DNA from: an uncultured Clostridia bacterium
GTDB lineage: Bacteria; Bacillota; Clostridia; Oscillospirales; CAG-382
Assembly (NCBI GenBank): GCA_947628695.1
Contig: CANRAV010000003.1
Location: 1-64,000 of the forward strand
Length of the DNA stretch: 64,000 nucleotides
Reading direction: 5' to 3'
In this document: piece by piece, positions 1 to 64,000 of the stretch
Layout: every line of letters starts with the position of its first letter
How positions within the stretch are numbered: the first letter of the stretch is position 1
Notes under the pieces: generated by a model
Database searches by the model: none
What the model was told of the DNA's origin: nothing
What the model saw: the letters and a program-made list of their open reading frames with translations, nothing else
Made by a program: the position numbers and the translations under genes

Positions 1-352
1 GGCGGCTTCGAGTACGAGTACAAAATAGACGCGGCAAGCGGTGCCGTGCTTAAGGCCGAGAAGGAGCAGGATAAGACCCAAAGTCAGGGGACTGCTTCCG
101 GCACCGTAAGCGCAGAGGACGCGAAGAAGGCGGCTTTTGAGCATGCCGGTGTAAATGAGGCCGACTGCACGCTTGTTAAGTGCGAGCGCGACGGCAAGAA
201 GTACGAGGTTTCGTTCCACTGCGGCGGCTTCGAGTACGAGTACAAAATAGACGCGGCAAGCGGTGCCGTGCTTAAGGCCGAGAAGGAGCAGGATAAGACA
301 CAAAGTCAGGGGACTGCTTCCGGCACCGTAAGCGCGGAGGACGCGAAGAAGA
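1..352 (+). repeat. tandem 222-bp repeat inside the PepSY gene
   Basis: Bases 1-130 recur at 223-352 with only a few differences, a period of 222 bp or exactly 74 codons. This keeps the frame and duplicates one PepSY unit plus linker. Copy number may vary, since further units could lie upstream of the window. Confidence 0.85.
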
Positions 353-522
353 CGGCTTTCGAGCATGCCGGCTTGAACGAAGCGGACTGCCGGGACGTCA
401 AGTGCAAGCTTGACGACGGAAAGTACGAGGTCTCCTTCAAGCAGGGCAGGACGGAATACGAGTACGAAATAGACGCGCGAACCGGAAAGATTCTCGACTT
501 TGAGAAGGACATAGACGACTAA
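1..522 (+). CDS. PepSY-domain protein, 3' part (5' end outside window)
   Basis: The reading frame is open from base 1, so the gene starts upstream of the window. The visible 173 residues hold one complete and one partial PepSY-like unit (A-x-x-A-F-E-H-A-G helix, then a KYEVSF strand and an EYEYEID strand ending in TGKIL), joined by a KAEKEQDKTQSQGTASG linker. PepSY domains usually occur in secreted or membrane-anchored proteins and are proposed to modulate peptidases. The signal peptide or anchor is not visible here. The last unit has diverged from the earlier near-identical ones. Stop is TAA followed by a strong terminator. Family call is confident; role unknown. Confidence 0.75.
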   Translation, partial: GGFEYEYKIDAASGAVLKAEKEQDKTQSQGTASGTVSAEDAKKAAFEHAGVNEADCTLVKCERDGKKYEVSFHCGGFEYEYKIDAASGAVLKAEKEQDKTQSQGTASGTVSAEDAKKTAFEHAGLNEADCRDVKCKLDDGKYEVSFKQGRTEYEYEIDARTGKILDFEKDIDD

Positions 523-543
523 ACGGCCGTAACCGTTTTTGGC

Positions 544-580
544 GGCAGCGCAGGCCTTGTTCCTGCGCTGCCTATCTTTT
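544..580 (+). terminator. Rho-independent terminator after the PepSY gene
   Basis: An 11-bp perfect stem (GGCAGCGCAGG at 544-554 with CCTGCGCTGCC at 562-572) is followed by a T-rich run. The repeat-family signature CGCACGTATG follows immediately at 582-591. A second hairpin, ACGCCAAAAG/CTTTTGGCGT, lies near 697-721. Confidence 0.8.
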
Positions 581-730
581 TCGCACGTATGAAGCGCCGG
601 GCGGCGAGACTTCCTCACTATTACTTATTACCTATTACTTCAAGCGCAGCTTAAGACGTCACAATATACAAAGTTAAAGACTTAAATATGTGCATAACGC
701 CAAAAGTGCTGCTTTTGGCGTTCGTTTTTG

Positions 731-759
731 TTTACAAAATGCGCGTTTTGTGCTATTAT
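731..759 (+). promoter_or_regulatory. SigA-type promoter for the CHAP-dockerin gene
   Basis: TTTACA at 731-736, a 17-bp spacer and TATTAT at 754-759 preceded by TGC (extended -10). This places the transcript start near 766, so translation must begin at the ATG at 804 and not at earlier in-frame starts. Confidence 0.65.
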
Positions 760-803
760 TGATTTGTACGAGTTTGTACAATTTACATATCCCGGAGGAC
801 GTC

Positions 804-2552
804 ATGAAAAAATTGATCTCTTTACTTACGGCGCTGGTGATGGCCGTTTCGATCTTCGCCTTCACCGCCGGAACGCCCGCCTACGCGGCGGAATACAGGA
901 CGGCTGCGAACGCCGCCTCCGCTTCCTATAAAAGCGGCAAATACTACGCGAACTATCAGAAGGTTCCCCTGACCGGCGACAACAGGACGGACGTTATCGC
1001 GCTGGCTCTGTCGCAGGCGGGCTACCTTGAAAGCAACAGCGACGGCAGCTTTGCCGGCACCAGCGACGGCAGCTTTGCCGGCACCACCGCCGGCAGCGGC
1101 AACTACACGGAGTACAACTACAACATGGGCAACTGGGGCAGCGGCTATGCCTACGAATGGTGCGCGACCTTTGTTTCCTGGGCCTTGTACCAGTCACACA
1201 GCACCGACCAGGGCAAGATAAGCGACTGGTGCCGCACCCACACAAACGACAAGAACTACGTTTGGCGCGAGGTCGGCTGCTCAAGATGGGCCGATCAGCT
1301 TAGGAAGTACGGCTATTTCCAGTACTCCGCACACAACGGCGGCAGCTATAAGCCGCAGTCCGGCGACCTTATATTTTACGACTGGGCCGGCGGCAAGAAC
1401 GGCGAGGACCACATAGGTCTTGTCGTATTCTCCGACAACTCCTATGTCTATACCGTTGAAGGCAACACAAGCGACGCGCAGGGGCTTGTCTCCGCAGGCG
1501 GCGGCGTGTTCTTTAAAAAGTACGCGCTTACCTACGACAAGATAACCGGCTACGGCGTGCTTCCCTACACGGGCGTCAACCTTCAGCGCCGCATAGACTT
1601 CAGCGGTGCAACCCGCACGACGGGGCTTTACATAAACCCGCAGGACTCGAAGACCCTTTACAAGGCGGAGACGGGAACCGACTCTGACCGCGAGATGCCT
1701 CGTTTCACCCTCTTTGAGGTTACGGAGATAGCTTCAAACGGCAGGCTTAAGGTGAAGTACACCCAAGGCAGCACGGAATACACCGGCTATGTGGTGGAGA
1801 ACAGCTCCAACATGATACTGCAGATTACAAGCAACGAAAGTACCGAATGCAAAGAGCACAAGTTTGTTTGGGAAAACGGCACAAACGGCCACCATCAGCA
1901 CTGCACGGTCTGCGGCTTCAACACGGAGGACGTCGCGCACGTGTATGACAACGCATTCGACGCAAGCTGCAACCTCTGCGGTGCGACGAGAGAAGCGGCG
2001 CTTCTCGGCGACGTAGACGGCGACGGCACCGTCGACAACCTTGACGCCATAAAGATACTGATACACGACGCAGGCAAAACGGCGCTTGAGGGCACGGCGC
2101 TTGCAGCGGCAGACGTAAACGGCGACGGTGAGGCAGACAGCATGGACTCTTCCCAGATCCTGATGCTTGATGCGGGCATTATAAACGGCTTTGCCGCAGG
2201 CACGGGGAACTACGCCCTTTCCGCCACCTACAAGGTAGCACGCGACGACGTGCATGACGACACCGAGGACGGCAGAGCACAGATGTACCTCGGCTACGAA
2301 AACGGCAGCAACGCTTACGCCGACGCAAGCCACACCAGGCTTAACGACGGCGTTGTCACCCCCGGGGAGGAGCTTGACGCGCAGGGCAACGGCACCGCAA
2401 ACGTCAGCGTTTGCTACACCGGCACCGACAGGATCTTCAACGTTGACTTTGCTTTTCCCGAGACCTACGACGACATAAACACCGTTGTCTTCCGCAACGC
2501 GCGTGACGGCGTTGCCAACGGCAACAACCGCGGCTTTATTCTGAGGGGATAA
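804..2552 (+). CDS. secreted CHAP amidase with dockerin, C-terminus frameshifted
   Basis: The start at 804 follows GGAGG at 794-798. A signal peptide is clear (MKKLISLLTALVMAVSIF...AYAA). Next comes a CHAP/NlpC-like amidase domain with the catalytic-Cys motif YEWCATFVSWAL and a later DHIGLV His motif. Then follow an SH3-like segment, a CxxC pair segment (HCTVCG...CNLCG) and a type I dockerin with two Ca-binding loops (GDVDGDGTVDNLDA and ADVNGDGEADSMDS). A beta-sandwich of the carbohydrate-binding or F5/8 kind begins after about residue 475 but is cut by a stop at 2550-2552. The missing end lies in the -1 frame just downstream. Probably a cell-wall hydrolase docked to a cohesin scaffold; the substrate is not shown by the sequence. 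Confidence 0.75.
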   Translation: MKKLISLLTALVMAVSIFAFTAGTPAYAAEYRTAANAASASYKSGKYYANYQKVPLTGDNRTDVIALALSQAGYLESNSDGSFAGTSDGSFAGTTAGSGNYTEYNYNMGNWGSGYAYEWCATFVSWALYQSHSTDQGKISDWCRTHTNDKNYVWREVGCSRWADQLRKYGYFQYSAHNGGSYKPQSGDLIFYDWAGGKNGEDHIGLVVFSDNSYVYTVEGNTSDAQGLVSAGGGVFFKKYALTYDKITGYGVLPYTGVNLQRRIDFSGATRTTGLYINPQDSKTLYKAETGTDSDREMPRFTLFEVTEIASNGRLKVKYTQGSTEYTGYVVENSSNMILQITSNESTECKEHKFVWENGTNGHHQHCTVCGFNTEDVAHVYDNAFDASCNLCGATREAALLGDVDGDGTVDNLDAIKILIHDAGKTALEGTALAAADVNGDGEADSMDSSQILMLDAGIINGFAAGTGNYALSATYKVARDDVHDDTEDGRAQMYLGYENGSNAYADASHTRLNDGVVTPGEELDAQGNGTANVSVCYTGTDRIFNVDFAFPETYDDINTVVFRNARDGVANGNNRGFILRG

Positions 2553-2788
2553 AGGTTTCCGACGACGGCGAAGCCTGGAACACGGTCAAGTTCACGGAGA
2601 CCGCACGCAAAGCGGTAGAAGGTGCGCCGGAGATGCGCAGCCAGGACGGCAGCTCCTACAACGTAGAGCATTTTGACATCACCTACACGCTTGAGGCTCC
2701 CTCCTCCGGCAAGTACATGAAGATCTACTTCTCCAACAACGGCGCCTATATCGCCCAGCTTGACGAGATAGAGATATACGGCAAATAA
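2549..2788 (+). pseudogene. frameshifted C-terminal end of the CHAP-dockerin protein
   Basis: From base 2549 the -1 frame encodes 79 residues (starting IKVSDDGEAWNTV and ending LDEIEIYGK) that complete the beta-sandwich interrupted upstream. One extra G in the run at 2545-2548 would join the two frames. No start codon or ribosome site of its own is visible. The segment is either decayed, joined by frameshifting, or split by a base-call error. Confidence 0.75.
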
Positions 2789-2798
2789 GGCGGGTATT

Positions 2799-3803
2799 TT
2801 GGAAAACACATCAACTATGGAAATAAAAGTGGGGATTATGGGCTACGGCAACCTCGGCAGGGGCGTTGAATGCGCGCTTAAAAACGCGCCGGACATGCGC
2901 CTTGCGGCCGTCTTCACAAGGAGAAGCCCGGAAAATATGAAGATACTGACCCCCGGGGTCGGTGTCTACCGCGCCGAGGAGGCGGAGGGCATGACGGACG
3001 CGCTTGACGTCCTCATCCTCTGCGGCGGCAGTGCCACCGACCTGCCCGTACAGACCCCGAAATACGCAAGACTTTTTAACGCGGTGGACAGCTTTGACAC
3101 CCACGCGAGGATACCGGCGCACTTTGCGGCCGTGGACGCGGCGGCAAGGGAAGGCGGCAAAACCGCGCTTATATCCTGCGGCTGGGACCCGGGCATGTTC
3201 TCTGTCAACCGCCTGTATGCGGGCTCCGTACTGCCGGACGGGAAGGACTATACCTTCTGGGGCAAGGGCGTAAGCCAGGGGCATTCGGACGCAATACGCA
3301 GGATAGACGGCGTTCTCAACGCAAGACAGTACACCGTCCCGATAGAAAGCGCGCTTGAGGCGGCCAGAAGCGGCAAAAACCCCTCCCTCACCGTGCGGGA
3401 GAAGCACAAGAGGGAGTGCTTTGTCGTCGCCGAAGAGGGCGCAGACAGGGCGCGGATAGAGCGCGAGATAAAAACCATGCCGAACTACTTTGACGAGTAC
3501 GACACCATCGTTCACTTCATAACCGAGGAGGAGCTGAAGCGCGACCACGGCGGCATACCCCACGGCGGCTTTGTTATACGCACGGGCAAAACCGGTAAAA
3601 ATGGCGAAAACAGCCACGTTATCGAATACAGCTTAAAGCTTGATTCCAATCCGGAGTTTACCTCAAGCGTGCTTGTCGCCTGCGCAAGGGCGGTACACCG
3701 CCTGAATGCGGAGGGGAACGTGGGCTGCAAAACGCTTTTCGACGTGCCGCCGGCGTATCTTTCGCCCCTCTCTGCGGAGGTGCTTAGGAGAACCCTTCTG
3801 TAA
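2799..3803 (+). CDS. ddh: meso-diaminopimelate D-dehydrogenase
   Basis: A cytosolic enzyme interconverting L-tetrahydrodipicolinate and meso-2,6-diaminopimelate with NADPH and ammonia, the one-step route to DAP for lysine and peptidoglycan. Visible motifs: the dinucleotide loop GYGNLGRG near the N-terminus, CGGSATDL, SCGWDPGMFS, WGKGVSQGHSDAIRRIDGV and NPEFTSS, all family hallmarks. Length is about 330 residues, as usual. The TTG at 2799 is preceded by AAGGCGGG. An ATG at 2817 would remove only six residues but has no ribosome site. asd at 19.6 kb supplies the upstream lysine-pathway step. The gene sits between two secreted CHAP proteins with no obvious operon logic. Confidence 0.92.
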   Translation: MENTSTMEIKVGIMGYGNLGRGVECALKNAPDMRLAAVFTRRSPENMKILTPGVGVYRAEEAEGMTDALDVLILCGGSATDLPVQTPKYARLFNAVDSFDTHARIPAHFAAVDAAAREGGKTALISCGWDPGMFSVNRLYAGSVLPDGKDYTFWGKGVSQGHSDAIRRIDGVLNARQYTVPIESALEAARSGKNPSLTVREKHKRECFVVAEEGADRARIEREIKTMPNYFDEYDTIVHFITEEELKRDHGGIPHGGFVIRTGKTGKNGENSHVIEYSLKLDSNPEFTSSVLVACARAVHRLNAEGNVGCKTLFDVPPAYLSPLSAEVLRRTLL

Positions 3804-3827
3804 ATTTCCGAAAGAAGGACGTTTACC

Positions 3828-5315
3828 ATGAACATAAAAAACATTAGTAAAGCACTGTGCGTGCTGCTTATATTTGCGCTTGCTGTCTCCCTTGTGCCCT
3901 TCTCCGCGCACGCGGAGGAGCGAAAGCTTGCGGTAAACCCCGGCCCGGTCTACAAGCGCTGCGCCTACTACGACAGGCTTATGGAGGTGCAGCGGACCGG
4001 CGACCAGAGGTACGACGTTTTGTCGGTTGCCGTGTCGCAAATCGGCTACCACGAGGGCGACAGCGACCGCGACATGGACGGCATGAACCTTGACGGCAGC
4101 AAAAACTTTGTGGAGTACACCCGCGTTTACGGGCAGGTCGACAACCACGAGGGCAACGGCGTAAGCTACGGCTACGAATGGTGCGCGGCCTTTGTCTCCT
4201 GGTGCCTGCGGCAGGCTGACGTTCCCGTCGGCACGGCCATCACCGAGATAAGCTGCGGGCGCATGACCGACTGGTACAAAAAGCAGGAGAAGTTTTTCGA
4301 GTCCGCTTCACACACCCCCGCCGGCGGTGACATCATAATGTTCCAGCAGGACGGGAAGCCAAGCCACGTGGGGCTTGTACTCGGCGTGCGCGACGAAAAG
4401 GTCTACACCGTCGAGGGCAACAACGGCGGCAGGGTGGCTATGCACAGCTACGCGCTGACCGACGACTACGTCCTCGGGTACTGCGTGCCGGAGTATGCGG
4501 CTGTCGAAGGCGTGGACACGGAAGAGATACTTGAGGCCAACCTCAACCTGACCGGCAGATACATAGTAACGGGCAACACCGTGAACATCCGCAAGGGACC
4601 GAGCAACGACGACGTGGTCATCGGCGAGCTTACAAAGGGCGACACCTTCGAGGCGGAGGAAATATCGGACGGCTGGGCTAAAATACACCACAACGGCGAG
4701 GAAGCCTGGGTCAGCACCGGACTTGCCACCTATGAAAAGTACATGGTCTACTCGGTAAAATTCGACGCAAACGGCGGCAAAGGAGGGCTTGAATATCAGC
4801 GCAAGCTTTTGGGCAGCTCCTTCACGGTAAGCACGCTTACGCCCACAAGGGGCGGCTACGAATTTGCCGGCTGGTCGACGGAAAAGGGCGGTTCGGAGGC
4901 CGCCTACAATGCCGGCGACAAGTACGAAGCGGACGAGGACGCGACGCTTTACGCCATTTGGACGCCGGTCGTGTACACCGTGACCTTCTTAAGTGACGAC
5001 GGAAGCGTCATTTCAAGCACAGAGTGCCGTTATCAGGATCTGGTGGTCGCACCTCCCGACCCGGAAAAGCCTTCCGACAGCGAGTTCAGCTATGCCTTCG
5101 CGGGATGGGACAAGGAGCTTGCCGACGTGGTGGTGAAAGACCTTACCTACACGGCTACGTTTACGGCAACGCCGCTGCCCCCGGCGGAGAAGGACAGCTC
5201 CGGCGCAAGGCGCATTGCGATAATAATATCCGCAACGGCGCTTGGACTTGCCGCTGTCGCCGCCGCTGTGACGCTGGTCGTACTCAAGAAGCAAAAGGTT
5301 AAACAGAAGGCGTAA
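3828..5315 (+). CDS. membrane-anchored CHAP amidase with SH3 and Flg_new repeats
   Basis: The start follows GAAAGAAGGA. Signal peptide at residues 1-30 (ending FSAHAEE). A CHAP domain spans about 45-225, with active-site motif YEWCAAFVSWCL and SHVGLV. An SH3b domain follows (about 245-305, NIRKGPS...GWAKI), then two InlB/Flg_new (Listeria-Bacteroides) repeats, FDANGG...FAGWS and TVTFLSDDG...FAGWD. A single C-terminal transmembrane helix with a KKQKVKQKA tail anchors it, leaving the catalytic part outside. Likely a peptidoglycan amidase or endopeptidase. It shares the CHAP fold with the gene at 804 but carries no dockerin. Confidence 0.8.
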   Translation: MNIKNISKALCVLLIFALAVSLVPFSAHAEERKLAVNPGPVYKRCAYYDRLMEVQRTGDQRYDVLSVAVSQIGYHEGDSDRDMDGMNLDGSKNFVEYTRVYGQVDNHEGNGVSYGYEWCAAFVSWCLRQADVPVGTAITEISCGRMTDWYKKQEKFFESASHTPAGGDIIMFQQDGKPSHVGLVLGVRDEKVYTVEGNNGGRVAMHSYALTDDYVLGYCVPEYAAVEGVDTEEILEANLNLTGRYIVTGNTVNIRKGPSNDDVVIGELTKGDTFEAEEISDGWAKIHHNGEEAWVSTGLATYEKYMVYSVKFDANGGKGGLEYQRKLLGSSFTVSTLTPTRGGYEFAGWSTEKGGSEAAYNAGDKYEADEDATLYAIWTPVVYTVTFLSDDGSVISSTECRYQDLVVAPPDPEKPSDSEFSYAFAGWDKELADVVVKDLTYTATFTATPLPPAEKDSSGARRIAIIISATALGLAAVAAAVTLVVLKKQKVKQKA

Positions 5316-5339
5316 GGGTTATTTATTCATTTATTATTT

Positions 5340-5519
5340 GGACGGGCTTTTCGCCCGTCCTTGTTTTTTTATATGAAGGGACTCGGTCCCTTCATGGCTG
5401 TTTTGGGTTAAGTTTATAGAATAACACAGCTTTTTAGGCCCAAAGGGCACAGCCCTTTGGAAACCCAATTTGGCAACGCAGGTTACGTCTACGCCGTGTA
5501 AAGGCTGTTCGCACGTATG
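5340..5519 (+). repeat. module-1 hairpin repeat, copy A (with terminator)
   Basis: The terminator GGACGGGC-TTTTC-GCCCGTCC plus T-run (5340-5368) is followed by GAAGGGAC-TCG-GTCCCTTC, then CCAAAGGGC-ACA-GCCCTTTGG, the segment TGGCAACGCAGG and the signature CGCACGTATG (5510-5519). It lies between a plus-strand gene and convergent lgt. Confidence 0.8.
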
Positions 5520-5553
5520 GAACGCCTAAGCTTTACATTTAAACGCAAAACAA

Positions 5554-5587
5554 CCCTGCGGCAGGAAAACCGCAGGGCTGTTTTTGT
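5554..5587. terminator. terminator of the lgt gene (possibly bidirectional)
   Basis: CCCTGCGG at 5554-5561 pairs with CCGCAGGG at 5570-5577. T-rich sequence follows on the plus side and a weaker T-tract on the minus side, directly downstream of the lgt stop. Confidence 0.65.
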
Positions 5588-6379
5588 TTATGCTTCCTTT
5601 TTTCGTTTGTAAAGCAAGGCGCAGGCGGCGAAGGTGAGAAGCATGATGCTTATCCACTGTGAGGTCGACAGGCCGAAAAGGAACCCGCGTATCGCGTCGC
5701 CGCGCAAGAACTCCAAACCGAACCTTACAGGCGGATAGATAAGCATGTAGAGGTACACAAGCTTCCCGCGCTGCTTGCCCGACCGGTAGACCGCAAGGAG
5801 AGTCAGAAATATAACCAAGTTGAAGGACGACTCCAAAAGCTGCACCGGAAAGCGCCTTACGCCGTTAAGCGCAGGGGAGAGCGGGTTGTCGTAGGTGATG
5901 AAGCCGAAGCGGCTTTCTATGCCGAAGCAGCAGCCGCCGAGGAAGCAGCCCACGCGCCCGAAGGCGTGGAAAAGCGGGACGGTAAGCGTGTACAGGTCAA
6001 GCAGCTTACCAAGCGGCTCGCCCTTTGCTATGCGCGGGCCGAAAAGCCTAAGCGCCAGCACGGAGCCTATAAAGCCGCCGTAAAACACCATGCCGCCGAA
6101 GCAGGCGACAATGCCCTTCACAGTGTCCGCAAACGGGCGGTCGCCGGCGGTTTTCAAAATCTCTACTATGTCGCCAGTGTGAGTTATCCCGTAAAGCAGC
6201 GATCCGCCGAAAAGCATCCCACCCGCCGCAACAAGCAGAAGCAGAATTGTATCCTCAAATGAAATGCCGTGCCGCTTTCTCAAAAGCCATACGCACAAAA
6301 CCGACGCGGCAAGCCCAAGCACGGCGCAAATCCCGTAGGTGCCGAAGTCCCTGCCCGCTATGTGTATAAACGGGTACAT
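5588..6379 (-). CDS. lgt: prolipoprotein diacylglyceryl transferase family protein
   Basis: A polytopic membrane protein of 263 residues with about seven hydrophobic segments. Family features are the N-terminal GTYGI segment, a GGMVFYGGFIGSV loop and the signature HAFGRVGCFLGGCCFG. Lgt transfers diacylglycerol from phosphatidylglycerol to the lipobox cysteine of prolipoproteins. Differences from canonical Lgt: the HGG motif reads YGG here, and the GRxGNF box reads GRVGCFLGGCC. This is the Cys-rich variant found in many Clostridia, so the exact substrate is less sure. Ribosome site GAAAGGCAGG. The window also encodes a lipoprotein at 12.5 kb. Confidence 0.78.
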   Translation of the reverse strand: MYPFIHIAGRDFGTYGICAVLGLAASVLCVWLLRKRHGISFEDTILLLLVAAGGMLFGGSLLYGITHTGDIVEILKTAGDRPFADTVKGIVACFGGMVFYGGFIGSVLALRLFGPRIAKGEPLGKLLDLYTLTVPLFHAFGRVGCFLGGCCFGIESRFGFITYDNPLSPALNGVRRFPVQLLESSFNLVIFLTLLAVYRSGKQRGKLVYLYMLIYPPVRFGLEFLRGDAIRGFLFGLSTSQWISIMLLTFAACALLYKRKKEA

Positions 6380-6405
6380 TGCAAAACCTGCCTTTCATAG
6401 GAAAG

Positions 6406-6436
6406 CGAAAACCGACGTTTGCTCCGTCGGTTTTCG
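6406..6436. terminator. hairpin between the small membrane protein and lgt
   Basis: CGAAAACCGACG at 6406-6417 pairs perfectly with CGTCGGTTTTCG at 6425-6436. It lies downstream of the 6468-6773 gene on the minus strand and just before lgt. The T-run is modest. Confidence 0.5.
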
Positions 6437-6467
6437 CCACGCTGTTGTGCCTGGTCGTAAGCAAAGC

Positions 6468-6773
6468 TTACCACAGTGAAGAGCCTGCAATAGCATCCGC
6501 AGTGCCGGCTGCGCACAGAACGCAAAGAGTGCAGCTGAAGAAGCCGATGGCTGCAAGCACCGTGCCTATTATGGAAAGCACTAAGCCTGCCGTGCCAATG
6601 CCGGTGGGGGCTCCGGCGGCAACGGCCTGCTTTTTACCCTTGACCGCGCAGATTATGCCGACAACGCCGCATACAAGCGCTGCTATGTTTATCATGTAGA
6701 ACCATGCAAGCACCGTTGCAGCAATACCGAGCACAAGACCCGCAACAGACAAGCCTTTTCCGTTGTTTTGCAT
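6468..6773 (-). CDS. small DUF4190-like membrane protein
   Basis: 101 residues, mostly hydrophobic: GLSVAGLVLGIAATVLAWFY, a central helix with GVVGIICAVKGKKQA, and a third helix GTAGLVLSIIGTVLAAIGFF followed by a Cys-rich tail. The repeated G-x-x-x-G helices with a short basic loop match the DUF4190 pattern, whose function is unknown. Ribosome site AAGGAGGAAAAGGTA precedes the ATG. The next gene upstream on the same strand is a 33-residue membrane peptide. Confidence 0.65.
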   Translation of the reverse strand: MQNNGKGLSVAGLVLGIAATVLAWFYMINIAALVCGVVGIICAVKGKKQAVAAGAPTGIGTAGLVLSIIGTVLAAIGFFSCTLCVLCAAGTADAIAGSSLW

Positions 6774-6822
6774 TACCTTTTCCTCCTTTTTATATTCCTA
6801 ACAGCGCAAAGCGCGTGAAGGC

Positions 6823-6924
6823 TTAAGTTCTTTTCCTGCCGCGCAGGCGACCGACCAAAATGCATGCCGTAAGCGCCGCAAAAGTGCCGAAAACGGCGCC
6901 GGCTATACACAAAATTCTCCTCAT
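6823..6924 (-). CDS. 33-residue membrane peptide
   Basis: A short frame starting at an ATG preceded by TGGAGGAGAAGATA, a near-ideal ribosome site. The product starts MRRILCIAGAVFGTFAALTA, continues with one hydrophobic helix (CILVG) and ends RLRGRKRT, giving positive charge at both ends. A consensus promoter lies 60-90 bp upstream (6988-7016), supporting expression. It may be co-transcribed with the 101-residue membrane protein 50 bp downstream. Function unknown. Confidence 0.6.
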   Translation of the reverse strand: MRRILCIAGAVFGTFAALTACILVGRLRGRKRT

Positions 6925-6987
6925 TATCTTCTCCTCCACATTTCGAAATTTAGAAAACGCGAACGACGAATCAAATCAGCTATGTGC

Positions 6988-7016
6988 GTTTTATCACACA
7001 TGTCGAAGCTTGTCAA
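6988..7016 (-). promoter_or_regulatory. promoter for the small membrane protein pair
   Basis: Minus-strand TTGACA (7016-7011), 17-bp spacer, TAAAAC (6993-6988). The remainder of 6925-7246 is AT-rich and shows no convincing gene. Confidence 0.6.
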
Positions 7017-7246
7017 GTGTATTTATCATTTTGATAACAAAAAATCTGTATGATTATATAGTTTTACAGGATTTTTTTACAACGCTCCTTGTTGTATCTT
7101 TATTTTTATGTGGAAATCTTGGAATTAACGAAATATCAATCAGAACTGCACGGGTTTTAAGCCGCCTTTTGTCAATTTGCAGTATCACAATAATAATGTA
7201 ATATCTTTTGGATTATTCTATAATTAGAAAAAAAGGCGGTGATAGG

Positions 7247-7561
7247 ATGATTGCAGACAGGATTAAGCTTCTGCGGGAGCAGCAGGATTACACGCAGACA
7301 GAGCTTGCAAAGCAGCTTGGCATTACGCGGTCGGGCGTGAACGCCTGGGAGATGGGCATTTCCGTGCCGTCAACGCAGTATATCGTCGAGCTTGCCAAGC
7401 GTTTTAAGGTTTCCTGTGACTACCTTCTCGGCGTGGACTCCACGTCGACGGTGAACGTTTCGGGTCTTTCGGAAAGCGACGTTGCAATTGTAAACGAGCT
7501 TATAGGCCACCTTCGCAGCAAGAATACATACGGCGGCAGAAATTCACACGGCGGATATTAA
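7247..7561 (+). CDS. XRE-family HTH transcriptional regulator
   Basis: 104 residues. An N-terminal helix-turn-helix (about 4-60: IKLLREQQDYTQTELAKQLG...SGVNAWEMG...PSTQYIVELAKRF) ends in the CDYLLGVD motif common to Xre/SinR-like regulators. A short C-terminal helix (SDVAIVNELIGHLRSK) could dimerise. The ATG at 7247 follows GGCGGTGATAGG, and a TATAAT box lies at 7219-7224. The target is unknown; the divergent small membrane genes are the nearest candidates. Confidence 0.85.
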   Translation: MIADRIKLLREQQDYTQTELAKQLGITRSGVNAWEMGISVPSTQYIVELAKRFKVSCDYLLGVDSTSTVNVSGLSESDVAIVNELIGHLRSKNTYGGRNSHGGY

Positions 7562-7571
7562 GGCGTAAAAG

Positions 7572-7612
7572 AAAAAGCTATGGCGCGTTTTTTTGCACCA
7601 TAGCTTTTTTTG
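7572..7612. terminator. bidirectional terminator between XRE gene and rubredoxin
   Basis: AAAAAGCTATGG pairs with CCATAGCTTTTTT around a T-rich loop, with T-runs on both strands between two convergent genes. Confidence 0.75.
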
Positions 7613-7620
7613 TCTTGAGT

Positions 7621-7773
7621 TTACGCCTTTTCAAAGGCGGACTTGTCAAGCCCGCAGACGGGGCAGGTAAAGTCGTCCGGAAGGTCCTCCCACTTCGTGC
7701 CGGGAGCTATGCCGTTCTCGGGGTCGCCCTTTTCCTCGTCATACTCGTACCCGCAGGGACATATGTACTTCAT
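7621..7773 (-). CDS. rubredoxin with a shortened first iron knuckle
   Basis: A 50-residue electron carrier. The second knuckle CPVCG and the core motifs [20 protein letters not shown] are typical. The first knuckle reads I-C-P-C-G-Y-E-Y, a C-x-C in place of the usual C-x-x-C, one residue short. Four Cys ligands for a mononuclear FeS4 site are still present. It is the last gene of an Rrf2-reverse rubrerythrin-rubredoxin set, 11 bp after rubrerythrin, so it likely donates electrons to that peroxidase. Ribosome site AGGAGAGG precedes the ATG. Confidence 0.88.
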
Positions 7774-7784
7774 AAAGCCTCTCC

Positions 7785-8336
7785 TTATTTCCCGAAATAT
7801 CTCTTCAGCAGGCCTTCAAACGCCTTGCCGTGGCGAGCCTCGTCGCGTGCCATTTCATGCACGGTGTCGTGTATCGCGTCAAGGCCAAGCTCCTTCGCCT
7901 TCTTTGCAAGCTCGAACTTGCCGGCGGTGGCGCCGTTCTCCGCAGCGACGCGCATAGTGAGGTTCTTCTCCGTAGAGTCGGTAAGCTCTTCGCCCAAAAG
8001 CTCTGCAAACTTTGCGGCGTGCTCTGCCTCCTCAAAGGCGGCCTTCTCCCAATAAAGCGCTATCTCCGGATAGCCCTCTCTCGCGGCAACCCTGCCCATG
8101 GCAAGATACATGCCGACCTCCGAGCACTCGCCGTTAAAGTTGGCGCGAAGCCCCTCTTTTATCTCTTCCGGGGCGTCCTTAGCAACGCCCAATACATGCT
8201 CTGCAGCCCAGGAAAGAGCGTCTTCCCTTACTTCCTCAAACTTGTCGTCGCCCGTGACCTTGCAGCGCGGGCACTGCGCCGGAACACTGTCCGAATAAAT
8301 AATTTCGCCGCAAACCTTGCATCTGTACTTTTTCAT
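7785..8336 (-). CDS. reverse rubrerythrin (NADH peroxidase type)
   Basis: 183 residues with the rubredoxin-like domain at the N-terminus (C6-x-x-C9 and CPRC), followed by the ferritin-like diiron domain. Diiron ligand motifs are [18 protein letters not shown] and DEARHGKAF. This reversed domain order marks the clostridial revRbr group, which reduces H2O2, and O2 indirectly, using electrons passed from NADH through rubredoxin. The ATG overlaps the stop of the Rrf2 gene by 4 bp, so translation is coupled. Rubredoxin follows directly. Confidence 0.92.
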
Positions 8337-8788
8337 TTTCTTTCCTCCTGTTGCATTTTATTTATAATGTAGTCTATCGGTATGCTTGTATCGGCCATTT
8401 CGGCAACGGAAATGCTTTCAAGGCTTTGTACGATTTGCTCGTTAAGCGCCATGAAAACCCTGTGGTAACGGCAAGCGTCCTTGTCCGGGCTGCGGGTGCA
8501 GACGTGGTCGCTGCCAAGGCACTTCTGCACCTCTATGGGGCCGTCTATCGCCTCTATAACGCGCCTTATGCTAATCTCTTTGGGGGACGCAAGCAGGCTG
8601 TACCCGCCGGAAGCGCCGCGTGTCGCCTTCAGGATGCCGTCAAGCGTAAGCTTGCGCAGTATCTTCATGGCAAAGCGGTGCGGTATGTGCACCTCCGCCG
8701 CTATTTGCGGGGCGCCTACCGGGGAAGCCCCCTCCGCCAGCAGGTTTGTAATCCTAAGGGCGTAATCCGCCTCCTGCGTTATTCTCAT
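8333..8788 (-). CDS. Rrf2-family regulator, probable Fe-S redox sensor
   Basis: 151 residues. Winged-helix start [13 protein letters not shown], recognition region [13 protein letters not shown], then GASGGYSL, all Rrf2 hallmarks. Three cysteines in C-x6-C-x8-C (CLGSDHVC...DAC) match the position of the Fe-S ligands of IscR/NsrR-type sensors. The ATG at 8788 has GGAGG just upstream; the longer TTG start lies over that ribosome site and is rejected. It heads the rubrerythrin-rubredoxin operon and is divergent from a flavodiiron protein, so it probably controls both. Confidence 0.9.
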
Positions 8789-8826
8789 GCGCGCCTCCAA
8801 ATAATATACCTAAATGGTGTGTTTTT

Positions 8827-8855
8827 ATTATATCCCTTTTATGCCGTCTTGTCAA
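8827..8855 (-). promoter_or_regulatory. consensus promoter of the Rrf2-rubrerythrin operon
   Basis: Minus-strand TTGACA (8855-8850), 17-bp spacer, TATAAT (8832-8827): a perfect SigA consensus. The downstream stretch with ACCATTTAGGTATATTA could hold the repressor site. Confidence 0.8.
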
Positions 8856-8890
8856 GGGCTTTTTGCGAAAATTTTATCCTTATTATTATA

Positions 8891-8919
8891 TTGACAAGGC
8901 GCGCTGCGGCTGGTATAAT
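8891..8919 (+). promoter_or_regulatory. consensus promoter of the flavodiiron gene
   Basis: TTGACA 8891-8896, 17-bp spacer, TATAAT 8914-8919, again perfect. The two divergent promoters share about 35 bp between their -35 boxes, which invites joint control. Confidence 0.85.
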
Positions 8920-8951
8920 TTTAAACAGAATATTATATGAGGAGTGAGTGC

Positions 8952-10742
8952 ATGTTTATCACAAAGGACATAGTTTACGTGGGCGTAAACGACCGCAAGG
9001 TGGATCTTTTTGAAGGCCAATACGTCGTTCCGAACGGGATGGCGTACAATTCCTACGTCATATTCGGGGACAAGGTTGCTGTTATGGACACGGTGGACGC
9101 GGGCTTTACCCACGAGTGGCTGGACAATTTGCAAAGTGCGCTTTCCGGCAGGGAGCCGGATTACCTTGTAGTTCAGCACATGGAGCCGGACCATTCCGCA
9201 AACATAGAAAACTTTTTAAAGGCGTACCCGAAGGCGACGGTGGTCTCCTCGGCGAAGGCCTTTACCATGATGAAAAACTTTTTCGGCACGGACTTTTCGG
9301 ACAGGCGCATAGTTGTCGGTGACGGCGACACGCTTGACTTAGGCGGGCACACGCTTAACTTCGTTGCTGCTCCTATGGTGCACTGGCCGGAGGTTTTGGT
9401 GACCTACGACAGTGCGGACAAGGTGCTTTTCTCCGCAGACGGCTTCGGCAAGTTCGGCGCCCTTGACGCAGAGGAAGACTGGGCCTGCGAAGCGAGGCGC
9501 TATTACATAGGCATAGTGGGCAAGTACGGCGCACAGGTGCAGAACCTGCTTAAAAAGGCCTCCGCCCTTGACATACGCATCATCTGCCCTCTCCACGGGC
9601 CGGTGCTTACGGAAAACCTCGGCTACTACATAAACCTTTACAACATCTGGTCAAGCTACCAGCCGGAGGAGGAAGGCGTACTTATCGCCTACACCTCCGT
9701 TTACGGCCACACGAAGCAGGCTGTGGGCATTTTGGCGGAGCAGCTTAAGGCAAACGGCTGCCCGAAGGTTGTAGTCACCGACCTTGCGCGCTCCGACATG
9801 GCGGAGGCTGTGGAGGACGCGTTCCGCTACAGCAAGCTTGTGCTTGCCACGACGACCTACAACGCCGACATCTTCCCCTTCATGAAGGAGTTTATACACC
9901 ACCTGACGGAGCGCAATTATTCCAACCGCACCGTTGCCTTTATTGAAAACGGAAGCTGGGCACCGCTTGCGGCGAAGACCATGAAGGAGATGCTTTCCTC
10001 CTGCAAGGGGCTTACCTTTGCGGAGAACACGGTAAGGCTGCTTTCCGCCCTCGGCGAAGAAAGCCGCGCGCAGCTTGACGCGCTTTCCGAGGAGCTTAGC
10101 CGCGACTATATCGCGCAGAAGGGCGACAAGGCGAACAAAAGCGACATGACGGCGCTTTTCAACATCGGCTACGGGCTTTACGTGGTGACCTGCAGCGACG
10201 GGAAGAAGGACAACGGGCTTATCGTAAACACCGTGTCGCAGGTGACGAACACGCCAAACCGCATTGCCGTTGCGATAAACAAGCAGAACTACTCGCACCA
10301 CATCATAAAGCAGACCGGCGAGATGAACGTCAACTGCCTTACGGTGGATGCTCCCTTCTCCGTTTTTGAAAGGTTCGGCTTTGTAAGCGGAAGGAATACC
10401 GACAAGTTTGAAGGGCTTGAACCCCTGCGCTCCGACAACGGGCTTGCCTTCCTGCCGAGGTACATAAACTCGTTTATGTCCTTGAAGGTAGAGCAGTACA
10501 TCGACCTTGACACGCACGGGATGTTTATCTGCTCCGTTACGGAGGCGCGCGTCATCTCCGACAGAGAGACCATGACCTACACCTACTACCAGAACAACGT
10601 AAAGCCGAAGCCCAAAACCGAGGGCAAGAAGGGCTTTGTGTGCAAGATCTGCGGCTACGTCTACGAGGGCGACACATTACCCGAGGACTTCGTCTGCCCC
10701 CTCTGCAAACACGGCGCTGCGGACTTTGAGGAGATCAAATAG
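8952..10742 (+). CDS. flavodiiron protein fused to flavin reductase and rubredoxin
   Basis: 596 residues with four modules. A metallo-beta-lactamase-like diiron domain (about 1-250) has ligands HMEPDH, the MVHWPE segment and CPLHGP. A flavodoxin domain (about 255-395) has YTSVYGHT. A flavin-reductase-like domain (about 405-555) contains NGLIVNTVSQ. A short C-terminal rubredoxin has CKICG and CPLC. Such proteins reduce O2 or NO to water or N2O in the anaerobe cytosol. Having rubredoxin and flavin reductase built in suggests a self-contained NAD(P)H-to-O2 path. The ATG at 8952 follows GAGGAGTGAGTGC. It is divergent from the Rrf2/reverse rubrerythrin operon. Confidence 0.9.
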   Translation: MFITKDIVYVGVNDRKVDLFEGQYVVPNGMAYNSYVIFGDKVAVMDTVDAGFTHEWLDNLQSALSGREPDYLVVQHMEPDHSANIENFLKAYPKATVVSSAKAFTMMKNFFGTDFSDRRIVVGDGDTLDLGGHTLNFVAAPMVHWPEVLVTYDSADKVLFSADGFGKFGALDAEEDWACEARRYYIGIVGKYGAQVQNLLKKASALDIRIICPLHGPVLTENLGYYINLYNIWSSYQPEEEGVLIAYTSVYGHTKQAVGILAEQLKANGCPKVVVTDLARSDMAEAVEDAFRYSKLVLATTTYNADIFPFMKEFIHHLTERNYSNRTVAFIENGSWAPLAAKTMKEMLSSCKGLTFAENTVRLLSALGEESRAQLDALSEELSRDYIAQKGDKANKSDMTALFNIGYGLYVVTCSDGKKDNGLIVNTVSQVTNTPNRIAVAINKQNYSHHIIKQTGEMNVNCLTVDAPFSVFERFGFVSGRNTDKFEGLEPLRSDNGLAFLPRYINSFMSLKVEQYIDLDTHGMFICSVTEARVISDRETMTYTYYQNNVKPKPKTEGKKGFVCKICGYVYEGDTLPEDFVCPLCKHGAADFEEIK

Positions 10743-10759
10743 GCTTATTGTTATTTTTT

Positions 10760-10901
10760 GGACGGGCTTTTCGCCCGTCCTTGTTTTTTGAAGGGACTCG
10801 GTCCCTTCAGGGGGCTTTTAGTCCAAAGGGCACGGCCCTTTGGAAACCCAATATGGCAACGCAGGCTATGTCTTAGCCTGCAAAGGCTGTTCGCACGTAT
10901 G
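10760..10901 (+). repeat. module-1 hairpin repeat, copy B (with terminator)
   Basis: Terminator GGACGGGC...GCCCGTCC with T-run (10760-10789), GAAGGGAC-TCG-GTCCCTTC (10790-10808), CCAAAGGGC-ACG-GCCCTTTGG (10823-10843), TGGCAACGCAGG and CGCACGTATG (10892-10901). It lacks the spacer found in copies A and C between the first two hairpins. Bases 10902-10997 hold nothing recognisable. Confidence 0.8.
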
Positions 10902-10997
10902 AAATGTTTGTGCACCGAAACTCCACACTGCCTATGTGACTGCAAAATTCCATATATAAAGCGTTGTTTTTATAATTTTTTTCGTCGCTTTTGCAGC

Positions 10998-11026
10998 TTG
11001 TGAGAAGAGCTTAAACGTGCTACAAT
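10998..11026 (+). promoter_or_regulatory. promoter of the MATE transporter gene
   Basis: TTGTGA 10998-11003, 17-bp spacer, TACAAT 11021-11026. The -10 box covers an upstream ATG at 11025, so the gene must start at 11064. Confidence 0.65.
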
Positions 11027-11063
11027 GCAAAAGCAGAGAGTTTTTTCGGAGGTCTTTTTCCCA

Positions 11064-12452
11064 ATGGCTAAATTAAAAAGCAGGCACGAAATAGACATGA
11101 CGCACGGCGGGCTTGCGGGCAAGATTCTGCTGTTTGCTGTGCCGCTTATGCTTTCAAGCCTGCTGCAGCTTCTGTTCAACGCGGCCGACGTGATAGTGGT
11201 CGGGCGTTTCGTGAACAAAGAGGCGCTGGCTGCGGTCGGCTCCACCTCGTCTATAATCAACCTGCTTGTGAACCTGTTTATCGGGCTTTCCGTCGGCGCA
11301 AACGTCATCATCGCGCACGATTTGGGCGTTGAGGACGAGAAGCGCGTCAAAAAGGGCGTGCACACCTCTATGCTGATTGCCGCTATTGGCGGCGTGCTGC
11401 TTACGGTCGTCGGGGCACTGCTTGCAAGGCAGCTTCTTGTGTGGACGGACTCGCACGAGGACGTTATAGACCTTGCGACGATGTATCTGCGCATCTACTT
11501 CTTCGGTATGCCCGCCAACATGATATACAACTTCGGCGCGGCGATACTGCGCACGAAGGGCGACACGAAGCGCCCCCTTTACATCCTGACGGCTGCCGGC
11601 GTGATGAACGTCTGCTTAAACCTGTTCTTCGTAATCGTCTGCCATATGAGCGTGGACGGCGTAGCCTGGGCGACCATTATCTCGCAGTACTTCTCCGCCG
11701 TCTGCGTCGTGGCCTGCCTTATAAAGGACAAGGACGCGCTGCACCTTGATATAAAGTCGCTGCGTCTTGACCTTGTCACCGTCAAGCGCATACTTAAGGT
11801 CGGGATCCCCGCAGGGCTGCAGGGCGTTGTGTTTTCCGTGTCGAACGTGATAATTCAGGCGTCTATCAACTCGTTCAAGGACACCGCCATCATTGCCGGC
11901 GCATCCGCCGCCGCAAGCATAGAGGGCTTTGTATACGTGGCGATGAACGCCTTCTACCAGACCTGCCTGACCTTTTCAAGCCGCAACTACGGCGCGGGGG
12001 AGGCGAAGCGCGTGGACAAAACGCTTTGCCTTTGCCAGCTTTACGTGGTGATAACGGGGCTTTTGCTTGGCGGGCTTGCCGTGCTGTTCGGGAAGCAGCT
12101 TGCCTCCCTTTACGACACGGAGCCGGAGGTAATTAATCAGGCGGTGCTGCGCATGAAGTACGTGTGCACGCTTTACTGCCTGTGCGGGATGATGGACACC
12201 TTCGTCGGCGTTCTGCGCGGGGTGGGGTATTCCGTAGCCCCCATGCTTGTTTCGATAATAGGCGTCTGCGGCGGCAGAATACTTTGGATTTTCACGGTGT
12301 TTGCGCACTACCACACGCCGGAGATGCTGTACATCTCCTACCCCGTCAGCTGGGCCGTCACCGCGGCGGTGCACCTTGCGGCCTTCCTCGCCGTCAGGAA
12401 GCGCGCCTACGCAAAGATTGCGCCCGCTGCCGCCGCCCGCCTGCAGGCGTGA
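11064..12452 (+). CDS. MATE-family efflux transporter
   Basis: 462 residues with twelve hydrophobic segments in two halves, starting MAKLKSRHEIDMTHGGLAGKI. MATE hallmarks are PLMLSSLLQLLFNAADVIVVGRFV and the second-half AIEGFVYVAMNAFYQTC. It is a cation-coupled antiporter of the cytoplasmic membrane; clostridial members of this DinF/NorM-like group export drugs or unknown metabolites. The substrate cannot be read from sequence. GGAGG lies 11 bp before the chosen ATG. A bidirectional terminator separates it from a convergent lipoprotein gene. Confidence 0.9.
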   Translation: MAKLKSRHEIDMTHGGLAGKILLFAVPLMLSSLLQLLFNAADVIVVGRFVNKEALAAVGSTSSIINLLVNLFIGLSVGANVIIAHDLGVEDEKRVKKGVHTSMLIAAIGGVLLTVVGALLARQLLVWTDSHEDVIDLATMYLRIYFFGMPANMIYNFGAAILRTKGDTKRPLYILTAAGVMNVCLNLFFVIVCHMSVDGVAWATIISQYFSAVCVVACLIKDKDALHLDIKSLRLDLVTVKRILKVGIPAGLQGVVFSVSNVIIQASINSFKDTAIIAGASAAASIEGFVYVAMNAFYQTCLTFSSRNYGAGEAKRVDKTLCLCQLYVVITGLLLGGLAVLFGKQLASLYDTEPEVINQAVLRMKYVCTLYCLCGMMDTFVGVLRGVGYSVAPMLVSIIGVCGGRILWIFTVFAHYHTPEMLYISYPVSWAVTAAVHLAAFLAVRKRAYAKIAPAAAARLQA

Positions 12453-12463
12453 ACACTTAAAAC

Positions 12464-12498
12464 AAAGCCCGCGCAGAAAACTCCCGCGCGGGCTTTTT
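12464..12498. terminator. bidirectional terminator between MATE and lipoprotein genes
   Basis: AAAGCCCGCGC at 12464-12474 pairs with GCGCGGGCTTT at 12486-12496 and is followed by T's. It sits between convergent genes. Confidence 0.8.
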
Positions 12499-12506
12499 GT
12501 GCCGTA

Positions 12507-13337
12507 TTATACGCCTATTTCTTTGAAGAGCTCGCCGGCATAAGACGGCGTTTCACCTTCAACAAGCTCTTTCCACTTCTCCTCGGTGAAATACACAGCC
12601 TCGCCGGTTTCCTCCGAATTGTGGTAGTTGTAATCAATCAGCTGTATATTATTATTGCCCTTAGCATCGACATACAGCCAATTTTCACCGCCGTTTATGA
12701 CGGTGTCGGGTGACCACAAGCTTTGCATACCGGACCGATAAGCCATAACGTCTTCCGGCCTCGGCCTTATGCCGTAAATAAGCCTTGCGGTCACTATCTC
12801 GTTTGCCTTCAAATTAGGGGTATCGGCATCAATTTCAAAGGTAAAACGCCTTCCCGCTATCTTTGGGATGGCTTTTATTAAGCTTTCGTCAATCGGAGCC
12901 GTTACCGACGATACATATGTGTAGGTTCCAAACGCGGCGGTAAGCCTGCAAAGGCGGTAGGTTTCAAATTGGTACGGGAACATTTTAAGCCCCTCTCCCT
13001 CGCTAAGCTCCAGTGCAAGGTAGTTGTAACGGTCGCTAAGCTCTTTCCACTCCGCCAAAAAGTCGCAGGTAAACTCCTCGTCTATCTTATCCGCCTCAAA
13101 AGCGCCCCAGTTCGCGGTTTTGAAGAGAAGCACTTCTTTGCCGTCTTCATCTGTGTACACCTCGGCGTCGCCGAAATACTTGGTCTGCACCACGCTGCTG
13201 CCGTCGCTTGCCTCGGACGTCTCGTCGGCGCTCTCCGCACGGCTTATGTCGCCGCTTGTGTCAGATCCTCCTTTATTGCAGCCGGCAAAGGTCAAAACCG
13301 CGGCCAGTGCAATAAACAGTGCCAAAAGTTTTTTCAC
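12507..13337 (-). CDS. secreted lipoprotein of unknown function
   Basis: 276 residues. Lipoprotein signal peptide with lipobox LTFAGC (Cys at about 20), then a Ser/Asp/Glu-rich linker to residue 50, then a globular part with no motif I recognise (segments FPYQFETYRLCRL and GENWLYVDAKGNNN). The GTG start is preceded by AAAGGAGAGG. The protein would be lipidated and anchored on the outer face of the membrane. Its promoter has an unusual 7-G spacer. Confidence 0.7.
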   Translation of the reverse strand: MKKLLALFIALAAVLTFAGCNKGGSDTSGDISRAESADETSEASDGSSVVQTKYFGDAEVYTDEDGKEVLLFKTANWGAFEADKIDEEFTCDFLAEWKELSDRYNYLALELSEGEGLKMFPYQFETYRLCRLTAAFGTYTYVSSVTAPIDESLIKAIPKIAGRRFTFEIDADTPNLKANEIVTARLIYGIRPRPEDVMAYRSGMQSLWSPDTVINGGENWLYVDAKGNNNIQLIDYNYHNSEETGEAVYFTEEKWKELVEGETPSYAGELFKEIGV

Positions 13338-13375
13338 GTTATGCCTCTCCTTTCGGGTTGTCTTTGTACACTTAT

Positions 13376-13403
13376 ATTATACAATACCCCCCCTGAATGT
13401 CAA
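13376..13403 (-). promoter_or_regulatory. promoter with a poly-G spacer for the lipoprotein
   Basis: Minus-strand TTGACA (13403-13398), 16-bp spacer containing seven consecutive G's, TATAAT (13381-13376). Slippage in the G tract would change the spacer length and therefore promoter strength. Confidence 0.6.
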
Positions 13404-13432
13404 GAGCATATTTGCATATTTCTGCCGTTTTG

Positions 13433-14278
13433 TTACGACTTTTCGCCGTTTTCAAGGAAGAAGCTTACAAAGGGCAGGGCGACAACAGCGTGCTTCCCTG
13501 CGGCGTCCGCAAAGGCGGCGTTCATCCTGAAATGCCCAAGCGCGTAGATGTACATCCCGTAATCGAACTCCGAACGGTCTATCTCAAACGCAATGGGCGG
13601 TACGCCCTCGTACCACTCGCTTATGCACTTGCCCTCTATGCGCGAGCTGTCCAAAAGCACCGGGAAGTTGCCTATGACAAGTATCCTGTCGCCCTCGAAG
13701 GCGGCAAAGGTACTCTTAAAAAGCTCTTTGTCCAGCTCCCTTGTCGCCCAGGGGGCGGTTTCGCCCTTAAGCACAAGGTCCATCATGTCCCTGCCGTTCT
13801 CGTGCAGCGTGCCGCAGCCGAGAGTGCGATTTTTAAAGAAGGAGTTTATGACGCCCTTAACCTTTTTCGGTTCTATAAGCCTCAACAGATCCCTTTTGCT
13901 TTCCTCTTTAAAGTACGGGCAGTTCGCGCCGCAGAAGCCGCCGGCCTTCATAAGCCCGCTGCGGTGCGGCTTGTCAAGCGTGCTTACCGTGTCGTCGTAG
14001 AGACAGCACGACTCGCGCGAGAAATACAGCTTGTATTCCATAACGCTGCGGCGTTTAACCTCCCGCAGGGAGTAAAACAAACACCCGCTGCAGCCGGTGG
14101 TGACAGGCTCCAGCATGTCTGTGTGCTCCTCCGGCACGACAAAGCTGTTTCCGCTTTCAGCGCTCCCGTTCTCCACGGGCACGCACAGACAGTACCTGCT
14201 TCCCTTCTCGTCATAGCTGATGTCGCTAAGCAGAACCGTCTCTCCCCTGTACTTGTACATGTTGTTGATGATTACCAT
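13433..14278 (-). CDS. conserved-looking cysteine-rich protein, unknown
   Basis: 281 residues, no signal peptide or membrane helix. Cysteine motifs are TTGCSGCLFYS, ESCCLYDD, GFCGANCPYF and TLGCGTLHENG, which could bind a metal or cluster. No family is recognised. ATG preceded by AGGAGATCATT. The upstream 326 bp to pckA contain the pckA promoter. The coding frame is credible from its codon usage and ribosome site. Confidence 0.6.
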   Translation of the reverse strand: MVIINNMYKYRGETVLLSDISYDEKGSRYCLCVPVENGSAESGNSFVVPEEHTDMLEPVTTGCSGCLFYSLREVKRRSVMEYKLYFSRESCCLYDDTVSTLDKPHRSGLMKAGGFCGANCPYFKEESKRDLLRLIEPKKVKGVINSFFKNRTLGCGTLHENGRDMMDLVLKGETAPWATRELDKELFKSTFAAFEGDRILVIGNFPVLLDSSRIEGKCISEWYEGVPPIAFEIDRSEFDYGMYIYALGHFRMNAAFADAAGKHAVVALPFVSFFLENGEKS

Positions 14279-14451
14279 AATGATCTCCTAACCCGAGGGT
14301 GCACTTCACCCCTACATTATACAATGTCAAAAAAAGACGATTTATCTATAAAATTTTTAGTTTTTTTACCAAAATTTTTTATCCTTTAAAAGGGAATGTG
14401 CACCTTCAAAAAAAATTTACCGTTTAAGGGGAGCAAGTTGCACGCAAAAGG

Positions 14452-14490
14452 TTGACAAGCATTGACTTTTGTGTTAAATTCTATTATAGG
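14452..14490 (+). promoter_or_regulatory. pckA promoter region
   Basis: Two overlapping options: TTGACA 14452-14457 with TAAATT 14475-14480, or TTGACT 14462-14467 with TATAGG 14485-14490, each with a 17-bp spacer. A leader of about 100 nt with a GC-rich hairpin near 14518-14545 precedes the start codon. No known riboswitch is recognised. Confidence 0.5.
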
Positions 14491-14604
14491 TGGTTTTTTG
14501 GGTTCGGCAAAAACAAAGCCGCCGCGGGGTGACCCTCCGCAAGAGATTTGCCCCTTTACTTAAACCGAATAAAAAATACAACATAAAGAAGAGAGGACTA
14601 AACC

Positions 14605-16212
14605 ATGAGCAAACTTGATTTAAGCAAGTACGGAATTACAGGGGTTAAAGAGATAATCCACAACCCCTCTTACGAGGAGATGTTCGAAGCAGAGATGGAC
14701 CCTTCCCTTGAGGGATACGAAAAGGGCAAGCTTACCAATCTCGGCGCAGTAAACGTTATGACCGGCATCTACACCGGCCGCTCCCCCAAAGACAAGTTCA
14801 TCGTTATGGATGAAAATTCGAAGGACACCGTTTGGTGGACCTCCGACGAGTTTAAGAACGACAACCACCCCTGCAGCGAGGAAAGCTGGAAGGCGCTTAA
14901 GGACCTTGCCGTTAAGGAGCTTTCCAATAAGAAGCTTTACGTTGTTGACGTTTTCTGCGGTGCAAACGCAGATTCCCGCATGGCCATCCGCTTTATAATG
15001 GAAGTGGCATGGCAGGCACACTTTGTAACCAACATGTTTATAGTGCCCAGTGCCGAGGAGCTTGAGAACTTCGAGCCGGACTTTATATGCTACAACGCTT
15101 CCAAGGCGAAGGTTGAGAACTATAAGGAGCTTGGCCTTAACTCCGAAACCGCGGCTGTGTTCAACATCACCTCGCGCGAGCAGGTTATACTTAAAACCTG
15201 GTACGGCGGCGAGATGAAAAAGGGCATGTTCTCTATGATGAACTACTATCTGCCCCTCCGCGGCATGGCTTCCATGCACTGCTCTGCAAATACCGACATG
15301 AACGGGCAGAACACGGCGCTCTTCTTCGGCCTTTCCGGCACCGGCAAGACCACCCTTTCCACCGACCCGAAGCGTCTTCTTATCGGCGACGACGAGCACG
15401 GCTGGGACGACAACGGCGTATTCAACTTCGAGGGCGGCTGCTATGCGAAGGTTATAAACCTGGACAAAGAGTCGGAGCCCGACATATACAACGCCATAAA
15501 GAGGAACGCGCTTCTTGAGAACGTGACCGTAGGCGACGACGGCGAGTGCGACTTTGCAGACAGCTCTGTTACCGAGAACACCCGCGTTTCCTACCCCATC
15601 ACGCACATAGAGAAGATCGTGCGTCCCGTTTCCGCGGCTCCGGATGCGAAGAACGTTATCTTCCTTTCCGCAGACGCTTTCGGCGTGCTGCCTCCCGTTT
15701 CCGTGCTTACGCCCGAGCAGGCTAAGTACTACTTCCTTTCCGGCTTCACCTCCAAGCTTGCAGGTACGGAGCGCGGCATTACGGAGCCGACCCCGACCTT
15801 CTCTGCATGCTTCGGCCAGGCATTCCTCGAACTGCACCCGACCAAGTACGCAGAAGAGCTTGTTAAGAAGATGGAAAAGAGCGGTGCAAAGGCTTACCTT
15901 GTAAACACCGGCTGGAACGGCACCGGCAAGCGCATCTCCATCAAGGACACGCGCGGCATCATCGACGCAATTCTCGACGGTTCTATCCTCAAGGCCGAGA
16001 CGAAGACCATCCCCTACTTCAACCTTGAAGTGCCCACGGCGCTTCCGGGCGTTGACAGCGGCATTCTCGACCCGCGTGACACCTACAAGGACGCGTCGGA
16101 GTGGCAAGCTAAGGCAAAGGACCTCGCCGGCAGGTTCGTTAAGAACTTTGTCAAGTACACCGGCAACGAAGCAGGCAAGGCGCTTGTTGCGGCAGGCCCC
16201 AAGCTTGACTAA
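14605..16212 (+). CDS. pckA: phosphoenolpyruvate carboxykinase (ATP)
   Basis: 535 residues, the usual length of the ATP-dependent enzyme that interconverts oxaloacetate + ATP and PEP + CO2 + ADP in the cytosol. Motifs: TGRSPKDKF near residue 55, YHCS-like MHCSANTD, the kinase-1a loop [11 protein letters not shown], and [21 protein letters not shown] for metal and nucleotide binding. ATG preceded by GAGAGGACTAAACC. A strong terminator follows. In anaerobes it often runs in the carboxylating direction during fermentation; direction here is not shown. A long antisense frame over this gene is a composition artefact. Confidence 0.96.
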
Positions 16213-16236
16213 TCGCAAAGCGTAAAGGCATAGTTA

Positions 16237-16274
16237 AAGCGCTTCGGGTTTCTGCCCGAAGCGCTTGATTTTTT
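16237..16274 (+). terminator. pckA terminator
   Basis: AAGCGCTTCGGG (16237-16248) pairs perfectly with CCCGAAGCGCTT (16255-16266), followed by GATTTTTT. Confidence 0.85.
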
Positions 16275-16294
16275 AAAGCAGCCGTGAAGGACGG

Positions 16295-16792
16295 TCAGTT
16301 GTTGTTCATCCTTCCCTGCTCCCTGTCGCGAATTATCTTCTCAAGCGTCACATACACGCACACAATGCGGTCCGTAAGGCTTTCGTTCCGAATGTCGATA
16401 TAATACACGTCGTGCAGGGACACCCACTTGCGGTGCGTGGAAGCGACGAGATTGCCCATGGCGTCGTAAAGCTCGTAATTGTGCTGCAGGACGTCGCCGT
16501 GCAGCTCCCACCCCATGCTGTCTATTTTTATCACGTCGTTCATAAGGTGGAACCACTCCGTCTTGATGTCTATCTCCTCGCCGGAGGCCATCTCTATCGT
16601 GTGCGTCTCGTGCATGGAGATCGGCTTCTTTGTAACCTTGGCTATCTCCTCGCCGTCGGCCTTGCGTATAAACGTGGTGTCATGCACGGAAACGGCCTTG
16701 CTCTCCACCTCGTAGACGACCCTGTCGTCCTCGTCCATTATCTCGATTTTTTTGTGGATTGAAAGCATTTTTGCCTTTGTGTGCAGCAGCAT
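16295..16792 (-). CDS. LURP-one-related family protein
   Basis: 165 residues starting MLLHTKAKMLSIHKKIEIMDE, the typical opening of the LURP-one/Tubby-like fold (DUF567), with repeated beta-strand patterns such as VVYEVESKAVSVHDTTFI and GNLVASTHRKWVSLHDVYYIDI. Function of bacterial members is unknown; a membrane-tethered or phosphoinositide-like binding role is only speculative. This ATG has GGGAG 5 bp upstream. An alternative ATG at 16807 abuts the aquaporin stop and adds five residues. Probably an operon with the aquaporin. Confidence 0.75.
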   Translation of the reverse strand: MLLHTKAKMLSIHKKIEIMDEDDRVVYEVESKAVSVHDTTFIRKADGEEIAKVTKKPISMHETHTIEMASGEEIDIKTEWFHLMNDVIKIDSMGWELHGDVLQHNYELYDAMGNLVASTHRKWVSLHDVYYIDIRNESLTDRIVCVYVTLEKIIRDREQGRMNNN

Positions 16793-16807
16793 TTGAACTC
16801 CCGTCAT

Positions 16808-17515
16808 TTACTCTTCCTTTTCTTTTCCGCCCTTAAGCAGCTTGTATACAAGCGCGGCAAGCGCACCGCCCGCAAGGGGAGCAACGATAAATATCCAAAG
16901 CGCCTTTATGGGTTCAGCGTTCCCGTCAATCGCCGCGACAACGGCCGGGCCGAAGCTGCGCGCGGGGTTGACGGAGGTGCCCGTAAGCCCTATGCCGAGG
17001 ATGTGAACAAGCGTAAGCGAAAGGCCTATGATAAGCCCGCCGAACGAGCCGTGCCCTGCCTTGCCGTCCGTAACGCCGAGTATAACCAAAACAAAGATAA
17101 AGGTCAGCACGAGCTCGACAATAAGACCCGCAATGATGCCGTTGCCTCCAAGCCCGGACACCGCGTTAGAGCCGTATGCGCCGGTCATATCCTTGACCTC
17201 GCCAAGCTTGAACACGCCCGCAAGCAGGCCTGCGCCGGCAAGCGCGCCCAAAAGCTGCGCCGCCACATACCCCGCGAAGTCCGCAATTTTCATGCCGCCG
17301 GAAAGCAGCACCGCAAGGCTTACCGCCGGGTTGATGTGACAGCCGGAGATGTTCCCCACGCAGTACGCCATGCCGACGATAACGAGGCCGAAGGCAAGCG
17401 CCGTCAGCAGGTACCCCGAACCCATGCCCGGGTCACAGCCGACAAGCATTGCCGTACCGCAGCCCATAAAGACGAGGACGGCGGTGCCGATAAACTCTGC
17501 CAGATATTTTCTCAT
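16808..17515 (-). CDS. aqpZ: aquaporin / MIP-family channel
   Basis: 235 residues, six transmembrane helices and two half-helices with the paired NPA motifs (SGCHINPAVS and TGTSVNPARSFGP). The TSVNPARS form and His in the first box favour a water-selective AqpZ-type channel over a glycerol facilitator; selectivity is inferred. It is an inner-membrane protein with a Lys/Glu-rich C-terminus. Ribosome site GGGAGGG precedes the ATG. It is followed by the LURP-like gene with no gap. Confidence 0.9.
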   Translation of the reverse strand: MRKYLAEFIGTAVLVFMGCGTAMLVGCDPGMGSGYLLTALAFGLVIVGMAYCVGNISGCHINPAVSLAVLLSGGMKIADFAGYVAAQLLGALAGAGLLAGVFKLGEVKDMTGAYGSNAVSGLGGNGIIAGLIVELVLTFIFVLVILGVTDGKAGHGSFGGLIIGLSLTLVHILGIGLTGTSVNPARSFGPAVVAAIDGNAEPIKALWIFIVAPLAGGALAALVYKLLKGGKEKEE

Positions 17516-17544
17516 AATAAAACCCTCCCAATTTTGTTATATTA

Positions 17545-17562
17545 TTCGGCATTTGTGCCGAA
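17545..17562 (-). terminator. hairpin upstream of the aquaporin
   Basis: TTCGGC (17545-17550) and GCCGAA (17557-17562) form a short stem just after the stop of the DUF4203-like gene on the minus strand. Weak T-run. Confidence 0.4.
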
Positions 17563-17575
17563 AATTACACATCAG

Positions 17576-18211
17576 TCAGGACTTTTTTACAGAGCTTTTC
17601 TCTTCCCCCGCAGGGGCTGTCGTGCGGAACTGCACGAACATGCCAAGCGCGGCAAGCGCCAGGCTTGCGGCGATAATTATCCATATGTTCCCTACCCCGC
17701 TTAAGGTAAGGACGTTCTTTGAAACCAAAATTCCGCCGTTAAGCGACGTGGAGAATATGCACACATGGCGCAGGTACCTTACCGAAAGTATCCCCACGCA
17801 CACGCCGGCGACGACGCCGACGATAATACCAAGCCATTCCAGCTTGTCGCCGAAGAGATACGAGACGGAAGCGAAGGTCAAAAACGCATTCCAAATGAAA
17901 ATGCCGACCTTGTAAAGCTTAAACGCCACAAGCGCAAGCAAAACGCCTGCGGCAAGCCCGACGGCAAGCGCAATACCCGCGGCAGAATCGCCCTCTATTA
18001 GCAAAATGCAGGGGATAAATCCCGCAAGAAAGCCGGCGGCGAAGCCGATTACGGTGACCCAAAGCTTTTTAAGCTTGCAGCCGAAAAAGCAGTTAAGCAG
18101 ACCGAAAACGCTTGCGAATATGACATAAGTCAGGTTTGTCGCATAGGCAAGCTGCGAAGCTGCGTCGCCAAGGTCTTTGAAAAAATCGAATTCAAGCCCG
18201 TTCAGATCCAT
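17576..18211 (-). CDS. DUF4203-like polytopic membrane protein
   Basis: 211 residues. A short soluble N-terminus (MDLNGLEFDFFKDLG) is followed by about seven hydrophobic helices rich in Gly and small residues (VTVIGFAAGFLAGFIPCILL, GIALAVGLAAGVLLALVAF) and a charged tail. This pattern fits the TMEM198/DUF4203 group, of unknown function. The ATG at 18211 follows GGAGGAAGAGT; a longer start 12 codons upstream is not supported. Confidence 0.6.
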   Translation of the reverse strand: MDLNGLEFDFFKDLGDAASQLAYATNLTYVIFASVFGLLNCFFGCKLKKLWVTVIGFAAGFLAGFIPCILLIEGDSAAGIALAVGLAAGVLLALVAFKLYKVGIFIWNAFLTFASVSYLFGDKLEWLGIIVGVVAGVCVGILSVRYLRHVCIFSTSLNGGILVSKNVLTLSGVGNIWIIIAASLALAALGMFVQFRTTAPAGEEKSSVKKS

Positions 18212-18344
18212 ACTCTTCCTCCGTTTGCTGCACCTATGCACTTCCATTCTAACATATTTTGTGCCAAATGCAAGAGGTTTTGGAAAAATATATGCATATT
18301 TTTGGAAAATACAGAAAAATTTTAAACATTTAATAAATTAACGC

Positions 18345-18373
18345 TTGAAAAATTTGTGTCCGTTGGCTATGCT
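18345..18373 (+). promoter_or_regulatory. comF promoter
   Basis: TTGAAA 18345-18350, 17-bp spacer, TATGCT 18368-18373, 20 bp before the ribosome site. Confidence 0.6.
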
Positions 18374-18393
18374 GTATTGTACGGGAGGTGAGT

Positions 18394-19125
18394 ATGTTGG
18401 ACAGTAAGAGAGTGACGAAGCTTTTAAGAAGGTACCTGCTTGCGCCGCCGAAGTGCATGCTTTGCGGAAGCGAGGACTGCACCGCTTCCCTGCCGATTTG
18501 CAGCGGCTGCTTCCCCAAGTACGCCGCTGCCGCGCTTGAGGGCTGCGACGTCTGCGGTGCCATGCCCGTAGACTGCCGCTGCTTTGAAGTGAAAAACTGT
18601 GCTGCGCTTTATTGGCTTTTCAACTATCGCCGACCGGAGATAAAGGAGCTTATTATCCGCATGAAGCACGAAAGGCTTGACTACGCGCTGCGCTTCCTCG
18701 CCGCGCGCCTTGTCGACCAAATGCTTATAAAGACGAACGGAGCACCTCCCTTCGACTGCGTCTGCTTCGTGCCCCGCAGCAAGCGCGCGGCGCTTTACTA
18801 CAACCACGACCACGCAGAGGAGCTTGCCCGCGAGGTGGCCGACCTACTGCAGCTGCCCTGCGTAAAGCTGCTCTCGCACACCGGAGTTAAGGGCGAGCAG
18901 AAGCAGCTATCGCGTGAGTTTCGGGGCGACGCAGCAAAAATACGCTTCGAGGCAAACGAAAAAGCGCTTGTAAACGGCAAGCTGCCCTATAAAACGCCGC
19001 TGCTGGTTGACGACGTCGTCACCACCGGCTCCACCGCCGGGGAGTGCGCGCGGCTGCTTAAGGAGCGCGGCGCGAAGTATGTCGGGCTCTGCTTCCTCGC
19101 ACACACGCCGCCGCATCCTTCCTGA
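18394..19125 (+). CDS. comF: ComF-family phosphoribosyltransferase-like protein
   Basis: 243 residues. An N-terminal zinc-ribbon (CMLCGSEDC...CSGC and CDVCG...DCRC) is followed by a type I PRTase fold with FVPRSKRAALYYNHDHAEELA and the PRPP loop LLVDDVVTTGSTAGECARLL. ComF proteins act in the cytosol in DNA uptake during natural transformation, bridging ComFA helicase and single-stranded-DNA proteins. Whether this organism is competent is not shown; no other com genes are visible. The ATG at 18394 has GGGAGGTGAGT upstream. Confidence 0.88.
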   Translation: MLDSKRVTKLLRRYLLAPPKCMLCGSEDCTASLPICSGCFPKYAAAALEGCDVCGAMPVDCRCFEVKNCAALYWLFNYRRPEIKELIIRMKHERLDYALRFLAARLVDQMLIKTNGAPPFDCVCFVPRSKRAALYYNHDHAEELAREVADLLQLPCVKLLSHTGVKGEQKQLSREFRGDAAKIRFEANEKALVNGKLPYKTPLLVDDVVTTGSTAGECARLLKERGAKYVGLCFLAHTPPHPS

Positions 19126-19177
19126 TGCCTGTGCGTTTTTGTTTTTTTGCCGGGATTTTTGGCTTTTTTACTTTTTT

Positions 19178-19353
19178 GGCCGAGCTTACGCCCGGCCGGC
19201 TTTTTTATGAAGGGACTCGGTCCCTTCATGGCTGTTTTGGGTTAGGTTTATAGAAAAACACGGCTTTTTAGACCCAAAGGGCACAGCCCTTTGGAATCCC
19301 AATCTGGCAACGCAAGTCACGTCGTAGCGATGTAAAGGCCTGTCACACGTATG
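19178..19353 (+). repeat. module-1 hairpin repeat, copy C
   Basis: A degenerate terminator (GGCCGAGC...CCCGGCC with T-run, 19178-19206), GAAGGGAC-TCG-GTCCCTTC, CCAAAGGGC-ACA-GCCCTTTGG, TGGCAACGCAAG and the variant signature CACACGTATG (19344-19353). It directly precedes a module-2 copy in the gap between convergent comF and asd. Confidence 0.8.
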
Positions 19354-19368
19354 AAGTGTTTCTGCTAT

Positions 19369-19625
19369 TGTACCGCGCCGAACTTCCCACCCACGCGCGC
19401 GAAGCGAGCATACAATCAAATAACGAATTTTCCGCGGGCATGTACCGCGGAAAATTCTCCTTGGATTCCCGCGAGTGCCTACCCCCCGCCCCGCGGGGTG
19501 GGGGTAGGCGCGAGACGCGAGTGACCGGGAATCTATAATAACAGAAGGCTCTTGGAAAAGCCGTGCTTTTCCAAGAGCCAACCTTTTAGTTATTGTCGGG
19601 GGTACCCCCGAAAATCGTCAGATTT
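19369..19625. repeat. module-2 multi-hairpin repeat, copy 1
   Basis: Ordered hairpins: AATTTTCCGCGG/CCGCGGAAAATT; a long stem framed by GGATTCCCG and CGGGAATC with an inner GC-rich arm; GGCTCTTGGAAAAGC/GCTTTTCCAAGAGCC; CGGGGGTACCCCCG; and CCCCCGAAAATC/GATTTTTGGGGG, ending 10 bp before the asd stop. Short frames over it encode only repeat-derived peptide and are not genes. Together with copy C it fills the 509-bp gap. Confidence 0.8.
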
Positions 19626-19634
19626 TTGGGGGAA

Positions 19635-20720
19635 TCAATCGAAGTATCCCTTGCGATAAAGCATCTCAGCGATAAGCACCGCGCCGCCGGCCGCGCCGCG
19701 AAGCGTGTTGTGCGACAGGCAGACAAACTTGTAGTCGAAGATGCTGTCCTCGCGCAGCCTGCCTACGGATATGCCCATCCCGTTTTCTACGGTGCGGTCA
19801 ACGCCGGTCTGCGGGCGGTCGACGTCGTCAAAATACGTTATAAAGTGCTTCGGCGCGCTGGGGAGCTGCAACTCCTGCGGTTCGCCGCGATAGCTGCGCC
19901 AGATTTCGATTATCTCCTCCTTGGAGGGCTTGATGCGGTTAAAAGCAAGCGACACCGCCGCAAGGTGCCCGTCCGACACCGGCACGCGTATGCACTGCGC
20001 GGTTATAATCGGCTCCGTCGCGGGCTGTATGCCCGTCTCGGCAAGCCTGCCCCAGATTTTAAGCGGCTCCTTCTCCGTCTTCTCCTCCTCGCCGCCGATG
20101 TACGGTATGACGTTGTCGTGTATCTCCGGCCAGTCCGCAAGCGTCTTGCCTGCGCCGGAAACCGCCTGGAAGGTCGTTACAACCGCCTTCGTCACGCCGA
20201 AGTGCAAAAGCGGTGTCAATGCCGGTACAAAGCTTTGTATAGAGCAGTTCGGCTTTACCGCGATAAAGCCGCGCCTTGTGCCAAGCCGCCTTTTCTGCAG
20301 CTCTATCACCGAAAGGTGGCGCGGGTTTATCTCCGGTATGACCATGGGCACGTCGCTTGTCCAGCGGTTGGCGGAGTTGTTGGAAACAACCGGTGTCTCC
20401 GCCTTTGCGTATGCCTCCTCAAGCTTCAGTATCTCGTCCTTGTTCATGTTCACGGCGCAAAATACGAAGTCGACAAGTGCGCTTACGCCCTCTACGTCGG
20501 CTGCGTCCATGACCACCATGTCCTTGACGCCTTCCGGAATCGGGGAGGAAAGCTTCCAGCGGCCGCCGACAGCCTCGCCATATCTCTTGCCGGCGCTTGA
20601 TGGGCTTGCCGCAAGGACGGCTATCTCAAAATAAGGGTGGTCGGCAAGCAGGGTCACAAACCTCTGCCCAACCATGCCCGTTGCGCCTATTATCCCGCAC
20701 TTAAGTTTTTTGTTCTGCAT
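19635..20720 (-). CDS. asd: aspartate-semialdehyde dehydrogenase (long/archaeal-like type)
   Basis: 361 residues. N-terminal NADP loop GIIGATGMVGQRF and the catalytic-cysteine motif VKPNCSIQSFVPAL. The substrate-binding His region is in PVSDGHLAAVSLAF. It converts aspartyl-4-phosphate to the semialdehyde in the cytosol, feeding lysine/DAP, threonine and methionine. Length and the PNCSIQ motif place it in the archaeal/fungal-like Asd group that some Clostridia use. GGGAGA precedes the ATG. Works upstream of ddh at 2.8 kb. Confidence 0.92.
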   Translation of the reverse strand: MQNKKLKCGIIGATGMVGQRFVTLLADHPYFEIAVLAASPSSAGKRYGEAVGGRWKLSSPIPEGVKDMVVMDAADVEGVSALVDFVFCAVNMNKDEILKLEEAYAKAETPVVSNNSANRWTSDVPMVIPEINPRHLSVIELQKRRLGTRRGFIAVKPNCSIQSFVPALTPLLHFGVTKAVVTTFQAVSGAGKTLADWPEIHDNVIPYIGGEEEKTEKEPLKIWGRLAETGIQPATEPIITAQCIRVPVSDGHLAAVSLAFNRIKPSKEEIIEIWRSYRGEPQELQLPSAPKHFITYFDDVDRPQTGVDRTVENGMGISVGRLREDSIFDYKFVCLSHNTLRGAAGGAVLIAEMLYRKGYFD

Positions 20721-20746
20721 ATGAAAATCTCCCGTTATTTTAAAAG

Positions 20747-20774
20747 CTTGCCGGCGTTTTTTAACGCCGGCAAG
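20747..20774. terminator. terminator between the LRR gene and asd
   Basis: CTTGCCGGCGTT (20747-20758) pairs perfectly with AACGCCGGCAAG (20763-20774). On the minus strand it is followed by CTTTTAAAAT, so it ends the LRR transcript. Confidence 0.75.
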
Positions 20775-20801
20775 TCAGTTTTATTAAGCTATAAAACAAC
20801 C

Positions 20802-23153
20802 TTACTCGGCAGAGCTGTCGGCACTTGCGTCGGCACTTGTCTCAGCGCCTGCTTCGGTGCTTGCCTCGGTGCTGGTCTCCGCACTGGCCTCTGCGCTCGA
20901 TTCTGCACCGGTCTCGGCGCTTGTCTCTGCACTGGTGTCAACAGAGCTTTCCTCGGCGCTTGTCTCTGCACTTGTATCGACAGAGCTTTCCTCGGCACTT
21001 GTGTCGACAGAGCTTTCTGCCGCAGAGCTGTCGTCACCGGAGGCGTCGCTGCTGCTTTCGTCGCTTGCGGCCTTCTTTGCCTCGTCAAACTCCTTCTGAG
21101 CCTCGTCGGTTATGCCGGTTACCGTTGCCTTTGTGAAGACGTAAACGGGTTCCCAGCTTTCGATCTTCTCGTTGGTCTCGCCGTCTATGGAAAGGTTTAT
21201 CGTCGTAAGCTTTGTCGTGTCAAACGCGCTTTCGATGCCCTTAAGACTTACAAGCTTTTCGTTGTCGGAAAGGTTAAGGCTTGTAACCGCCTTAAGCTTG
21301 GTGCCAAGCTTTGTAAGGTCGCTTATCTCGTTGCCGGAAAGGTTAAGCGTGGTAAGCTTTTCGAGGCTTGCTATCTGCGTAAGGTCGCTTATCTTGTTCT
21401 TGCTGAGGGTGAGAGTGGTAAGCTCCACAGCACCGCGAATGTCGCCAAGGTCGGATATCTCGTTCTCCGAGGCGGAAAGGCTTGTAAGCCTCTTAAGCGA
21501 ACCAAGCCCCTCAAGAGAGGTAAGCTTGTTTCTGTCAAGCGTAAGGCTTGTAAGCCCGTCTGCGTCCTTAAGGCCGGCAACATCGGCAATGGCGTTGTCG
21601 GACGCGGTGAAGGTGGTGAGCTTCTCAAGCTCTGAAAGCGACGCGGGCAGTGCGCTTATCTCGTTATCGGTAAGCGTTGCGGTCTCAAGGCTTTCAAGGC
21701 TTGCGAGGAAGTCAACGCCCTCCAAAAGGTTGGAGGAAAGGTCAAGCGTCTCAAGCTTTACAAAGCCCTCAAGCGCGGAAGCGTCCGTAAGCGTCCTCTG
21801 CTTCTTCTCCTCCGCCTTTGTGGCCTCCTCGTCCATGGACTCGTCCACGTTTATCTCCACAGCCTCGTCTATGCAGGAGGCTGCGCTTAAGTCTACAAGT
21901 GAATTCTTGCTGTCTTCAAAGCCCGCAAGGTTCTTAAGCGGGTTGCCGCCGACGTTGAGGCTTTCAAGGCTTGTAAGGCCGTCAAGCCCCTCAAGGCTTG
22001 TGAGCGAGCAGCTGTTGAGGTAAAGCGTCTCCAGCCCGGTGTTGGCGGAAATGCCGGAAAGGCTTTCAAGCTTGTTGCCGGAAAGGTTCAGGCGCAAAAG
22101 GCTGTTTAGCTCGCCAAGCTTTGCCGTGTCGGTTATGTCGCAGCCGGCAAACTCCGCAAATTTAAGGTTCTTCGCCTGCTCTATACCCGAAAGGTCGGAA
22201 AGGCCGGAATAGCCGAGGCTTAAATACTCCAGCTTCGAAAGATCGGAAAATACGGAAAGATCCGTAAGGTTTTCAAGGTCGATTATGGTCGGGTCGGTGA
22301 AGGTCATCGCAGGTACGGCGTAGGGGTTTTGCGAGGAGTCGGACCCGTAAATCATAGAGTAGTAGTAATAGTACTGCTGAACGTTTTGGTAAATGTTCCT
22401 TGCGCTGAGGCCGCTCATATCAATAAGCTTAAGGTTGCGGAAAAGACCGAGGTCGGAAAGGCTCTTAAGGTCGTTGAGGTCGAATACCACATAGTAGTAG
22501 TCGTTCGGGGTCTCGTCCTCCTCAGAGCTTTCGTCCGCGTCTGCAGAGCTTTCTCCGGCAGCAGAGCTTTCCTTCGCATCTGCAGAGCTTTCTTCAGCAG
22601 CAGCGGAGCTTTCGTCCACAGAGCTTTCTTCCGCATCGGCGGAGCTTTCTTCTACAGCAGCGGAGCTTTCTTCTGCGGAAGCCGCCTCGCTTTCGGCGGA
22701 AGCGTCCTCGCTTACTGCGGAAGAGTCGGCGCTTTCGGCAGACGTCTCGTCCGAAGCAGAGGAATCGTCCTCTTCTTCCTCTTCCGGCTCCGCCGTGTTC
22801 TGCGCAAGGTAATAATCAGTATATTCCTGCTTTGCAAGTATGACAACCGGACCGTAGGAACCGGAGGGATCGACGGCGCTTACCGTAAAGATAAGGCCTG
22901 TTATCTCGTCAAGATACTCCTGCGTCAGGTCCACTGCGTTCACGGTTTTATAGTTATCTTCGTCTGCGGCCATATTGCTTGCCGTGATGGCGCTTGCAAT
23001 GGCCCTTGCAAATTTAACGTCTTCAAAAAGGCTGTTGGTATCCTTATAATAATTCCAGAATACCATAACTATACCCGTAAGGACAAGGGCGCAGACCAAA
23101 ACCAGCGCAATTATCTTGTTCCTTGCGGACTTCCTGTCGTATGTGGAACTCAT
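20802..23153 (-). CDS. membrane-anchored leucine-rich-repeat protein with acidic Ser-rich linkers
   Basis: 783 residues. A cytoplasmic N-terminus (SSTYDRKSARNK) precedes one transmembrane helix (IIALVLVCALVLTGIVMVF), so the rest is extracellular. A Ser/Glu/Asp linker with repeated ESSA units covers about 130-215. Internalin-type LRRs of about 22 residues (LKLIDMSGLS, LLRLNLSGNKLESLSGI, LTTLNLSGNEISDLTKL) span about 245-640. The last 80 residues are again SS-A-E/D repeats. Likely a surface adhesion or scaffold protein; no enzymatic domain is visible. The ATG at 23153 is preceded by GGAGGTTATTTGAAA; a TTG two codons earlier is possible. Confidence 0.75.
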   Translation of the reverse strand: MSSTYDRKSARNKIIALVLVCALVLTGIVMVFWNYYKDTNSLFEDVKFARAIASAITASNMAADEDNYKTVNAVDLTQEYLDEITGLIFTVSAVDPSGSYGPVVILAKQEYTDYYLAQNTAEPEEEEEDDSSASDETSAESADSSAVSEDASAESEAASAEESSAAVEESSADAEESSVDESSAAAEESSADAKESSAAGESSADADESSEEDETPNDYYYVVFDLNDLKSLSDLGLFRNLKLIDMSGLSARNIYQNVQQYYYYYSMIYGSDSSQNPYAVPAMTFTDPTIIDLENLTDLSVFSDLSKLEYLSLGYSGLSDLSGIEQAKNLKFAEFAGCDITDTAKLGELNSLLRLNLSGNKLESLSGISANTGLETLYLNSCSLTSLEGLDGLTSLESLNVGGNPLKNLAGFEDSKNSLVDLSAASCIDEAVEINVDESMDEEATKAEEKKQRTLTDASALEGFVKLETLDLSSNLLEGVDFLASLESLETATLTDNEISALPASLSELEKLTTFTASDNAIADVAGLKDADGLTSLTLDRNKLTSLEGLGSLKRLTSLSASENEISDLGDIRGAVELTTLTLSKNKISDLTQIASLEKLTTLNLSGNEISDLTKLGTKLKAVTSLNLSDNEKLVSLKGIESAFDTTKLTTINLSIDGETNEKIESWEPVYVFTKATVTGITDEAQKEFDEAKKAASDESSSDASGDDSSAAESSVDTSAEESSVDTSAETSAEESSVDTSAETSAETGAESSAEASAETSTEASTEAGAETSADASADSSAE

Positions 23154-23279
23154 TTTCAAATAACCTCCGAATTTGGATTATAAGCTTTATTATCATAACA
23201 CCAAATCATAAAAAAAGCAATAGTTTTTGTAAATTTTTGTTCAGGACGCGTAAAACATAAGATTTTTTAAAAACATATC

Positions 23280-23308
23280 TTGAAAAGAAAGAGCTTTTGT
23301 AGTAAACT
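23280..23308 (+). promoter_or_regulatory. promoter of the cmk operon
   Basis: TTGAAA 23280-23285, 17-bp spacer, TAAACT 23303-23308. Confidence 0.55.
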
Positions 23309-23344
23309 ATAAGCGTGAAAAGATGCGGTTGGAGGATTTGCGAC

Positions 23345-24025
23345 ATGGCGAAAGGGATAATAAACATTGCGATAGACGGCCCTGCCGGCTCCGGCAAAAG
23401 CACGCTTGCCTCTGCTTTGGCGAAAAAGTACGGGCTTATTTACATCGACACCGGCGCTTTGTACCGCACGGTCGGGCTATATATACAAAGGAAGGGGCTT
23501 GACTGCGGCGACACCGCCGGGATAATTGCCTCCCTGCCGGAAATCGAAATAACCATGCGTCTTGAGAACGGGAAGGGCATTGTTCTTCTCGGCGGCGTGC
23601 CCGTGGGGGACGAGATACGGACTCCGAGGTCGTCTATGTACGCGTCGGAGGTCTCAAAAATACCGGAGGTAAGGGATTTTCTCTTGGAGCTTCAAAGGGG
23701 CATAGCGCGGGAGAACAGCACGGTTATGGACGGGCGCGATATAGGCACGGTGATACTTCCAAAAGCGGACGTCAAGCTTTTTTTGACCGCAGGGACGGAG
23801 AAGCGCGCACACCGCCGCTATCTTGAGCTAAAGGAAAAAGGGCAGGAAACAAGCTACGACGAGGTGCTTGCCGACATGCTGAAGAGGGACGAAAACGACA
23901 GCGGCAGGAAGATAGCCCCCGCTGTTCCGGCCGACGACGCCGTCTTTCTTGACAACAGCGAGCTTGACGCGGAGGGTACCCTTGCCGCCGCGTGCCGCAT
24001 TATAGACGGGGTGCTTGGCAAATGA
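23345..24025 (+). CDS. cmk: cytidylate kinase
   Basis: 226 residues. P-loop IDGPAGSGKSTLA, the YIDTGALYRTVGLY segment and the VMDGRDIGTVILP motif that binds CMP/dCMP. It phosphorylates CMP and dCMP to the diphosphates in the cytosol. The ATG follows GGAGGATTTGCGAC. It opens the operon cmk-plsC-ispH/rpsA with a 4-bp overlap to plsC, a common clostridial arrangement. Confidence 0.95.
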   Translation: MAKGIINIAIDGPAGSGKSTLASALAKKYGLIYIDTGALYRTVGLYIQRKGLDCGDTAGIIASLPEIEITMRLENGKGIVLLGGVPVGDEIRTPRSSMYASEVSKIPEVRDFLLELQRGIARENSTVMDGRDIGTVILPKADVKLFLTAGTEKRAHRRYLELKEKGQETSYDEVLADMLKRDENDSGRKIAPAVPADDAVFLDNSELDAEGTLAAACRIIDGVLGK

Positions 24026-24615
24026 CAAAAATGACGTCTTACCTCGCGGCAAGGGAGTTTTTAAGACCGTTTTTAAAGTTTTTTTTCAGATACAAGGTGG
24101 AAAATAAGGAGAATATACCGAAGGCGCCGTATATAGCCTGCGCTAACCACGTGGCGCTGCGCGACGCGTGCTGCGTCGCCTGCTGCCTTCCGGGGCCGAT
24201 GCGCTTTATGGCAAAGAGCGACCTTAAGAAGAACCGCCTTGTCGGTGCGGTGCTTAAGTTTGTAAAGGTCATCTTCGTCAGCCGCTCCCAGGCGGACTTG
24301 GGCTCTATAAGGCAGTGTGTGGAGACGGTGAAGGACGGTATAAACCTCGGCATCTTCCCGCAGGGGACGCGCGTTAGGGAAAAGGCGCAGCCGGAGCAGG
24401 CGCAGGAGGGCATAGCGATGATATGCTCGCTTACAAAGGTGCCGGTGCTGCCCGTGGCGCTTATATACAAAAGCTTAAGGCCAAGGCTGTTTTCGCGCTG
24501 CCGTGTGGTCATAGGCAAGCCCATATACCCGGAGGAATACAAAGAGGCCGGGGACAGGGCGGCGCAGTCGCGCTATATTTTCGGCAAGGTGTGTGAGCTT
24601 GTAGACAATGGCTGA
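24022..24615 (+). CDS. plsC: 1-acyl-sn-glycerol-3-phosphate acyltransferase
   Basis: 197 residues with the acyltransferase boxes NHVALRDA (the H-x4-D motif), FVSRSQAD and FPQGTRVRE, and the later PVLPVALIYKS strand. It makes phosphatidic acid from lysophosphatidate at the inner membrane face. The ATG overlaps the cmk stop (ATGA), and its own stop lies inside the start of ispH. The first helix is amphipathic and basic, fitting a peripheral membrane enzyme. Confidence 0.9.
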   Translation: MTKMTSYLAAREFLRPFLKFFFRYKVENKENIPKAPYIACANHVALRDACCVACCLPGPMRFMAKSDLKKNRLVGAVLKFVKVIFVSRSQADLGSIRQCVETVKDGINLGIFPQGTRVREKAQPEQAQEGIAMICSLTKVPVLPVALIYKSLRPRLFSRCRVVIGKPIYPEEYKEAGDRAAQSRYIFGKVCELVDNG

Positions 24616-26707
24616 GATAAAGGTTGCGGAAAGCGCGGGCTTTTGCTTCGGCGTTGACCGTGCGGCGAAGCTTATAGAGGCGGAGGCGGCGGAGAGAAGC
24701 CCCGTTTACACTATAGGCGAGCTGATACACAACAAGGATTATGTAAGGTACCTTGAGGGGAAGGGCGTTCACGCCGCCACGCTTGACGAGGTGCTTGCGA
24801 TGCCCGCGGGCACGCGCGTTATAATACGCACCCACGGCATACCGAAGGAGGACAGGGAGGCGCTCGTAAACGCCGGGCTTTCGGTGCTTGACGCGACCTG
24901 CCCCTTTGTGAAGAAGATACACGAGACGGCGGACGTACACACCGCAGACGGGGAGACGCTTTTTATAATGGGCGACGAGAAGCACCCGGAGGTGCTGGGC
25001 ATACGCTCCTACGCACACGGCAGGACCTGCGTCTTCTCCTCGGCAGAGTCGCTTAAAAGCTTCCTTCTGAATTTAAGCGATGACGAGAAGTCGTTTTTTG
25101 AAAGAAAACCGCCGGTTTTGGCGTCTCAAACAACTTTTTCTCTTACGGAATGGAAAAATAGTCAAATTTTTTTTAAAAAACTATATACAAACGCAAAAAT
25201 TTTTGATACAATATGCAGTGTGACTGAGAGAAGGCAGAAGGAGGCGGCGAAGCTTTCCGCAAACTCCGACCTTGTCCTCGTCGTAGGCGGGAAGAACAGC
25301 TCCAACACGCGCAAGCTTGCGGAGACTGCCGCGGTGAACTGCACCGCCCTGCACATAGAGTCTGCGGCTGATTTGCCTGCGGCTCTCGCGGGGGTAGACG
25401 TACCCTCGCTTAAAAAAATCGCTATAACTGCCGGGGCTTCGACCCCGTTCAGTATAATTCAGGAGGTAACACAACAAATGGCAGACATCATCAAAAACAG
25501 CGCTGAAGAAGCCGGCGAGCTTTCCTTTGAGGAGATGCTTGACCAAAACTTCAAAACTTTACATACAGGAGAAAGGGTATGCGGCGTTATATCGTCCGTA
25601 ACTCCCGCCGAAATTCACGTTGATCTCGGGACGAAGCATACCGGCATTCTCCCGTATGACGAAATCACCGACGAGGGCGGACTGGACCTTAGCGAGATGT
25701 TCAAGGTCGGCGACCAGATAGAGGTCGTTCCGATCAAGTTCAACGACGCAGAGGGTACGGTTATGCTCTCCAAGAAGCGCCTTGACTCTTCCGCTAACTG
25801 GGGCAAGATAGTGGAAGCAGAGGGCGAGCATGCCGTTCTCACCGGCGTGGTTAAGGAAATCGTAAAGGGCGGTGTTGTGGTTTCCTGCAACAACGTAAGG
25901 GTGTTCATACCCGCATCCCAGACCGGCATACCGAGGGATGAACCGCTTGATCCCCTCAAGGGCAAGAAGGTTTCCTTTAAGGTTATCGAGATAAACGAGC
26001 AGCGCAAGCGTGCGGTCGGCTCCATAAGGCTTGCCGAGAGGAGCGAGCGCAAGAAGGCTATAGAAGAGTTCTTTGCAACTGCCGAGGTAGGGCAGAAGTT
26101 TACCGGTACGGTTCGTTCGCTTACCTCCTACGGCGCGTTTATCAACCTCGGCCCTGTTGACGGTATGGCGCATATTACCGAGCTTTCCTGGGGCAGGCTT
26201 AAGCCCCCGGCAGAGATTCTCAAGGTCGGCGACAAGATTGACGTTTACATCAAGGCGATAAATCCCGAGAAGAGGCGCATCTCCCTCGGCTACAAGACGG
26301 AGGAGAACAACCCCTGGAACATCTTCATGGCCAACTACAAAGAGGGCGACGACATAAAGGTAAAGGTTGTAAGCCTTATGCCCTTCGGCGCTTTTGCGGA
26401 GATACTTCCCGGTGTTGACGGTCTTATCCACAATTCGCAGCTTGCGGCGAAGCCCGTTTCTTCCCCTGCTTCCGTTGTTGCGGTTGGCGACGAGGTAGAG
26501 GTTAAGATAATTGCCATAGACGAGGAGAGGAAGAGAATAAGCCTTTCCAGGCGCGCTCTCCTTTCCGCAGAGGAGCTTGGCGAGGGCTTTGAGATTGTGG
26601 AAGAAGCTTCCGTCGGCGCTAAGGAAGAACCCGCAGCGGAAGAGGCAGCACCTGCCGAGGAAGCAGCAGCTCCCGCAGAGGAAGCAAAGTCCGAAGACGC
26701 GGAATAA
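24608..26707 (+). CDS. ispH: IspH-ribosomal protein S1 fusion
   Basis: 699 residues. Residues 1-285 are 4-hydroxy-3-methylbut-2-enyl diphosphate reductase, the last step of the MEP isoprenoid pathway, with cluster cysteines in GFCFGV, DATCPFV and TICSVTERRQ. Residues about 320-660 hold four S1 RNA-binding domains (HVDLGTKHTGILP, GGVVVSCNNVRVFIP, SYGAFINLGPVDGMAHITELSW, PFGAFAEILPGVDGLIHNSQL). The tail is Ala/Glu-rich. The fusion is known from many Clostridia. The ATG overlaps plsC by 8 bp. A strong internal ribosome site with an in-frame ATG lies between the two halves. Confidence 0.93.
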   Translation: MAEIKVAESAGFCFGVDRAAKLIEAEAAERSPVYTIGELIHNKDYVRYLEGKGVHAATLDEVLAMPAGTRVIIRTHGIPKEDREALVNAGLSVLDATCPFVKKIHETADVHTADGETLFIMGDEKHPEVLGIRSYAHGRTCVFSSAESLKSFLLNLSDDEKSFFERKPPVLASQTTFSLTEWKNSQIFFKKLYTNAKIFDTICSVTERRQKEAAKLSANSDLVLVVGGKNSSNTRKLAETAAVNCTALHIESAADLPAALAGVDVPSLKKIAITAGASTPFSIIQEVTQQMADIIKNSAEEAGELSFEEMLDQNFKTLHTGERVCGVISSVTPAEIHVDLGTKHTGILPYDEITDEGGLDLSEMFKVGDQIEVVPIKFNDAEGTVMLSKKRLDSSANWGKIVEAEGEHAVLTGVVKEIVKGGVVVSCNNVRVFIPASQTGIPRDEPLDPLKGKKVSFKVIEINEQRKRAVGSIRLAERSERKKAIEEFFATAEVGQKFTGTVRSLTSYGAFINLGPVDGMAHITELSWGRLKPPAEILKVGDKIDVYIKAINPEKRRISLGYKTEENNPWNIFMANYKEGDDIKVKVVSLMPFGAFAEILPGVDGLIHNSQLAAKPVSSPASVVAVGDEVEVKIIAIDEERKRISLSRRALLSAEELGEGFEIVEEASVGAKEEPAAEEAAPAEEAAAPAEEAKSEDAE
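25461..25480 (+). promoter_or_regulatory. internal Shine-Dalgarno and in-frame ATG for a separate S1 protein
   Basis: AGGAGG at 25461-25466 and ATG at 25478-25480, codon 291 of the fusion (MADIIKNSAEEAGELS), exactly at the domain junction. The spacing of 11 nt is slightly long. Also, the preceding 25130-25215 is markedly AT-rich for this operon. Confidence 0.5.
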
Positions 26708-26723
26708 TTTAAAGAAGGATATG

Positions 26724-26763
26724 GGCGCCGTTTCCGTCAAAGAAGCGGCGCCGTATTTGTTTT
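26724..26763 (+). terminator. terminator or attenuator after ispH-rpsA
   Basis: GGCGCCG (26724-26730) pairs with CGGCGCC (26746-26752), followed by GTATTTGTTTT. The next gene's ATG follows at once, so it may attenuate rather than end transcription. Confidence 0.55.
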
Positions 26764-28119
26764 ATGCGTTACATAGACGAATACTTAAAAGGCGTAAGAA
26801 GCTACCCCTTCCACATGCCCGGCCACAAGCGCAACGCTGCCCTCTTCCCCGGCCTTCCGACGGAGGGCGACATAACGGAGATAGAGGGCGCGGACGACCT
26901 GCACTTTGCTTCCGGGATAATAAAGGCCTCTATGGAAAGGGCCGCGGAGCTTTGGGGCGCAAAGCGCTCTTACTTTTTGGTGAACGGAAGCACCTGCGGC
27001 ATCCTTGCGGGCGTCACCGCACTTGCAAAGCGCGGCGACAAGGTGCTTTGCGCCCGCAACTGCCACCGCAGCGTCTTCCACGCGCTGGAGATAGGCGGGC
27101 TTGTGCCGGTGTTTGTCGCTCCGGAGACGGAGGACGGGCTTTGCTTTTGCGGCTCCGTCACCCCAAAGGCAGTGGCAGATGTGCTTAGCGCAAACGCCGA
27201 CGTGCGGCTCTTTGTGCTTACAAGCCCCACTTACGAGGGCGTTATATCGGACATAAGAGGCATTGCCGAGGTCTGCCGCAGGCACGGCGTGCCGCTTCTT
27301 GTAGACGAAGCGCACGGTGCGCACCTTGACCTGTCGCCGCACTTCACAGGCGGCGCGGTTGCCGCAGGGGCGGATGCGGTCGTCCAAAGCCTGCACAAGA
27401 CCCTTCCCGCCCTTACGCAGACGGCCATCCTGCACGTGTGCAGCGACCGGGTGGACATACCGCGGCTGGAGCACCGCCTTCGCATTTTCGAGACCAGCAG
27501 CCCTTCCTATATACTTATGCGCTCTGCGGAGTACGCCGTGGAAGCGGCGTCGGACAGCGCGATGTTCGACAGATGGTCGGCGCTGCTGACGGGGTTTGAA
27601 GACGCTGTATCGGGGCTTAAAAACATACGCCTTGCCGAAAAGGGCGGTGCGGTTTACGACCTTGACCGCACAAAGCTTGTCTTCACCGGCGTAAACGGCA
27701 CTGCGCTGCAGCGATTTCTGCGCACGCGCGGGATAGAGGCGGAGGCTGCGGACAGCGCCCGCCTTACGGCGATGACCGGCCCGGGCGACACAAAGGAGGG
27801 CTTCGACCTGCTTGCAGCGGCGCTTGCGGAGGCGGACGCGCTGCTTCCGCCCTGCGCGGACGGTCACTTCCCCGCCTACCCCCTGCCGGAGCAGGCCTGC
27901 GGGATAGAGGAAGCGCTTGACGCACCTGCAGAGGCCGTGCCCGTGCCCGACTGTGCCGGCAGAATCGCGGCGGAGTACGTCTGGGCGTATCCGCCCGGCA
28001 TACCCGTGCTTATCCCCGGCGAGCGTATCCCGCCCGCCTTTGCCGAAGGGCGCGCGGATTACCGAAGCGACAGCCGGCTTCTTCCCCGCTTTATGAAGGT
28101 TATTTGCAAAAACTATTGA
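26764..28119 (+). CDS. Orn/Lys/Arg decarboxylase-family PLP enzyme
   Basis: 451 residues of the fold-type I decarboxylase family. PFHMPGHKRN at the N-terminus, LVNGSTCGILAGV, the pyridine-ring Asp in LVDEAHGAHL, the PLP-lysine motif VQSLHKTLPALTQTA, and the C-terminal domain ending YPPGIPVLIPGE. Such enzymes make polyamines (cadaverine, agmatine or putrescine); the substrate cannot be decided. It lacks the N-terminal wing domain of the large inducible enzymes. No Shine-Dalgarno is visible before the only usable ATG, and a hairpin abuts it. Confidence 0.85.
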   Translation: MRYIDEYLKGVRSYPFHMPGHKRNAALFPGLPTEGDITEIEGADDLHFASGIIKASMERAAELWGAKRSYFLVNGSTCGILAGVTALAKRGDKVLCARNCHRSVFHALEIGGLVPVFVAPETEDGLCFCGSVTPKAVADVLSANADVRLFVLTSPTYEGVISDIRGIAEVCRRHGVPLLVDEAHGAHLDLSPHFTGGAVAAGADAVVQSLHKTLPALTQTAILHVCSDRVDIPRLEHRLRIFETSSPSYILMRSAEYAVEAASDSAMFDRWSALLTGFEDAVSGLKNIRLAEKGGAVYDLDRTKLVFTGVNGTALQRFLRTRGIEAEAADSARLTAMTGPGDTKEGFDLLAAALAEADALLPPCADGHFPAYPLPEQACGIEEALDAPAEAVPVPDCAGRIAAEYVWAYPPGIPVLIPGERIPPAFAEGRADYRSDSRLLPRFMKVICKNY

Positions 28120-28144
28120 CACGGCGGCGCGTTTGTTGTATACT
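28116..28144 (+). promoter_or_regulatory. promoter of the SCIFF operon
   Basis: TTGACA 28116-28121 (overlapping the decarboxylase stop), 17-bp spacer, TATACT 28139-28144. Confidence 0.8.
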
Positions 28145-28182
28145 GTTTTCAAGGATACAGTCAATAAAGGAGTAGATTTGCG

Positions 28183-28329
28183 ATGAAAAAGATAATAACG
28201 GTTGAGACCCGCGACCTTAACGAATCCGCCAAGAACGGCGGCTGTGGCGAATGCCAGACCTCTTGCCAGTCCGCCTGCAAGACCTCTTGCGGCGTGGCAA
28301 ACCAGAACTGCAAAAAGCAGGGCAAATAA
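28183..28329 (+). CDS. scfA: SCIFF ranthipeptide precursor
   Basis: A 48-residue peptide, MKKIITVETRDLNESAKNGG then six cysteines (positions 21, 24, 28, 32, 36, 43) in CGEC...CQSAC...CGVANQNC. This is the six-cysteines-in-forty-five pattern near-universal in Clostridia. The cysteines are linked by the partner radical-SAM enzyme through thioether bonds to side-chain carbons of nearby residues. Biological role unknown. AAAGGAG precedes the ATG. The maturase follows after a short terminator. Confidence 0.95.
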   Translation: MKKIITVETRDLNESAKNGGCGECQTSCQSACKTSCGVANQNCKKQGK

Positions 28330-28343
28330 CAAAAAGGGGAAAA

Positions 28344-28372
28344 GGGGCTGCCTTTGCGGCAGTCCCTTTTTT
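28344..28372 (+). terminator. intercistronic terminator between scfA and scfB
   Basis: GGGGCTGCC (28344-28352) pairs with GGCAGTCCC, followed by TTTTTT. It would reduce maturase transcription relative to the precursor. Confidence 0.7.
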
Positions 28373-28381
28373 GCAGGAATT

Positions 28382-29758
28382 ATGATACACGCATACAAAC
28401 AAAACGGCTTCAACATAGTGCTTGACGTGTTCAGCGGCTCTGTTCACATCGTAGACGAAGCGACGTTTGACGTTATAAATATGTACGAAGGCTCGGATAA
28501 AGAGACGGTAAAGGCGGAGATGCTTAAAAAATACGCCGCCGACCCGTCCGTTACGGAGGAGGCGCTTGACGAGTGCTTTGCGGACATAGAGGAGCTTAAA
28601 AGAGCCGGCAAGCTCTTCTCTGAGGACACGTTCGCATCCATTGCGAAGAACTACCGCCGCTCGCGCTTTGACATAAAGGCGCTTTGCCTGCACGTTGCGC
28701 ACACCTGCAACCTCAACTGCGAGTACTGCTTCGCCGGTCAGGGCAAATACAAGGGCGAACGCGCCGTAATGAGCCTTGAGACCGGCAAGCGCGCGCTTGA
28801 CTTCCTGATCGAAAACAGCGGAAACCACGTCAACCTTGACGTTGACTTCTTCGGCGGAGAGCCGCTTATGAACTGGGACGTGGTCAAGGCGCTTGTCGCC
28901 TACGGGCGCGAGCAGGAGAAGGTGCACGGGAAGAACATCCGCTTCACGCTGACTACAAACGGCGTTCTGCTTGACGACGAGGTGACGGACTTCTGCAACA
29001 AGGAGATGCACAACGTCGTTCTCAGCCTTGACGGACGTAAGGAGGTCAACGACCGCTTCCGCAGGGACTACGCCGGAAGGGGCAGCTACGACGCGATAGT
29101 CCCCAACTTCAAGCGCTTTGCGGAAAAGCGCGGAGACAAGGAGTACTACGTGCGCGGTACCTACACGCACTACAACACCGACTTTGTAAACGACATACTG
29201 CACATGGCCGACCTCGGGTTCCGCAAGCTAAGCATAGAGCCGGTCGTGACCGCACCCGGCGACAAAAGCGCGCTTACGGAGGAGGACAAGCCCGTCCTTC
29301 TGCGCCAGTACGAGCTGCTTGCCGACGAGATGATAAAGCGGAACCGTGAAGGAAATGGCTTTACCTTCTACCATTACATGATAAACCTCACCGGTGGGCC
29401 CTGCATTTACAAGCGCGTCGCAGGCTGCGGCAGCGGGACGGAATACCTCGCCGTCACCCCCACGGGCGAGCTTTTCCCCTGCCACCGCTTCGTCGGCGAG
29501 CCGCGGTTCAGCATGGGCAACATTTGGGACGGCGTCACCAACACCGCGCTGCGCGACCGCTTCGCCGCCTGCAACGCCTACACGCGCAAGGACTGCGAGG
29601 GCTGCTGGGCAAAGCTTTACTGCTCCGGCGGCTGCGCCGCAAACGCCTACTACGCCACCGGCGACATCGCCGGCGTCTACTCCTACGGCTGCGACCTCTT
29701 TAAAAAGCGCATCGAGTGCGCTATCGCCGTCAAGCTTGCAGAGCTCTACGGCGATTGA
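28382..29758 (+). CDS. scfB: SCIFF peptide maturase, radical SAM/SPASM
   Basis: 458 residues. An N-terminal precursor-recognition region (RRE-like, about 1-85) precedes the radical-SAM core with CNLNCEYC ligating the SAM cluster and DFFGGEPLMNW. The SPASM domain has its auxiliary-cluster cysteines in CGSGTEYLAVTPTGELFPC, CEGCWAKLYCSGGC and YGCDLF. It installs thioether crosslinks on the SCIFF peptide. An earlier in-frame start lies inside scfA and is rejected; this ATG has GCAGGAAT upstream. Two tandem terminators follow. Confidence 0.95.
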   Translation: MIHAYKQNGFNIVLDVFSGSVHIVDEATFDVINMYEGSDKETVKAEMLKKYAADPSVTEEALDECFADIEELKRAGKLFSEDTFASIAKNYRRSRFDIKALCLHVAHTCNLNCEYCFAGQGKYKGERAVMSLETGKRALDFLIENSGNHVNLDVDFFGGEPLMNWDVVKALVAYGREQEKVHGKNIRFTLTTNGVLLDDEVTDFCNKEMHNVVLSLDGRKEVNDRFRRDYAGRGSYDAIVPNFKRFAEKRGDKEYYVRGTYTHYNTDFVNDILHMADLGFRKLSIEPVVTAPGDKSALTEEDKPVLLRQYELLADEMIKRNREGNGFTFYHYMINLTGGPCIYKRVAGCGSGTEYLAVTPTGELFPCHRFVGEPRFSMGNIWDGVTNTALRDRFAACNAYTRKDCEGCWAKLYCSGGCAANAYYATGDIAGVYSYGCDLFKKRIECAIAVKLAELYGD

Positions 29759-29785
29759 TCGGCTTTTGTTTTGTTTTTTATTTGT

Positions 29786-30012
29786 GGACGGGCTCCTCGC
29801 CCGTCCCCGCTTTTTGATTTTGTTTTTATTTTTTATGGACGGGCTTCGCGCCCGTCCGGTTTTTTTATGAAGGGACTCGGTCCCTTCATGGCTCTCTAAT
29901 TATGGTTTAACAAATAATATAGTCTCTTTTTTTCCAAAGGGCGAAGCCCTTTGAATCCCGAGCTGGCAACGCAAGTCACGTCGTGGCGATGTAAAGGCTT
30001 GTCACACGTATG
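29786..30012 (+). repeat. module-1 hairpin repeat, copy D1 with double terminator
   Basis: Two GGACGGGC...GCCCGTCC terminators (29786-29806 and 29837-29857) precede GAAGGGAC-TCG-GTCCCTTC, a divergent CCAAAGGGC-GAA-GCCCTTTG, TGGCAACGCAAG and CACACGTATG (30003-30012). Confidence 0.8.
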
Positions 30013-30065
30013 GAACGCTTCTGCACTTATTTTTTTTGCAAGTCTGCGCCCGTCTGGTTTTTTAT

Positions 30066-30209
30066 GAAGGGGCTCGGTCCCTTCACGGCTGTTTTGCGGT
30101 AGGTTTATAGAAAAACATAGCTTTTTGGCCCAAAGGGCACAGCCCTTTGGAAACCCAATTTGGCAACGCAGGCTGCGTCGAAGCAATGCAAAGGCTTGTC
30201 ACACGTATG
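30066..30209 (+). repeat. module-1 hairpin repeat, copy D2
   Basis: GAAGGGGC-TCG-GTCCCTTC, CCAAAGGGC-ACA-GCCCTTTGG, TGGCAACGCAGG and CACACGTATG (30200-30209), in tandem with D1. Confidence 0.8.
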
Positions 30210-30224
30210 GAGCCTTTCATCTAT

Positions 30225-30533
30225 TGTACCGCGCTGAACTTCCCACCCACGCGAGCGAAGCGAGCATACAATCAATACCGAAAAATCCGGCGACAGGTGC
30301 GCCGGATTTTTCTCCTTGGATTCCCGCGAGTGCCTACCTCCCGCCCCCGTGGGGTGGGGGTAGGCGCGAGACGCGAGTGAACGGGAATCTATAATAACAG
30401 AAGGCTGTTGAGAAAGCCGCGCTTTCTCAACAGCCAACCTATTAGTCCTAATGGGGTCCCCGAAAAGCCGTAAGGCTTTTTGGGGAAAGTTAATGGGGGT
30501 ACCCCCGAAAATCGTCAGATTTTTGGGGGATAA
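30225..30533. repeat. module-2 multi-hairpin repeat, copy 2
   Basis: Same hairpin order as copy 1 but with swapped stems: AAAAATCCGGC/GCCGGATTTTT, GGCTGTTGAGAAAGC/GCTTTCTCAACAGCC, then CCCCGAAAAGCC/GGCTTTTTGGGG, GGGGGTACCCCC and CCCCCGAAAATC/GATTTTTGGGGG. It ends next to the stop codon of the spoVT 3' half, acting as its terminator side. D1, D2 and this copy fill the 777 bp between scfB and spoVT. Confidence 0.8.
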
Positions 30534-30535
30534 AA

Positions 30536-32710
30536 TCAAACCTCCATCTGTGTGGAAAGGAACATAGCGCCGGTGGAGATAAGCTTCTTCTCGGCGTCGT
30601 TGGGACTTTCGCCCTTCTGCTTCTGCAGCGACATCACCGCGCCTATCACGTTGCCCTCGGCAACTATCGGCGACATATAGGACACAAGCTCCGGTCGATC
30701 CTCGGTCACCTCAAGCTCTGCGCCTGCGCCTTGCTCGCAGCTGTAGCTTTGGCGGCGTTCTATCGCCTCGAAAAGCGGTTGGCTTATGGGTTTTTCAAGC
30801 AGATCCTTCTTCGGCACGCCCGCAACGGCCACTATCGTGTCGTTGTCGCATATCGCAACCGGAATGCCGCTGCTTTTGTTTATCGCCTCCGCAAACTGGT
30901 TGGTGAACATCCCCACCTCGCCTATGGGCGAGTACTTCTTGAATATCACTTCCCCGTCCTTGTCCGTGAATATCTCAAGCGGCTCGCCGCTGCTGATAAC
31001 ATTGACGCCATAGACCTTGTCCGGACGGTGTGCGCTCGTCTGGACTGCGCGGGTCTGTACGATACCTATGACGCCCGAATTAAAATTTGCGGCTTCCTCC
31101 TCGTTTTCTTCGGGCAGCGCGCCGCTTTGCAGGATACATTCTATATCGGGTTTCAGCTTGATGTGAATGTGATCTTCATAAACGTAAATGCGCTCCACCA
31201 GCAATTCCAAGTCGCGCTTATCGAGACGGTCGTGTTCGAGGATCTCGTCGAAGATCCCCAGCGCGGTGGATGCGATGCGGTTGACGCGGATGATCGTGTT
31301 GCGCTTGTCGGCGGTGAGGGCGATTTGATTTTCCAGCCCTGCCGCCCGCAGTCGGCACTCGTCGATCAACTCACCGTAGGTTTCTTCGATCTGCGCCTCT
31401 TCTTCCGGCTTTCGCATCACCTCGCGGGTCTTTTGCCGGATAAGGACTTTCAGCTCCTCCTTTGCATCGGCAAGCTGCCGTTCCAAAATGGAAATCGTTT
31501 CCCGGTTCTGTTTTTCGGCACAGGACTCGTCGGCAATTTGCTTTTCCAGCTTTTGGATCATCTCTGCCGAGCCGTCCCGCACCTTGCGGAGGTATTCTTT
31601 GAGCACCTCATCCAGCACGTCTACCCGAATGTGGTGGCTGGTGCAGCCCTTCAGCCCCCGCCTGTGATACGTGCCGCAGCGGTAGGCTTCCTTTAAGTCC
31701 TTGCGGCTCATGGGGAACATGGGACTGCCGCAGTCGCCGCACTCCATCAGCCCCGAATAGACGTTGTCGTATTTGCGCACGCCGCGATAATTGCCGGTAG
31801 AGCGGACTTTCAGCGCCTGTTTGGTGACGGCGAAGGTCTTATAGTCCACGATTGCCTCGTGGTGGTTTTCAAAAACGATATGCTCGTCCTGCTCCCGTTT
31901 CACGTCGCCGCCGTTGATTTTTTTGCGGGTGTATTTGCCCTGCCGCAGGGTGCCGATGTAAAAATCGTTCTGCAAAATGCCCTGCACCGTGGCGATGCTC
32001 CATTCCGCCCTCGCCTTGATTTTGCAGTCCTCGCCCCGGGCTTCCTTTCGCGTGCGCTCGTTCATGCGGGGCGTGGGAATGTGCTTGTCGGTCAAATGCT
32101 CCGCGATCCGCTTGTAGCCCAAGCCTTCGTTATACAGCGAAAAAATCTCCCGCACCACCTCCGCCTCGGTGGGTTCCGGCTCAAAGGTCATGGTTTTGGA
32201 GTTGGTAATTACGTAGCCGTAGGGCACGGCGCAGATCCATTTTCCGTCCTCCTGCCGACGCTTGATGACCGAGCGCACCTTCTTGGACGCGTCGGTCACC
32301 GGCATTTCGTTGACGAGAAAACGGAACTGGATCGCCGTCCAGTCGTCGTAGGTGGGATAGTCGATGCTGTCGCCGATGGAGATGATCCGCAGCCCCGCGT
32401 CCCGCAGATCCTCCAGCTCCACCAGCCCCCGACTGTTGCGGCGGGAAAAACGGGAAAAGTCCTTGATGACAAGGACGTCGTATCCGTGATTCATCAGCAT
32501 CGGCCGCATGGCCTGATACCCCTCCCGCTGCTCGAAGGTATATCCCGACCGGTCGCGATCCTCGTAAAAGGTCAGATTCGATCCGGGAAAGGCGCGGGAT
32601 ACATAGTCCTTTATAATGGATTTTTGGTTTTCAATCGAGGTGTTGTCGCGGTCGAGCTCCTCGTCCACCGAAATGCGGCAATATCCCGCGATTTGAAATG
32701 GTTCGCTCAT
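30536..32710 (-). CDS. large serine recombinase fused in frame to the SpoVT C-terminal GAF domain
   Basis: 724 residues. Residues 1-575 are a large serine recombinase: YCRIS with catalytic Ser14, the DFSRFSR helix, a Recombinase domain (about 160-290), a zinc ribbon (CGDCG...CGTYH...GC near 320-352) and a coiled coil. From about residue 576 (PLEIFTDKDGEVIFKKYSPIGE to the end, STQMEV) the protein is the C-terminal part of SpoVT, with its YSPIGE segment and GAF fold (AICDNDTIVAVAGVPKK). The join coincides with the predicted attachment site. The ATG follows GGAGATAACGCC. In the excised circle the same gene would end with the 28-residue tail now attached to SpoVT at 46.0 kb. Identification of both parts is confident; activity of the chimera is unknown. 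Confidence 0.93.
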   Translation of the reverse strand: MSEPFQIAGYCRISVDEELDRDNTSIENQKSIIKDYVSRAFPGSNLTFYEDRDRSGYTFEQREGYQAMRPMLMNHGYDVLVIKDFSRFSRRNSRGLVELEDLRDAGLRIISIGDSIDYPTYDDWTAIQFRFLVNEMPVTDASKKVRSVIKRRQEDGKWICAVPYGYVITNSKTMTFEPEPTEAEVVREIFSLYNEGLGYKRIAEHLTDKHIPTPRMNERTRKEARGEDCKIKARAEWSIATVQGILQNDFYIGTLRQGKYTRKKINGGDVKREQDEHIVFENHHEAIVDYKTFAVTKQALKVRSTGNYRGVRKYDNVYSGLMECGDCGSPMFPMSRKDLKEAYRCGTYHRRGLKGCTSHHIRVDVLDEVLKEYLRKVRDGSAEMIQKLEKQIADESCAEKQNRETISILERQLADAKEELKVLIRQKTREVMRKPEEEAQIEETYGELIDECRLRAAGLENQIALTADKRNTIIRVNRIASTALGIFDEILEHDRLDKRDLELLVERIYVYEDHIHIKLKPDIECILQSGALPEENEEEAANFNSGVIGIVQTRAVQTSAHRPDKVYGVNVISSGEPLEIFTDKDGEVIFKKYSPIGEVGMFTNQFAEAINKSSGIPVAICDNDTIVAVAGVPKKDLLEKPISQPLFEAIERRQSYSCEQGAGAELEVTEDRPELVSYMSPIVAEGNVIGAVMSLQKQKGESPNDAEKKLISTGAMFLSTQMEV
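30980..31009 (-). other. attachment site at the recombinase end
   Basis: Core CGGCTCGCC at 30980-30988 (minus strand GGCGAGCCG) with predicted crossover dinucleotide at 30984-30985. The element-side arm 30986-31009 is the imperfect inverted copy of the arm at 45995-46018 (about 18 of 24 positions agree). Confidence 0.75.
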
Positions 32711-32752
32711 GGCGTTATCTCCTTTGCCATGTATTTTTTACTCTATTCATCA

Positions 32753-32817
32753 ACAATGTTTCTTTAATATTGCTTGCATCGATAACATTGTATCATAAAT
32801 TTCTCGAAAAAGCAAGA
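32753..32817 (-). promoter_or_regulatory. recombinase promoter with inverted-repeat operator
   Basis: Minus-strand TTGCTT (32817-32812), 17-bp spacer, TACAAT (32794-32789). ACAATGTT (32753-32760) and AACATTGT (32786-32793) form an inverted repeat overlapping the -10 box. The same AACATTGTT-like core occurs in the operator at 34.1 kb. Confidence 0.55.
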
Positions 32818-32860
32818 GCCGAAGTGTGACTTTTATGTAACGGATGCGCACGGCATCCGC

Positions 32861-33109
32861 TCATCGGAGGGGGCGTTCGTCCTTAATCTGCTCCTTTGCC
32901 TTTTTCTCGCAGTGGTGCTTCATCAGCCCGTACAGACAGTCTTCGGGATTTTCCGCACCCGATTCCATCACCACGGGCAAATACCCCTGCGCTTTCCATA
33001 CCGCGTATTGCGGCTTCAGCGATTGCAGCAGCGCTTCGTCCTTCCCCTCCTCTCGACTCAGCCAGACAAACGCCGCCCGAATCGGTTTCTCCTTCACTTC
33101 GACCCGCAA
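32861..33109 (-). CDS. 82-residue small protein beside the recombinase
   Basis: Starts at a TTG preceded by AAGAGGTGAGAGC and runs MRVEVKEKPIRAAFVWLS through YAVWKAQGYLPVVMES to KKAKEQIKDERPLR. It is charged and soluble, with one cysteine in EDCLYGL and one in HHCEKK. It is transcribed in the same direction as the recombinase, 150 bp upstream. No family recognised. Its position and size would suit a recombination directionality factor or regulator, but that is inference only. Confidence 0.5.
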   Translation of the reverse strand: MRVEVKEKPIRAAFVWLSREEGKDEALLQSLKPQYAVWKAQGYLPVVMESGAENPEDCLYGLMKHHCEKKAKEQIKDERPLR

Positions 33110-33481
33110 GCTCTCACCTCTTTCTCTTTCATTCTTGCCATTTTTCGGAAAAATAGTCCGCTGCGATTCCTCCTGATTCTTTTTCAGAGGACGACAGTAG
33201 TTTGATTTTTGCGGAAATCTGTTTCAAGAAAAAAGAGGTGATTGTTTGATGAATACGTTAATGGGTCAATTCACCCAAACGGTAGGGGCATAACTTGGGG
33301 CGCAAGTAGGGGCATAAGTAGGGATCGATATGCCCCTACTTTTCGTTTGGAACCACGGGCCGACGTCCGCGTCAGACTTAAAAATCGGTCGGAAAACGTG
33401 GCGTGCAATTTCGTTTCCAATTTGTGCAACTTGGATTCTGGAAACGCCTCCCCTTTAGGATTCGTGATGGTAAAATGGGCT

Positions 33482-33552
33482 GGAATCGTTCTCGCTCCCG
33501 GTGGAATCGAACTCGCAAGGGGTAGAATCGAAGTTTTACTCGGCAAGAATCG
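33482..33552 (+). repeat. iteron-like array of four RGAATCG repeats
   Basis: GGAATCGTT at 33482, GGAATCGAACT at 33503, AGAATCGAAGTTTTACT at 33524 and AGAATCGAAGTTTACT at 33546. Spacing of 21, 21 and 22 bp puts them on one face of the helix. Confidence 0.55.
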
Positions 33553-33843
33553 AAGTTTACTATGGTTTTACCCCGAATTTACGACCCTCTATCATAAAAT
33601 CCTAAAAAATGACCCTCTCTTCGAAACGAACCAAATTTCGAGAGTTTTTTGTTATGACTACCGTTTTCGGACGCTCGCTTTCTTTCAAAAAATTCAGTCA
33701 AAAAGTGGGGCAGAGGAAATTCATTTTTCAAGGCTCTTTTTTTGACTGAAAAAGGCCCCTTTTCAATGACAAAGAAAATGAGGTTCTTTCCGATATGACA
33801 AGAGGGAAATCCCCCCTGCTCTCGAAATGAGGGAGCAGGCTAG

Positions 33844-33941
33844 TCATAACGAAGAGGAAATCATGCCGAAGAGAGCCTGACTTCCGAGGGGAGAGTCCCC
33901 CTCATATCGAAACGAGAGGCGGCAATCATATCGAAAGGAAC
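33844..33941 (+). repeat. degenerate TCATAxCGAA repeats
   Basis: TCATAACGAAGAGG (33844), TCATGCCGAAGAGAG (33861), TCATATCGAAACGAGAG (33902) and TCATATCGAAAGGAAC (33926), direct repeats with irregular spacing. Confidence 0.45.
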
Positions 33942-34061
33942 GCCATAAATCCAAGACAAATCCAATATGAATCCGACTGCTTTTTAAATGATTGTCATTT
34001 TTCATTTGAAAATGAGCGTGGTTTTTCTTCCCGTTAGCACATAGAACAAACAAAAGAGCAT

Positions 34062-34137
34062 TCTATCGGAACAATATCAAAATTTGTTTGACATTGTTCC
34101 GATAGATATTGATTTTATTCTTGAAATCTAGTATACT
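34062..34137 (+). promoter_or_regulatory. promoter and 14-bp inverted-repeat operator of the AAA/nuclease gene
   Basis: TCTATCGGAACAAT (34062-34075) and ATTGTTCCGATAGA (34093-34106) are perfect inverted copies with centres 31 bp apart. They lie directly upstream of TTGATT (34109-34114), a 17-bp spacer and TATACT (34132-34137). This fits a tightly controlled promoter with a dimeric regulator on two half-sites. Confidence 0.75.
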
Positions 34138-34166
34138 ATACGCAGTACATGTGAGGAGGTGCGACC

Positions 34167-36029
34167 GTGGCAAACACCATGTCCGCAAAAGAGGCCGCTG
34201 CCCTTTGGAATATCAGCGAACGCCGTATTTCGACGCTCTGCAAAGAGGGGCGCATTGCAGGGGCGAAAAAAGACGGCAGGAATTGGATCATTCCCACCGA
34301 TGCAGAAAAACCGGCAGACAAACGAGTCAAGACGGGAGCCTATCGAAAAACCGTCCGAAAAACGGCGCTACCGCTGCCGGTAGGCGTGTCCGATTATCGC
34401 TTGGCGTCCACCGAATATTATTACGTCGACAAAACCATGATGATCAAGGATTTTCTCGACGAAAAGCCGATGGTGTCCCTGTTTACCCGTCCCCGTCGGT
34501 TTGGAAAAACGCTGAATATGGATATGCTTCGCACCTTTTTTGAAAAGGCCGATGAAGACACCTCCGTATATTTCAAGGACAAAAAGATTTGGGTCTGCGG
34601 CGAGAAATACCGCGTCTGCCAGGGCAAATATCCGGTGATCTTCATCACCTTTAAGGACATCAAGTTCAACACTTGGGAAGAAACCTTTGAGGCCATACGA
34701 GACGTTTTTTCCAAAGAAGCAGCCCGCCATATCGAGCTACAAACTTCCGACAAATGCAACGAATATGAAAAGAAAGCGTTTGAAAACCTGCTTGCGGGAG
34801 ATGTGAGCGAGGTCGAGCTTTCCGGCGCACTTTTGAATCTTTCGGGAATGCTCCACAAGCATCACGGCGTCGCGCCCATTATTATCATTGACGAATACGA
34901 TATCCCGATCCAGCAAGGTTACATGAGAGGTTACTACGATAACGTGATCCTTTTTATGCGAAACCTTTTCTCCGGCGGATTGAAGGACAACAAACACCTG
35001 TCATACGGGTTCCTTACGGGCATTCTCCGCGTGGCAAAGGAAAGCATTTTCAGCGGACTGAATAATTTGACCATTCACTCCGTGCTGGATAACAAGTATA
35101 GTTCCTATTTTGGGTTCACCTCCGAGGAGGTCAAGGAAATGGCGGCATATTACGGCGTTTCCGACAAATACGAGGAGCTATGCGAGTGGTACGACGGCTA
35201 TCGTTTCGGCAAGACCGAGATCTTCAATCCATGGTCGGTGATCAACTATTTCAACAACGAATGTGAGCCGCGCGCCTTTTGGCAGTCCACCGGCAGCAAC
35301 GACATCATCGGCGAGGTCATCGCGGAGGCGGACCGGGAAATCTACGAAAGGCTGACCTCTCTTGTCAACGGGGAATCTTTTACGACCTATATTGACACGG
35401 GCGTGATTTACCCGCAGATCAAAAACGATCCGTCCACAATTTACAGTTTCCTGCTGGTGGCGGGTTACCTGAAAGTGCTGAAAACCACGCCATCGTTCAA
35501 CGGAGATTTTATGTGCGAGGTGGCGCTGCCGAACAAGGAAATCGCCCTTGTCTACCACAAGGAAATTTTGCAGAAGCTGAACGACATCATTCCGCAGCCC
35601 GTCGCCATATCCATTCAGGAAGCGATCTTCTCCGGCGATCAGGACAGGCTAAAAGATCTGATCCAAACGCTGCTGACCCAGTCGGTCAGCGCCTTTGACA
35701 CAGCGGGCGAAAATTTCTATCACGGCTTCATGCTCGGCCTTTGTGCCTTGCTTGGCGGGGCGTTTGTCTCTTCTAATCGGGAGTCCGGCGACGGCAGATA
35801 TGACATTCAGCTACGGCCCACAAAGAAAAACCTGCCCGGCATTATAATTGAGCTGAAAGCCGCCAAAAAATGCTCGGACGCGGAGCTGAAACGCCTGTCA
35901 GAAGCCGCGCTGCAGCAGATTATCGACAAAAAATATGACACCGAACTCACCATCGCAGGCGTCAAAACCGTATATAAATACGGCGTCGCGTTCAGCGGAA
36001 AACGGGTCGCGGTGACAATGGGACAGTAA
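34167..36029 (+). CDS. AAA-ATPase-like / PD-(D/E)XK nuclease protein with N-terminal HTH
   Basis: 620 residues starting at a GTG preceded by GAGGAGGTGCGACC. Residues 1-55 form a MerR/excisionase-like helix-turn-helix (SAKEAAALWNISERRISTLCKEGRI...NWIIP). An AAA-ATPase_like domain (about 70-350) has the P-loop variant TRPRRFGKTLNMDML, the Walker B strand PIIIIDEYDIP and EWYDGYRFG. The C-terminus (about 530-600) has the nuclease core GRYDIQLRPTKK...IIIELKAAK. AAA-ATPase_like/DUF1703 proteins are widespread and poorly understood, some linked to mobile elements. The HTH fusion suggests it may bind its own inverted-repeat operator. Location in the element points to defence or element maintenance. 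Confidence 0.8.
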   Translation: MANTMSAKEAAALWNISERRISTLCKEGRIAGAKKDGRNWIIPTDAEKPADKRVKTGAYRKTVRKTALPLPVGVSDYRLASTEYYYVDKTMMIKDFLDEKPMVSLFTRPRRFGKTLNMDMLRTFFEKADEDTSVYFKDKKIWVCGEKYRVCQGKYPVIFITFKDIKFNTWEETFEAIRDVFSKEAARHIELQTSDKCNEYEKKAFENLLAGDVSEVELSGALLNLSGMLHKHHGVAPIIIIDEYDIPIQQGYMRGYYDNVILFMRNLFSGGLKDNKHLSYGFLTGILRVAKESIFSGLNNLTIHSVLDNKYSSYFGFTSEEVKEMAAYYGVSDKYEELCEWYDGYRFGKTEIFNPWSVINYFNNECEPRAFWQSTGSNDIIGEVIAEADREIYERLTSLVNGESFTTYIDTGVIYPQIKNDPSTIYSFLLVAGYLKVLKTTPSFNGDFMCEVALPNKEIALVYHKEILQKLNDIIPQPVAISIQEAIFSGDQDRLKDLIQTLLTQSVSAFDTAGENFYHGFMLGLCALLGGAFVSSNRESGDGRYDIQLRPTKKNLPGIIIELKAAKKCSDAELKRLSEAALQQIIDKKYDTELTIAGVKTVYKYGVAFSGKRVAVTMGQ

Positions 36030-36056
36030 AAATGGGATAAAATAAGGAGTGGTATT

Positions 36057-37520
36057 ATGGACAATCAAGTGCATAATCAAATAGTAAATTTTATATGGGG
36101 AATCGCAGATGACTGCCTGCGCGACGTGTATGTGCGTGGCAAGTATCGTGATGTTATCCTGCCAATGACTGTTATCCGCCGTCTGGATGCCATGCTGGAA
36201 GAGACGAAACCTGCAGTACTGGCAATGAAGAAGCAGCTTGATGCTGCAAAAATCGATAACCAGTGGCCTGCGCTGTGCAATGCAGCGGGACAGGCTTTCT
36301 GCAATGCGTCTCCCTTCCTTCTGAAGGATTTGACCAACCGCTCCAAAGCGCAGACTTTGAAGGCGGACTTTATCGCATATCTTGATGGCTTTTCTCCAAA
36401 TGTTCAGGTGATACTGGATAAATTCAAGTTCCGAAATCAGATTGACACGATGGTGGATGCGGATATTCTTGGAGCTGTGATTGAGAAGTTCACATCTTCT
36501 GATATCAATCTGAGCCCAAACCCGATATATAAAGATGCGGCGCAAACCATCCTAAAACATCCCGGCCTTGATAATCACGGCATGGGCACAATCTTTGAGG
36601 AACTGATCCGCAAGTTTAATGAGGAGAACAACGAGGAAGCCGGAGAACACTGGACGCCTCGTGATGTTGTCGAGCTCATGGCTGACCTTGTGTTTATGCC
36701 AATTGCTGACAAAATCAAAGACGCTTCCTATTCCTGCTATGATGGAGCCTGCGGTACCGGAGGTATGCTTACGGTTGCACAGGACAGGCTTCTGACGCTT
36801 GCTCACAGACGCGGCAAGGATGTCTCAATCCATCTTTTCGGACAAGAAATCAATCCGGAGACTTATGCGATCTGCACGGCTGATATGCTGCTGAAAGGTG
36901 ATGGTGAAGAAGCTGAGCATATCATGTACGGCTCTACACTTTCCGACGATCAACACGCATCCCGTCAGTTTGACTTCATGCTCTCAAATCCGCCTTACGG
37001 CAAGAGCTGGAAGACCGATGCCGAGAAGATGGGCGGCAAGAAGGAAATCCTCGATACGCGCTTCAGCACCTATCTTGAGGGTGGGGATGTCATGCCGATG
37101 ATTCCGCGTACCAGTGACGGGCAGCTTCTGTTCCTTCTGAATAATGTTGCAAAGATGAAAAAGGACACAGAGCTCGGCAGTCGTATCGCTGAGGTACATA
37201 ATGGCTCGTCAATTTTTACAGGCGATGCTGGAAGTGGTGAGAGCAATGCACGCCGCTATCCGATTGAAAACGATCTGGTAGAGGCCATAATCGCTGTACC
37301 TGAGAATATGTTCTACAACACGGGCATAGGTACATTCATTTGGATTCTTTCAAACAAGAAGGAAGAACGTCGCAAGGGTAAGATCCAGCTAATTGATGCC
37401 ACGGCAATGAAATCACCGCTTCGCAAGAACATGGGTAAAAAAACTGCGAGTTTACACCTGAAATCCGTAAAGAGATCGTTCGACTTTTCCTTGAAATGGA
37501 AGAAAACGATGTCAGTATGA
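36057..37520 (+). CDS. hsdM: type I restriction-modification methyltransferase HsdM, frameshifted near the end
   Basis: 487 residues in this frame. An N-terminal helical HsdM_N region (about 1-165) precedes the adenine N6-methyltransferase domain with motif I DGACGTGGML (about 228-237) and motif IV SNPPYGKSW (about 309). The protein would methylate the adenine of the target chosen by HsdS. The last 26 residues (TASLHLKSVKRSF...) are out of frame: a run of seven A's (37437-37443) where eight are needed for KKNCEFTPEIRKEIV. ATG preceded by AAGGAGTGGTATT. Confidence 0.88.
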   Translation: MDNQVHNQIVNFIWGIADDCLRDVYVRGKYRDVILPMTVIRRLDAMLEETKPAVLAMKKQLDAAKIDNQWPALCNAAGQAFCNASPFLLKDLTNRSKAQTLKADFIAYLDGFSPNVQVILDKFKFRNQIDTMVDADILGAVIEKFTSSDINLSPNPIYKDAAQTILKHPGLDNHGMGTIFEELIRKFNEENNEEAGEHWTPRDVVELMADLVFMPIADKIKDASYSCYDGACGTGGMLTVAQDRLLTLAHRRGKDVSIHLFGQEINPETYAICTADMLLKGDGEEAEHIMYGSTLSDDQHASRQFDFMLSNPPYGKSWKTDAEKMGGKKEILDTRFSTYLEGGDVMPMIPRTSDGQLLFLLNNVAKMKKDTELGSRIAEVHNGSSIFTGDAGSGESNARRYPIENDLVEAIIAVPENMFYNTGIGTFIWILSNKKEERRKGKIQLIDATAMKSPLRKNMGKKTASLHLKSVKRSFDFSLKWKKTMSV

Positions 37521-38062
37521 TCTTTGACAATGATGAGTTTGCTTATTGGACAATTACAGTTGAGAGGCCGCTTCGATTGCGCGTATATCCTGAAAGAGAG
37601 ATTCCGGCTGATACATTTAAAAAGGCTGATGAACTCGCGACTGTCAAAAAGGCAATTGCATCTGTTCCGGCTGGCACTCCGCTTGATGACTGGACAGCCT
37701 TTGCCGCTGCGACAAAACTAAAGAAAGGACAACTAAATAAGATTCGCCCGCTTATCACAGAGAAAGATCCGACAGCTCAACCTATTGAAGGTGAAGCAGA
37801 TGCCGATCTGCGCGATACGGAAAACGTGCCATTCACATATGAAGGTGGAATCGATGCATTCATGAAGAATGAAGTGTTGACATATGCATCGGAAGCTTGG
37901 GTAGACGAGAAGAAGACTCAGATTGGTTATGAGATAAGTTTTACGAAGTATTTTTACAAGCCTGTAGAGATGCGCGACATGAATGAGATTATTTCTGCAC
38001 TGAACACCCTTGAAAATGAAGCTGCTGGAATGGTTGCAGAAATTGTGGGAGGCGCAGAATGA
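37496..38062 (+). pseudogene. hsdM: HsdM C-terminal fragment in the shifted frame
   Basis: The correct continuation starts near 37444 (NCEFTPEIRKEIVRLFLE) and an ATG at 37496 could start a 188-residue piece, MEENDVSMIFDNDEFAYWTITVERPLRLRVYPE, matching the normal HsdM C-terminus, including GYEISFTKYFYKPV. Ends in a TGA that overlaps hsdS by 4 bp. A separate C-terminal peptide would lack the catalytic motifs. Whether the two pieces complement, or one base is missing in the read, is open. Confidence 0.8.
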
Positions 38063-39411
38063 ACAAATACTCAAGTTATGTAGAAAGCCCTTTGCCGTGG
38101 CTCCCTCATATACCGTCGCATTGGGAGCTGGTAAGGAATAAGAATATTTTTACAGAAACCAAAGATACAGTCGGGAGTGATTCAGAAAACTATGTATTAC
38201 TCTCGCTAACGCTGAAAGGAATAATTCCGAGAGATGTTGCTTCTGGGAAGGGCAAATTCCCGAAAGATTTTGATGCCTATAAAGTTGTTCGACAAGGCGA
38301 TATGGCGTTTTGCTTATTTGATATAGATGAGACTCCGCGAACGGTTGGTTTGTCTGCGTATGACGGTATGCTGACGGGTGCATATACTATTTTCCATATT
38401 GATAACGTCAATCCTCGATATGCGTACTATTATTATCTTGCTCTTGACAATGTGAAGGCAATGAAACCGCTATATAGCGGCTTGAGAAAAACCATAAATG
38501 TCAATACATTTTTGGACACAAAGTTCCCAATGCCGCCACGAGGAGAACAAGATCAGATTGTAAGATTCCTCGATTGGAAAGTATCTAAAGCCAATGCGCT
38601 AATTAATATTAAGAAGAAGGAAATTAAGAGTATTGAGTCACTCAAGCATTCTGCGGTTAGCGACGCCGTAACGCATGGACTAACTGTGGATATACCTATG
38701 AAATACAGCGGTGTCAGATGGCTTGGTGATATCCCGGCACATTGGACTACTATTAAGTTACGCCAGCTTTTAAGTCCTGTAAGCGAAAAGAACCATCCAG
38801 AGCTCCCGCTTCTGTCTGTGGTCAGAGAGCAGGGTGTCATTGTACGCGATGTCGATGATAAGGAAGCAAACCACAATTACATACCAGATGATTTGAGTGG
38901 CTATAAGATGGTCAAAAAAGGTCAATTTGCCATGAACAAAATGAAAGCATGGCAAGGGTCATATGGCATCTCGGATTACACAGGCATTGTAAGCCCTGCG
39001 TATTTTATCTTTGATGTGGCATTTGATAACCTTGAATATTTCCACTATGCCATCAGGAGCAAAGTGTATGTGAATTTTTTTGCACAGGCCTCGGACGGTA
39101 TACGTGTAGGACAATGGGATCTCCAAATGGACAAGATGAAGGAAATTCCATTTATTGTTCCGCCTGCGGATGAACAAATTGCAATCGTGGAACATATAAA
39201 AAAGACTCTTCCAAAGTATGACGAAGCGATTGAAAAGTTAAAAGCAGAGGTGGCGGTACTTGAAGAGTACAAAGCCAAGCTGATCGCCGATGTTGTTACC
39301 GGTAAAGTAGATGTCCGGAATGAAGCAATACCGGATTATGAGTTTGTAGATGAAGAGACTGATTCCGAGGATGATGGAGAAGGCGATGAAATTGAGGAAC
39401 AGGAGGATTGA
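38059..39411 (+). CDS. hsdS: type I restriction specificity subunit HsdS
   Basis: 450 residues with two target-recognition domains. Each ends in the conserved helical spacer motif: PPRGEQDQIVRFLDWKVSKANALI near 160 and PPADEQIAIVEHIKKTLPKYDEAI near 380. TRD1 opens WLPHIPSHWELV and TRD2 opens WLGDIPAHWTTI, a shared pattern from internal duplication. It determines the DNA target. ATG overlaps the hsdM fragment stop. A long acidic tail follows the last helix. Confidence 0.92.
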   Translation: MNKYSSYVESPLPWLPHIPSHWELVRNKNIFTETKDTVGSDSENYVLLSLTLKGIIPRDVASGKGKFPKDFDAYKVVRQGDMAFCLFDIDETPRTVGLSAYDGMLTGAYTIFHIDNVNPRYAYYYYLALDNVKAMKPLYSGLRKTINVNTFLDTKFPMPPRGEQDQIVRFLDWKVSKANALINIKKKEIKSIESLKHSAVSDAVTHGLTVDIPMKYSGVRWLGDIPAHWTTIKLRQLLSPVSEKNHPELPLLSVVREQGVIVRDVDDKEANHNYIPDDLSGYKMVKKGQFAMNKMKAWQGSYGISDYTGIVSPAYFIFDVAFDNLEYFHYAIRSKVYVNFFAQASDGIRVGQWDLQMDKMKEIPFIVPPADEQIAIVEHIKKTLPKYDEAIEKLKAEVAVLEEYKAKLIADVVTGKVDVRNEAIPDYEFVDEETDSEDDGEGDEIEEQED

Positions 39412-39413
39412 CA

Positions 39414-42332
39414 ATGGCTTTTACCAACACAAAGGAAAGCGGCCTTGAATCCTTAATCGTGAAGTGGCTGGTTGAGCAGAACGGGTACGAGGAAGGAACA
39501 AACGCCGACTATAACAAAGAATATGCTGTCGACGAGACGCGCCTTTTCCGGTTCCTGCAGGACACGCAGCCGAAGGAAATGGACAAGCTGGGCGTGTTCA
39601 CTTCTGATACGAAAAAGCGGCAGTTCCTAAACCGCTTGTCCGGAGAGATCGCCAAGCGCGGCATTATCGATGTACTGCGCAACGGCGTGAAGGTTTATCC
39701 GGCAGACCTCATCATGTTCTACCTGACGCCTACCGAGAATAACGAGCAGGCCAGAATCATGTATGAGAAGAATATCTTCAGCGTGACACGGCAACTGCGT
39801 TATTCACAGGATGCCGGGAAACTGGCTCTGGATGTTTGCCTGTTCATCAACGGCCTTCTGATTATCACAATGGAGCTGAAGAATCAGCTCACAAAGCAGA
39901 ACACGGAAAACGCTGTCCGCCAGTACAAGGAAGACCGCGATCCGCATGATCTCCTGTTCTCATTCAAGCGCTGCATGGTTCATTTTGCCGTAGATGATGC
40001 CACGATTCAGTTCTGCACGAAACTTGCTGGTAAGGATAGCTGGTTCCTGCCGTTCAATAAAGGCTATAACGACGGCGCAGGAAATCCGCCGAATCCGGAT
40101 GGCCTTATGACAGACTACCTTTGGAAGGACATCCTTACCAAGAGAAAACTGTCTCGCATTATAGAAAATTACACGCAGGTCATCGAAGAGGTGGACGAGG
40201 ATACCAAGAAGAAGTCCATCAAACAGATCTGGCCTCGTTATCATCAGCTCGATTGCGTGGAGAAGCTGCTGGCCGATGTGCAGGAGAATGGCGTCGGCAA
40301 ACGCTATCTGATCCAGCATAGCGCCGGAAGCGGCAAGTCAAACTCTATCGCATGGCTGGCGCATCAGCTGATTGGGCTTGAAAAAGACGGCCACCCGATG
40401 ATCGATTCTGTCCTTGTGGTTACTGACCGCCGTATTCTGGATATGCAGATCCGCAATACTATCAAGCAGTTCATGCAGGTCAAAAACACCGTTACATGGG
40501 CAGAGCATTCAGACGATCTACGCAAGGCTATACAGGACGGCAAGCGCATCATTATATCTACGATTGAAAAGTTCCCGTACATTATCTCTGAGATTGGACA
40601 GGAACATAAGAACAATAAGTTTGCAATCATCATCGATGAGGCACACTCTGGACAGAGCTGGCGCAACTCCGCAAATATGAATTTGGCACTTTCCGGTCTT
40701 GCCACAGACGATGAGGCAGATAATGAGGACAAGATCAATGCCATGATAGAGGGTCGCAAGCTCGTCTCTTCAGCCAGCTACTTTGCCTTCACTGCCACGC
40801 CGAAGAACAAGACCGAGGAGATGTTCGGTGTTGCCTATGAGGAGGATGGTGAAATCAAACATCGCCCATTCCATGTATATACGATGAAGCAGGCCATTCA
40901 GGAAGGTTTCATTCTTGATGTGCTGCGGAACTATACAACCATCGACAGCTGGTACAAGATCATGAAAACGGTCGAGGACGATCCAATGTTTGACAAGAAG
41001 CGTGCGCAGAAGAAGTTGCGTGCCTTTGTCGAAGGCAATCCGGACGTCATCGCAAAGAAAGCCGCCATGATGGTGGAGCATTTCCATGAGCAGGTCATAG
41101 CCAAGAAAAAGATCGGTGGCAAAGCTCGTGCGATGGTAGTCACCGCAAGCATTCCGAGATGTATCGAATACTATTATGCAATCAATAAGTGCCTCGCTGA
41201 TAGGCATAGTCCTTATAAGACCATCGTGGCCTTTTCCGGCGAGCATAAGTATAACGGTCAGGAACCGGCATTGACGTCGGCTGCTATGAATGGATTCCCG
41301 GATGCCAAGATTCCGAAGGAGTTCAAAAAAGATCCGTATAGGATACTTATCGTTGCTGACATGTTCCAGACTGGCTTTGACGAGCCACTGCTGCAGACAA
41401 TGTATGTGGACAAGCCACTTTATGATATTGCTGCGGTACAGACACTTTCCCGTTTGAACAGAGCGCATCCCGGCAAGGATGAAGTATATGTTTTGGACTT
41501 TGCAAACAAAACTTCTGTGATTGAAGAGGCGTTCTCGAAGTTCTACAGAACAACGATTCTTTCCGGAGAAACCGATCCCAACAAGCTGTACGACTTGATT
41601 ACCATTATGGCGGAGTATCAGGTCTACGATGACAGTGATGTTGAAAAGCTGGTAGATCTTTTCCTGAGTGGCGCTGAACGTGACCGCCTCGATCCGATTA
41701 TGGACGCCTGCGCAGCTGTATATAAACAGCTCGAACTGGACGATCAGATTAAGTTCAAGAGTGCTGCTAAGTCGTTCGTGCGTACATACGGTTTCCTTGG
41801 TGCAATTCTTCCTTACGGAAATGTTGAATGGGAAAAGCTGTCGATCTTCCTGAACTTGCTGATACTGAAACTCCCATTGCCGCGTGACGATGATCTTTCG
41901 GAAGGTATTCTTCAAACCATTGACCTGAGCAGCTATCGCAATGAGGCGCAGGAGGCTATTGCAATCAAACTGGAAGATGCCGATACAGAGATCGCGCCAG
42001 TACCCGCAGGCAAGGTCGGCCATATCGTTGAGCCGGAAATGGACCTGCTTTCCAAGATCATCATGGACTTCAACGACATGTTCGGAAATATAAACTGGAA
42101 CGATGCAGACAATGTGCAGCGTCAGATTCTGGCCATCCCGGAGATGGTGTCAAAGGATAAGAAGTATCAGAACGCCATGAAGAATTCGGATGAGCAGGAA
42201 GCTCGGACCGAAAGTGAAAGAGCACTACAGCAGGTTATCTTCTCTATTATGGCGGACAATATGGAGCTATTCAAACAGTTCCAAGACAATCCGTCGTTCA
42301 AGAAGTGGTTGTCTGATTGGTACTTCATTTGA
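39414..42332 (+). CDS. hsdR: type I restriction endonuclease subunit HsdR
   Basis: 972 residues. An HsdR N-terminal nuclease domain has the core LALDVCLFINGLLIITMELKN near residues 137-157. A superfamily-2 translocase follows with Walker A HSAGSGKSNSI (about 300), the TDRRILDMQ segment and the DEAHSGQSW box (about 407), then MFQTGFDEPLLQTMYVDKPL. It cuts unmodified DNA after ATP-driven translocation. The ATG at 39414 has AGGAGG 7 bp upstream; the TTG two codons earlier overlaps the hsdS stop. Intact, unlike hsdM. Confidence 0.93.
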   Translation: MAFTNTKESGLESLIVKWLVEQNGYEEGTNADYNKEYAVDETRLFRFLQDTQPKEMDKLGVFTSDTKKRQFLNRLSGEIAKRGIIDVLRNGVKVYPADLIMFYLTPTENNEQARIMYEKNIFSVTRQLRYSQDAGKLALDVCLFINGLLIITMELKNQLTKQNTENAVRQYKEDRDPHDLLFSFKRCMVHFAVDDATIQFCTKLAGKDSWFLPFNKGYNDGAGNPPNPDGLMTDYLWKDILTKRKLSRIIENYTQVIEEVDEDTKKKSIKQIWPRYHQLDCVEKLLADVQENGVGKRYLIQHSAGSGKSNSIAWLAHQLIGLEKDGHPMIDSVLVVTDRRILDMQIRNTIKQFMQVKNTVTWAEHSDDLRKAIQDGKRIIISTIEKFPYIISEIGQEHKNNKFAIIIDEAHSGQSWRNSANMNLALSGLATDDEADNEDKINAMIEGRKLVSSASYFAFTATPKNKTEEMFGVAYEEDGEIKHRPFHVYTMKQAIQEGFILDVLRNYTTIDSWYKIMKTVEDDPMFDKKRAQKKLRAFVEGNPDVIAKKAAMMVEHFHEQVIAKKKIGGKARAMVVTASIPRCIEYYYAINKCLADRHSPYKTIVAFSGEHKYNGQEPALTSAAMNGFPDAKIPKEFKKDPYRILIVADMFQTGFDEPLLQTMYVDKPLYDIAAVQTLSRLNRAHPGKDEVYVLDFANKTSVIEEAFSKFYRTTILSGETDPNKLYDLITIMAEYQVYDDSDVEKLVDLFLSGAERDRLDPIMDACAAVYKQLELDDQIKFKSAAKSFVRTYGFLGAILPYGNVEWEKLSIFLNLLILKLPLPRDDDLSEGILQTIDLSSYRNEAQEAIAIKLEDADTEIAPVPAGKVGHIVEPEMDLLSKIIMDFNDMFGNINWNDADNVQRQILAIPEMVSKDKKYQNAMKNSDEQEARTESERALQQVIFSIMADNMELFKQFQDNPSFKKWLSDWYFI

Positions 42333-42408
42333 CTTACAACAAGGAAGGAAAACCTTACGAAAGCTTATAAAAAACAAAATGCCAATTTGTATTTATAGGA
42401 GAATAAAC

Positions 42409-45400
42409 ATGATGAACAGCGCTGAAGTGATTCAACGTCACGTTAAAACACATACGGAACGATCTGCCGAAGACCGTTCTGCTGTTTCCGTTTTAGAATC
42501 TTTTTTAAGGTCTGACGGGAGAATCAATCCGCATTTTTCCAGTACAGACAGCTGGCCAAATACGGATGGGACGTTTGAGTTTGTGGAAAATCCGAATATC
42601 AGCCGCCGGCCAAGTCAAAACCTATTTGTGCAAATAAAGGGAACAACCTGTTATTCAGAAGTTGATGGAAAAATCAAATACTGTCTGAAAAGTCTGGCGT
42701 TCCCCGCTTTTGCCTATCAGCCCGTTACATTTGATCCCTGTATTTTATTTGTAGTACTCCACCCGGACAATCGAGGAATGGAACGAGTGTTTTGGAAATA
42801 TATGTCGGTTAGCTTTTTGAACGACATAGATTTTGGAAAAGAAAGTGTAACGATTTCTTTTTCTTCAGAAGAAGAAATTAAAAATACGGATGAAAGTGTG
42901 GAACGGTTTTGTGAAGAACTCATTGATATTATTGATCGACATGCCTTTATCAGAGAGCTGAACAATTCGAGCTATTCCAAAAAAGATGCAGTTGAAATTA
43001 TCAAGTCCTGCAATCAACAAATCACAGAAAGCATTGACCGGATGGATATCTGCAATGATACGCGTGATAACATTTCAAGGCGAATTTTAACTCGTTTAAA
43101 AGATCTTTGCAAAGCAACACTTATATTGAATGCATTAAGCCACAATCAGGACAAAGTGAGCCTTAGTCTGGCATGGGAACAATCATTGCTGGATATACGC
43201 ACCAAGTATTTAGGAGCTTTTTTGAAATCTCTTAAATATATAGGAGGACGTATCCCCGACGAAGGGCAGGCGGAACGCCTAATGTTGAAATATTATGAAT
43301 TTCTTTGGCAAATCAGAGATTTCTTAAAGAAAAAATATGGAATATCGGTATTGCATAATTTAGAAAGATTCCCACGAAATCAGGAGGACCCTGCTGATGA
43401 GGAGTATTATAAAGCAGTTGCTCAAATAATAGAAAATACCCCTTGTTATGTTGAAAAAGCCAGCCATGACCGCTATTACATTCAGAAAAAAGCATCGTTC
43501 TTTGTTGGAACTGAGCGGTATTATGAGATAACATTGCAACTGGCGGGAATATATGCTACGAAATATAACCGAATCACGGTTTATACCAAAGAGAATATTT
43601 CTACAAACTACTCCATTGAGATATCCTATCAAGAAGTTCCTATAAAATTGTGGGATGTTCCATCGGAAATCAAAATCATATCCGGTTGGAAAGTATCAAT
43701 TGAGCCGACGTGCCTGAATAAGTTGACAAAAATTCTGTTTTGTTTTTCTGCTAAGCTTAGTTCAAATTACGGAGAATATGCGGCACTTATGAATTTTTTA
43801 ACTGCTACGGGTATTGATCTTTTGTCTTTGATTGATTTAAGGGAACTTCAGTTTCATGATATTGTCAATCAGATTTATCAAAACTGCAATACTGCTTGTT
43901 TTAAGGATGTCCTTCTTTACCTGAGAAAAAATTTCACAGAAGGTTCAAAAAGCGTTGGATACAACACGATAAGATATTTATTGATCGAATTAAAAGAAGA
44001 AACGCTGGAGAATGTAATGGTTTCACAGTTTGCTCCAAAATGTTTATGCGATCAATTTCTTCTATCTACGAAATGTATCCCGTTTGAACGGAATCCTTTT
44101 ATCTCTAATCTTCCCGGCAGTCGAACAAACGAAATTGGAAATTTGAAAAATATATTAAAAGCCGCGGGCGACAGTAAACTGGATGAAATGAGTCCGTTTA
44201 TAAAATTGAAAAGCTTGATACGGCAAAATTGTGAAATATATTTTGACGAAGCAATTTTTTCAGAAGGATCTATTGATAAATTCAATGAAAGTCTCAGTGA
44301 TTGGGAGCTGAAAAACGGATATAAAATCAAAAGAGAAAACGGATTTGTCTGTATTGATTTTTATGAAGAGGATACTTTGTTTATTATTAAAAAGCTTTTG
44401 GAACTGTCGTCTATTGGCAACAAAGGACAAGAAGCATTTAACCGGCAATTTGTGAAACGCCAGGAAAATAATATTACGGATCCGTTGAAAAAACAGGCTC
44501 TGACAACTGCTTTTGTGAATTCCCGTATTTTGTTGATATACGGTGCTGCTGGAACCGGCAAAACGACTTTGATTAATTATCTTTCCAATATGATGAATGA
44601 TCGAAGTAAGCTGTTTTTAACGAAGACACATACAGCGCTACAAAATTTGAAAGCTCGTATTGACAATCCTGGAACAGAACATGATTTTATCAGTATTGAC
44701 AGCTTTACGCGCAAAGTAAATTTGAAAGATTACGATGTCATCTTTGTTGACGAATGCAGTACGATTGACAATCGCACGATGAGAAGATTGTTGAGCAAAA
44801 TCAACGAGGATTCTTTTCTGGTTTTGGCGGGGGATACTTATCAGATTGAATCAATCGATTTTGGAAATTGGTTTTCTTATGCGAAAGAATTGGTAAAGGC
44901 GCCAGGTGTCAATGTGGAGCTTCTGACCACATGGCGAACCGAAAAGCAAGAACTCATCAATTTGTGGGACGAAGTTCGAAACAAAGGGATGATAACTGAA
45001 AAACTCGTCTTTGAGGGACCGTTTTCTGAAAAAATCGGGGAAAATATTTTTCATAGAGAGGAAGAAGACGAAGTTATATTGTGCTTGAACTATGACGGGA
45101 AGTTTGGTTTGAACAACATTAATAAATATTTCCAGAGCCTAAATAAGCAAAGCGAAGCTTTTGAATGGCAAGAATGGAAGTACAAAATCGGTGATCCGAT
45201 TCTTTTCAGTAATGCACCTCGATTTCCCATGTTCTATAATAATTTGAAAGGGAGAATCGCCGACATAAAAAAAGACAATCACAGCATTACATTTACCGTA
45301 GATATAGGGACTATTTTGACAGAAAGTCACTTTTCCGGAACAGACGTTGAATATATTGATACGTTTGGCGAAGAAACGCGCGTTCGGTTTACGGTATATC

Positions 45401-45720
45401 AATATGATCCAAAGGCTCCGGCTGAAAAGCAGGACGAAATGCGGCTGCGCACGGTTATTCCGTTTCATCTTGCTTATGCAGTATCAATCCATAAGGCTCA
45501 AGGTTTGGAATTTAACTCGGTAAAAATTCTTATTCCTTCTGCCAATGCCGAAAAAATAACGCACGGCATCTTTTATACCGCGATTACAAGAGCCAAAGAA
45601 AAGTTAAAAATCTTTTGGTTCGATGAAACGATGCAGCAGGTAATTCGCGGGTTTTATGAAACAAATCAAGACCGCAAGAGCTTAGATATTGTGAAGTCTA
45701 AAATCAAACAAACATCTTAA
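42409..45720 (+). CDS. DUF4365-like domain fused to a superfamily-1 helicase
   Basis: 1103 residues, starting at an ATG with AGGAG 7 bp upstream. The N-terminal about 170 residues (RSAEDRSAVSVLESFLR...NTDGTFEF...NLFVQIKGT) resemble DUF4365, a PD-(D/E)XK-like nuclease fold. A long helical middle follows. The C-terminal third is an SF1 (RecD/Pif1/UvrD-type) helicase with Walker A IYGAAGTGKTTLIN (about 710), Walker B VIFVDECSTID (about 780), LAGDTYQIESI, LLTTWRT, SIHKAQGLEFNSVKI and FYTAITRAKEKLKIFW. Clearly AT-richer than hsdR, so it was probably acquired separately. Sits after hsdR in the element; likely an anti-phage nuclease-helicase. No exact known system recognised. Confidence 0.75.
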   Translation: MMNSAEVIQRHVKTHTERSAEDRSAVSVLESFLRSDGRINPHFSSTDSWPNTDGTFEFVENPNISRRPSQNLFVQIKGTTCYSEVDGKIKYCLKSLAFPAFAYQPVTFDPCILFVVLHPDNRGMERVFWKYMSVSFLNDIDFGKESVTISFSSEEEIKNTDESVERFCEELIDIIDRHAFIRELNNSSYSKKDAVEIIKSCNQQITESIDRMDICNDTRDNISRRILTRLKDLCKATLILNALSHNQDKVSLSLAWEQSLLDIRTKYLGAFLKSLKYIGGRIPDEGQAERLMLKYYEFLWQIRDFLKKKYGISVLHNLERFPRNQEDPADEEYYKAVAQIIENTPCYVEKASHDRYYIQKKASFFVGTERYYEITLQLAGIYATKYNRITVYTKENISTNYSIEISYQEVPIKLWDVPSEIKIISGWKVSIEPTCLNKLTKILFCFSAKLSSNYGEYAALMNFLTATGIDLLSLIDLRELQFHDIVNQIYQNCNTACFKDVLLYLRKNFTEGSKSVGYNTIRYLLIELKEETLENVMVSQFAPKCLCDQFLLSTKCIPFERNPFISNLPGSRTNEIGNLKNILKAAGDSKLDEMSPFIKLKSLIRQNCEIYFDEAIFSEGSIDKFNESLSDWELKNGYKIKRENGFVCIDFYEEDTLFIIKKLLELSSIGNKGQEAFNRQFVKRQENNITDPLKKQALTTAFVNSRILLIYGAAGTGKTTLINYLSNMMNDRSKLFLTKTHTALQNLKARIDNPGTEHDFISIDSFTRKVNLKDYDVIFVDECSTIDNRTMRRLLSKINEDSFLVLAGDTYQIESIDFGNWFSYAKELVKAPGVNVELLTTWRTEKQELINLWDEVRNKGMITEKLVFEGPFSEKIGENIFHREEEDEVILCLNYDGKFGLNNINKYFQSLNKQSEAFEWQEWKYKIGDPILFSNAPRFPMFYNNLKGRIADIKKDNHSITFTVDIGTILTESHFSGTDVEYIDTFGEETRVRFTVYQYDPKAPAEKQDEMRLRTVIPFHLAYAVSIHKAQGLEFNSVKILIPSANAEKITHGIFYTAITRAKEKLKIFWFDETMQQVIRGFYETNQDRKSLDIVKSKIKQTS

Positions 45721-45892
45721 ATCATATTGTGGTGTAATGATAAATCGTCGCGAAAGTGTGTTATTTTTTTGGGAATCTATCATAACGGACGCGAAGCTGT
45801 TTGACTAAAGTGGATTAGGATTAAGTCACAGAAAAAGCAGTCAGTAAGATGTTCAAAACTTGTACGGCGAAGGGATTCATTAGAGCAAACGC

Positions 45893-45930
45893 AAGTCAGC
45901 CGATTGAGAATTTTCCCAATCGGCTGACTT
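45893..45930. terminator. strong hairpin at the right end of the element
   Basis: AAGTCAGCCGATTG (45893-45906) pairs perfectly with CAATCGGCTGACTT (45917-45930). It lies just after the stop of the SpoVT N-terminal remnant, which would be the recombinase stop in the excised circle. The 170 bp before it hold no gene. Confidence 0.65.
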
Positions 45931-45933
45931 CCT

Positions 45934-46113
45934 TTATGTACCCCACCCCATTCGTTCGGCGAGCTTCAGCATTCCGAAAACGAATGAATCCGACGGTGTC
46001 AACGTTATCTGCGACGGGTCGCCCTCGCGGATGCGCATGGTGCGGCGTATCTCCTTCGGGATTACTACCCTGCCAAGGTCGTCTATTCGTCTTACAATGC
46101 CTGTTGCTCTCAT
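45934..46113 (-). CDS. spoVT: SpoVT N-terminal fragment with element-encoded tail
   Basis: 59 residues. MRATGIVRRIDDLGRVVIPK through TMRIREG is the N-terminal half of the AbrB-type swapped-hairpin DNA-binding domain of SpoVT. At codon 32 the sequence leaves SpoVT and continues as PSQITLTPSDSFVFGMLK...MGWGT, encoded by the element. Only about 31 of the roughly 50 residues of the DNA-binding domain remain, so it should be inactive. ATG preceded by AAAGGAGATTTATATA. SpoVT controls late forespore genes and spore dormancy in Bacillus and Clostridium. The missing half lies at 30536-30983. Confidence 0.93.
   Translation of the reverse strand: MRATGIVRRIDDLGRVVIPKEIRRTMRIREGDPSQITLTPSDSFVFGMLKLAERMGWGT
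45995..46023 (-). other. attachment site at the SpoVT N-terminal end
   Basis: Core CGGGTCGCC at 46015-46023 (minus strand GGCGACCCG), predicted crossover dinucleotide at 46019-46020 (minus GA), and the element arm at 45995-46018. Confidence 0.75.
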
Positions 46114-46149
46114 TATATATAAATCTCCTTTTTTCGTTTGTTGCTGTAC

Positions 46150-46178
46150 TATTATCTGTAAATTGTGGAGATTTATGC
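46150..46178 (-). promoter_or_regulatory. candidate SigG-type promoter of spoVT
   Basis: Minus strand GCATA (46178-46174), 17-bp gap, GATAATA (46156-46150), close to the forespore sigma-G consensus GMATR / CATHMTA (one mismatch in the -10). It is 37 bp from the ATG. spoVT is a known sigma-G gene in Bacillus subtilis. Confidence 0.5.
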
Positions 46179-46317
46179 GGAAAAAGCGCATTTTTTGCAA
46201 ATGCGGAAGGATTCGAAAATTTCAGTGGTCAACCGCAAGCCGCAGCCGGCTTTCTGCTGTCGCAAACGGGGCATGGCGCATATCATGAAATAGGTACTTC
46301 AGAAAGGAGGCAAAGCG

Positions 46318-47739
46318 TTGAAAAGATACAACAGCTTTGTTGAAATGAACAGCTGCGCGTCGTCCGGTGAGAGCTGCCAAAACGGCCTGCCGGGCGGATT
46401 CCGCACGGGCGGCGGCACTTGCGGCACCTGCCCGCAGCCGTCGGTTTGTCCTCCGGGCCCTCCCGGTCCGCAGGGTGCAACCGGGCCGATGGGGCCGGTT
46501 GGGCCGGCAGGTGCGACGGGGCCGATGGGGCCTGTAGGACCTATGGGGCCTATGGGACCGCAAGGTCCGGCCGGTGAAACAGGGGCGACAGGCGCCCCGG
46601 GGCCGCAGGGCGATCCGGGGCCAATGGGTCCGGCAGGTGCGACGGGGCCTAAGGGCGATACCGGGCCGGCAGGTCCCGCAGGTCCGACAGGTGCAGCTGG
46701 TCCGACAGGCCCGCAAGGGCCGCAGGGGCCGGCAGGCCCCCAAGGGCCGCAGGGCGAGGTAGGCCCGCAAGGGCCGGCAGGTACGGCAGGGCCTCAAGGC
46801 CCGGCGGGGCCGACGGGTCAAACAGGGCCGGCGGGTCCCCAGGGGCCGCAGGGTGAAGTAGGCCCACAGGGTCCGGCGGGACCCGTAGGACCAAGCGGTC
46901 CGGTGGGGCCGGTAGGGCCGACAGGTCCACAAGGCGCAGCAGGCCCCCAAGGTCCGGCAGGGCCGCAGGGGGACATAGGCCCGCAAGGGCCGCAGGGTGA
47001 GACGGGTCCGCAAGGCCCGGCAGGCCCTCAGGGTGAAATCGGCCCGCAGGGGCCTCAGGGTGCGGCAGGCCCGCAAGGCCCCGCAGGCCCTCAAGGGGAG
47101 GCAGGTCCCCAAGGTCCGCAGGGTGAAATAGGCCCGGCAGGCCCACAAGGTGCGGCAGGCCCGGCCGGCCCGGCCGGTCCGCAAGGTCCCGCAGGCCCCC
47201 AGGGCGCGACCGGTCCGCAGGGCGAAACAGGCCCCCAAGGGCCGGCAGGCCCCGCAGGTCCGCAGGGTGAAGCCGGGCCGCAGGGTCCCCAAGGGCCGCA
47301 GGGGCCGTCCGGAGCGGCGGCTGATTTCGCAGACTTCTACTCCATCAACCCGCCCAACTACGCGTCCCCGATAGCGCCGGGTGCAGACGTCGCCTTCCCG
47401 CAGAACGGGCCGGCAAGCGGCCTTAGCATCACACGCGCGGGCGACGCGGCCTTCACACTCGCCGGCCCCGGCGTGTACCAGGTGATGTTCCAAGTCAGCG
47501 CCGACAACGGCGGGCAGCTTGTGCTGACACTTGACGACGGCGAGCTTGCCTACACCGCGGTTGGCAGCGCAAACAACGCGACGCAAATCGTAGGCACCGT
47601 GCTGCTGCAGACTACCGCCGCAAGCACAACGCTTACCGTGCGCAACCCGCAGTCTGCCGCAGGCTCGATTGTCGTCGAACCCTCCGCCCCCGGCGCCTAC
47701 TCCGTTTCTTCACACCTTGTCATAGTGAAACTTAAGTAA
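46318..47739 (+). CDS. BclA-like collagen-repeat protein
   Basis: 473 residues starting at TTG with AAAGGAGG upstream. A short Cys-containing N-terminus (SCASSGESC...GTCGTC) precedes about 95 uninterrupted G-x-y triplets ([15 protein letters not shown]). The C-terminal globular domain ([21 protein letters not shown]...[10 protein letters not shown]...[10 protein letters not shown]) matches the trimerising domain of BclA-type spore-surface glycoproteins. Likely an exosporium or surface filament protein; no signal peptide, as usual for spore-coat-loaded proteins. It is divergent from spoVT, 200 bp away. The triplet tract is prone to length change. Confidence 0.85.
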
Positions 47740-47743
47740 TTTT

Positions 47744-48036
47744 TTCAAAGGACACAGTCCTTTGGAACCTAAGCTGGCAGCGCAGGCTGCGCCTCCGCCA
47801 TGTAAATGTCGGTCGCACGTATGAAGCGCTTATGCATTTGTTTTTATTTTTTCAAAGGACACAGTCCTTTGGAACCTAATCTGGCAGCGCAGGCCGCGCC
47901 TTTGCCATGTACAGGCCGGCCGCACGTATGGGGCGCTGCTGCATTTGTTTTTATTTTTTCAAAGGACACAGTCCTTTGAACCTAAACTGGCAGCGCAGGC
48001 TGCGCCTTTGCCATGTACAGGCCGGCCGCACGTATG
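47744..48036 (+). repeat. three tandem short module-1 repeats, copies E1-E3
   Basis: Each unit of about 110 bp has CAAAGGAC-ACA-GTCCTTTG, CTGGCAGCGCAGG, a CCATGTA segment and CGCACGTATG (47814, 47921, 48027). The stem differs from other copies by compensated G-to-A / C-to-T changes. The gap 47740-48287 also holds a terminator and a 31-bp direct repeat. Confidence 0.8.
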
Positions 48037-48082
48037 GGGCGCTTATGCGGCATAGACGACAGGCCGCAGAGAATTTTAACAC

Positions 48083-48190
48083 AAAAAAGCCGGAAAAGTG
48101 GGGAATACCGCCTTTTCGGCTTTTTTCCTCCACTTACAAAACCTTTTCGACATCTTTCTTCCACTTACAAAACCCTTTCGGCATCTTTTT
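48083..48190 (+). terminator. terminator and direct repeats before the LRR-dockerin gene
   Basis: AAAAAAGCCG-gAAAAG pairs with CTTTTCGGCTTTTTT (48083-48126). Then a 31-bp unit with TCCACTTACAAAACC occurs twice (from 48129 and 48160) with small differences. Confidence 0.6.
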
Positions 48191-48287
48191 CTCCTATTTC
48201 TAAATTTTTCTTGCTTTTTCGCTTGCGGCATTGTATAATTAAAGCATCGTAAACTACTATAATAAAAATTAGGAGGAAACAAAAAGC

Positions 48288-51200
48288 ATGAAAAAGTTTA
48301 CGGCAATTCTTTTAACCCTTGCCTTTGCGCTGGGCTCGCTTTCGCTCCCCGCAATGGCTGAAAGTACCCCCCCCCGCATCCCTACCCCGTGAAATAGCCT
48401 CTGCGGCAACAGTCCGCGCGGAAGGCACCATCGACAACATCAGCTGGGTGCTTTACACAGACGGCACGCTTGTTATTTCAGGACAAGGGGATATGCCTTT
48501 AATATACTCTGACGATGGCAGCTGGAGATATAACGAATATTTCAATACAATAAAAAGCATTGTAATAAATGAAGGTATTACTTCAGTTCATGGGGGACCC
48601 ACTATTCATAGCAGTGGCGCTTTCGCAAGTTGCACTACACTTTTAAGCGTTACTTTGCCGAGCACTCTCAAAACCATCGGCTCTCACGCATTTGACGGAT
48701 GCTCTTCAATTTCAAAAATAACAATACCGAGCAGCGTAACCACAATTGCAAGAGGCGCATTCAAAGGGTGCACCGGTTTAAGGAGCATAGAGATACCTGA
48801 CAGCGTCACTGTAATAGAAAATGACGCCTTTAGCGGGTGCAGCGCCTTACAAAAAGTTAAGCTCAGCGAAAATATGACATCTATTGGTGCCGGTGCCTTT
48901 TCCGGCTGCACGGTGTTGTCTGACATAACAATCCCCGGCAGAGTTGCAGAAATCGGAGACTCTGCATTTAAACGTTGTACTGCTCTAAGAACTGCAGTGA
49001 TAAGTGACGGAGTTATTACCATCGGAAATAATGCTTTTGAAGATTGCACAGCTCTAAGAAGTATAGAAATTCCTCAGAGTGTCTCTACCATCAAGGGCTT
49101 CGCGTTTTACAAGTGCAAAGCATTACAAAGTATTTCATTAGGAAATAATTTAACTATTATTGGGGAAAGAGCCTTTTCAGAATGTACAACGCTGCCCGAG
49201 ATAACCATTCCCGGCAACGTTATCACTATCGGCGGCTTCGCATTTAGAGACTGCACTTCTCTAAAAAACGTTTGGATAGAAGACGGAGTTATGGAGCTTA
49301 AAGGTGGTGTGTTCTATGGCTGTACTCGCCTTGAAAGCATAGTTATACCGGACAGCGTAACAGTTTTAGAAAATACAAATTATTATGGTTGCTTCAAGTA
49401 TTGTACTGCTCTTAAGACCGCAATTTTGGGCGAGGGGATGCCTTATATTCCTGAAGAATTTTTTCAAGGATGCACCTCACTTATAAATGTGGAAATTAAA
49501 AATGGTGTTTCTTCAATTGGGAATGAAGCGTTCATTGATTGCTCTTCGCTGGAAGCTATTGTTATTCCGGACAACGTGACTTCTATTGGCGATGACGCAT
49601 TTGCAAACTGCATAAAGCTCAACAGCATCCAGCTCGGAAGCGGATTATTATCAATAGGAGATAGAGCTTTTAAAGGATGTTCGCGGCTCGCAAAAATTGA
49701 TTTGCCAGACAACGTTGATTCTATTGGCAAATTTGCATTTCGTGATTGCACAGCACTTAAACGCATAGACATACCTGACGAAGTTAGGCAAATAGTAGGA
49801 GACCCTTTTACCGGCTGCGATTCATTAAATTCAGTGATTATTCCGAAAGAAGTCACCTATGTTGATTTTGATTTAGGAAGCTGTAGGGAGCTTAAGCTTG
49901 TTTACTTAAAATCTCTCGATATAGCAGAAAATCTTACCGAAAAGGATTCGGCCTCGGGTCTCATCTCTAATGCTGAAACGATAATCCTCCCCGACGGGAT
50001 AGCAGCCACCAATTACATAAAGGGAAGCTATCCGTTCACCGGCACCGCAATAATTTACGGCGAAAGCGTTAACTGGTACAAAAAGACCGAAGAATGCGCC
50101 GTTCACTTTTACGAGGACGACGAAGACACAGACTGCAACATCTGCGGATATACTCGCATCGTCGAAGAACCCTCTTCCGAGGTGCCTTCCGAACAGCCAT
50201 CCGATGAACCCTCTGAGAATCCGTCCGAAGAGCCCTCCGATGAACCCTCTGAGAATCCATCCCAAGAGCACGTACACAGTGTTGAAGGCTGGAAGAACGA
50301 CAAAACACAGCACTGGCACGAATGTACCGTTTGCGGTGAGAAGCTTGACACTGCCGACCACATTTACGATGACGAGTTTGACGCCGAATGCAATGTCTGC
50401 GGCGCCATCCGCAGTGTAGAGCCGACGTTGGATCTCTATAATTTGGGCGATGAGACTTATTCTTTTGGTAATTACGGGGATTCCGATTCACTTGGCGGGC
50501 ATTGCTTCGGTATGTCAATTACAAGCGCGGGTTACCATAACAACTTGTTAGATGTCAGCATAATTGGCGGAAATGCAAACACATCTTTGTACAGCTTAAG
50601 CAAAACGCAAGCCGTGACGCAACCTATTTGTTATTATCAGGGAATACAGGGAAGCTATTCAGCTAGGGCAATTGTTGCCGGTGGATCTTTCTATTTGACC
50701 GACGCAAGTGACATATCTACCGATTGGGAAGAGGTTGTTGATTATGTGAAGAATCACTATTACGATGGTACGGGTATACTTCAAATCGGTTTTAGAAAAG
50801 ATAATGAGGGCGGCCATGCAATCAATTTCTTGCGGTATGAAAATGTGAATGGGCAAGATCGAATTTATGCCTACGACAATAATTTTCCGGAGCAGGAAAC
50901 TTATTTTTACCAAGATTCCTCAGGCAGAGTATGGCAAGCGCCAAAGCAGACTTTTTCCGGTGCAATAGACTGTATTGCTCTGCGTGATTGCAGGACCTAT
51001 CTTAATAGTGTTGGCACTTTTGACGCTACTCATGTTCTATATATGGCCAAAGATGCCGCTACGGTGCAGGGAGATTATACATATTCGTATATGGAAGCCG
51101 GTTTCTCTGATGAAGAATATGTAATGTATGAAATACCAGCGGATGTTAATCAAGTCACCATTATTCCTCACAGGGACAACGCAGAATTTGTCTATATGGA

Positions 51201-51510
51201 TACAACGTACAGTTTCGGAGAAATAACGGACGAAACACACGGCGTGTTGACATTCGCTTCCGATAACAGCGGTACTGCAGACACAGATGCGGAATTCGAA
51301 ATGTATGAGGTGCCGACCCTCGGCGACGCGAACGGCGACGGAGGCGTTAACAACATTGACGCGTCGCTTGCATTGCAGTACGACTCGGGGCTGATAAACC
51401 TTGAGGAAGCGGCATTTGCCGCAGCAGATGTCGACGGTAACGGCGGCGTGAACAACATCGACGCTTCCCTTATGCTTCAGTTTGACTCCGGCATCATCTC
51501 CGGGTTTTGA
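48288..51510 (+). CDS. secreted BspA-type LRR protein with peptidase-like domain and dockerin, out of frame at a C9 tract
   Basis: The ATG at 48288 has AGGAGG upstream and encodes a signal peptide (MKKFTAILLTLAFALGSLSL ending PAMAES). A run of nine C's (48367-48375) puts it out of frame with the rest, which is open from before the tract to 51510. The main frame has about 20 BspA/LRR_5 repeats (IGDSAFKRCTAL, IPDSVTVIENDAF), a PSDEPSENPS linker, CxxC segments (CTVCG, CNVCG), a papain-like candidate domain (GGHCFGMS with a later GHAINFLRY) and a type I dockerin (GDANGDGGVNNIDA and ADVDGNGGVNNIDA). Dropping one C restores the full protein. Surface or cellulosome-like role inferred from dockerin. 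Confidence 0.75.
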
Positions 51511-51529
51511 TTTGATTTGATTTAATTTT

Positions 51530-51713
51530 CCCAAAGGGCACAGCCCGCCCAAACCCAATATGGCAACGCAGGTTACGTCCCTGCGCTGCCATTCTTTTTC
51601 GCACGTATGCCGCGCTGCTGCATTTTTTTATTTTTCAAAGGACACAGTCCTTTGAAACCTAAACTGGCAGCGCAAGGTGCGCCTTCGCGGTGAAGAGGCC
51701 GGCCGCACGTATG
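51530..51713 (+). repeat. module-1 hairpin repeats, copies F1-F2
   Basis: F1 has a damaged stem (CAAAGGGC-ACA-GCCCGCC), TGGCAACGCAGG and CGCACGTATG at 51600. F2 has CAAAGGAC-ACA-GTCCTTTG, CTGGCAGCGCA and CGCACGTATG at 51704. Confidence 0.75.
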
Positions 51714-51727
51714 AAGCCTTTCATCTA

Positions 51728-52075
51728 TAGTACCGCGTCGAGGCCTCCGCCCGCGAGCGAAGCGAGCATACAATCAATAACGAAAAATCCGGCGACAGGT
51801 GCGCCGGATTTTTCTCCTTGGATTCCCGCGAGTACCTTGACGCCGCCCCGCAGGCGGGGGCAAGGCGCTACGGGGTCCCCATTGCGAACGTATGTGAGCA
51901 ATGGGGTGTACGCAGACGCGAGTGAACGGGAATCTATGATAACAGAAGGCTGTTGAGAAAGCCACGCTTTCTCAACAGCCAACCTATTAGCCTATTTGGG
52001 GTCCCCGAAAAGCCGTAAGGCTTTTGGGGGAAAGTTAATGGGGGTGCCCCCGAAAATCGTCAGATTTTTGGGGGA
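51728..52075. repeat. module-2 multi-hairpin repeat, copy 3
   Basis: Same hairpin order as copies 1 and 2, with AAAAATCCGGC/GCCGGATTTTT, the GGATTCCCG...CGGGAATC frame (inner arm longer and different), GGCTGTTGAGAAAGC/GCTTTCTCAACAGCC and CCCCCGAAAATC/GATTTTTGGGGG. Convergent genes flank it. Confidence 0.8.
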
Positions 52076-52120
52076 ATTTTATGGGGTCCCCGCCGCGAAC
52101 GTAGTGAGTGGTGGGGAATT

Positions 52121-52573
52121 TCACTTTCCGAAGGCGTAAACCAAGGCGCCGACGACGATTATGCAAAGCCCGAGTATCTTCTTCGGGCTTATGCGCTCCT
52201 TCATAAATATGCGGCTAAGCGCAGCGACGAAGAAGTACTCCGAAGCGCCGAGTATCGGCGCCATGGAAAGCGGAACGACCTTATACGAAAAGATGGTAAG
52301 AAAAGTCGCCGCGATGAAAACAACGTAAGAGAAAACCGTGAAGGGGTTCAGATACTCTGTAAGCAGCTTCTCGTGCTTGCGGACGGTGCGGCAAAGCTTC
52401 CCTTCCCCGCTTTCGTACTTTGCGTAAAGCGAGGGCATGCGCTTTTCCATAAAGGTAAAAATGTTGACGCTTGCCTTTTTGGAGGCGCTTTTCTTAAGCA
52501 TAAGCTGCGCAACTGCAGAGATGAAAACGCCAAGCAGGTAGAACCCGCAGTAGATAATAAGCCTGCTATTCAT
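52121..52573 (-). CDS. EamA/SMR-like half transporter (second subunit)
   Basis: 150 residues with four hydrophobic helices and a long basic cytoplasmic loop (EKRMPSLYAKYESGEGKL) after the first. The last helices (SMAPILGASEYFFVAALSRIFMKERISPKKILGL) follow the EamA/SMR pattern. It overlaps the upstream half transporter by 8 bp, so the two probably form a heterodimer, as ArnE/ArnF do for lipid-linked aminoarabinose. With the GT2 gene this suggests an undecaprenyl-phosphate-sugar flippase for cell-envelope glycosylation. Lipid substrate is inferred. Confidence 0.7.
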   Translation of the reverse strand: MNSRLIIYCGFYLLGVFISAVAQLMLKKSASKKASVNIFTFMEKRMPSLYAKYESGEGKLCRTVRKHEKLLTEYLNPFTVFSYVVFIAATFLTIFSYKVVPLSMAPILGASEYFFVAALSRIFMKERISPKKILGLCIIVVGALVYAFGK

Positions 52574-52931
52574 CGGACGTCACCACCACCAAAACGCCTG
52601 CCAAAACTATGACTGCGCCGATTATCATCTGCACGGTTATGACCTCGTTAAACAGGAAATAGCCCCAAAGCATCGACCACACGGTGCCGACGGCCTTGTT
52701 GGAAAACGCCACGGTAAGCGGCATATGCTTAAGCATCTGCTGCCAAAGTATGGCATACACGAAAAGCACGAAGATCTCCGCCGCGTAAAGCCCGATAAAC
52801 GGAAGCGACAGGAACTTCTGCCCCGACGCAAGCTTCGACAAAACGCCGCTTAAGGACAGGAAAAACACAAGCCCGTGCAGTATAAGGAACCATAGATATT
52901 TACTTTTTTTGTCTTCTGCGTTATCTGCCAA
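52566..52931 (-). CDS. EamA/SMR-like half transporter (first subunit)
   Basis: 121 residues, four transmembrane helices. It ends in the SMR-like motif FSNKAVGTVWSMLWGYFLFNEVITVQMIIGA. About half the length of a full EamA exporter. It follows the glycosyltransferase gene by 12 bp and overlaps the next half transporter, so the three genes form one unit. Confidence 0.7.
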   Translation of the reverse strand: MADNAEDKKSKYLWFLILHGLVFFLSLSGVLSKLASGQKFLSLPFIGLYAAEIFVLFVYAILWQQMLKHMPLTVAFSNKAVGTVWSMLWGYFLFNEVITVQMIIGAVIVLAGVLVVVTSDE

Positions 52932-52943
52932 ACCGCGTACCTC

Positions 52944-53885
52944 TCATATCTCGTCCTTCTTCTCGGCATTTATAACCTCGCGAACGCCGTACTGCTTCAA
53001 GTTGCTGACCGTCATGTAAATCCTGCCGATATACTCGCCGATAAATCCCAGCGCCAGCAGAATCAGCCCGCCCATAAACAGCATAACCGCCATCATAGAG
53101 GCGTAGCCTGCCGCCATTGCAGGGTGTATTATCTTCGCCGTAATTATCCCTATGCCGAACAAAAACCCGCAAAGCGCAAATATAACGCCCAAAAGCGCGA
53201 TAAAGCGTAGAGGTGTTACGGAAAAATTGGTGAACCCCGTTATCCAAAGCTTAAGCAGCTTCTTAAGCGTGTAGTTGGAGTGCCCCTCCAGCCGTGCGCG
53301 GTGCTGCATCTCTATGTCCGTGGTCTTGCCGGCAAGCGTATTGAGATAGCCCATGACAGAGGGAAACGGGCTTTTGTAGTCTTTGTAAGAGTCAACCGCA
53401 AAGCGGCTTATCGCATAGAAGCTGGAGACGTTTACCCCCTTGCGCCTTGTGCCGTTAAGCTCCGATATTTTGGCGTTTATCCTGCTTGTAAAGCGCTTAA
53501 ACAGGTTGTGCTTCTTCCCCTTAAAGTGAGCGTAAACGACGTCGTAGCCCTCCATAACCTTCTCCACAAGCGGGATTATGCCGTCTGCGGGGTGCTGACC
53601 GTCGTCGTCCATGTACACAAGCACGTCGCCTTCTACGTAAGGCAGCGCCGCAAGCTTCGCCGCAGACTGCCCGAAGTTCTTGGAAAGGTTTACGCCTATT
53701 ATCTTCTTATCCTCTTCGCACAAGCGCTTTATAACCGAAAACGTGTTGTCGAACGGATAATCGTTTACAAGTATTATCTGATAGTCGTACTGTTCGTACT
53801 TCCCTATAGTGTCGCGTATCTCGCAGACGACCCTTTCGACGGTCTTTTCCGACCTGTAACAGGGTATGGCAACCGATATAAGCAA
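52944..53885 (-). CDS. GT2 polyprenyl-phosphate glycosyltransferase (ArnC/GtrB-like)
   Basis: About 313 residues. GT-A fold start ISVAIPCYRSEKTV, NLSKNFGQSAAKLAAL, the DDDGQHPAD metal-binding DxD motif and QHRARLEGHSNYTL. Two C-terminal transmembrane helices (FIALLGVIFALCGFLFGIGI and MMAVMLFMGGLILLALGFIGEYIGRIY) place it in the ArnC/GtrB/DPM1 group that loads a sugar on undecaprenyl phosphate. The TTG at 53885 has AAGGGGG 8 bp upstream and lies just after the promoter. A longer frame would begin upstream of the -10 box and is rejected. Confidence 0.82.
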   Translation of the reverse strand: MLISVAIPCYRSEKTVERVVCEIRDTIGKYEQYDYQIILVNDYPFDNTFSVIKRLCEEDKKIIGVNLSKNFGQSAAKLAALPYVEGDVLVYMDDDGQHPADGIIPLVEKVMEGYDVVYAHFKGKKHNLFKRFTSRINAKISELNGTRRKGVNVSSFYAISRFAVDSYKDYKSPFPSVMGYLNTLAGKTTDIEMQHRARLEGHSNYTLKKLLKLWITGFTNFSVTPLRFIALLGVIFALCGFLFGIGIITAKIIHPAMAAGYASMMAVMLFMGGLILLALGFIGEYIGRIYMTVSNLKQYGVREVINAEKKDEI

Positions 53886-53915
53886 GCAAAACGCCCCCTT
53901 TATTAGAACGCAGAC

Positions 53916-53944
53916 ATTATAGCATATAATGCGGGAAAATGCAA
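53916..53944 (-). promoter_or_regulatory. promoter of the GT2-flippase operon
   Basis: Minus strand TTGCAT (53944-53939), 17-bp spacer, TATAAT (53921-53916). Confidence 0.7.
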
Positions 53945-53981
53945 CAATTTTCAAATATTGCTATACATACGGGGAAATTTG

Positions 53982-53990
53982 TGCTATAAT
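53982..53990 (+). promoter_or_regulatory. extended -10 promoter of the ATP-grasp gene
   Basis: TGC followed directly by TATAAT at 53985-53990; no good -35. Divergent from the glycosyltransferase promoter. Confidence 0.5.
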
Positions 53991-54019
53991 AGCCGTAATA
54001 AGGCGTATAGGAGAAAGAG

Positions 54020-55300
54020 ATGGATATAAAAGGCAAAAAGCTTCTTGTTTTGGGTGGTACATATGCCTCGCTTGACGTGGTGAAGAACGCGCGCCGGCTT
54101 GGCGTGCACACTATAGTGACCGACAACCTTCAAAGCGGCGTTGCCAAGGACGCGGCGGACGAGACGGCCTCTGTCAGCACGGTTGACTTTGCAGGGCTTA
54201 AGCAGCTTATTAAGGAGCGCGGCATAGACGGCATTTTCTGCGGGCCGAGTGAGTTTAACATCCGCAACATGATAAAGTTCTGCGAGGAGAATTCCCTCCG
54301 ATGCTACACCACCACCGAGGTGTGGGATCACTGCGCGAACAAGGACGTGTTCAAAAACTATTGCATCAAATACGGCGTCGACTGCCCGCGCGAGTACCGC
54401 GTTGACGAGAACTCTTCGGATGCAGAGCTTTTGTCCGTAGACTACCCGGTTATAGTAAAGCCCGTCGACGGCAGCAGCAGCCGCGGCATCTCCGTCTGCA
54501 GAAGTGCGGACACCCTGCGCGAGGCGTGCAGGACGGCACGCGCAGCCTCCGTAAGCGGGCGCATTATCGTCGAGAAGTACATTGAAAACGGCGGTGCGCT
54601 TTTCGGTGCGCGCTATATCATAAAGGACGGCGAGGCCTACCCCTACCTGCTTATGGACACCTACGTTGCGGACGCCGAGGGCGGCAAGCTTATAAGCCAC
54701 TGCTCCTACGTGCCGTCCAAGCATTCCGCCTACTACATGGAGGCAATGGACGCAAACGTCCGCGCTATGCTTAAGGGCATGGGCGTAAAGAACGGCACGG
54801 CCTTCTTCCAGGCGCTCCCCTGCGACGGGAAGATCTACTTCCACGAGATGGGCTACAGGCTTAGCGGCGGCATGCTTTTCAAGTTTACAGAGCCACTTAT
54901 GGGCATAAACGACATGCAGATGATGATACGCTTCGCCCTCGGCGGTGAGATGATGACCGAAGACGAGCAGAAGCGGCTTGACGTCGCCTGCGGCGGCCGC
55001 TTCGGCGTGCAGCTTACGGTGCCCCTTTCCGTCGGCAAAATCGCCGCCATCGAAGGGCTTGAGGAGCTTAAAGCCATGCCCTGCGTACACGACTTTATAC
55101 AGTACTACTTCGTCGGCGACACCGTTGACGAAAGCTGCATCGGCACCCTCGGCCAGCACTTCGGCAGGTTTACCATGATCGCAGACAGCGAGAAGGAGCT
55201 TGAAGAAGCCATACTGCGCATAAACCGCACGCTTACCGTCCGCTCCGAGACCGGCGAGGTCATGAACGCCATGAAGTTCGACACCTCGCGCAGAGTTTGA
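54020..55300 (+). CDS. ATP-grasp ligase-like protein
   Basis: 426 residues. An N-terminal Rossmann-like pre-ATP-grasp domain (LLVLGGTYASLDVVKNARRLG) precedes the ATP-grasp fold with NKDVFKNYCIKYGV, the lysine strand YPVIVKPVDGSSSRGISVC, the YIENGGALFGARYII strand and the metal-binding end YFHEMGYRLSGGM. The family joins a carboxylate to an amine or thiol using ATP. Members of this CarB/PurK-like subgroup next to glycosyltransferases often modify surface polymers, but no substrate is evident. ATAGGAGAAAGAG precedes the ATG. Confidence 0.8.
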   Translation: MDIKGKKLLVLGGTYASLDVVKNARRLGVHTIVTDNLQSGVAKDAADETASVSTVDFAGLKQLIKERGIDGIFCGPSEFNIRNMIKFCEENSLRCYTTTEVWDHCANKDVFKNYCIKYGVDCPREYRVDENSSDAELLSVDYPVIVKPVDGSSSRGISVCRSADTLREACRTARAASVSGRIIVEKYIENGGALFGARYIIKDGEAYPYLLMDTYVADAEGGKLISHCSYVPSKHSAYYMEAMDANVRAMLKGMGVKNGTAFFQALPCDGKIYFHEMGYRLSGGMLFKFTEPLMGINDMQMMIRFALGGEMMTEDEQKRLDVACGGRFGVQLTVPLSVGKIAAIEGLEELKAMPCVHDFIQYYFVGDTVDESCIGTLGQHFGRFTMIADSEKELEEAILRINRTLTVRSETGEVMNAMKFDTSRRV

Positions 55301-55319
55301 TTTTGTTTGAATTATTGCT

Positions 55320-55493
55320 TGGACGGGCTTTTCGCCCGTCCGTATTTTTTCGGAGGGACTCGGTCCCTCCGGGGGCCGTTTTTGGTTGGGTTTATTGAAA
55401 AACATAACTTTTTTCCAAAGGGCACAGCCCTTTGAAACCCGTGCTGGCAACGCAGGCTGCGTTTTTGCCATGTATAGGCCGTTTGCACGTATG
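55320..55493 (+). repeat. module-1 hairpin repeat, copy G (with terminator)
   Basis: GGACGGGC...GCCCGTCC with T-run, GGAGGGAC-TCG-GTCCCTCC (compensated change against other copies), CCAAAGGGC-ACA-GCCCTTTG, TGGCAACGCAGG and TGCACGTATG at 55484-55493. Confidence 0.8.
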
Positions 55494-55500
55494 AAAGCCA

Positions 55501-55543
55501 AAAGCCGGCAGAGCAGGTGTGTTCCTGCACTGCCGGTTTTTTT
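55501..55543. terminator. terminator between the ATP-grasp gene and metF
   Basis: AGCCGGCAG pairs with CTGCCGG with an inner GCAGG/CCTGC stem, and TTTTTTT follows on the plus strand. Confidence 0.75.
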
Positions 55544-55573
55544 GCGTTTGTGAAGGGGGCGCTTTTATCCGCA

Positions 55574-56461
55574 TCAGTCGGCGGACGACGTGCCTATTAT
55601 GTCCGAAACATTTGCCATTATCTGCCCGGCGACGTCGGGCTTATTCATGGAGTAGACGTGAACATTGGTTATGCCGTTTGCGTAAAGGTCCACTATTTGG
55701 TCGGTTGCGTAGGCGATGCCCGCCTGCTTCATCGCGGCCGGGTTGCTCCCGAACCTGTCCACAAGGCTTTTAAACCGCTGCGGGATGAACGAGCCGGAAA
55801 GCTTAACCGCCCTCTCCACCTGCGCGGCGTTGGTTATGGGCATTATCCCCGGTATCACGGGTGCGCTTATGCCCGCCTCGCGTATCTTGTACAGGAAATT
55901 GTACAGAAGGTTGTTGTCGAAAAACATCTGGGTTGTAAGGAAGTCGCAGCCTGCCTCGACCTTCTCTTTAAGGCGGCGTATGTCCTCCTTTTGGTCGGGG
56001 CTTTCGGGGTGCACCTCCGGGTAGCAGGCGCCGCCTATGCAAAAGCCGCCGATTTCCCGAAGGTCGCTTACAAGCTCTGAGGCGTAGCGATAGTCCCAGC
56101 TGCTTCTGTCGGCGTTTTCCATGCCTGCGGGAATGTCGCCTCTAAGGGCCATAACGTTTTCTATGCCCTGCTTTTTCATTTCCTTTATCTGCCGGCGAAC
56201 CGTCTCCCTGCTTGAAGAGACGCAGGTCAGATGCGCAAGCGTCGGGACGCCGTAGTCCTCCATTATGACCTCGGCAATGTCAAGGGTATAGTCGCTTGTT
56301 CCGCCGCCCGCGCCGTAGGTCACGCTCATAAACGCAGGGTGCAGCTTTGCGATTTCCTCCGTTGCGTCCATAACCTTGTTAAAGTCGGCCTCTGTCTTCG
56401 GGGGGAAAACCTCGAACGAAAGGGTGTGTCTGCCGGACTTAAGTATATCTATTATCTTCAT
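55574..56461 (-). CDS. metF: 5,10-methylenetetrahydrofolate reductase
   Basis: 295 residues with an FAD-binding TIM barrel. Motifs: SFEVFPPK near the N-terminus, SVTYGAGGGT, HLTCVSSS, NVMALRGDIPAG, YPEVHPES, DFLTTQMFFDN and PVIPGIMPI. It makes 5-methyl-THF for methionine synthesis and one-carbon metabolism. Ribosome site CGGAGAGAGATGTA. Divergent from the ilvB operon with only promoters between. Confidence 0.94.
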   Translation of the reverse strand: MKIIDILKSGRHTLSFEVFPPKTEADFNKVMDATEEIAKLHPAFMSVTYGAGGGTSDYTLDIAEVIMEDYGVPTLAHLTCVSSSRETVRRQIKEMKKQGIENVMALRGDIPAGMENADRSSWDYRYASELVSDLREIGGFCIGGACYPEVHPESPDQKEDIRRLKEKVEAGCDFLTTQMFFDNNLLYNFLYKIREAGISAPVIPGIMPITNAAQVERAVKLSGSFIPQRFKSLVDRFGSNPAAMKQAGIAYATDQIVDLYANGITNVHVYSMNKPDVAGQIMANVSDIIGTSSAD

Positions 56462-56494
56462 TACATCTCTCTCCGCTTTCTGTCGCTTTTACAG

Positions 56495-56523
56495 ATTATA
56501 CCACCGAAGAGGCCGCTTTTCAA
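56495..56523 (-). promoter_or_regulatory. metF promoter
   Basis: Minus strand TTGAAA (56523-56518), 17-bp spacer, TATAAT (56500-56495). The leader is about 27 nt, too short for a SAM riboswitch. Confidence 0.8.
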
Positions 56524-56544
56524 GCCTTTTTTGCCATTTTGCTG

Positions 56545-56573
56545 TTGACAAAATGCAAAACGGGTGATATAAT
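56545..56573 (+). promoter_or_regulatory. promoter of the ilvB-ilvN-leuA operon
   Basis: TTGACA 56545-56550, 17-bp spacer, TATAAT 56568-56573, perfect consensus. Confidence 0.85.
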
Positions 56574-56582
56574 GCAGAAAAC

Positions 56583-56658
56583 GGCAGTACCGCGTTGTTT
56601 GGCGCTTTTCGCCCTTTTGTTTCTTCACGGGATACAACGGGGGACGGGGGCGTTTTTT
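56583..56658 (+). promoter_or_regulatory. attenuator-like leader before ilvB
   Basis: GGCAGTACCGCG at 56583-56594 resembles the T-box antiterminator bulge. A terminator-like pair CGCCC (56610-56614) / GGGCG (56648-56652) followed by TTTTTT is typical of attenuation. No T-box stem I fits between the promoter and the motif. A 34-codon frame from 56572 through the leader is rich in Leu codons, but its ATG overlaps the -10 box. Confidence 0.4.
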
Positions 56659-56688
56659 GTTTGCCGCAGGCTTTAAGGAGGTCGAAGG

Positions 56689-58365
56689 ATGATTTACAGC
56701 GGTTCACGCATAGTTATTGAGACGCTTATCGAACAGGGCGCAACCGACGTTTTCGGCTATCCGGGCGGCCAGGTCCTTAACATATACGACGAGCTTTACA
56801 AGGCGAAGGGGCGAATAAGGCACTTTCTCACCGCGCACGAGCAGGGCGCTGCCCACGCGGCGGACGGTTACGCAAGGGCCTCCGGCAAGGTGGGCGTGGT
56901 AATTGCAACCTCCGGCCCCGGGGCGACGAACCTTGTTACGGGCATAGCCACGGCTATGCTGGATTCAGTGCCTATGGTTGCCATCACGGGCAACGTACCG
57001 ACCTTCCTTATCGGCAAGGACAGCTTCCAAGAGGTAAACATAACGGGCATAACCCTGCCCATAACCAAGCACAACTACTTTGTAACCGACGTAAGGGAGC
57101 TTGCGGACACACTGCGCGAGGCGTTTGCCATAGCGCGCTCCGGCAGACCCGGGCCGGTGCTTGTTGACATACCGAAGGACGTGCAGATTGCGGAATGCGA
57201 GTACGAGCCGAAGGGGGAGGTCGCTCTTTTCCCGCAGAGGCGCGCGTCCGACGCGGAGATAGAGGCGGCGGCGGAGCTTATAAACGCCTCCGAGCGGCCG
57301 TATATCTACATCGGCGGCGGTGCTGCGGCGGCAAACCTCGGGGGCGAGGTGCGCGTACTTACGGAAAAGGTCGGCGGCTGCGCGGGCTGCTCGCTTATGG
57401 GGCTTTCCGTCCTGCCGGACAGCTTCGACGCCTTCCTCGGCATGCAGGGCATGCACGGGAGGTACGCCTCTACCATGGCGATGAGCGAGGCCGACCTTAT
57501 CCTCGGCATAGGCGTTCGCTTCAGCGACAGGGCTACAGGAAGCCCGAAGGGCTTTGCGAAGGGCGCAAGGCTTATACAGCTTGACATAGACCCCTCCGAG
57601 ATCGACAAGAACGTAAAGGTCGACGTAGGCATTGTCGGCGACGCGGCGGATGCGCTTTGCAGGCTTACAGAAAGGTGCAAAGAGGCCGACAGGGCGGAAT
57701 GGAAGCGGCGTTTTTCTTCCCTTAAACTTAAGGGCAAGGACATATTTGCGGAAGAAGACGGAGACGGGCTTACGCCCAAACGCGCCTTTGACGTTATAAA
57801 CGCGTATAAGAGCGACGACGACATGATAGTTACCGACGTTGGTCAGCACCAGATGTGGACGGCGCAGCACATAAGGCTTTTCAAGGAGCGCCGCTTTGCC
57901 TCCAGCGGGGGGCTTGGAACCATGGGCTACGGGCTTGGCGCCGCGATAGGCGCGCACGTGGGCTGCGGAAGCAGGGTTCTGCTTATAACCGGGGACGGAA
58001 GCTTCGGCATGGACCTTAACGAGCTTGCAACTGCGGTCACCTACAAGGTGCCGGTTGTTGTGGTTATCATGAACAACGGCGTTCTCGGCATGGTGCGCCA
58101 ATGGCAGACGCTTTTTTACGGCAAGCGCTATTCCTGCACGGAGCTTGACAGGAAGACGGATTTTGTGCTGCTTGCAAAGGCCTTCGGCCTGCCGGCCGCG
58201 CGGGCGACGACGGCTTTGGAGTTTGAGGAGGCCTTTAAAGAGGCGCTCACGTATGACGGGCCGTATCTTATAGACGCAGTAATAGAGAAGGACGAGCTGG
58301 TTCTTCCCATGATACCGCCGAACGGCCACGCAGACGACCTTATTATGGGAGGAGACGGGGAATGA
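56689..58365 (+). CDS. ilvB: acetolactate synthase, large subunit
   Basis: 558 residues. ThDP enzyme with GYPGGQVLNIYDEL, catalytic Glu in HFLTAHEQGAAHAADGYARASG, ATSGPGATNL, the central FAD domain and the ThDP-Mg motif GDGSFGMDLNELATAV...IMNN. It condenses pyruvate or 2-oxobutyrate in the first committed step to valine, leucine and isoleucine. GGAGGTCGAAGG precedes the ATG. Overlaps ilvN by 4 bp. Confidence 0.95.
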   Translation: MIYSGSRIVIETLIEQGATDVFGYPGGQVLNIYDELYKAKGRIRHFLTAHEQGAAHAADGYARASGKVGVVIATSGPGATNLVTGIATAMLDSVPMVAITGNVPTFLIGKDSFQEVNITGITLPITKHNYFVTDVRELADTLREAFAIARSGRPGPVLVDIPKDVQIAECEYEPKGEVALFPQRRASDAEIEAAAELINASERPYIYIGGGAAAANLGGEVRVLTEKVGGCAGCSLMGLSVLPDSFDAFLGMQGMHGRYASTMAMSEADLILGIGVRFSDRATGSPKGFAKGARLIQLDIDPSEIDKNVKVDVGIVGDAADALCRLTERCKEADRAEWKRRFSSLKLKGKDIFAEEDGDGLTPKRAFDVINAYKSDDDMIVTDVGQHQMWTAQHIRLFKERRFASSGGLGTMGYGLGAAIGAHVGCGSRVLLITGDGSFGMDLNELATAVTYKVPVVVVIMNNGVLGMVRQWQTLFYGKRYSCTELDRKTDFVLLAKAFGLPAARATTALEFEEAFKEALTYDGPYLIDAVIEKDELVLPMIPPNGHADDLIMGGDGE

Positions 58366-58853
58366 AACGCTTCTGTATTGCCGCTTACGTTGAAAACAAA
58401 TACGGCGTGCTTGCGCGCGTTGCCGGCCTTTTCATGCGCAAGGGCTTTAACATAGACTCGCTTACCGTGGGCGCTGTGGAGGACAAGGCGTACTCGCGCA
58501 TTACGCTTACCATGAACGGCGACGACTATCAGTGCGACCAGCTTATAAAGCAGCTTAGAAAGCTTTTCAACGTAAAGAACGTGCTTCTTCTTGACGACAG
58601 CCAAAGCGTGGAGAGGGAGCTTATGCTTATAAAGCTTGCCGCCGGCACGGAGACGGAGGCGGCACTTTTCCGCCTGTCGCGGCAGTACGGGGTTCGCCTT
58701 ACGCGGGCGACGGAGGAGGTTCTGTGCGCAGAGGTCGCAGGGACGCCGAAGGAGATAGACGAGGTCATAGAGGCCGTGCGCCCGCTTGGCATAGTGGAGC
58801 TGTGCCGCACCGGCGTTGTGGCGCTTGAGACAAACAGGAACATCACCGATTAA
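58362..58853 (+). CDS. ilvN: acetolactate synthase, small regulatory subunit
   Basis: 163 residues. An N-terminal ACT domain (AAYVENKYGVLARVAGLFMRKGFNIDSL, then SRITLTMNGDD) binds the feedback inhibitor, usually valine. The second ALS_ss_C domain spans about 80-158 (ELMLIKLAAG...TGVVALE). It stabilises and regulates IlvB. ATG overlaps the ilvB stop; leuA follows after 18 bp. Confidence 0.94.
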   Translation: MKRFCIAAYVENKYGVLARVAGLFMRKGFNIDSLTVGAVEDKAYSRITLTMNGDDYQCDQLIKQLRKLFNVKNVLLLDDSQSVERELMLIKLAAGTETEAALFRLSRQYGVRLTRATEEVLCAEVAGTPKEIDEVIEAVRPLGIVELCRTGVVALETNRNITD

Positions 58854-58871
58854 AGCAGACGGAGCAAGGCA

Positions 58872-60536
58872 ATGAACAACACCGATAAATATACAAAACA
58901 GTTCTTCCCCGTTAAGAACCCGCCGCGCAGGTGGGCGGAGAAGACAAGCATAGAGAAGGCGCCGGTTTGGTGCTCGGTAGACCTGAGGGACGGCAACCAG
59001 GCGCTTACCGTACCGATGAACCTTGAGGAGAAGCTGCAGTTTTTTTCGCTTCTCGTAAAGATAGGGTTTAAGGAGATAGAGGTCGGCTTCCCTGCCGCCT
59101 CCGAGACAGAATACGCCTTTCTGCGTGCGCTTATTGAGCGCGGCCTTATACCCGACGACGTGACGGTTCAGGTCCTCACGCAAAGCAGGAAGCACATCAT
59201 AAAGCGCACCTTTGAGGCGCTTGACGGCTGCAAAAACGCCATAGTCCACCTTTACAACCCCACGTCCTTAGCTCAAAGGGAGCAGGTCTTTTGCAAAAGC
59301 AAAAGCGAGATAAAGAAAACCGCCGTGGACGGTGCAAAGCTTTTCCTTGACATGGCGGAAAAGGCGGGGGTAGAGTACAGATACGAGTACTCGCCGGAGT
59401 CGTTCACGGGGACAGAGCCGGAGTATGCCCTTGAGGTTTGCAGCGCCGTTCTTGAGGTTTGGAAGCCTGCGCCCGAACGGAAGGCCATAATAAACCTGCC
59501 CGTTACGGTGGAGCTTTCCTCCCCGCACGTTTACGCCGACCAGGTAGAGTACATGTGCGGCGGGCTTCCGTACAGGGAAAGCGTTGTGCTTTCGCTTCAC
59601 CCGCACAACGACAGGGGCTGCGCAGTTGCGGACGCAGAGCTTGGCCTGCTTGCGGGGGCCGAGAGGGTGGAAGGCACCCTTTTCGGCAACGGGGAGCGCA
59701 CCGGGAACGTGGACATTGTGACGCTTGCTTTGAACATGTTCTCGCAGGGGGTTGACCCGGGCTTGGATTTTTCCAACCTTCCGGCTGTGACGGAGCTTTA
59801 CGAGCGTGTCACACGCATGCAGGTTTACGACAGGCAGCCATATGCGGGGAAGCTGGTGTTTGCGGCCTTCTCCGGCTCGCACCAGGACGCTATAGCGAAG
59901 GGACTTAAGTACCGCGAGAAGAAGAAGACGGGCAAATGGACCGTTCCGTATCTGCCGATTGACCCGAAGGACGTCGGGCGCGTCTACGACAACGACGTTA
60001 TACGCATAAACTCGCAGTCCGGCAAGGGCGGTATAGGCTATCTGCTGGAGCGAAACTTCGGCTATGTTCTGCCGCAGCTTATGCGGGAGGACGTGGGCTA
60101 CACGGTAAAGGGTTTCTCCGACGAGATGCATGCAGAGCTTACCGCAAAGCAGGTGCTTGACGCCTTTACGGAAAATTATGTAAACATAAACGAGCCGTTT
60201 CGGCTTACCGACTGCAGCTTTACGCGCTCTCCCGAGCGCGTCTGTGCGGACTTGAAGCTTCTGATAGACGGAGAAGAGAGGCAGATTTCCGCCTCCGGCA
60301 ACGGCCGGCTTGACGCGGTGAGCAACGCTATAAAGCAAAGCCTGGGCGTTAAGTTTTCCGACCTGACGTACGTAGAGCACGCGCTGACGAAGGGGTCGTC
60401 CTCGCAGGCTATCACCTATGTAAGCATCACCCTGCCGGACGGGCGTAAGGTTTGGGGCGCAGGCATACACAACGACATTATGACCTCGTCCATAAACGCG
60501 CTTTTCTCTGCCGTGAACAGAAGCCTTAAGCTTTGA
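58872..60536 (+). CDS. leuA: 2-isopropylmalate synthase (LeuA2-like long form)
   Basis: 554 residues. HMGL-like TIM barrel with SVDLRDGNQALTVPM, metal ligands in LHPHNDRGCAVA, the ERVEGTLFGNGERTGNVD motif, and a C-terminal LeuA dimer domain for leucine feedback (EERQISASGNGRLDAVSNAI...). It condenses 2-oxoisovalerate with acetyl-CoA to open leucine synthesis. Motifs fit the longer type found in actinobacteria and some Clostridia. GGAGCAAGG precedes the ATG. leuB/C/D are not adjacent. Confidence 0.93.
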   Translation: MNNTDKYTKQFFPVKNPPRRWAEKTSIEKAPVWCSVDLRDGNQALTVPMNLEEKLQFFSLLVKIGFKEIEVGFPAASETEYAFLRALIERGLIPDDVTVQVLTQSRKHIIKRTFEALDGCKNAIVHLYNPTSLAQREQVFCKSKSEIKKTAVDGAKLFLDMAEKAGVEYRYEYSPESFTGTEPEYALEVCSAVLEVWKPAPERKAIINLPVTVELSSPHVYADQVEYMCGGLPYRESVVLSLHPHNDRGCAVADAELGLLAGAERVEGTLFGNGERTGNVDIVTLALNMFSQGVDPGLDFSNLPAVTELYERVTRMQVYDRQPYAGKLVFAAFSGSHQDAIAKGLKYREKKKTGKWTVPYLPIDPKDVGRVYDNDVIRINSQSGKGGIGYLLERNFGYVLPQLMREDVGYTVKGFSDEMHAELTAKQVLDAFTENYVNINEPFRLTDCSFTRSPERVCADLKLLIDGEERQISASGNGRLDAVSNAIKQSLGVKFSDLTYVEHALTKGSSSQAITYVSITLPDGRKVWGAGIHNDIMTSSINALFSAVNRSLKL

Positions 60537-60566
60537 CTTCCCGCGTTAATGCGCTTATTTTCGGTC

Positions 60567-60572
60567 TATAAT
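60567..60572 (+). promoter_or_regulatory. possible -10 box before the D-lactate dehydrogenase gene
   Basis: TATAAT at 60567-60572 without a good -35; may allow separate expression from the ilv-leu operon. Confidence 0.35.
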
Positions 60573-60594
60573 AAGCATCGAGGGGGCGTTATTT

Positions 60595-61593
60595 ATGATA
60601 AAGCTTGCAATGTTCGACACGAAGCCCTACGACAAAGAGGGCTTTTCCGCACACGCAGAGGAGTACGGGATTGAGATAAAATACTTGGAGCCGAGGCTTA
60701 CGGAGGACACCGCAGGCCTTGCGGAGGGCTTTGACGCGGTGTGCGTCTTTGTGAACGACACCGTCTCCGCACCCGTGGTGGAAAGGCTTGCGGCCTTGGG
60801 CGTAAGGATGGTCGCGCTGCGCTGCTCGGGCTTTAACAACGTGGACTGCAAAGCCGCAAGGGGGAAGCTTTTTGTGTCCCGCGTGCCGGCCTACTCGCCC
60901 TACGCAGTGGCAGAGCATGCGGCGGCGCTTCTGCTTACCCTCGTCAGGCGCACGCACAAGGCGTATATCCGGACAAGGGACTTCAACTTCAGCCTTTCGG
61001 GGCTTACGGGCTTTGACCTGCACGGGAAGACTGTCGGCGTCGTCGGCACCGGGCGGATAGGCAGGGCGTTTATCGACATATGCCGGGGATTCGGCATGCG
61101 GGTTTTGGCGCATGACCTCTTCCCCTCGGACGGAATAGATTATGTAAACCTCGACAGGCTGCTTTCGGAAAGCGACGTCATATCGCTTCACTGCCCGCTT
61201 ACGAAGGAGACCTACCACATGATAGACTCTGCCGCCATCGGGCGGATGAAGCAGGGGGTATACATCGTAAACACCTCCCGCGGGGCGCTTATCGACGCCG
61301 AGGATCTGCTTGACGGCATAAAGAGCGGGCGCATAGGCGGCGCCTGCCTTGACGTTTATGAGGAGGAGGCGGAGTTCTTCTTTGAGGACAACTCCGACGC
61401 AATTATGCCCGACGACGTGCTTGCAAGGCTTTTGTCGATGCCGAATGTGCTTATAAGCTCTCACCAGGCGTTTTTGACGAGGGAGGCGCTTTCCAATATA
61501 GCGCAGACGACGCTTCAAAATGTTAATGAATTTTTCCGAAAAGGCGAAAGACCGAATGCCGTCTGCGACAGCTGCGGCAGGAACTGCGGCTGA
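60595..61593 (+). CDS. ldhA: D-2-hydroxyacid dehydrogenase, D-lactate dehydrogenase-like
   Basis: 332 residues. RCSGFNNVD in the substrate domain, active-site YSPYAVAEHAAALLL, NAD loop GVVGTGRIGRAF, catalytic Arg in NTSRGALIDAEDL, Glu in DVYEEEAEFF and the His in LISSHQAFLTREAL. The YEEE...FFFED loop and SHQAFLT are characteristic of fermentative D-lactate dehydrogenase. It reduces pyruvate to D-lactate with NADH; a branched 2-oxoacid substrate is possible given the ilv-leu neighbours. GAGGGGG precedes the ATG. It ends in a Cys-rich tail (CDSCGRNCG). Confidence 0.88.
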   Translation: MIKLAMFDTKPYDKEGFSAHAEEYGIEIKYLEPRLTEDTAGLAEGFDAVCVFVNDTVSAPVVERLAALGVRMVALRCSGFNNVDCKAARGKLFVSRVPAYSPYAVAEHAAALLLTLVRRTHKAYIRTRDFNFSLSGLTGFDLHGKTVGVVGTGRIGRAFIDICRGFGMRVLAHDLFPSDGIDYVNLDRLLSESDVISLHCPLTKETYHMIDSAAIGRMKQGVYIVNTSRGALIDAEDLLDGIKSGRIGGACLDVYEEEAEFFFEDNSDAIMPDDVLARLLSMPNVLISSHQAFLTREALSNIAQTTLQNVNEFFRKGERPNAVCDSCGRNCG

Positions 61594-61839
61594 TATACCC
61601 GAAATGAATAGCGGCGCGTCACACTTTTTTTCGACAAAAAAGCTTTTGCAAATAATAACTTAATATGAAAAATAGTTAATTTTTAAATAGTCTAAAAATA
61701 ATTACCGATAATTTGTTTTTAATGTAAAAAAATGGGTGTTTATTTCCCTTGCATTTCTGTGCTATATTTTATTTGGTGTATATGTGAACATTGTAGACTT
61801 GTTCGCATATTATTTCAAAGATAAAGGATCGGTGATTTA
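61594..61839 (+). other. AT-rich intergenic region with putative promoter
   Basis: No gene seen. TTGCAT near 61750 and an extended TGCTATATT box nearby are promoter-like. TGTGAAC and GTTCGCA form an imperfect inverted repeat near 61782-61807, a possible autoregulatory site for the following HTH protein. Confidence 0.4.
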
Positions 61840-62217
61840 ATGGACCTTTTGACAATGGCAATCAAGAACGAAATTAAGGCGCAGTACCGCAGCGTTCGCA
61901 GGTTTTCCATCGCTGTCGGTATACCTCAGTCTACAATCGTCAGCGCCTTACACAACGGCATCGGCGGCACGTCTTACGACACGGTGCTTAAAATTTGCCG
62001 CAAGCTGTGCATAAACCTGTACGAGTATTCCCCGCTTTACAACTCCAGCCAGAAGGGGATGAGCTTGATATCGGCTTACAGCCAGCTTGACGAAAAAGGT
62101 CGCTATGTCGTTGACGCCATTCTCAATGTAGAGCTGGAACGCTGCGGCGGGATAGACTACAACGAGTTTTTGAAGCAGTCCGACGTGATTAAGGAACCCG
62201 CCCCCGTAGAAGACTGA
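61840..62217 (+). CDS. small HTH (XRE-like) regulator
   Basis: 125 residues. The N-terminus is a helix-turn-helix of Cro/XRE type (SVRRFSIAVGIPQSTIVSALHNG, then TVLKICRKLCINLYEY). The C-terminal half is helical (LISAYSQLDEKGRYVVDAIL) and recalls the dimerising segment of LexA-less regulators. Preceding AAAGGATCGGTGATTTA gives a moderate ribosome site. Its target is unknown; the AT-rich region upstream may be its own operator. Confidence 0.75.
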   Translation: MDLLTMAIKNEIKAQYRSVRRFSIAVGIPQSTIVSALHNGIGGTSYDTVLKICRKLCINLYEYSPLYNSSQKGMSLISAYSQLDEKGRYVVDAILNVELERCGGIDYNEFLKQSDVIKEPAPVED

Positions 62218-62308
62218 AAGAAGCGCTGAACCGGCTCTGTAGGCGCAATACTTTGACCCTGCCCGCAGGGGAGTGCAGCCTTGCGGGTAGGGACGTTTGT
62301 GTGTTTTG

Positions 62309-62346
62309 ACTTCTCTTTTTGCTTTTGCAAAAAGAGAAGTTTTTTA
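62309..62346. terminator. strong terminator before rlmI
   Basis: ACTTCTCTTTTTGC (62309-62322) pairs perfectly with GCAAAAAGAGAAGT (62327-62340), followed by TTTTT. A second CCCGCAGG/CCTTGCGGG hairpin lies at about 62259-62288. Confidence 0.85.
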
Positions 62347-62347
62347 T

Positions 62348-62376
62348 TGCAAAACGGCTGCTGTTATGGTAAACTG
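62348..62376 (+). promoter_or_regulatory. rlmI promoter
   Basis: TTGCAA 62348-62353, 17-bp spacer, TAAACT 62371-62376. Confidence 0.6.
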
Positions 62377-62399
62377 TAAAAGTTAAGGACGGTGTTTTG

Positions 62400-63608
62400 A
62401 TGGAAAGGTCATATCCGAAGGTGTTTGTAAGCGAAAAGGCGGAGAAGACGGTGCGCGAAGGCCACCCCTGGGTCTACGCCGACGAGGTCGCGGAGATACG
62501 CGGGGACGTGGAAGACGGCTCTCTCGCAGATGTGGTAAACGCAAAGGGCAAATACCTTGGCACCGGTTTTTACAACAGCGCCTCCAAAATACGCGTGCGC
62601 GTGCTCTCTTCCAACGCAAACGACCGCTTTGACGAGGCCTTCTGGCGGCGCAGGATACGCTATGCGCTTGACTACCGCAAGACCGTCATGGGCGGCGACC
62701 TGCGCTGTTCACGCCTTATATTCGGTGAAGCGGACGGCATCCCCGGCATGACCTGCGACAGGTTTGAAAACGTCCTTTGCGTCGAAATCGCCTGTTTGGG
62801 GACGGAGCTTATAAAAGAAACGCTTTACACCGCCCTGCTTGAGGAGCTTGCCTTCAGGAGCGAGCGTGTCGACACCGTTTACGAGAGGAACGAGCTTCCG
62901 CTTCGCCTTAAAGAGGGGCTGGGGCAGGAAAAGGGCTTCTACACGGGCGGCGGCGACGGGCACGTGCTTATTACCGAAAACGGGATAAAATACGACGTTG
63001 ACTATATAAACGGGCAGAAGACGGGCTTCTTCCTCGACCAAAAATACAACCGCCTTGCCGCCGCAAGGATAGCGGACGGAAAGGCGGTGCTTGACTGCTT
63101 CACGCACACGGGCGCCTTTGCGCTTAACTGCGCGGCGGCGGGTGCGAAGAGCGTGACGGCCGTTGATGTATCGGCGGACGCGCTTGAATCTGCGAAGAGG
63201 AACGCAGCGCTGAACGGGCTTGAAGATAAGGTGTGCTTTGTAAAGCGCGACGTTTTCGAGCTGCTTACCGAAGCGGAGGAGAAGAAAGAGAGAAGCTGGG
63301 ACTATATCATCCTCGACCCGCCGGCGTTTACCAAAAGCAGCGCCACCGTCGGCAAGGCCATTGGCGGCTATCGGGAGATAAACAAAAAGGCGATGAAGCT
63401 GCTTCCACGCGGGGGATACCTTGCGACCTGCTCCTGCTCCCACTTCATGACGGACAAGCTGTTTCGGCAGATGCTGCAAGCTGCCGCTGCGGAGGCAGGG
63501 GTGACGCTTAAGCAGATAGAACGCCGAACGCAGTCCCCCGACCACCCGATAATGTGGAATGTGCCGGAGACTGACTACCTTAAATTTTACATCTTTCAGG
63601 TCATTTAG
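62400..63608 (+). CDS. rlmI: class I SAM-dependent rRNA (cytosine-C5) methyltransferase, RlmI family
   Basis: 402 residues. An N-terminal PUA domain ([24 protein letters not shown]) precedes the EEHEE-like linker and a Rossmann methyltransferase with [14 protein letters not shown], motif [31 protein letters not shown] and [11 protein letters not shown]. RlmI methylates 23S rRNA C1962 (E. coli numbering). The ATG at 62400 follows AAGGACGGTGTTTTG. Its stop overlaps the convergent ABC transporter gene by 4 bp. Confidence 0.88.
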
Positions 63609-64000
63609 CTTTTATAGCCCTTCCAAAGCTCGGCGTAAATGCCGCCGCTTTCTATAAGGCTTTCGTGCGTGCCGCGCTCTTTTATGCCCTCGTCGGTTAT
63701 CACGAGGATCTCGTCGGCACCGCGCACGGTTGTAAGCCTGTGCGCAACTACTATGGTGGTGCGGTCGCGGCACAGCTCGTCAAGGCTTTGCTGTATCAGA
63801 TGCTCCGTGGCGTTGTCAAGGGCGCTTGTCGCCTCGTCAAGTATCATAACGGGCGGGTTCTTTAAGAAAGCTCTTGCTATGGCTATCCTTTGCTTCTGCC
63901 CGCCGGAAAGCTTCACTCCGCGTTCTCCCACGGTCGTTTCGTAGCCGTTTTCAAGGCTCATTATATAGTCGTGTATGTTGGCGCGCTTTGCTGCCTCCTC
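63605..64000 (-). CDS. ABC exporter ATP-binding domain, C-terminal part
   Basis: Open to the window edge on the minus strand; the start lies beyond base 64000. The visible 131 residues contain the Q-loop to signature region ([26 protein letters not shown]), Walker [13 protein letters not shown] and the switch His in VVAHRLTTV. The pattern is that of MsbA/LmrA-type fused exporters. Membrane domain and substrate are out of view. Confidence 0.9.

What the first reader, a model, noticed from the sequence alone, without database searches (positions are those of the whole stretch)
30536..46113. spoVT is split by a 15-kb recombinase element: a candidate sporulation-gene intervening element
The SpoVT DNA-binding half (codons 1-31) lies at 46019-46113 and the GAF half at 30536-30983, both on the minus strand, 15.0 kb apart. 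Joining them across the shared core gives 543 nt, a 180-residue protein of normal SpoVT length with no frame break. Known elements of this class interrupt sigK (skin), spoVFB and spsM, and excise during sporulation. I do not know of one described in spoVT. Excision would act as a developmental switch for late forespore gene control.
Basis: partly seen in the sequence, partly recalled or inferred. Interest (0 to 1): 0.95.

Follow-up and report, generated by a model that had tools for sequence, protein, structure and literature searches.

The report
Mobile element splits forespore gene spoVT
A 15-kb DNA element sits inside the spore-formation gene spoVT of this bacterium, its recombinase gene now runs in frame into the back half of spoVT, and the same recombinase-spoVT junction occurs in more than a hundred other genome records; the element is predicted to cut itself out to rebuild spoVT when spores form, which would happen in the cell that becomes the spore.

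Summary
spoVT is cut at codon 31/32 by a 15,035-bp element; both ends share GGCGA inside an inverted repeat, and rejoining gives a 180-aa SpoVT. The held assembly (87% complete) has no other spoVT. The GAF half is not free-standing: it is the C-terminus of a 724-aa serine recombinase whose frame crosses the junction. In 30 of 30 such genomes searched, spoVT is not intact. Recombinase and host half are shuffled between species, so the element is mobile. One natural free-form recombinase with its own tail was found (P0121). GAF halves are never truncated (108 of 108). Fourteen relatives carry small cassettes at the same codon with a whole spoVT beyond them. SpoVT works in the forespore, the germ line, unlike the mother-cell targets of skin-type elements. 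Excision, its timing and re-integration are inferred, not shown. Main rival: an ordinary integrative element that breaks a dispensable gene.

The parts
30984..46023 (.). whole element with its two GGCGA core copies (15,035 bp core to core), G+C 0.458 against 0.542 for the rest of the window
46019..46113 (-). spoVT codons 1-31 plus core (DNA-binding half)
45934..46018 (-). element end read in frame after the spoVT N half; by inference the 3' end of the recombinase gene in the circular form
46019..46023 (-). att core GGCGA, N-half side (attR)
45998..46009 (.). right arm of the att inverted repeat (minus strand GATAACGTTGAC)
30995..31006 (.). left arm of the att inverted repeat (minus strand GTCAATGTTATC)
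30984..30988 (-). att core GGCGA, GAF side (attL)
30536..30988 (-). spoVT 3' part (GAF half)
30536..32710 (-). serine recombinase fused in frame to SpoVT GAF, 724 aa, junction at residue 575
32861..33109 (-). 82-aa protein of a family found upstream of 46 of 55 such recombinase genes; proposed directionality factor (untested)
34167..36029 (+). HTH, AAA-ATPase_like, PDDEXK_9 protein
36057..37520 (+). type I methyltransferase HsdM, first part
37496..38062 (+). ORF overlapping the end of hsdM in another frame; no Pfam match, probably the rest of HsdM (inference)
38059..39411 (+). type I specificity subunit HsdS
39408..42332 (+). type I restriction subunit HsdR
42352..45720 (+). helicase of candidate defence family PDC-S53 (start chosen by me inside the longer ORF 42190-45720)

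Best explanation
A mobile element with a large serine recombinase lies in spoVT at codon 31/32, its recombinase frame now ends in the SpoVT GAF domain, and it likely excises during sporulation, which would rebuild spoVT and give the recombinase its own tail back. Shown by sequence: the insertion, the shared core with inverted arms, the fused frame, the clean empty-site reading, the recurrence in many genomes, the shuffling between hosts, and one natural free-form recombinase. Inferred: attP spans the 3' end of the recombinase gene, so each integration grafts the host GAF onto the recombinase and each excision removes it; a small upstream protein may set direction; excision is timed to sporulation. 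Because SpoVT is a forespore regulator, excision would have to happen in the cell that becomes the spore, so the element would have to re-integrate later or be inherited as a circle. In this window the cargo is a type I restriction system and a candidate defence helicase.
For: att core, inverted arms and 180-aa empty-site reading; fused 724-aa ORF; no other spoVT in the own assembly; junction in at least 118 records: 73 with 450 or more recombinase residues in frame, 40 open but cut by an edge; 30 of 30 searched carriers lack an intact spoVT; GAF half 151-163 aa in 108 of 108 with a stop; dN/dS 0.00-0.11 in the 11 closest pairs of a 75-fusion set; hosts and recombinases shuffled; natural free form P0121; spoIVA over cut-off in 27 of 31 carriers; best solved recombinase match is SPbeta YokA; SpoVT is needed for mature spores in C. 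difficile (PMC3789822 passages).
Against: No excision is shown; attP was not found in viral contigs or held loci and the free form rests on one protein among 6 candidates. 12 of 30 carriers showed no N half, gap or loss. Over all 109 fusion GAF halves some pairs have dN/dS up to 0.69 at pS 0.30-0.45, and distant pairs have medians of 0.42-0.52 against 0.13-0.15 in intact genes; pS is near saturation there, but relaxed selection is possible. spoIVA was not found in 4 of 31 carriers. The forespore setting makes simple excision costly to the element.
Confidence: 0.6

Rival explanations
1. An ordinary integrative (mobilizable) element uses spoVT as a landing site in hosts that can do without it; no developmental excision occurs and the read-through into GAF is a by-product of where attP lies.
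For: Relaxases in L201 and L036, MobC/NikA in L210; a review says serine-recombinase IMEs disrupt genes dispensable for the host (PMC5704250 passages); 12 of 30 carriers without an N half; 4 of 31 without spoIVA; raised dN/dS in distant GAF pairs.
Against: GAF half never truncated in 108 of 108; dN/dS 0.00-0.11 in close pairs, some of which descend in the fused state; N halves read in 13 split loci keep the full conserved sequence up to the core with few changes; 27 of 31 carriers keep spoIVA.
Confidence: 0.3
2. The recombinase-GAF fusion is itself the selected product: the SpoVT GAF acts as a sensor on the recombinase, and spoVT as such is no longer used.
For: GAF kept under purifying selection while fused; GAF part modelled as a folded unit; fusing an RDF to the C-terminus of an integrase changes its direction (PMC5737554 abstract).
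Against: Each integration would have to recapture the domain; the frame match follows from one att position and needs no selection; N halves stay conserved in 13 split loci read.
Confidence: 0.07
3. Assembly or binning artefact.
For: Most records are metagenome bins (titles).
Against: Same junction in isolates (Ruminococcus flavefaciens 007c, Pseudoflavonifractor phocaeensis An858, Anaerotignum lactatifermentans DSM 14214), with both halves on one contig in the first two, and both halves in a 2.9-Mb contig (L201).
Confidence: 0.01

Closest known systems
skin elements in sigK (Bacillus subtilis, Clostridioides difficile)
   Same: A serine-recombinase element splits a sporulation gene; rejoining across a short core gives the whole gene (PMC10747680 and PMC5025042 passages)
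   Different: sigK acts in the mother cell; the papers describe prophage-like elements and a proven directionality factor in C. difficile; here a forespore gene, no phage genes found, recombinase frame fused to the target, excision unshown
gin element in gerE (Bacillus cereus ATCC10987)
   Same: Non-prophage island with restriction-modification genes and serine recombinase in a sporulation gene (PMC5595907 passages)
   Different: gin has three recombinase genes, 28.6 kb, mother-cell target, proven excision with GirC/GirX
SPbeta prophage in spsM and its integrase YokA/SprA
   Same: Best solved match to the recombinase part is YokA; developmental excision by a large serine recombinase (PMC4191935, abstract start seen)
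   Different: SPbeta is a full prophage; no fusion of integrase to the target gene is described in what I saw
Tn4451/TnpX and TndX type integrative elements
   Same: Same broad recombinase class (TnpX domain 2mhc; TndX about 28.6% identity); some spoVT elements carry mobilisation genes
   Different: Distant in sequence; not tied to a sporulation gene
Integrons (for the cassette forms in relatives)
   Same: Arrays of short units with one or a few ORFs at a fixed site
   Different: The sites are half of a serine-recombinase att behind a spoVT 5' copy; how the cassettes move is unknown
Engineered integrase-RDF fusions
   Same: Extra C-terminal domain on a serine integrase (PMC5737554 abstract; solved YokA-YotN fusion chain 9dxd)
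   Different: Here the added domain is a host GAF and no effect on direction is known

Membership tests
Sporulation-gene intervening element (skin type) | Splits a sporulation gene; joined halves give an intact frame | tested here: met
   180-aa joined SpoVT
Sporulation-gene intervening element (skin type) | Encodes a serine recombinase | tested here: met
   Pfam Resolvase, Recombinase, Zn_ribbon_recom
Sporulation-gene intervening element (skin type) | att sites with short direct repeat and inverted arms | tested here: met
   GGCGA cores and inverted arms
Sporulation-gene intervening element (skin type) | Recombination directionality factor | tested here: inconclusive
   small protein upstream of 46 of 55 recombinase genes; no family and no PDB fold match better than E 0.38; function untested
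Sporulation-gene intervening element (skin type) | Excised circular form | tested here: inconclusive
   one natural free-form recombinase P0121; attP not found in viral contigs or loci
Sporulation-gene intervening element (skin type) | Excision during sporulation rebuilds the gene | not testable with these tools
   needs cultures or reads
Integrative mobilizable element | Own relaxase or mobilisation genes | tested here: not met
   none among the 9 window ORFs scanned; present in relatives L201, L036, L210
Prophage | Phage structural genes | tested here: not met
   none among the 9 window ORFs scanned against Pfam; PHROGs not run; attL in 3 viral contigs only
Integron (cassette forms in relatives) | Tyrosine integrase and attC sites | not tested
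   not searched; layout resembles cassette arrays

The most novel reading that the evidence does not exclude
A germ-line developmental DNA switch: defence-carrying elements across gut Clostridia split the forespore regulator spoVT; integration grafts the host's GAF sensor onto the recombinase, which turns the enzyme to excision in the forespore, restores SpoVT and the recombinase's own tail, and lets the free-tailed enzyme re-integrate the circle after germination. A second line of small cassettes exploits the same codon by bringing a fresh spoVT 5' end, and sigG, another forespore gene, is hit by a different recombinase element.
Probability: 0.25. Interest if true: 0.96.

Novelty: new variant of a known kind. 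Interest (0 to 1): 0.85.

Why it matters
The published intervening elements I found listed sit in genes that act mainly in the mother cell, which dies, so losing the element there costs nothing. spoVT acts in the forespore. If the element excises there the change is inherited and the element needs a way back; that makes a reversible germ-line gene switch directly testable. It also shows a recombinase whose C-terminus changes each time it moves, a natural counterpart of engineered integrase-RDF fusions, and a widespread landing place for defence genes in gut Clostridia. It would bear on which gut anaerobes can form spores.

Tried and rejected
Prophage reading: not supported; no phage gene among the 9 window ORFs scanned against Pfam, attL in only 3 viral contigs; PHROGs was not run. 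Structure of the small upstream protein: modelled (mean pLDDT 76), no PDB match with E below 0.38. attP in viral contigs and held loci: none. P0004, a 611-aa recombinase without SpoVT_C, looked like a free form, but the middle of its sequence does not match its relatives and its end is unrelated; left out. My guess that P0004 lay in G033 was wrong. MT839487.1 stops a few bases before the att core, so it could not tell integrated from free. Cassette boundaries: the cassette shared by L043 and L045 is mostly 87-100% identical over cargo but 63-80% over the following spoVT 5' copy, so whether cassettes move by the recombinase or by homologous recombination between the copies is open. G440 first looked like a split sigG but is contiguous with a stop codon; dropped. 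The attR pattern misses the window's own site, so 32 of 394 is a lower bound. The first regex for the small upstream protein missed the window's own copy and was replaced by a profile built from 16 of the sequences, so the 46 of 55 include sequences it was built from.
Full report
What is there. On the minus strand spoVT starts at 46113 and runs for 31 codons to a GGCGA core at 46019-46023. It resumes at an identical GGCGA at 30984-30988 and ends at 30536. The 15,035 bp between are poorer in G+C (0.458 against 0.542). Joined across the core, the gene reads 180 codons. Codon 32 is GAG on the GAF side and GAC on the N side; the intact spoVT genes of three relatives of the same genus (L042, L043, L048) have GAA or GAG there, so the exchange most simply lies within GGCGA. 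The arms GTCAATGTTATC (31006-30995) and GATAACGTTGAC (46009-45998) form an inverted repeat around that core, the layout expected of a serine-recombinase attP (layout rule recalled).

The fused recombinase. The GAF half is not free-standing. The frame 30536-32710 encodes 724 aa: Resolvase, Recombinase and zinc-ribbon domains, then from residue 575 SpoVT. The closest solved chains are SpoVT itself (2w1t) over the end and SPbeta integrase YokA over the front. A model gives a folded GAF part (block pLDDT 74-89) joined by a low-confidence stretch at 573-593; overall pTM is 0.37, so domain placement is unknown. On the other side the spoVT N half reads on into element DNA and stops at 45934. Joining the recombinase to that tail gives a 603-aa free form. 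A search with such a tail returned 2 hits among 6 candidates; one, P0121, is a natural 597-aa recombinase ending in a homologous tail, the other a fusion. So attP lies inside the recombinase gene, and integration changes the enzyme's end. In 11 element tails the third codon position changes most (0.526 against 0.389 and 0.335), as for a coding tail; in 12 cassette tails the difference is small (0.477 against 0.426 and 0.416).

Spread. Of these 118, 73 have 450 or more residues upstream in frame with SpoVT, 40 have an open frame cut by a locus or contig edge, and 5 have only a short upstream frame. Record titles include Lachnospiraceae, Oscillospiraceae, Ruminococcus, Anaerotignum and Eisenbergiella. 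A protein search gave SpoVT_C fusions in 119 of the 120 listed hits, the query included, but its ranking favours fusions. I searched the genomes of 30 of the 118 for SpoVT: 30 of 30 have a GAF half and none has an intact gene; 18 of 30 have an N half, 10 of them on the same contig and strand, about 12-54 kb away; 12 of 30 show none (distances typed). Among 149 genomes near the window's, 6 (own included) have a GAF half in a frame over 700 aa, and by my count of the listed rows about 112 have a match over nearly the whole of SpoVT, three of those flagged with a stop.

Mobility and selection. In 75 fusions compared pairwise, recombinase and GAF disagree: L065/L095 97.8% and 57.7%, L163/L167 95.7% and 53.7%; the reverse in L160/L166, 48% and 98%. 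Elements therefore move between hosts and enter at the same codon. GAF halves are 151-163 aa in 108 of 108 with a stop. In that 75-fusion set the 11 pairs with GAF pS below 0.45 have dN/dS 0.00-0.11, and for several (for example L080/L139, L073/L145) the recombinase has diverged to a like degree, so they probably descend in the fused state. Over all 109 GAF halves the 21 pairs with pS 0.05-0.45 have medians 0.04 and 0.11 but a maximum of 0.69; more distant pairs have medians of 0.52 and 0.42, against 0.15 and 0.13 for 18 intact genes. pS is near saturation there, but relaxed selection is not excluded. N halves read in 13 split loci keep the conserved sequence up to the core with few changes.

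Cargo. The window element carries type I restriction-modification and a helicase of candidate defence family PDC-S53. Relatives carry a PbeC/DndD-like protein with a cysteine-desulfurase-like one (L225), a BrxP-like protein (L224), a type IIG enzyme (L206), a C5 methylase (L032), relaxases (L201, L036) and MobC/NikA (L210). A small protein family lies upstream of 46 of 55 recombinase genes that have 1.6 kb of upstream sequence, the window included; 16 of these sequences built the profile. I propose it as directionality factor, untested.

Cassettes. In 14 relatives an att arm follows a spare spoVT 5' end, and a whole spoVT (cut by the contig end in L050) lies further on; the stretches between were taken by hand as 20 intervals of 570-3,921 bp, and the longest ORF is antisense to spoVT in 14 of 20. 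Of 10 cargo proteins scanned, 5 gave Abi_2, Fic, UDG, DUF5655 and Imm32, and 5 gave nothing. The attR pattern, one mismatch allowed, hit 32 of 394 genomes of the order, with no hit for the reversed control; one genome has four sites. One cassette is shared by two genomes. How cassettes move is open.

Hosts and timing. The window genome has spoIVA over cut-off and a SigG-like gene of 385 bits, below the cut-off of 457; SigK-type hits are also below cut-off. Of 31 carrier genomes 27 have spoIVA over cut-off; SigG passes its cut-off in 1 of 31 although all have hits. In C. [quoted passage not shown] PMC10747680 (passages) lists sigK, spsM, spoVFB, gerE and yabG as interrupted genes, not spoVT; sigK, gerE and yabG are described there as mother-cell or sigma-K genes; for spoVFB and spsM the mother-cell role is recalled. 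Excision in the forespore would be inherited, hence the need to re-integrate or persist as a circle. This part is inference.

Literature. No paper in the held library has spoVT together with 'serine recombinase'; 19 have spoVT with 'recombinase' (listing read, and one of them, PMC3789822, by passages). The listings showed no title or abstract start that reports a spoVT or sigG element. Subscription papers and preprints are not held. Serine-recombinase IMEs are said to disrupt dispensable genes (PMC5704250, passages), which supports the rival. Fusing an RDF to an integrase favours attL x attR (PMC5737554, abstract), which makes a C-terminal graft a plausible control.

Verdict. A real, mobile, widespread spoVT-splitting element with an unusual recombinase-host fusion. 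That it is a developmental switch is likely but not shown.

Noticed in passing
L228 (sigG N half 8967-9263, recombinase 7591-8952; C half at about 1736-2221); L229 with L230 (G426); L231 (G439): sigG, another forespore gene, is interrupted after the FSTYAVP motif; in L228 and L229 a serine-recombinase-like ORF lies next to a sigG half. Three of 31 spoVT carriers; in L231 only the N half was found. No paper in the held library has sigG with 'intervening element' and 'sporulation'.
   Followed up: partly
L037 8990, L038 7585, L039 8000, L040 8996: Four relatives have a GAF half that breaks at the same codon but with a different DNA arm and no recombinase frame joined to it; perhaps another recombinase type or decayed elements.
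   Followed up: no
36057-38062: hsdM is in two overlapping frames (487 and 188 aa), so the type I system may be frameshifted, or this may be an assembly error.
   Followed up: no
46318-47739: Collagen-like Gly-X-Y repeat protein gene starts beside spoVT in the divergent direction.
   Followed up: no
28379-29758: SCIFF peptide maturase downstream of the GAF half; in G004 it lies on the same contig as the intact spoVT, about 12 kb away.
   Followed up: partly
L222 and L223 (Ruminococcus flavefaciens 007c): The two spoVT halves are about 54 kb apart, with ordinary-looking metabolic genes between them; a large element or a later rearrangement.
   Followed up: no
G442 C29:114265-114747 and C37:16246-16728: Two identical-scoring recombinase-SpoVT fusions in one genome; duplication or assembly redundancy.
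   Followed up: no
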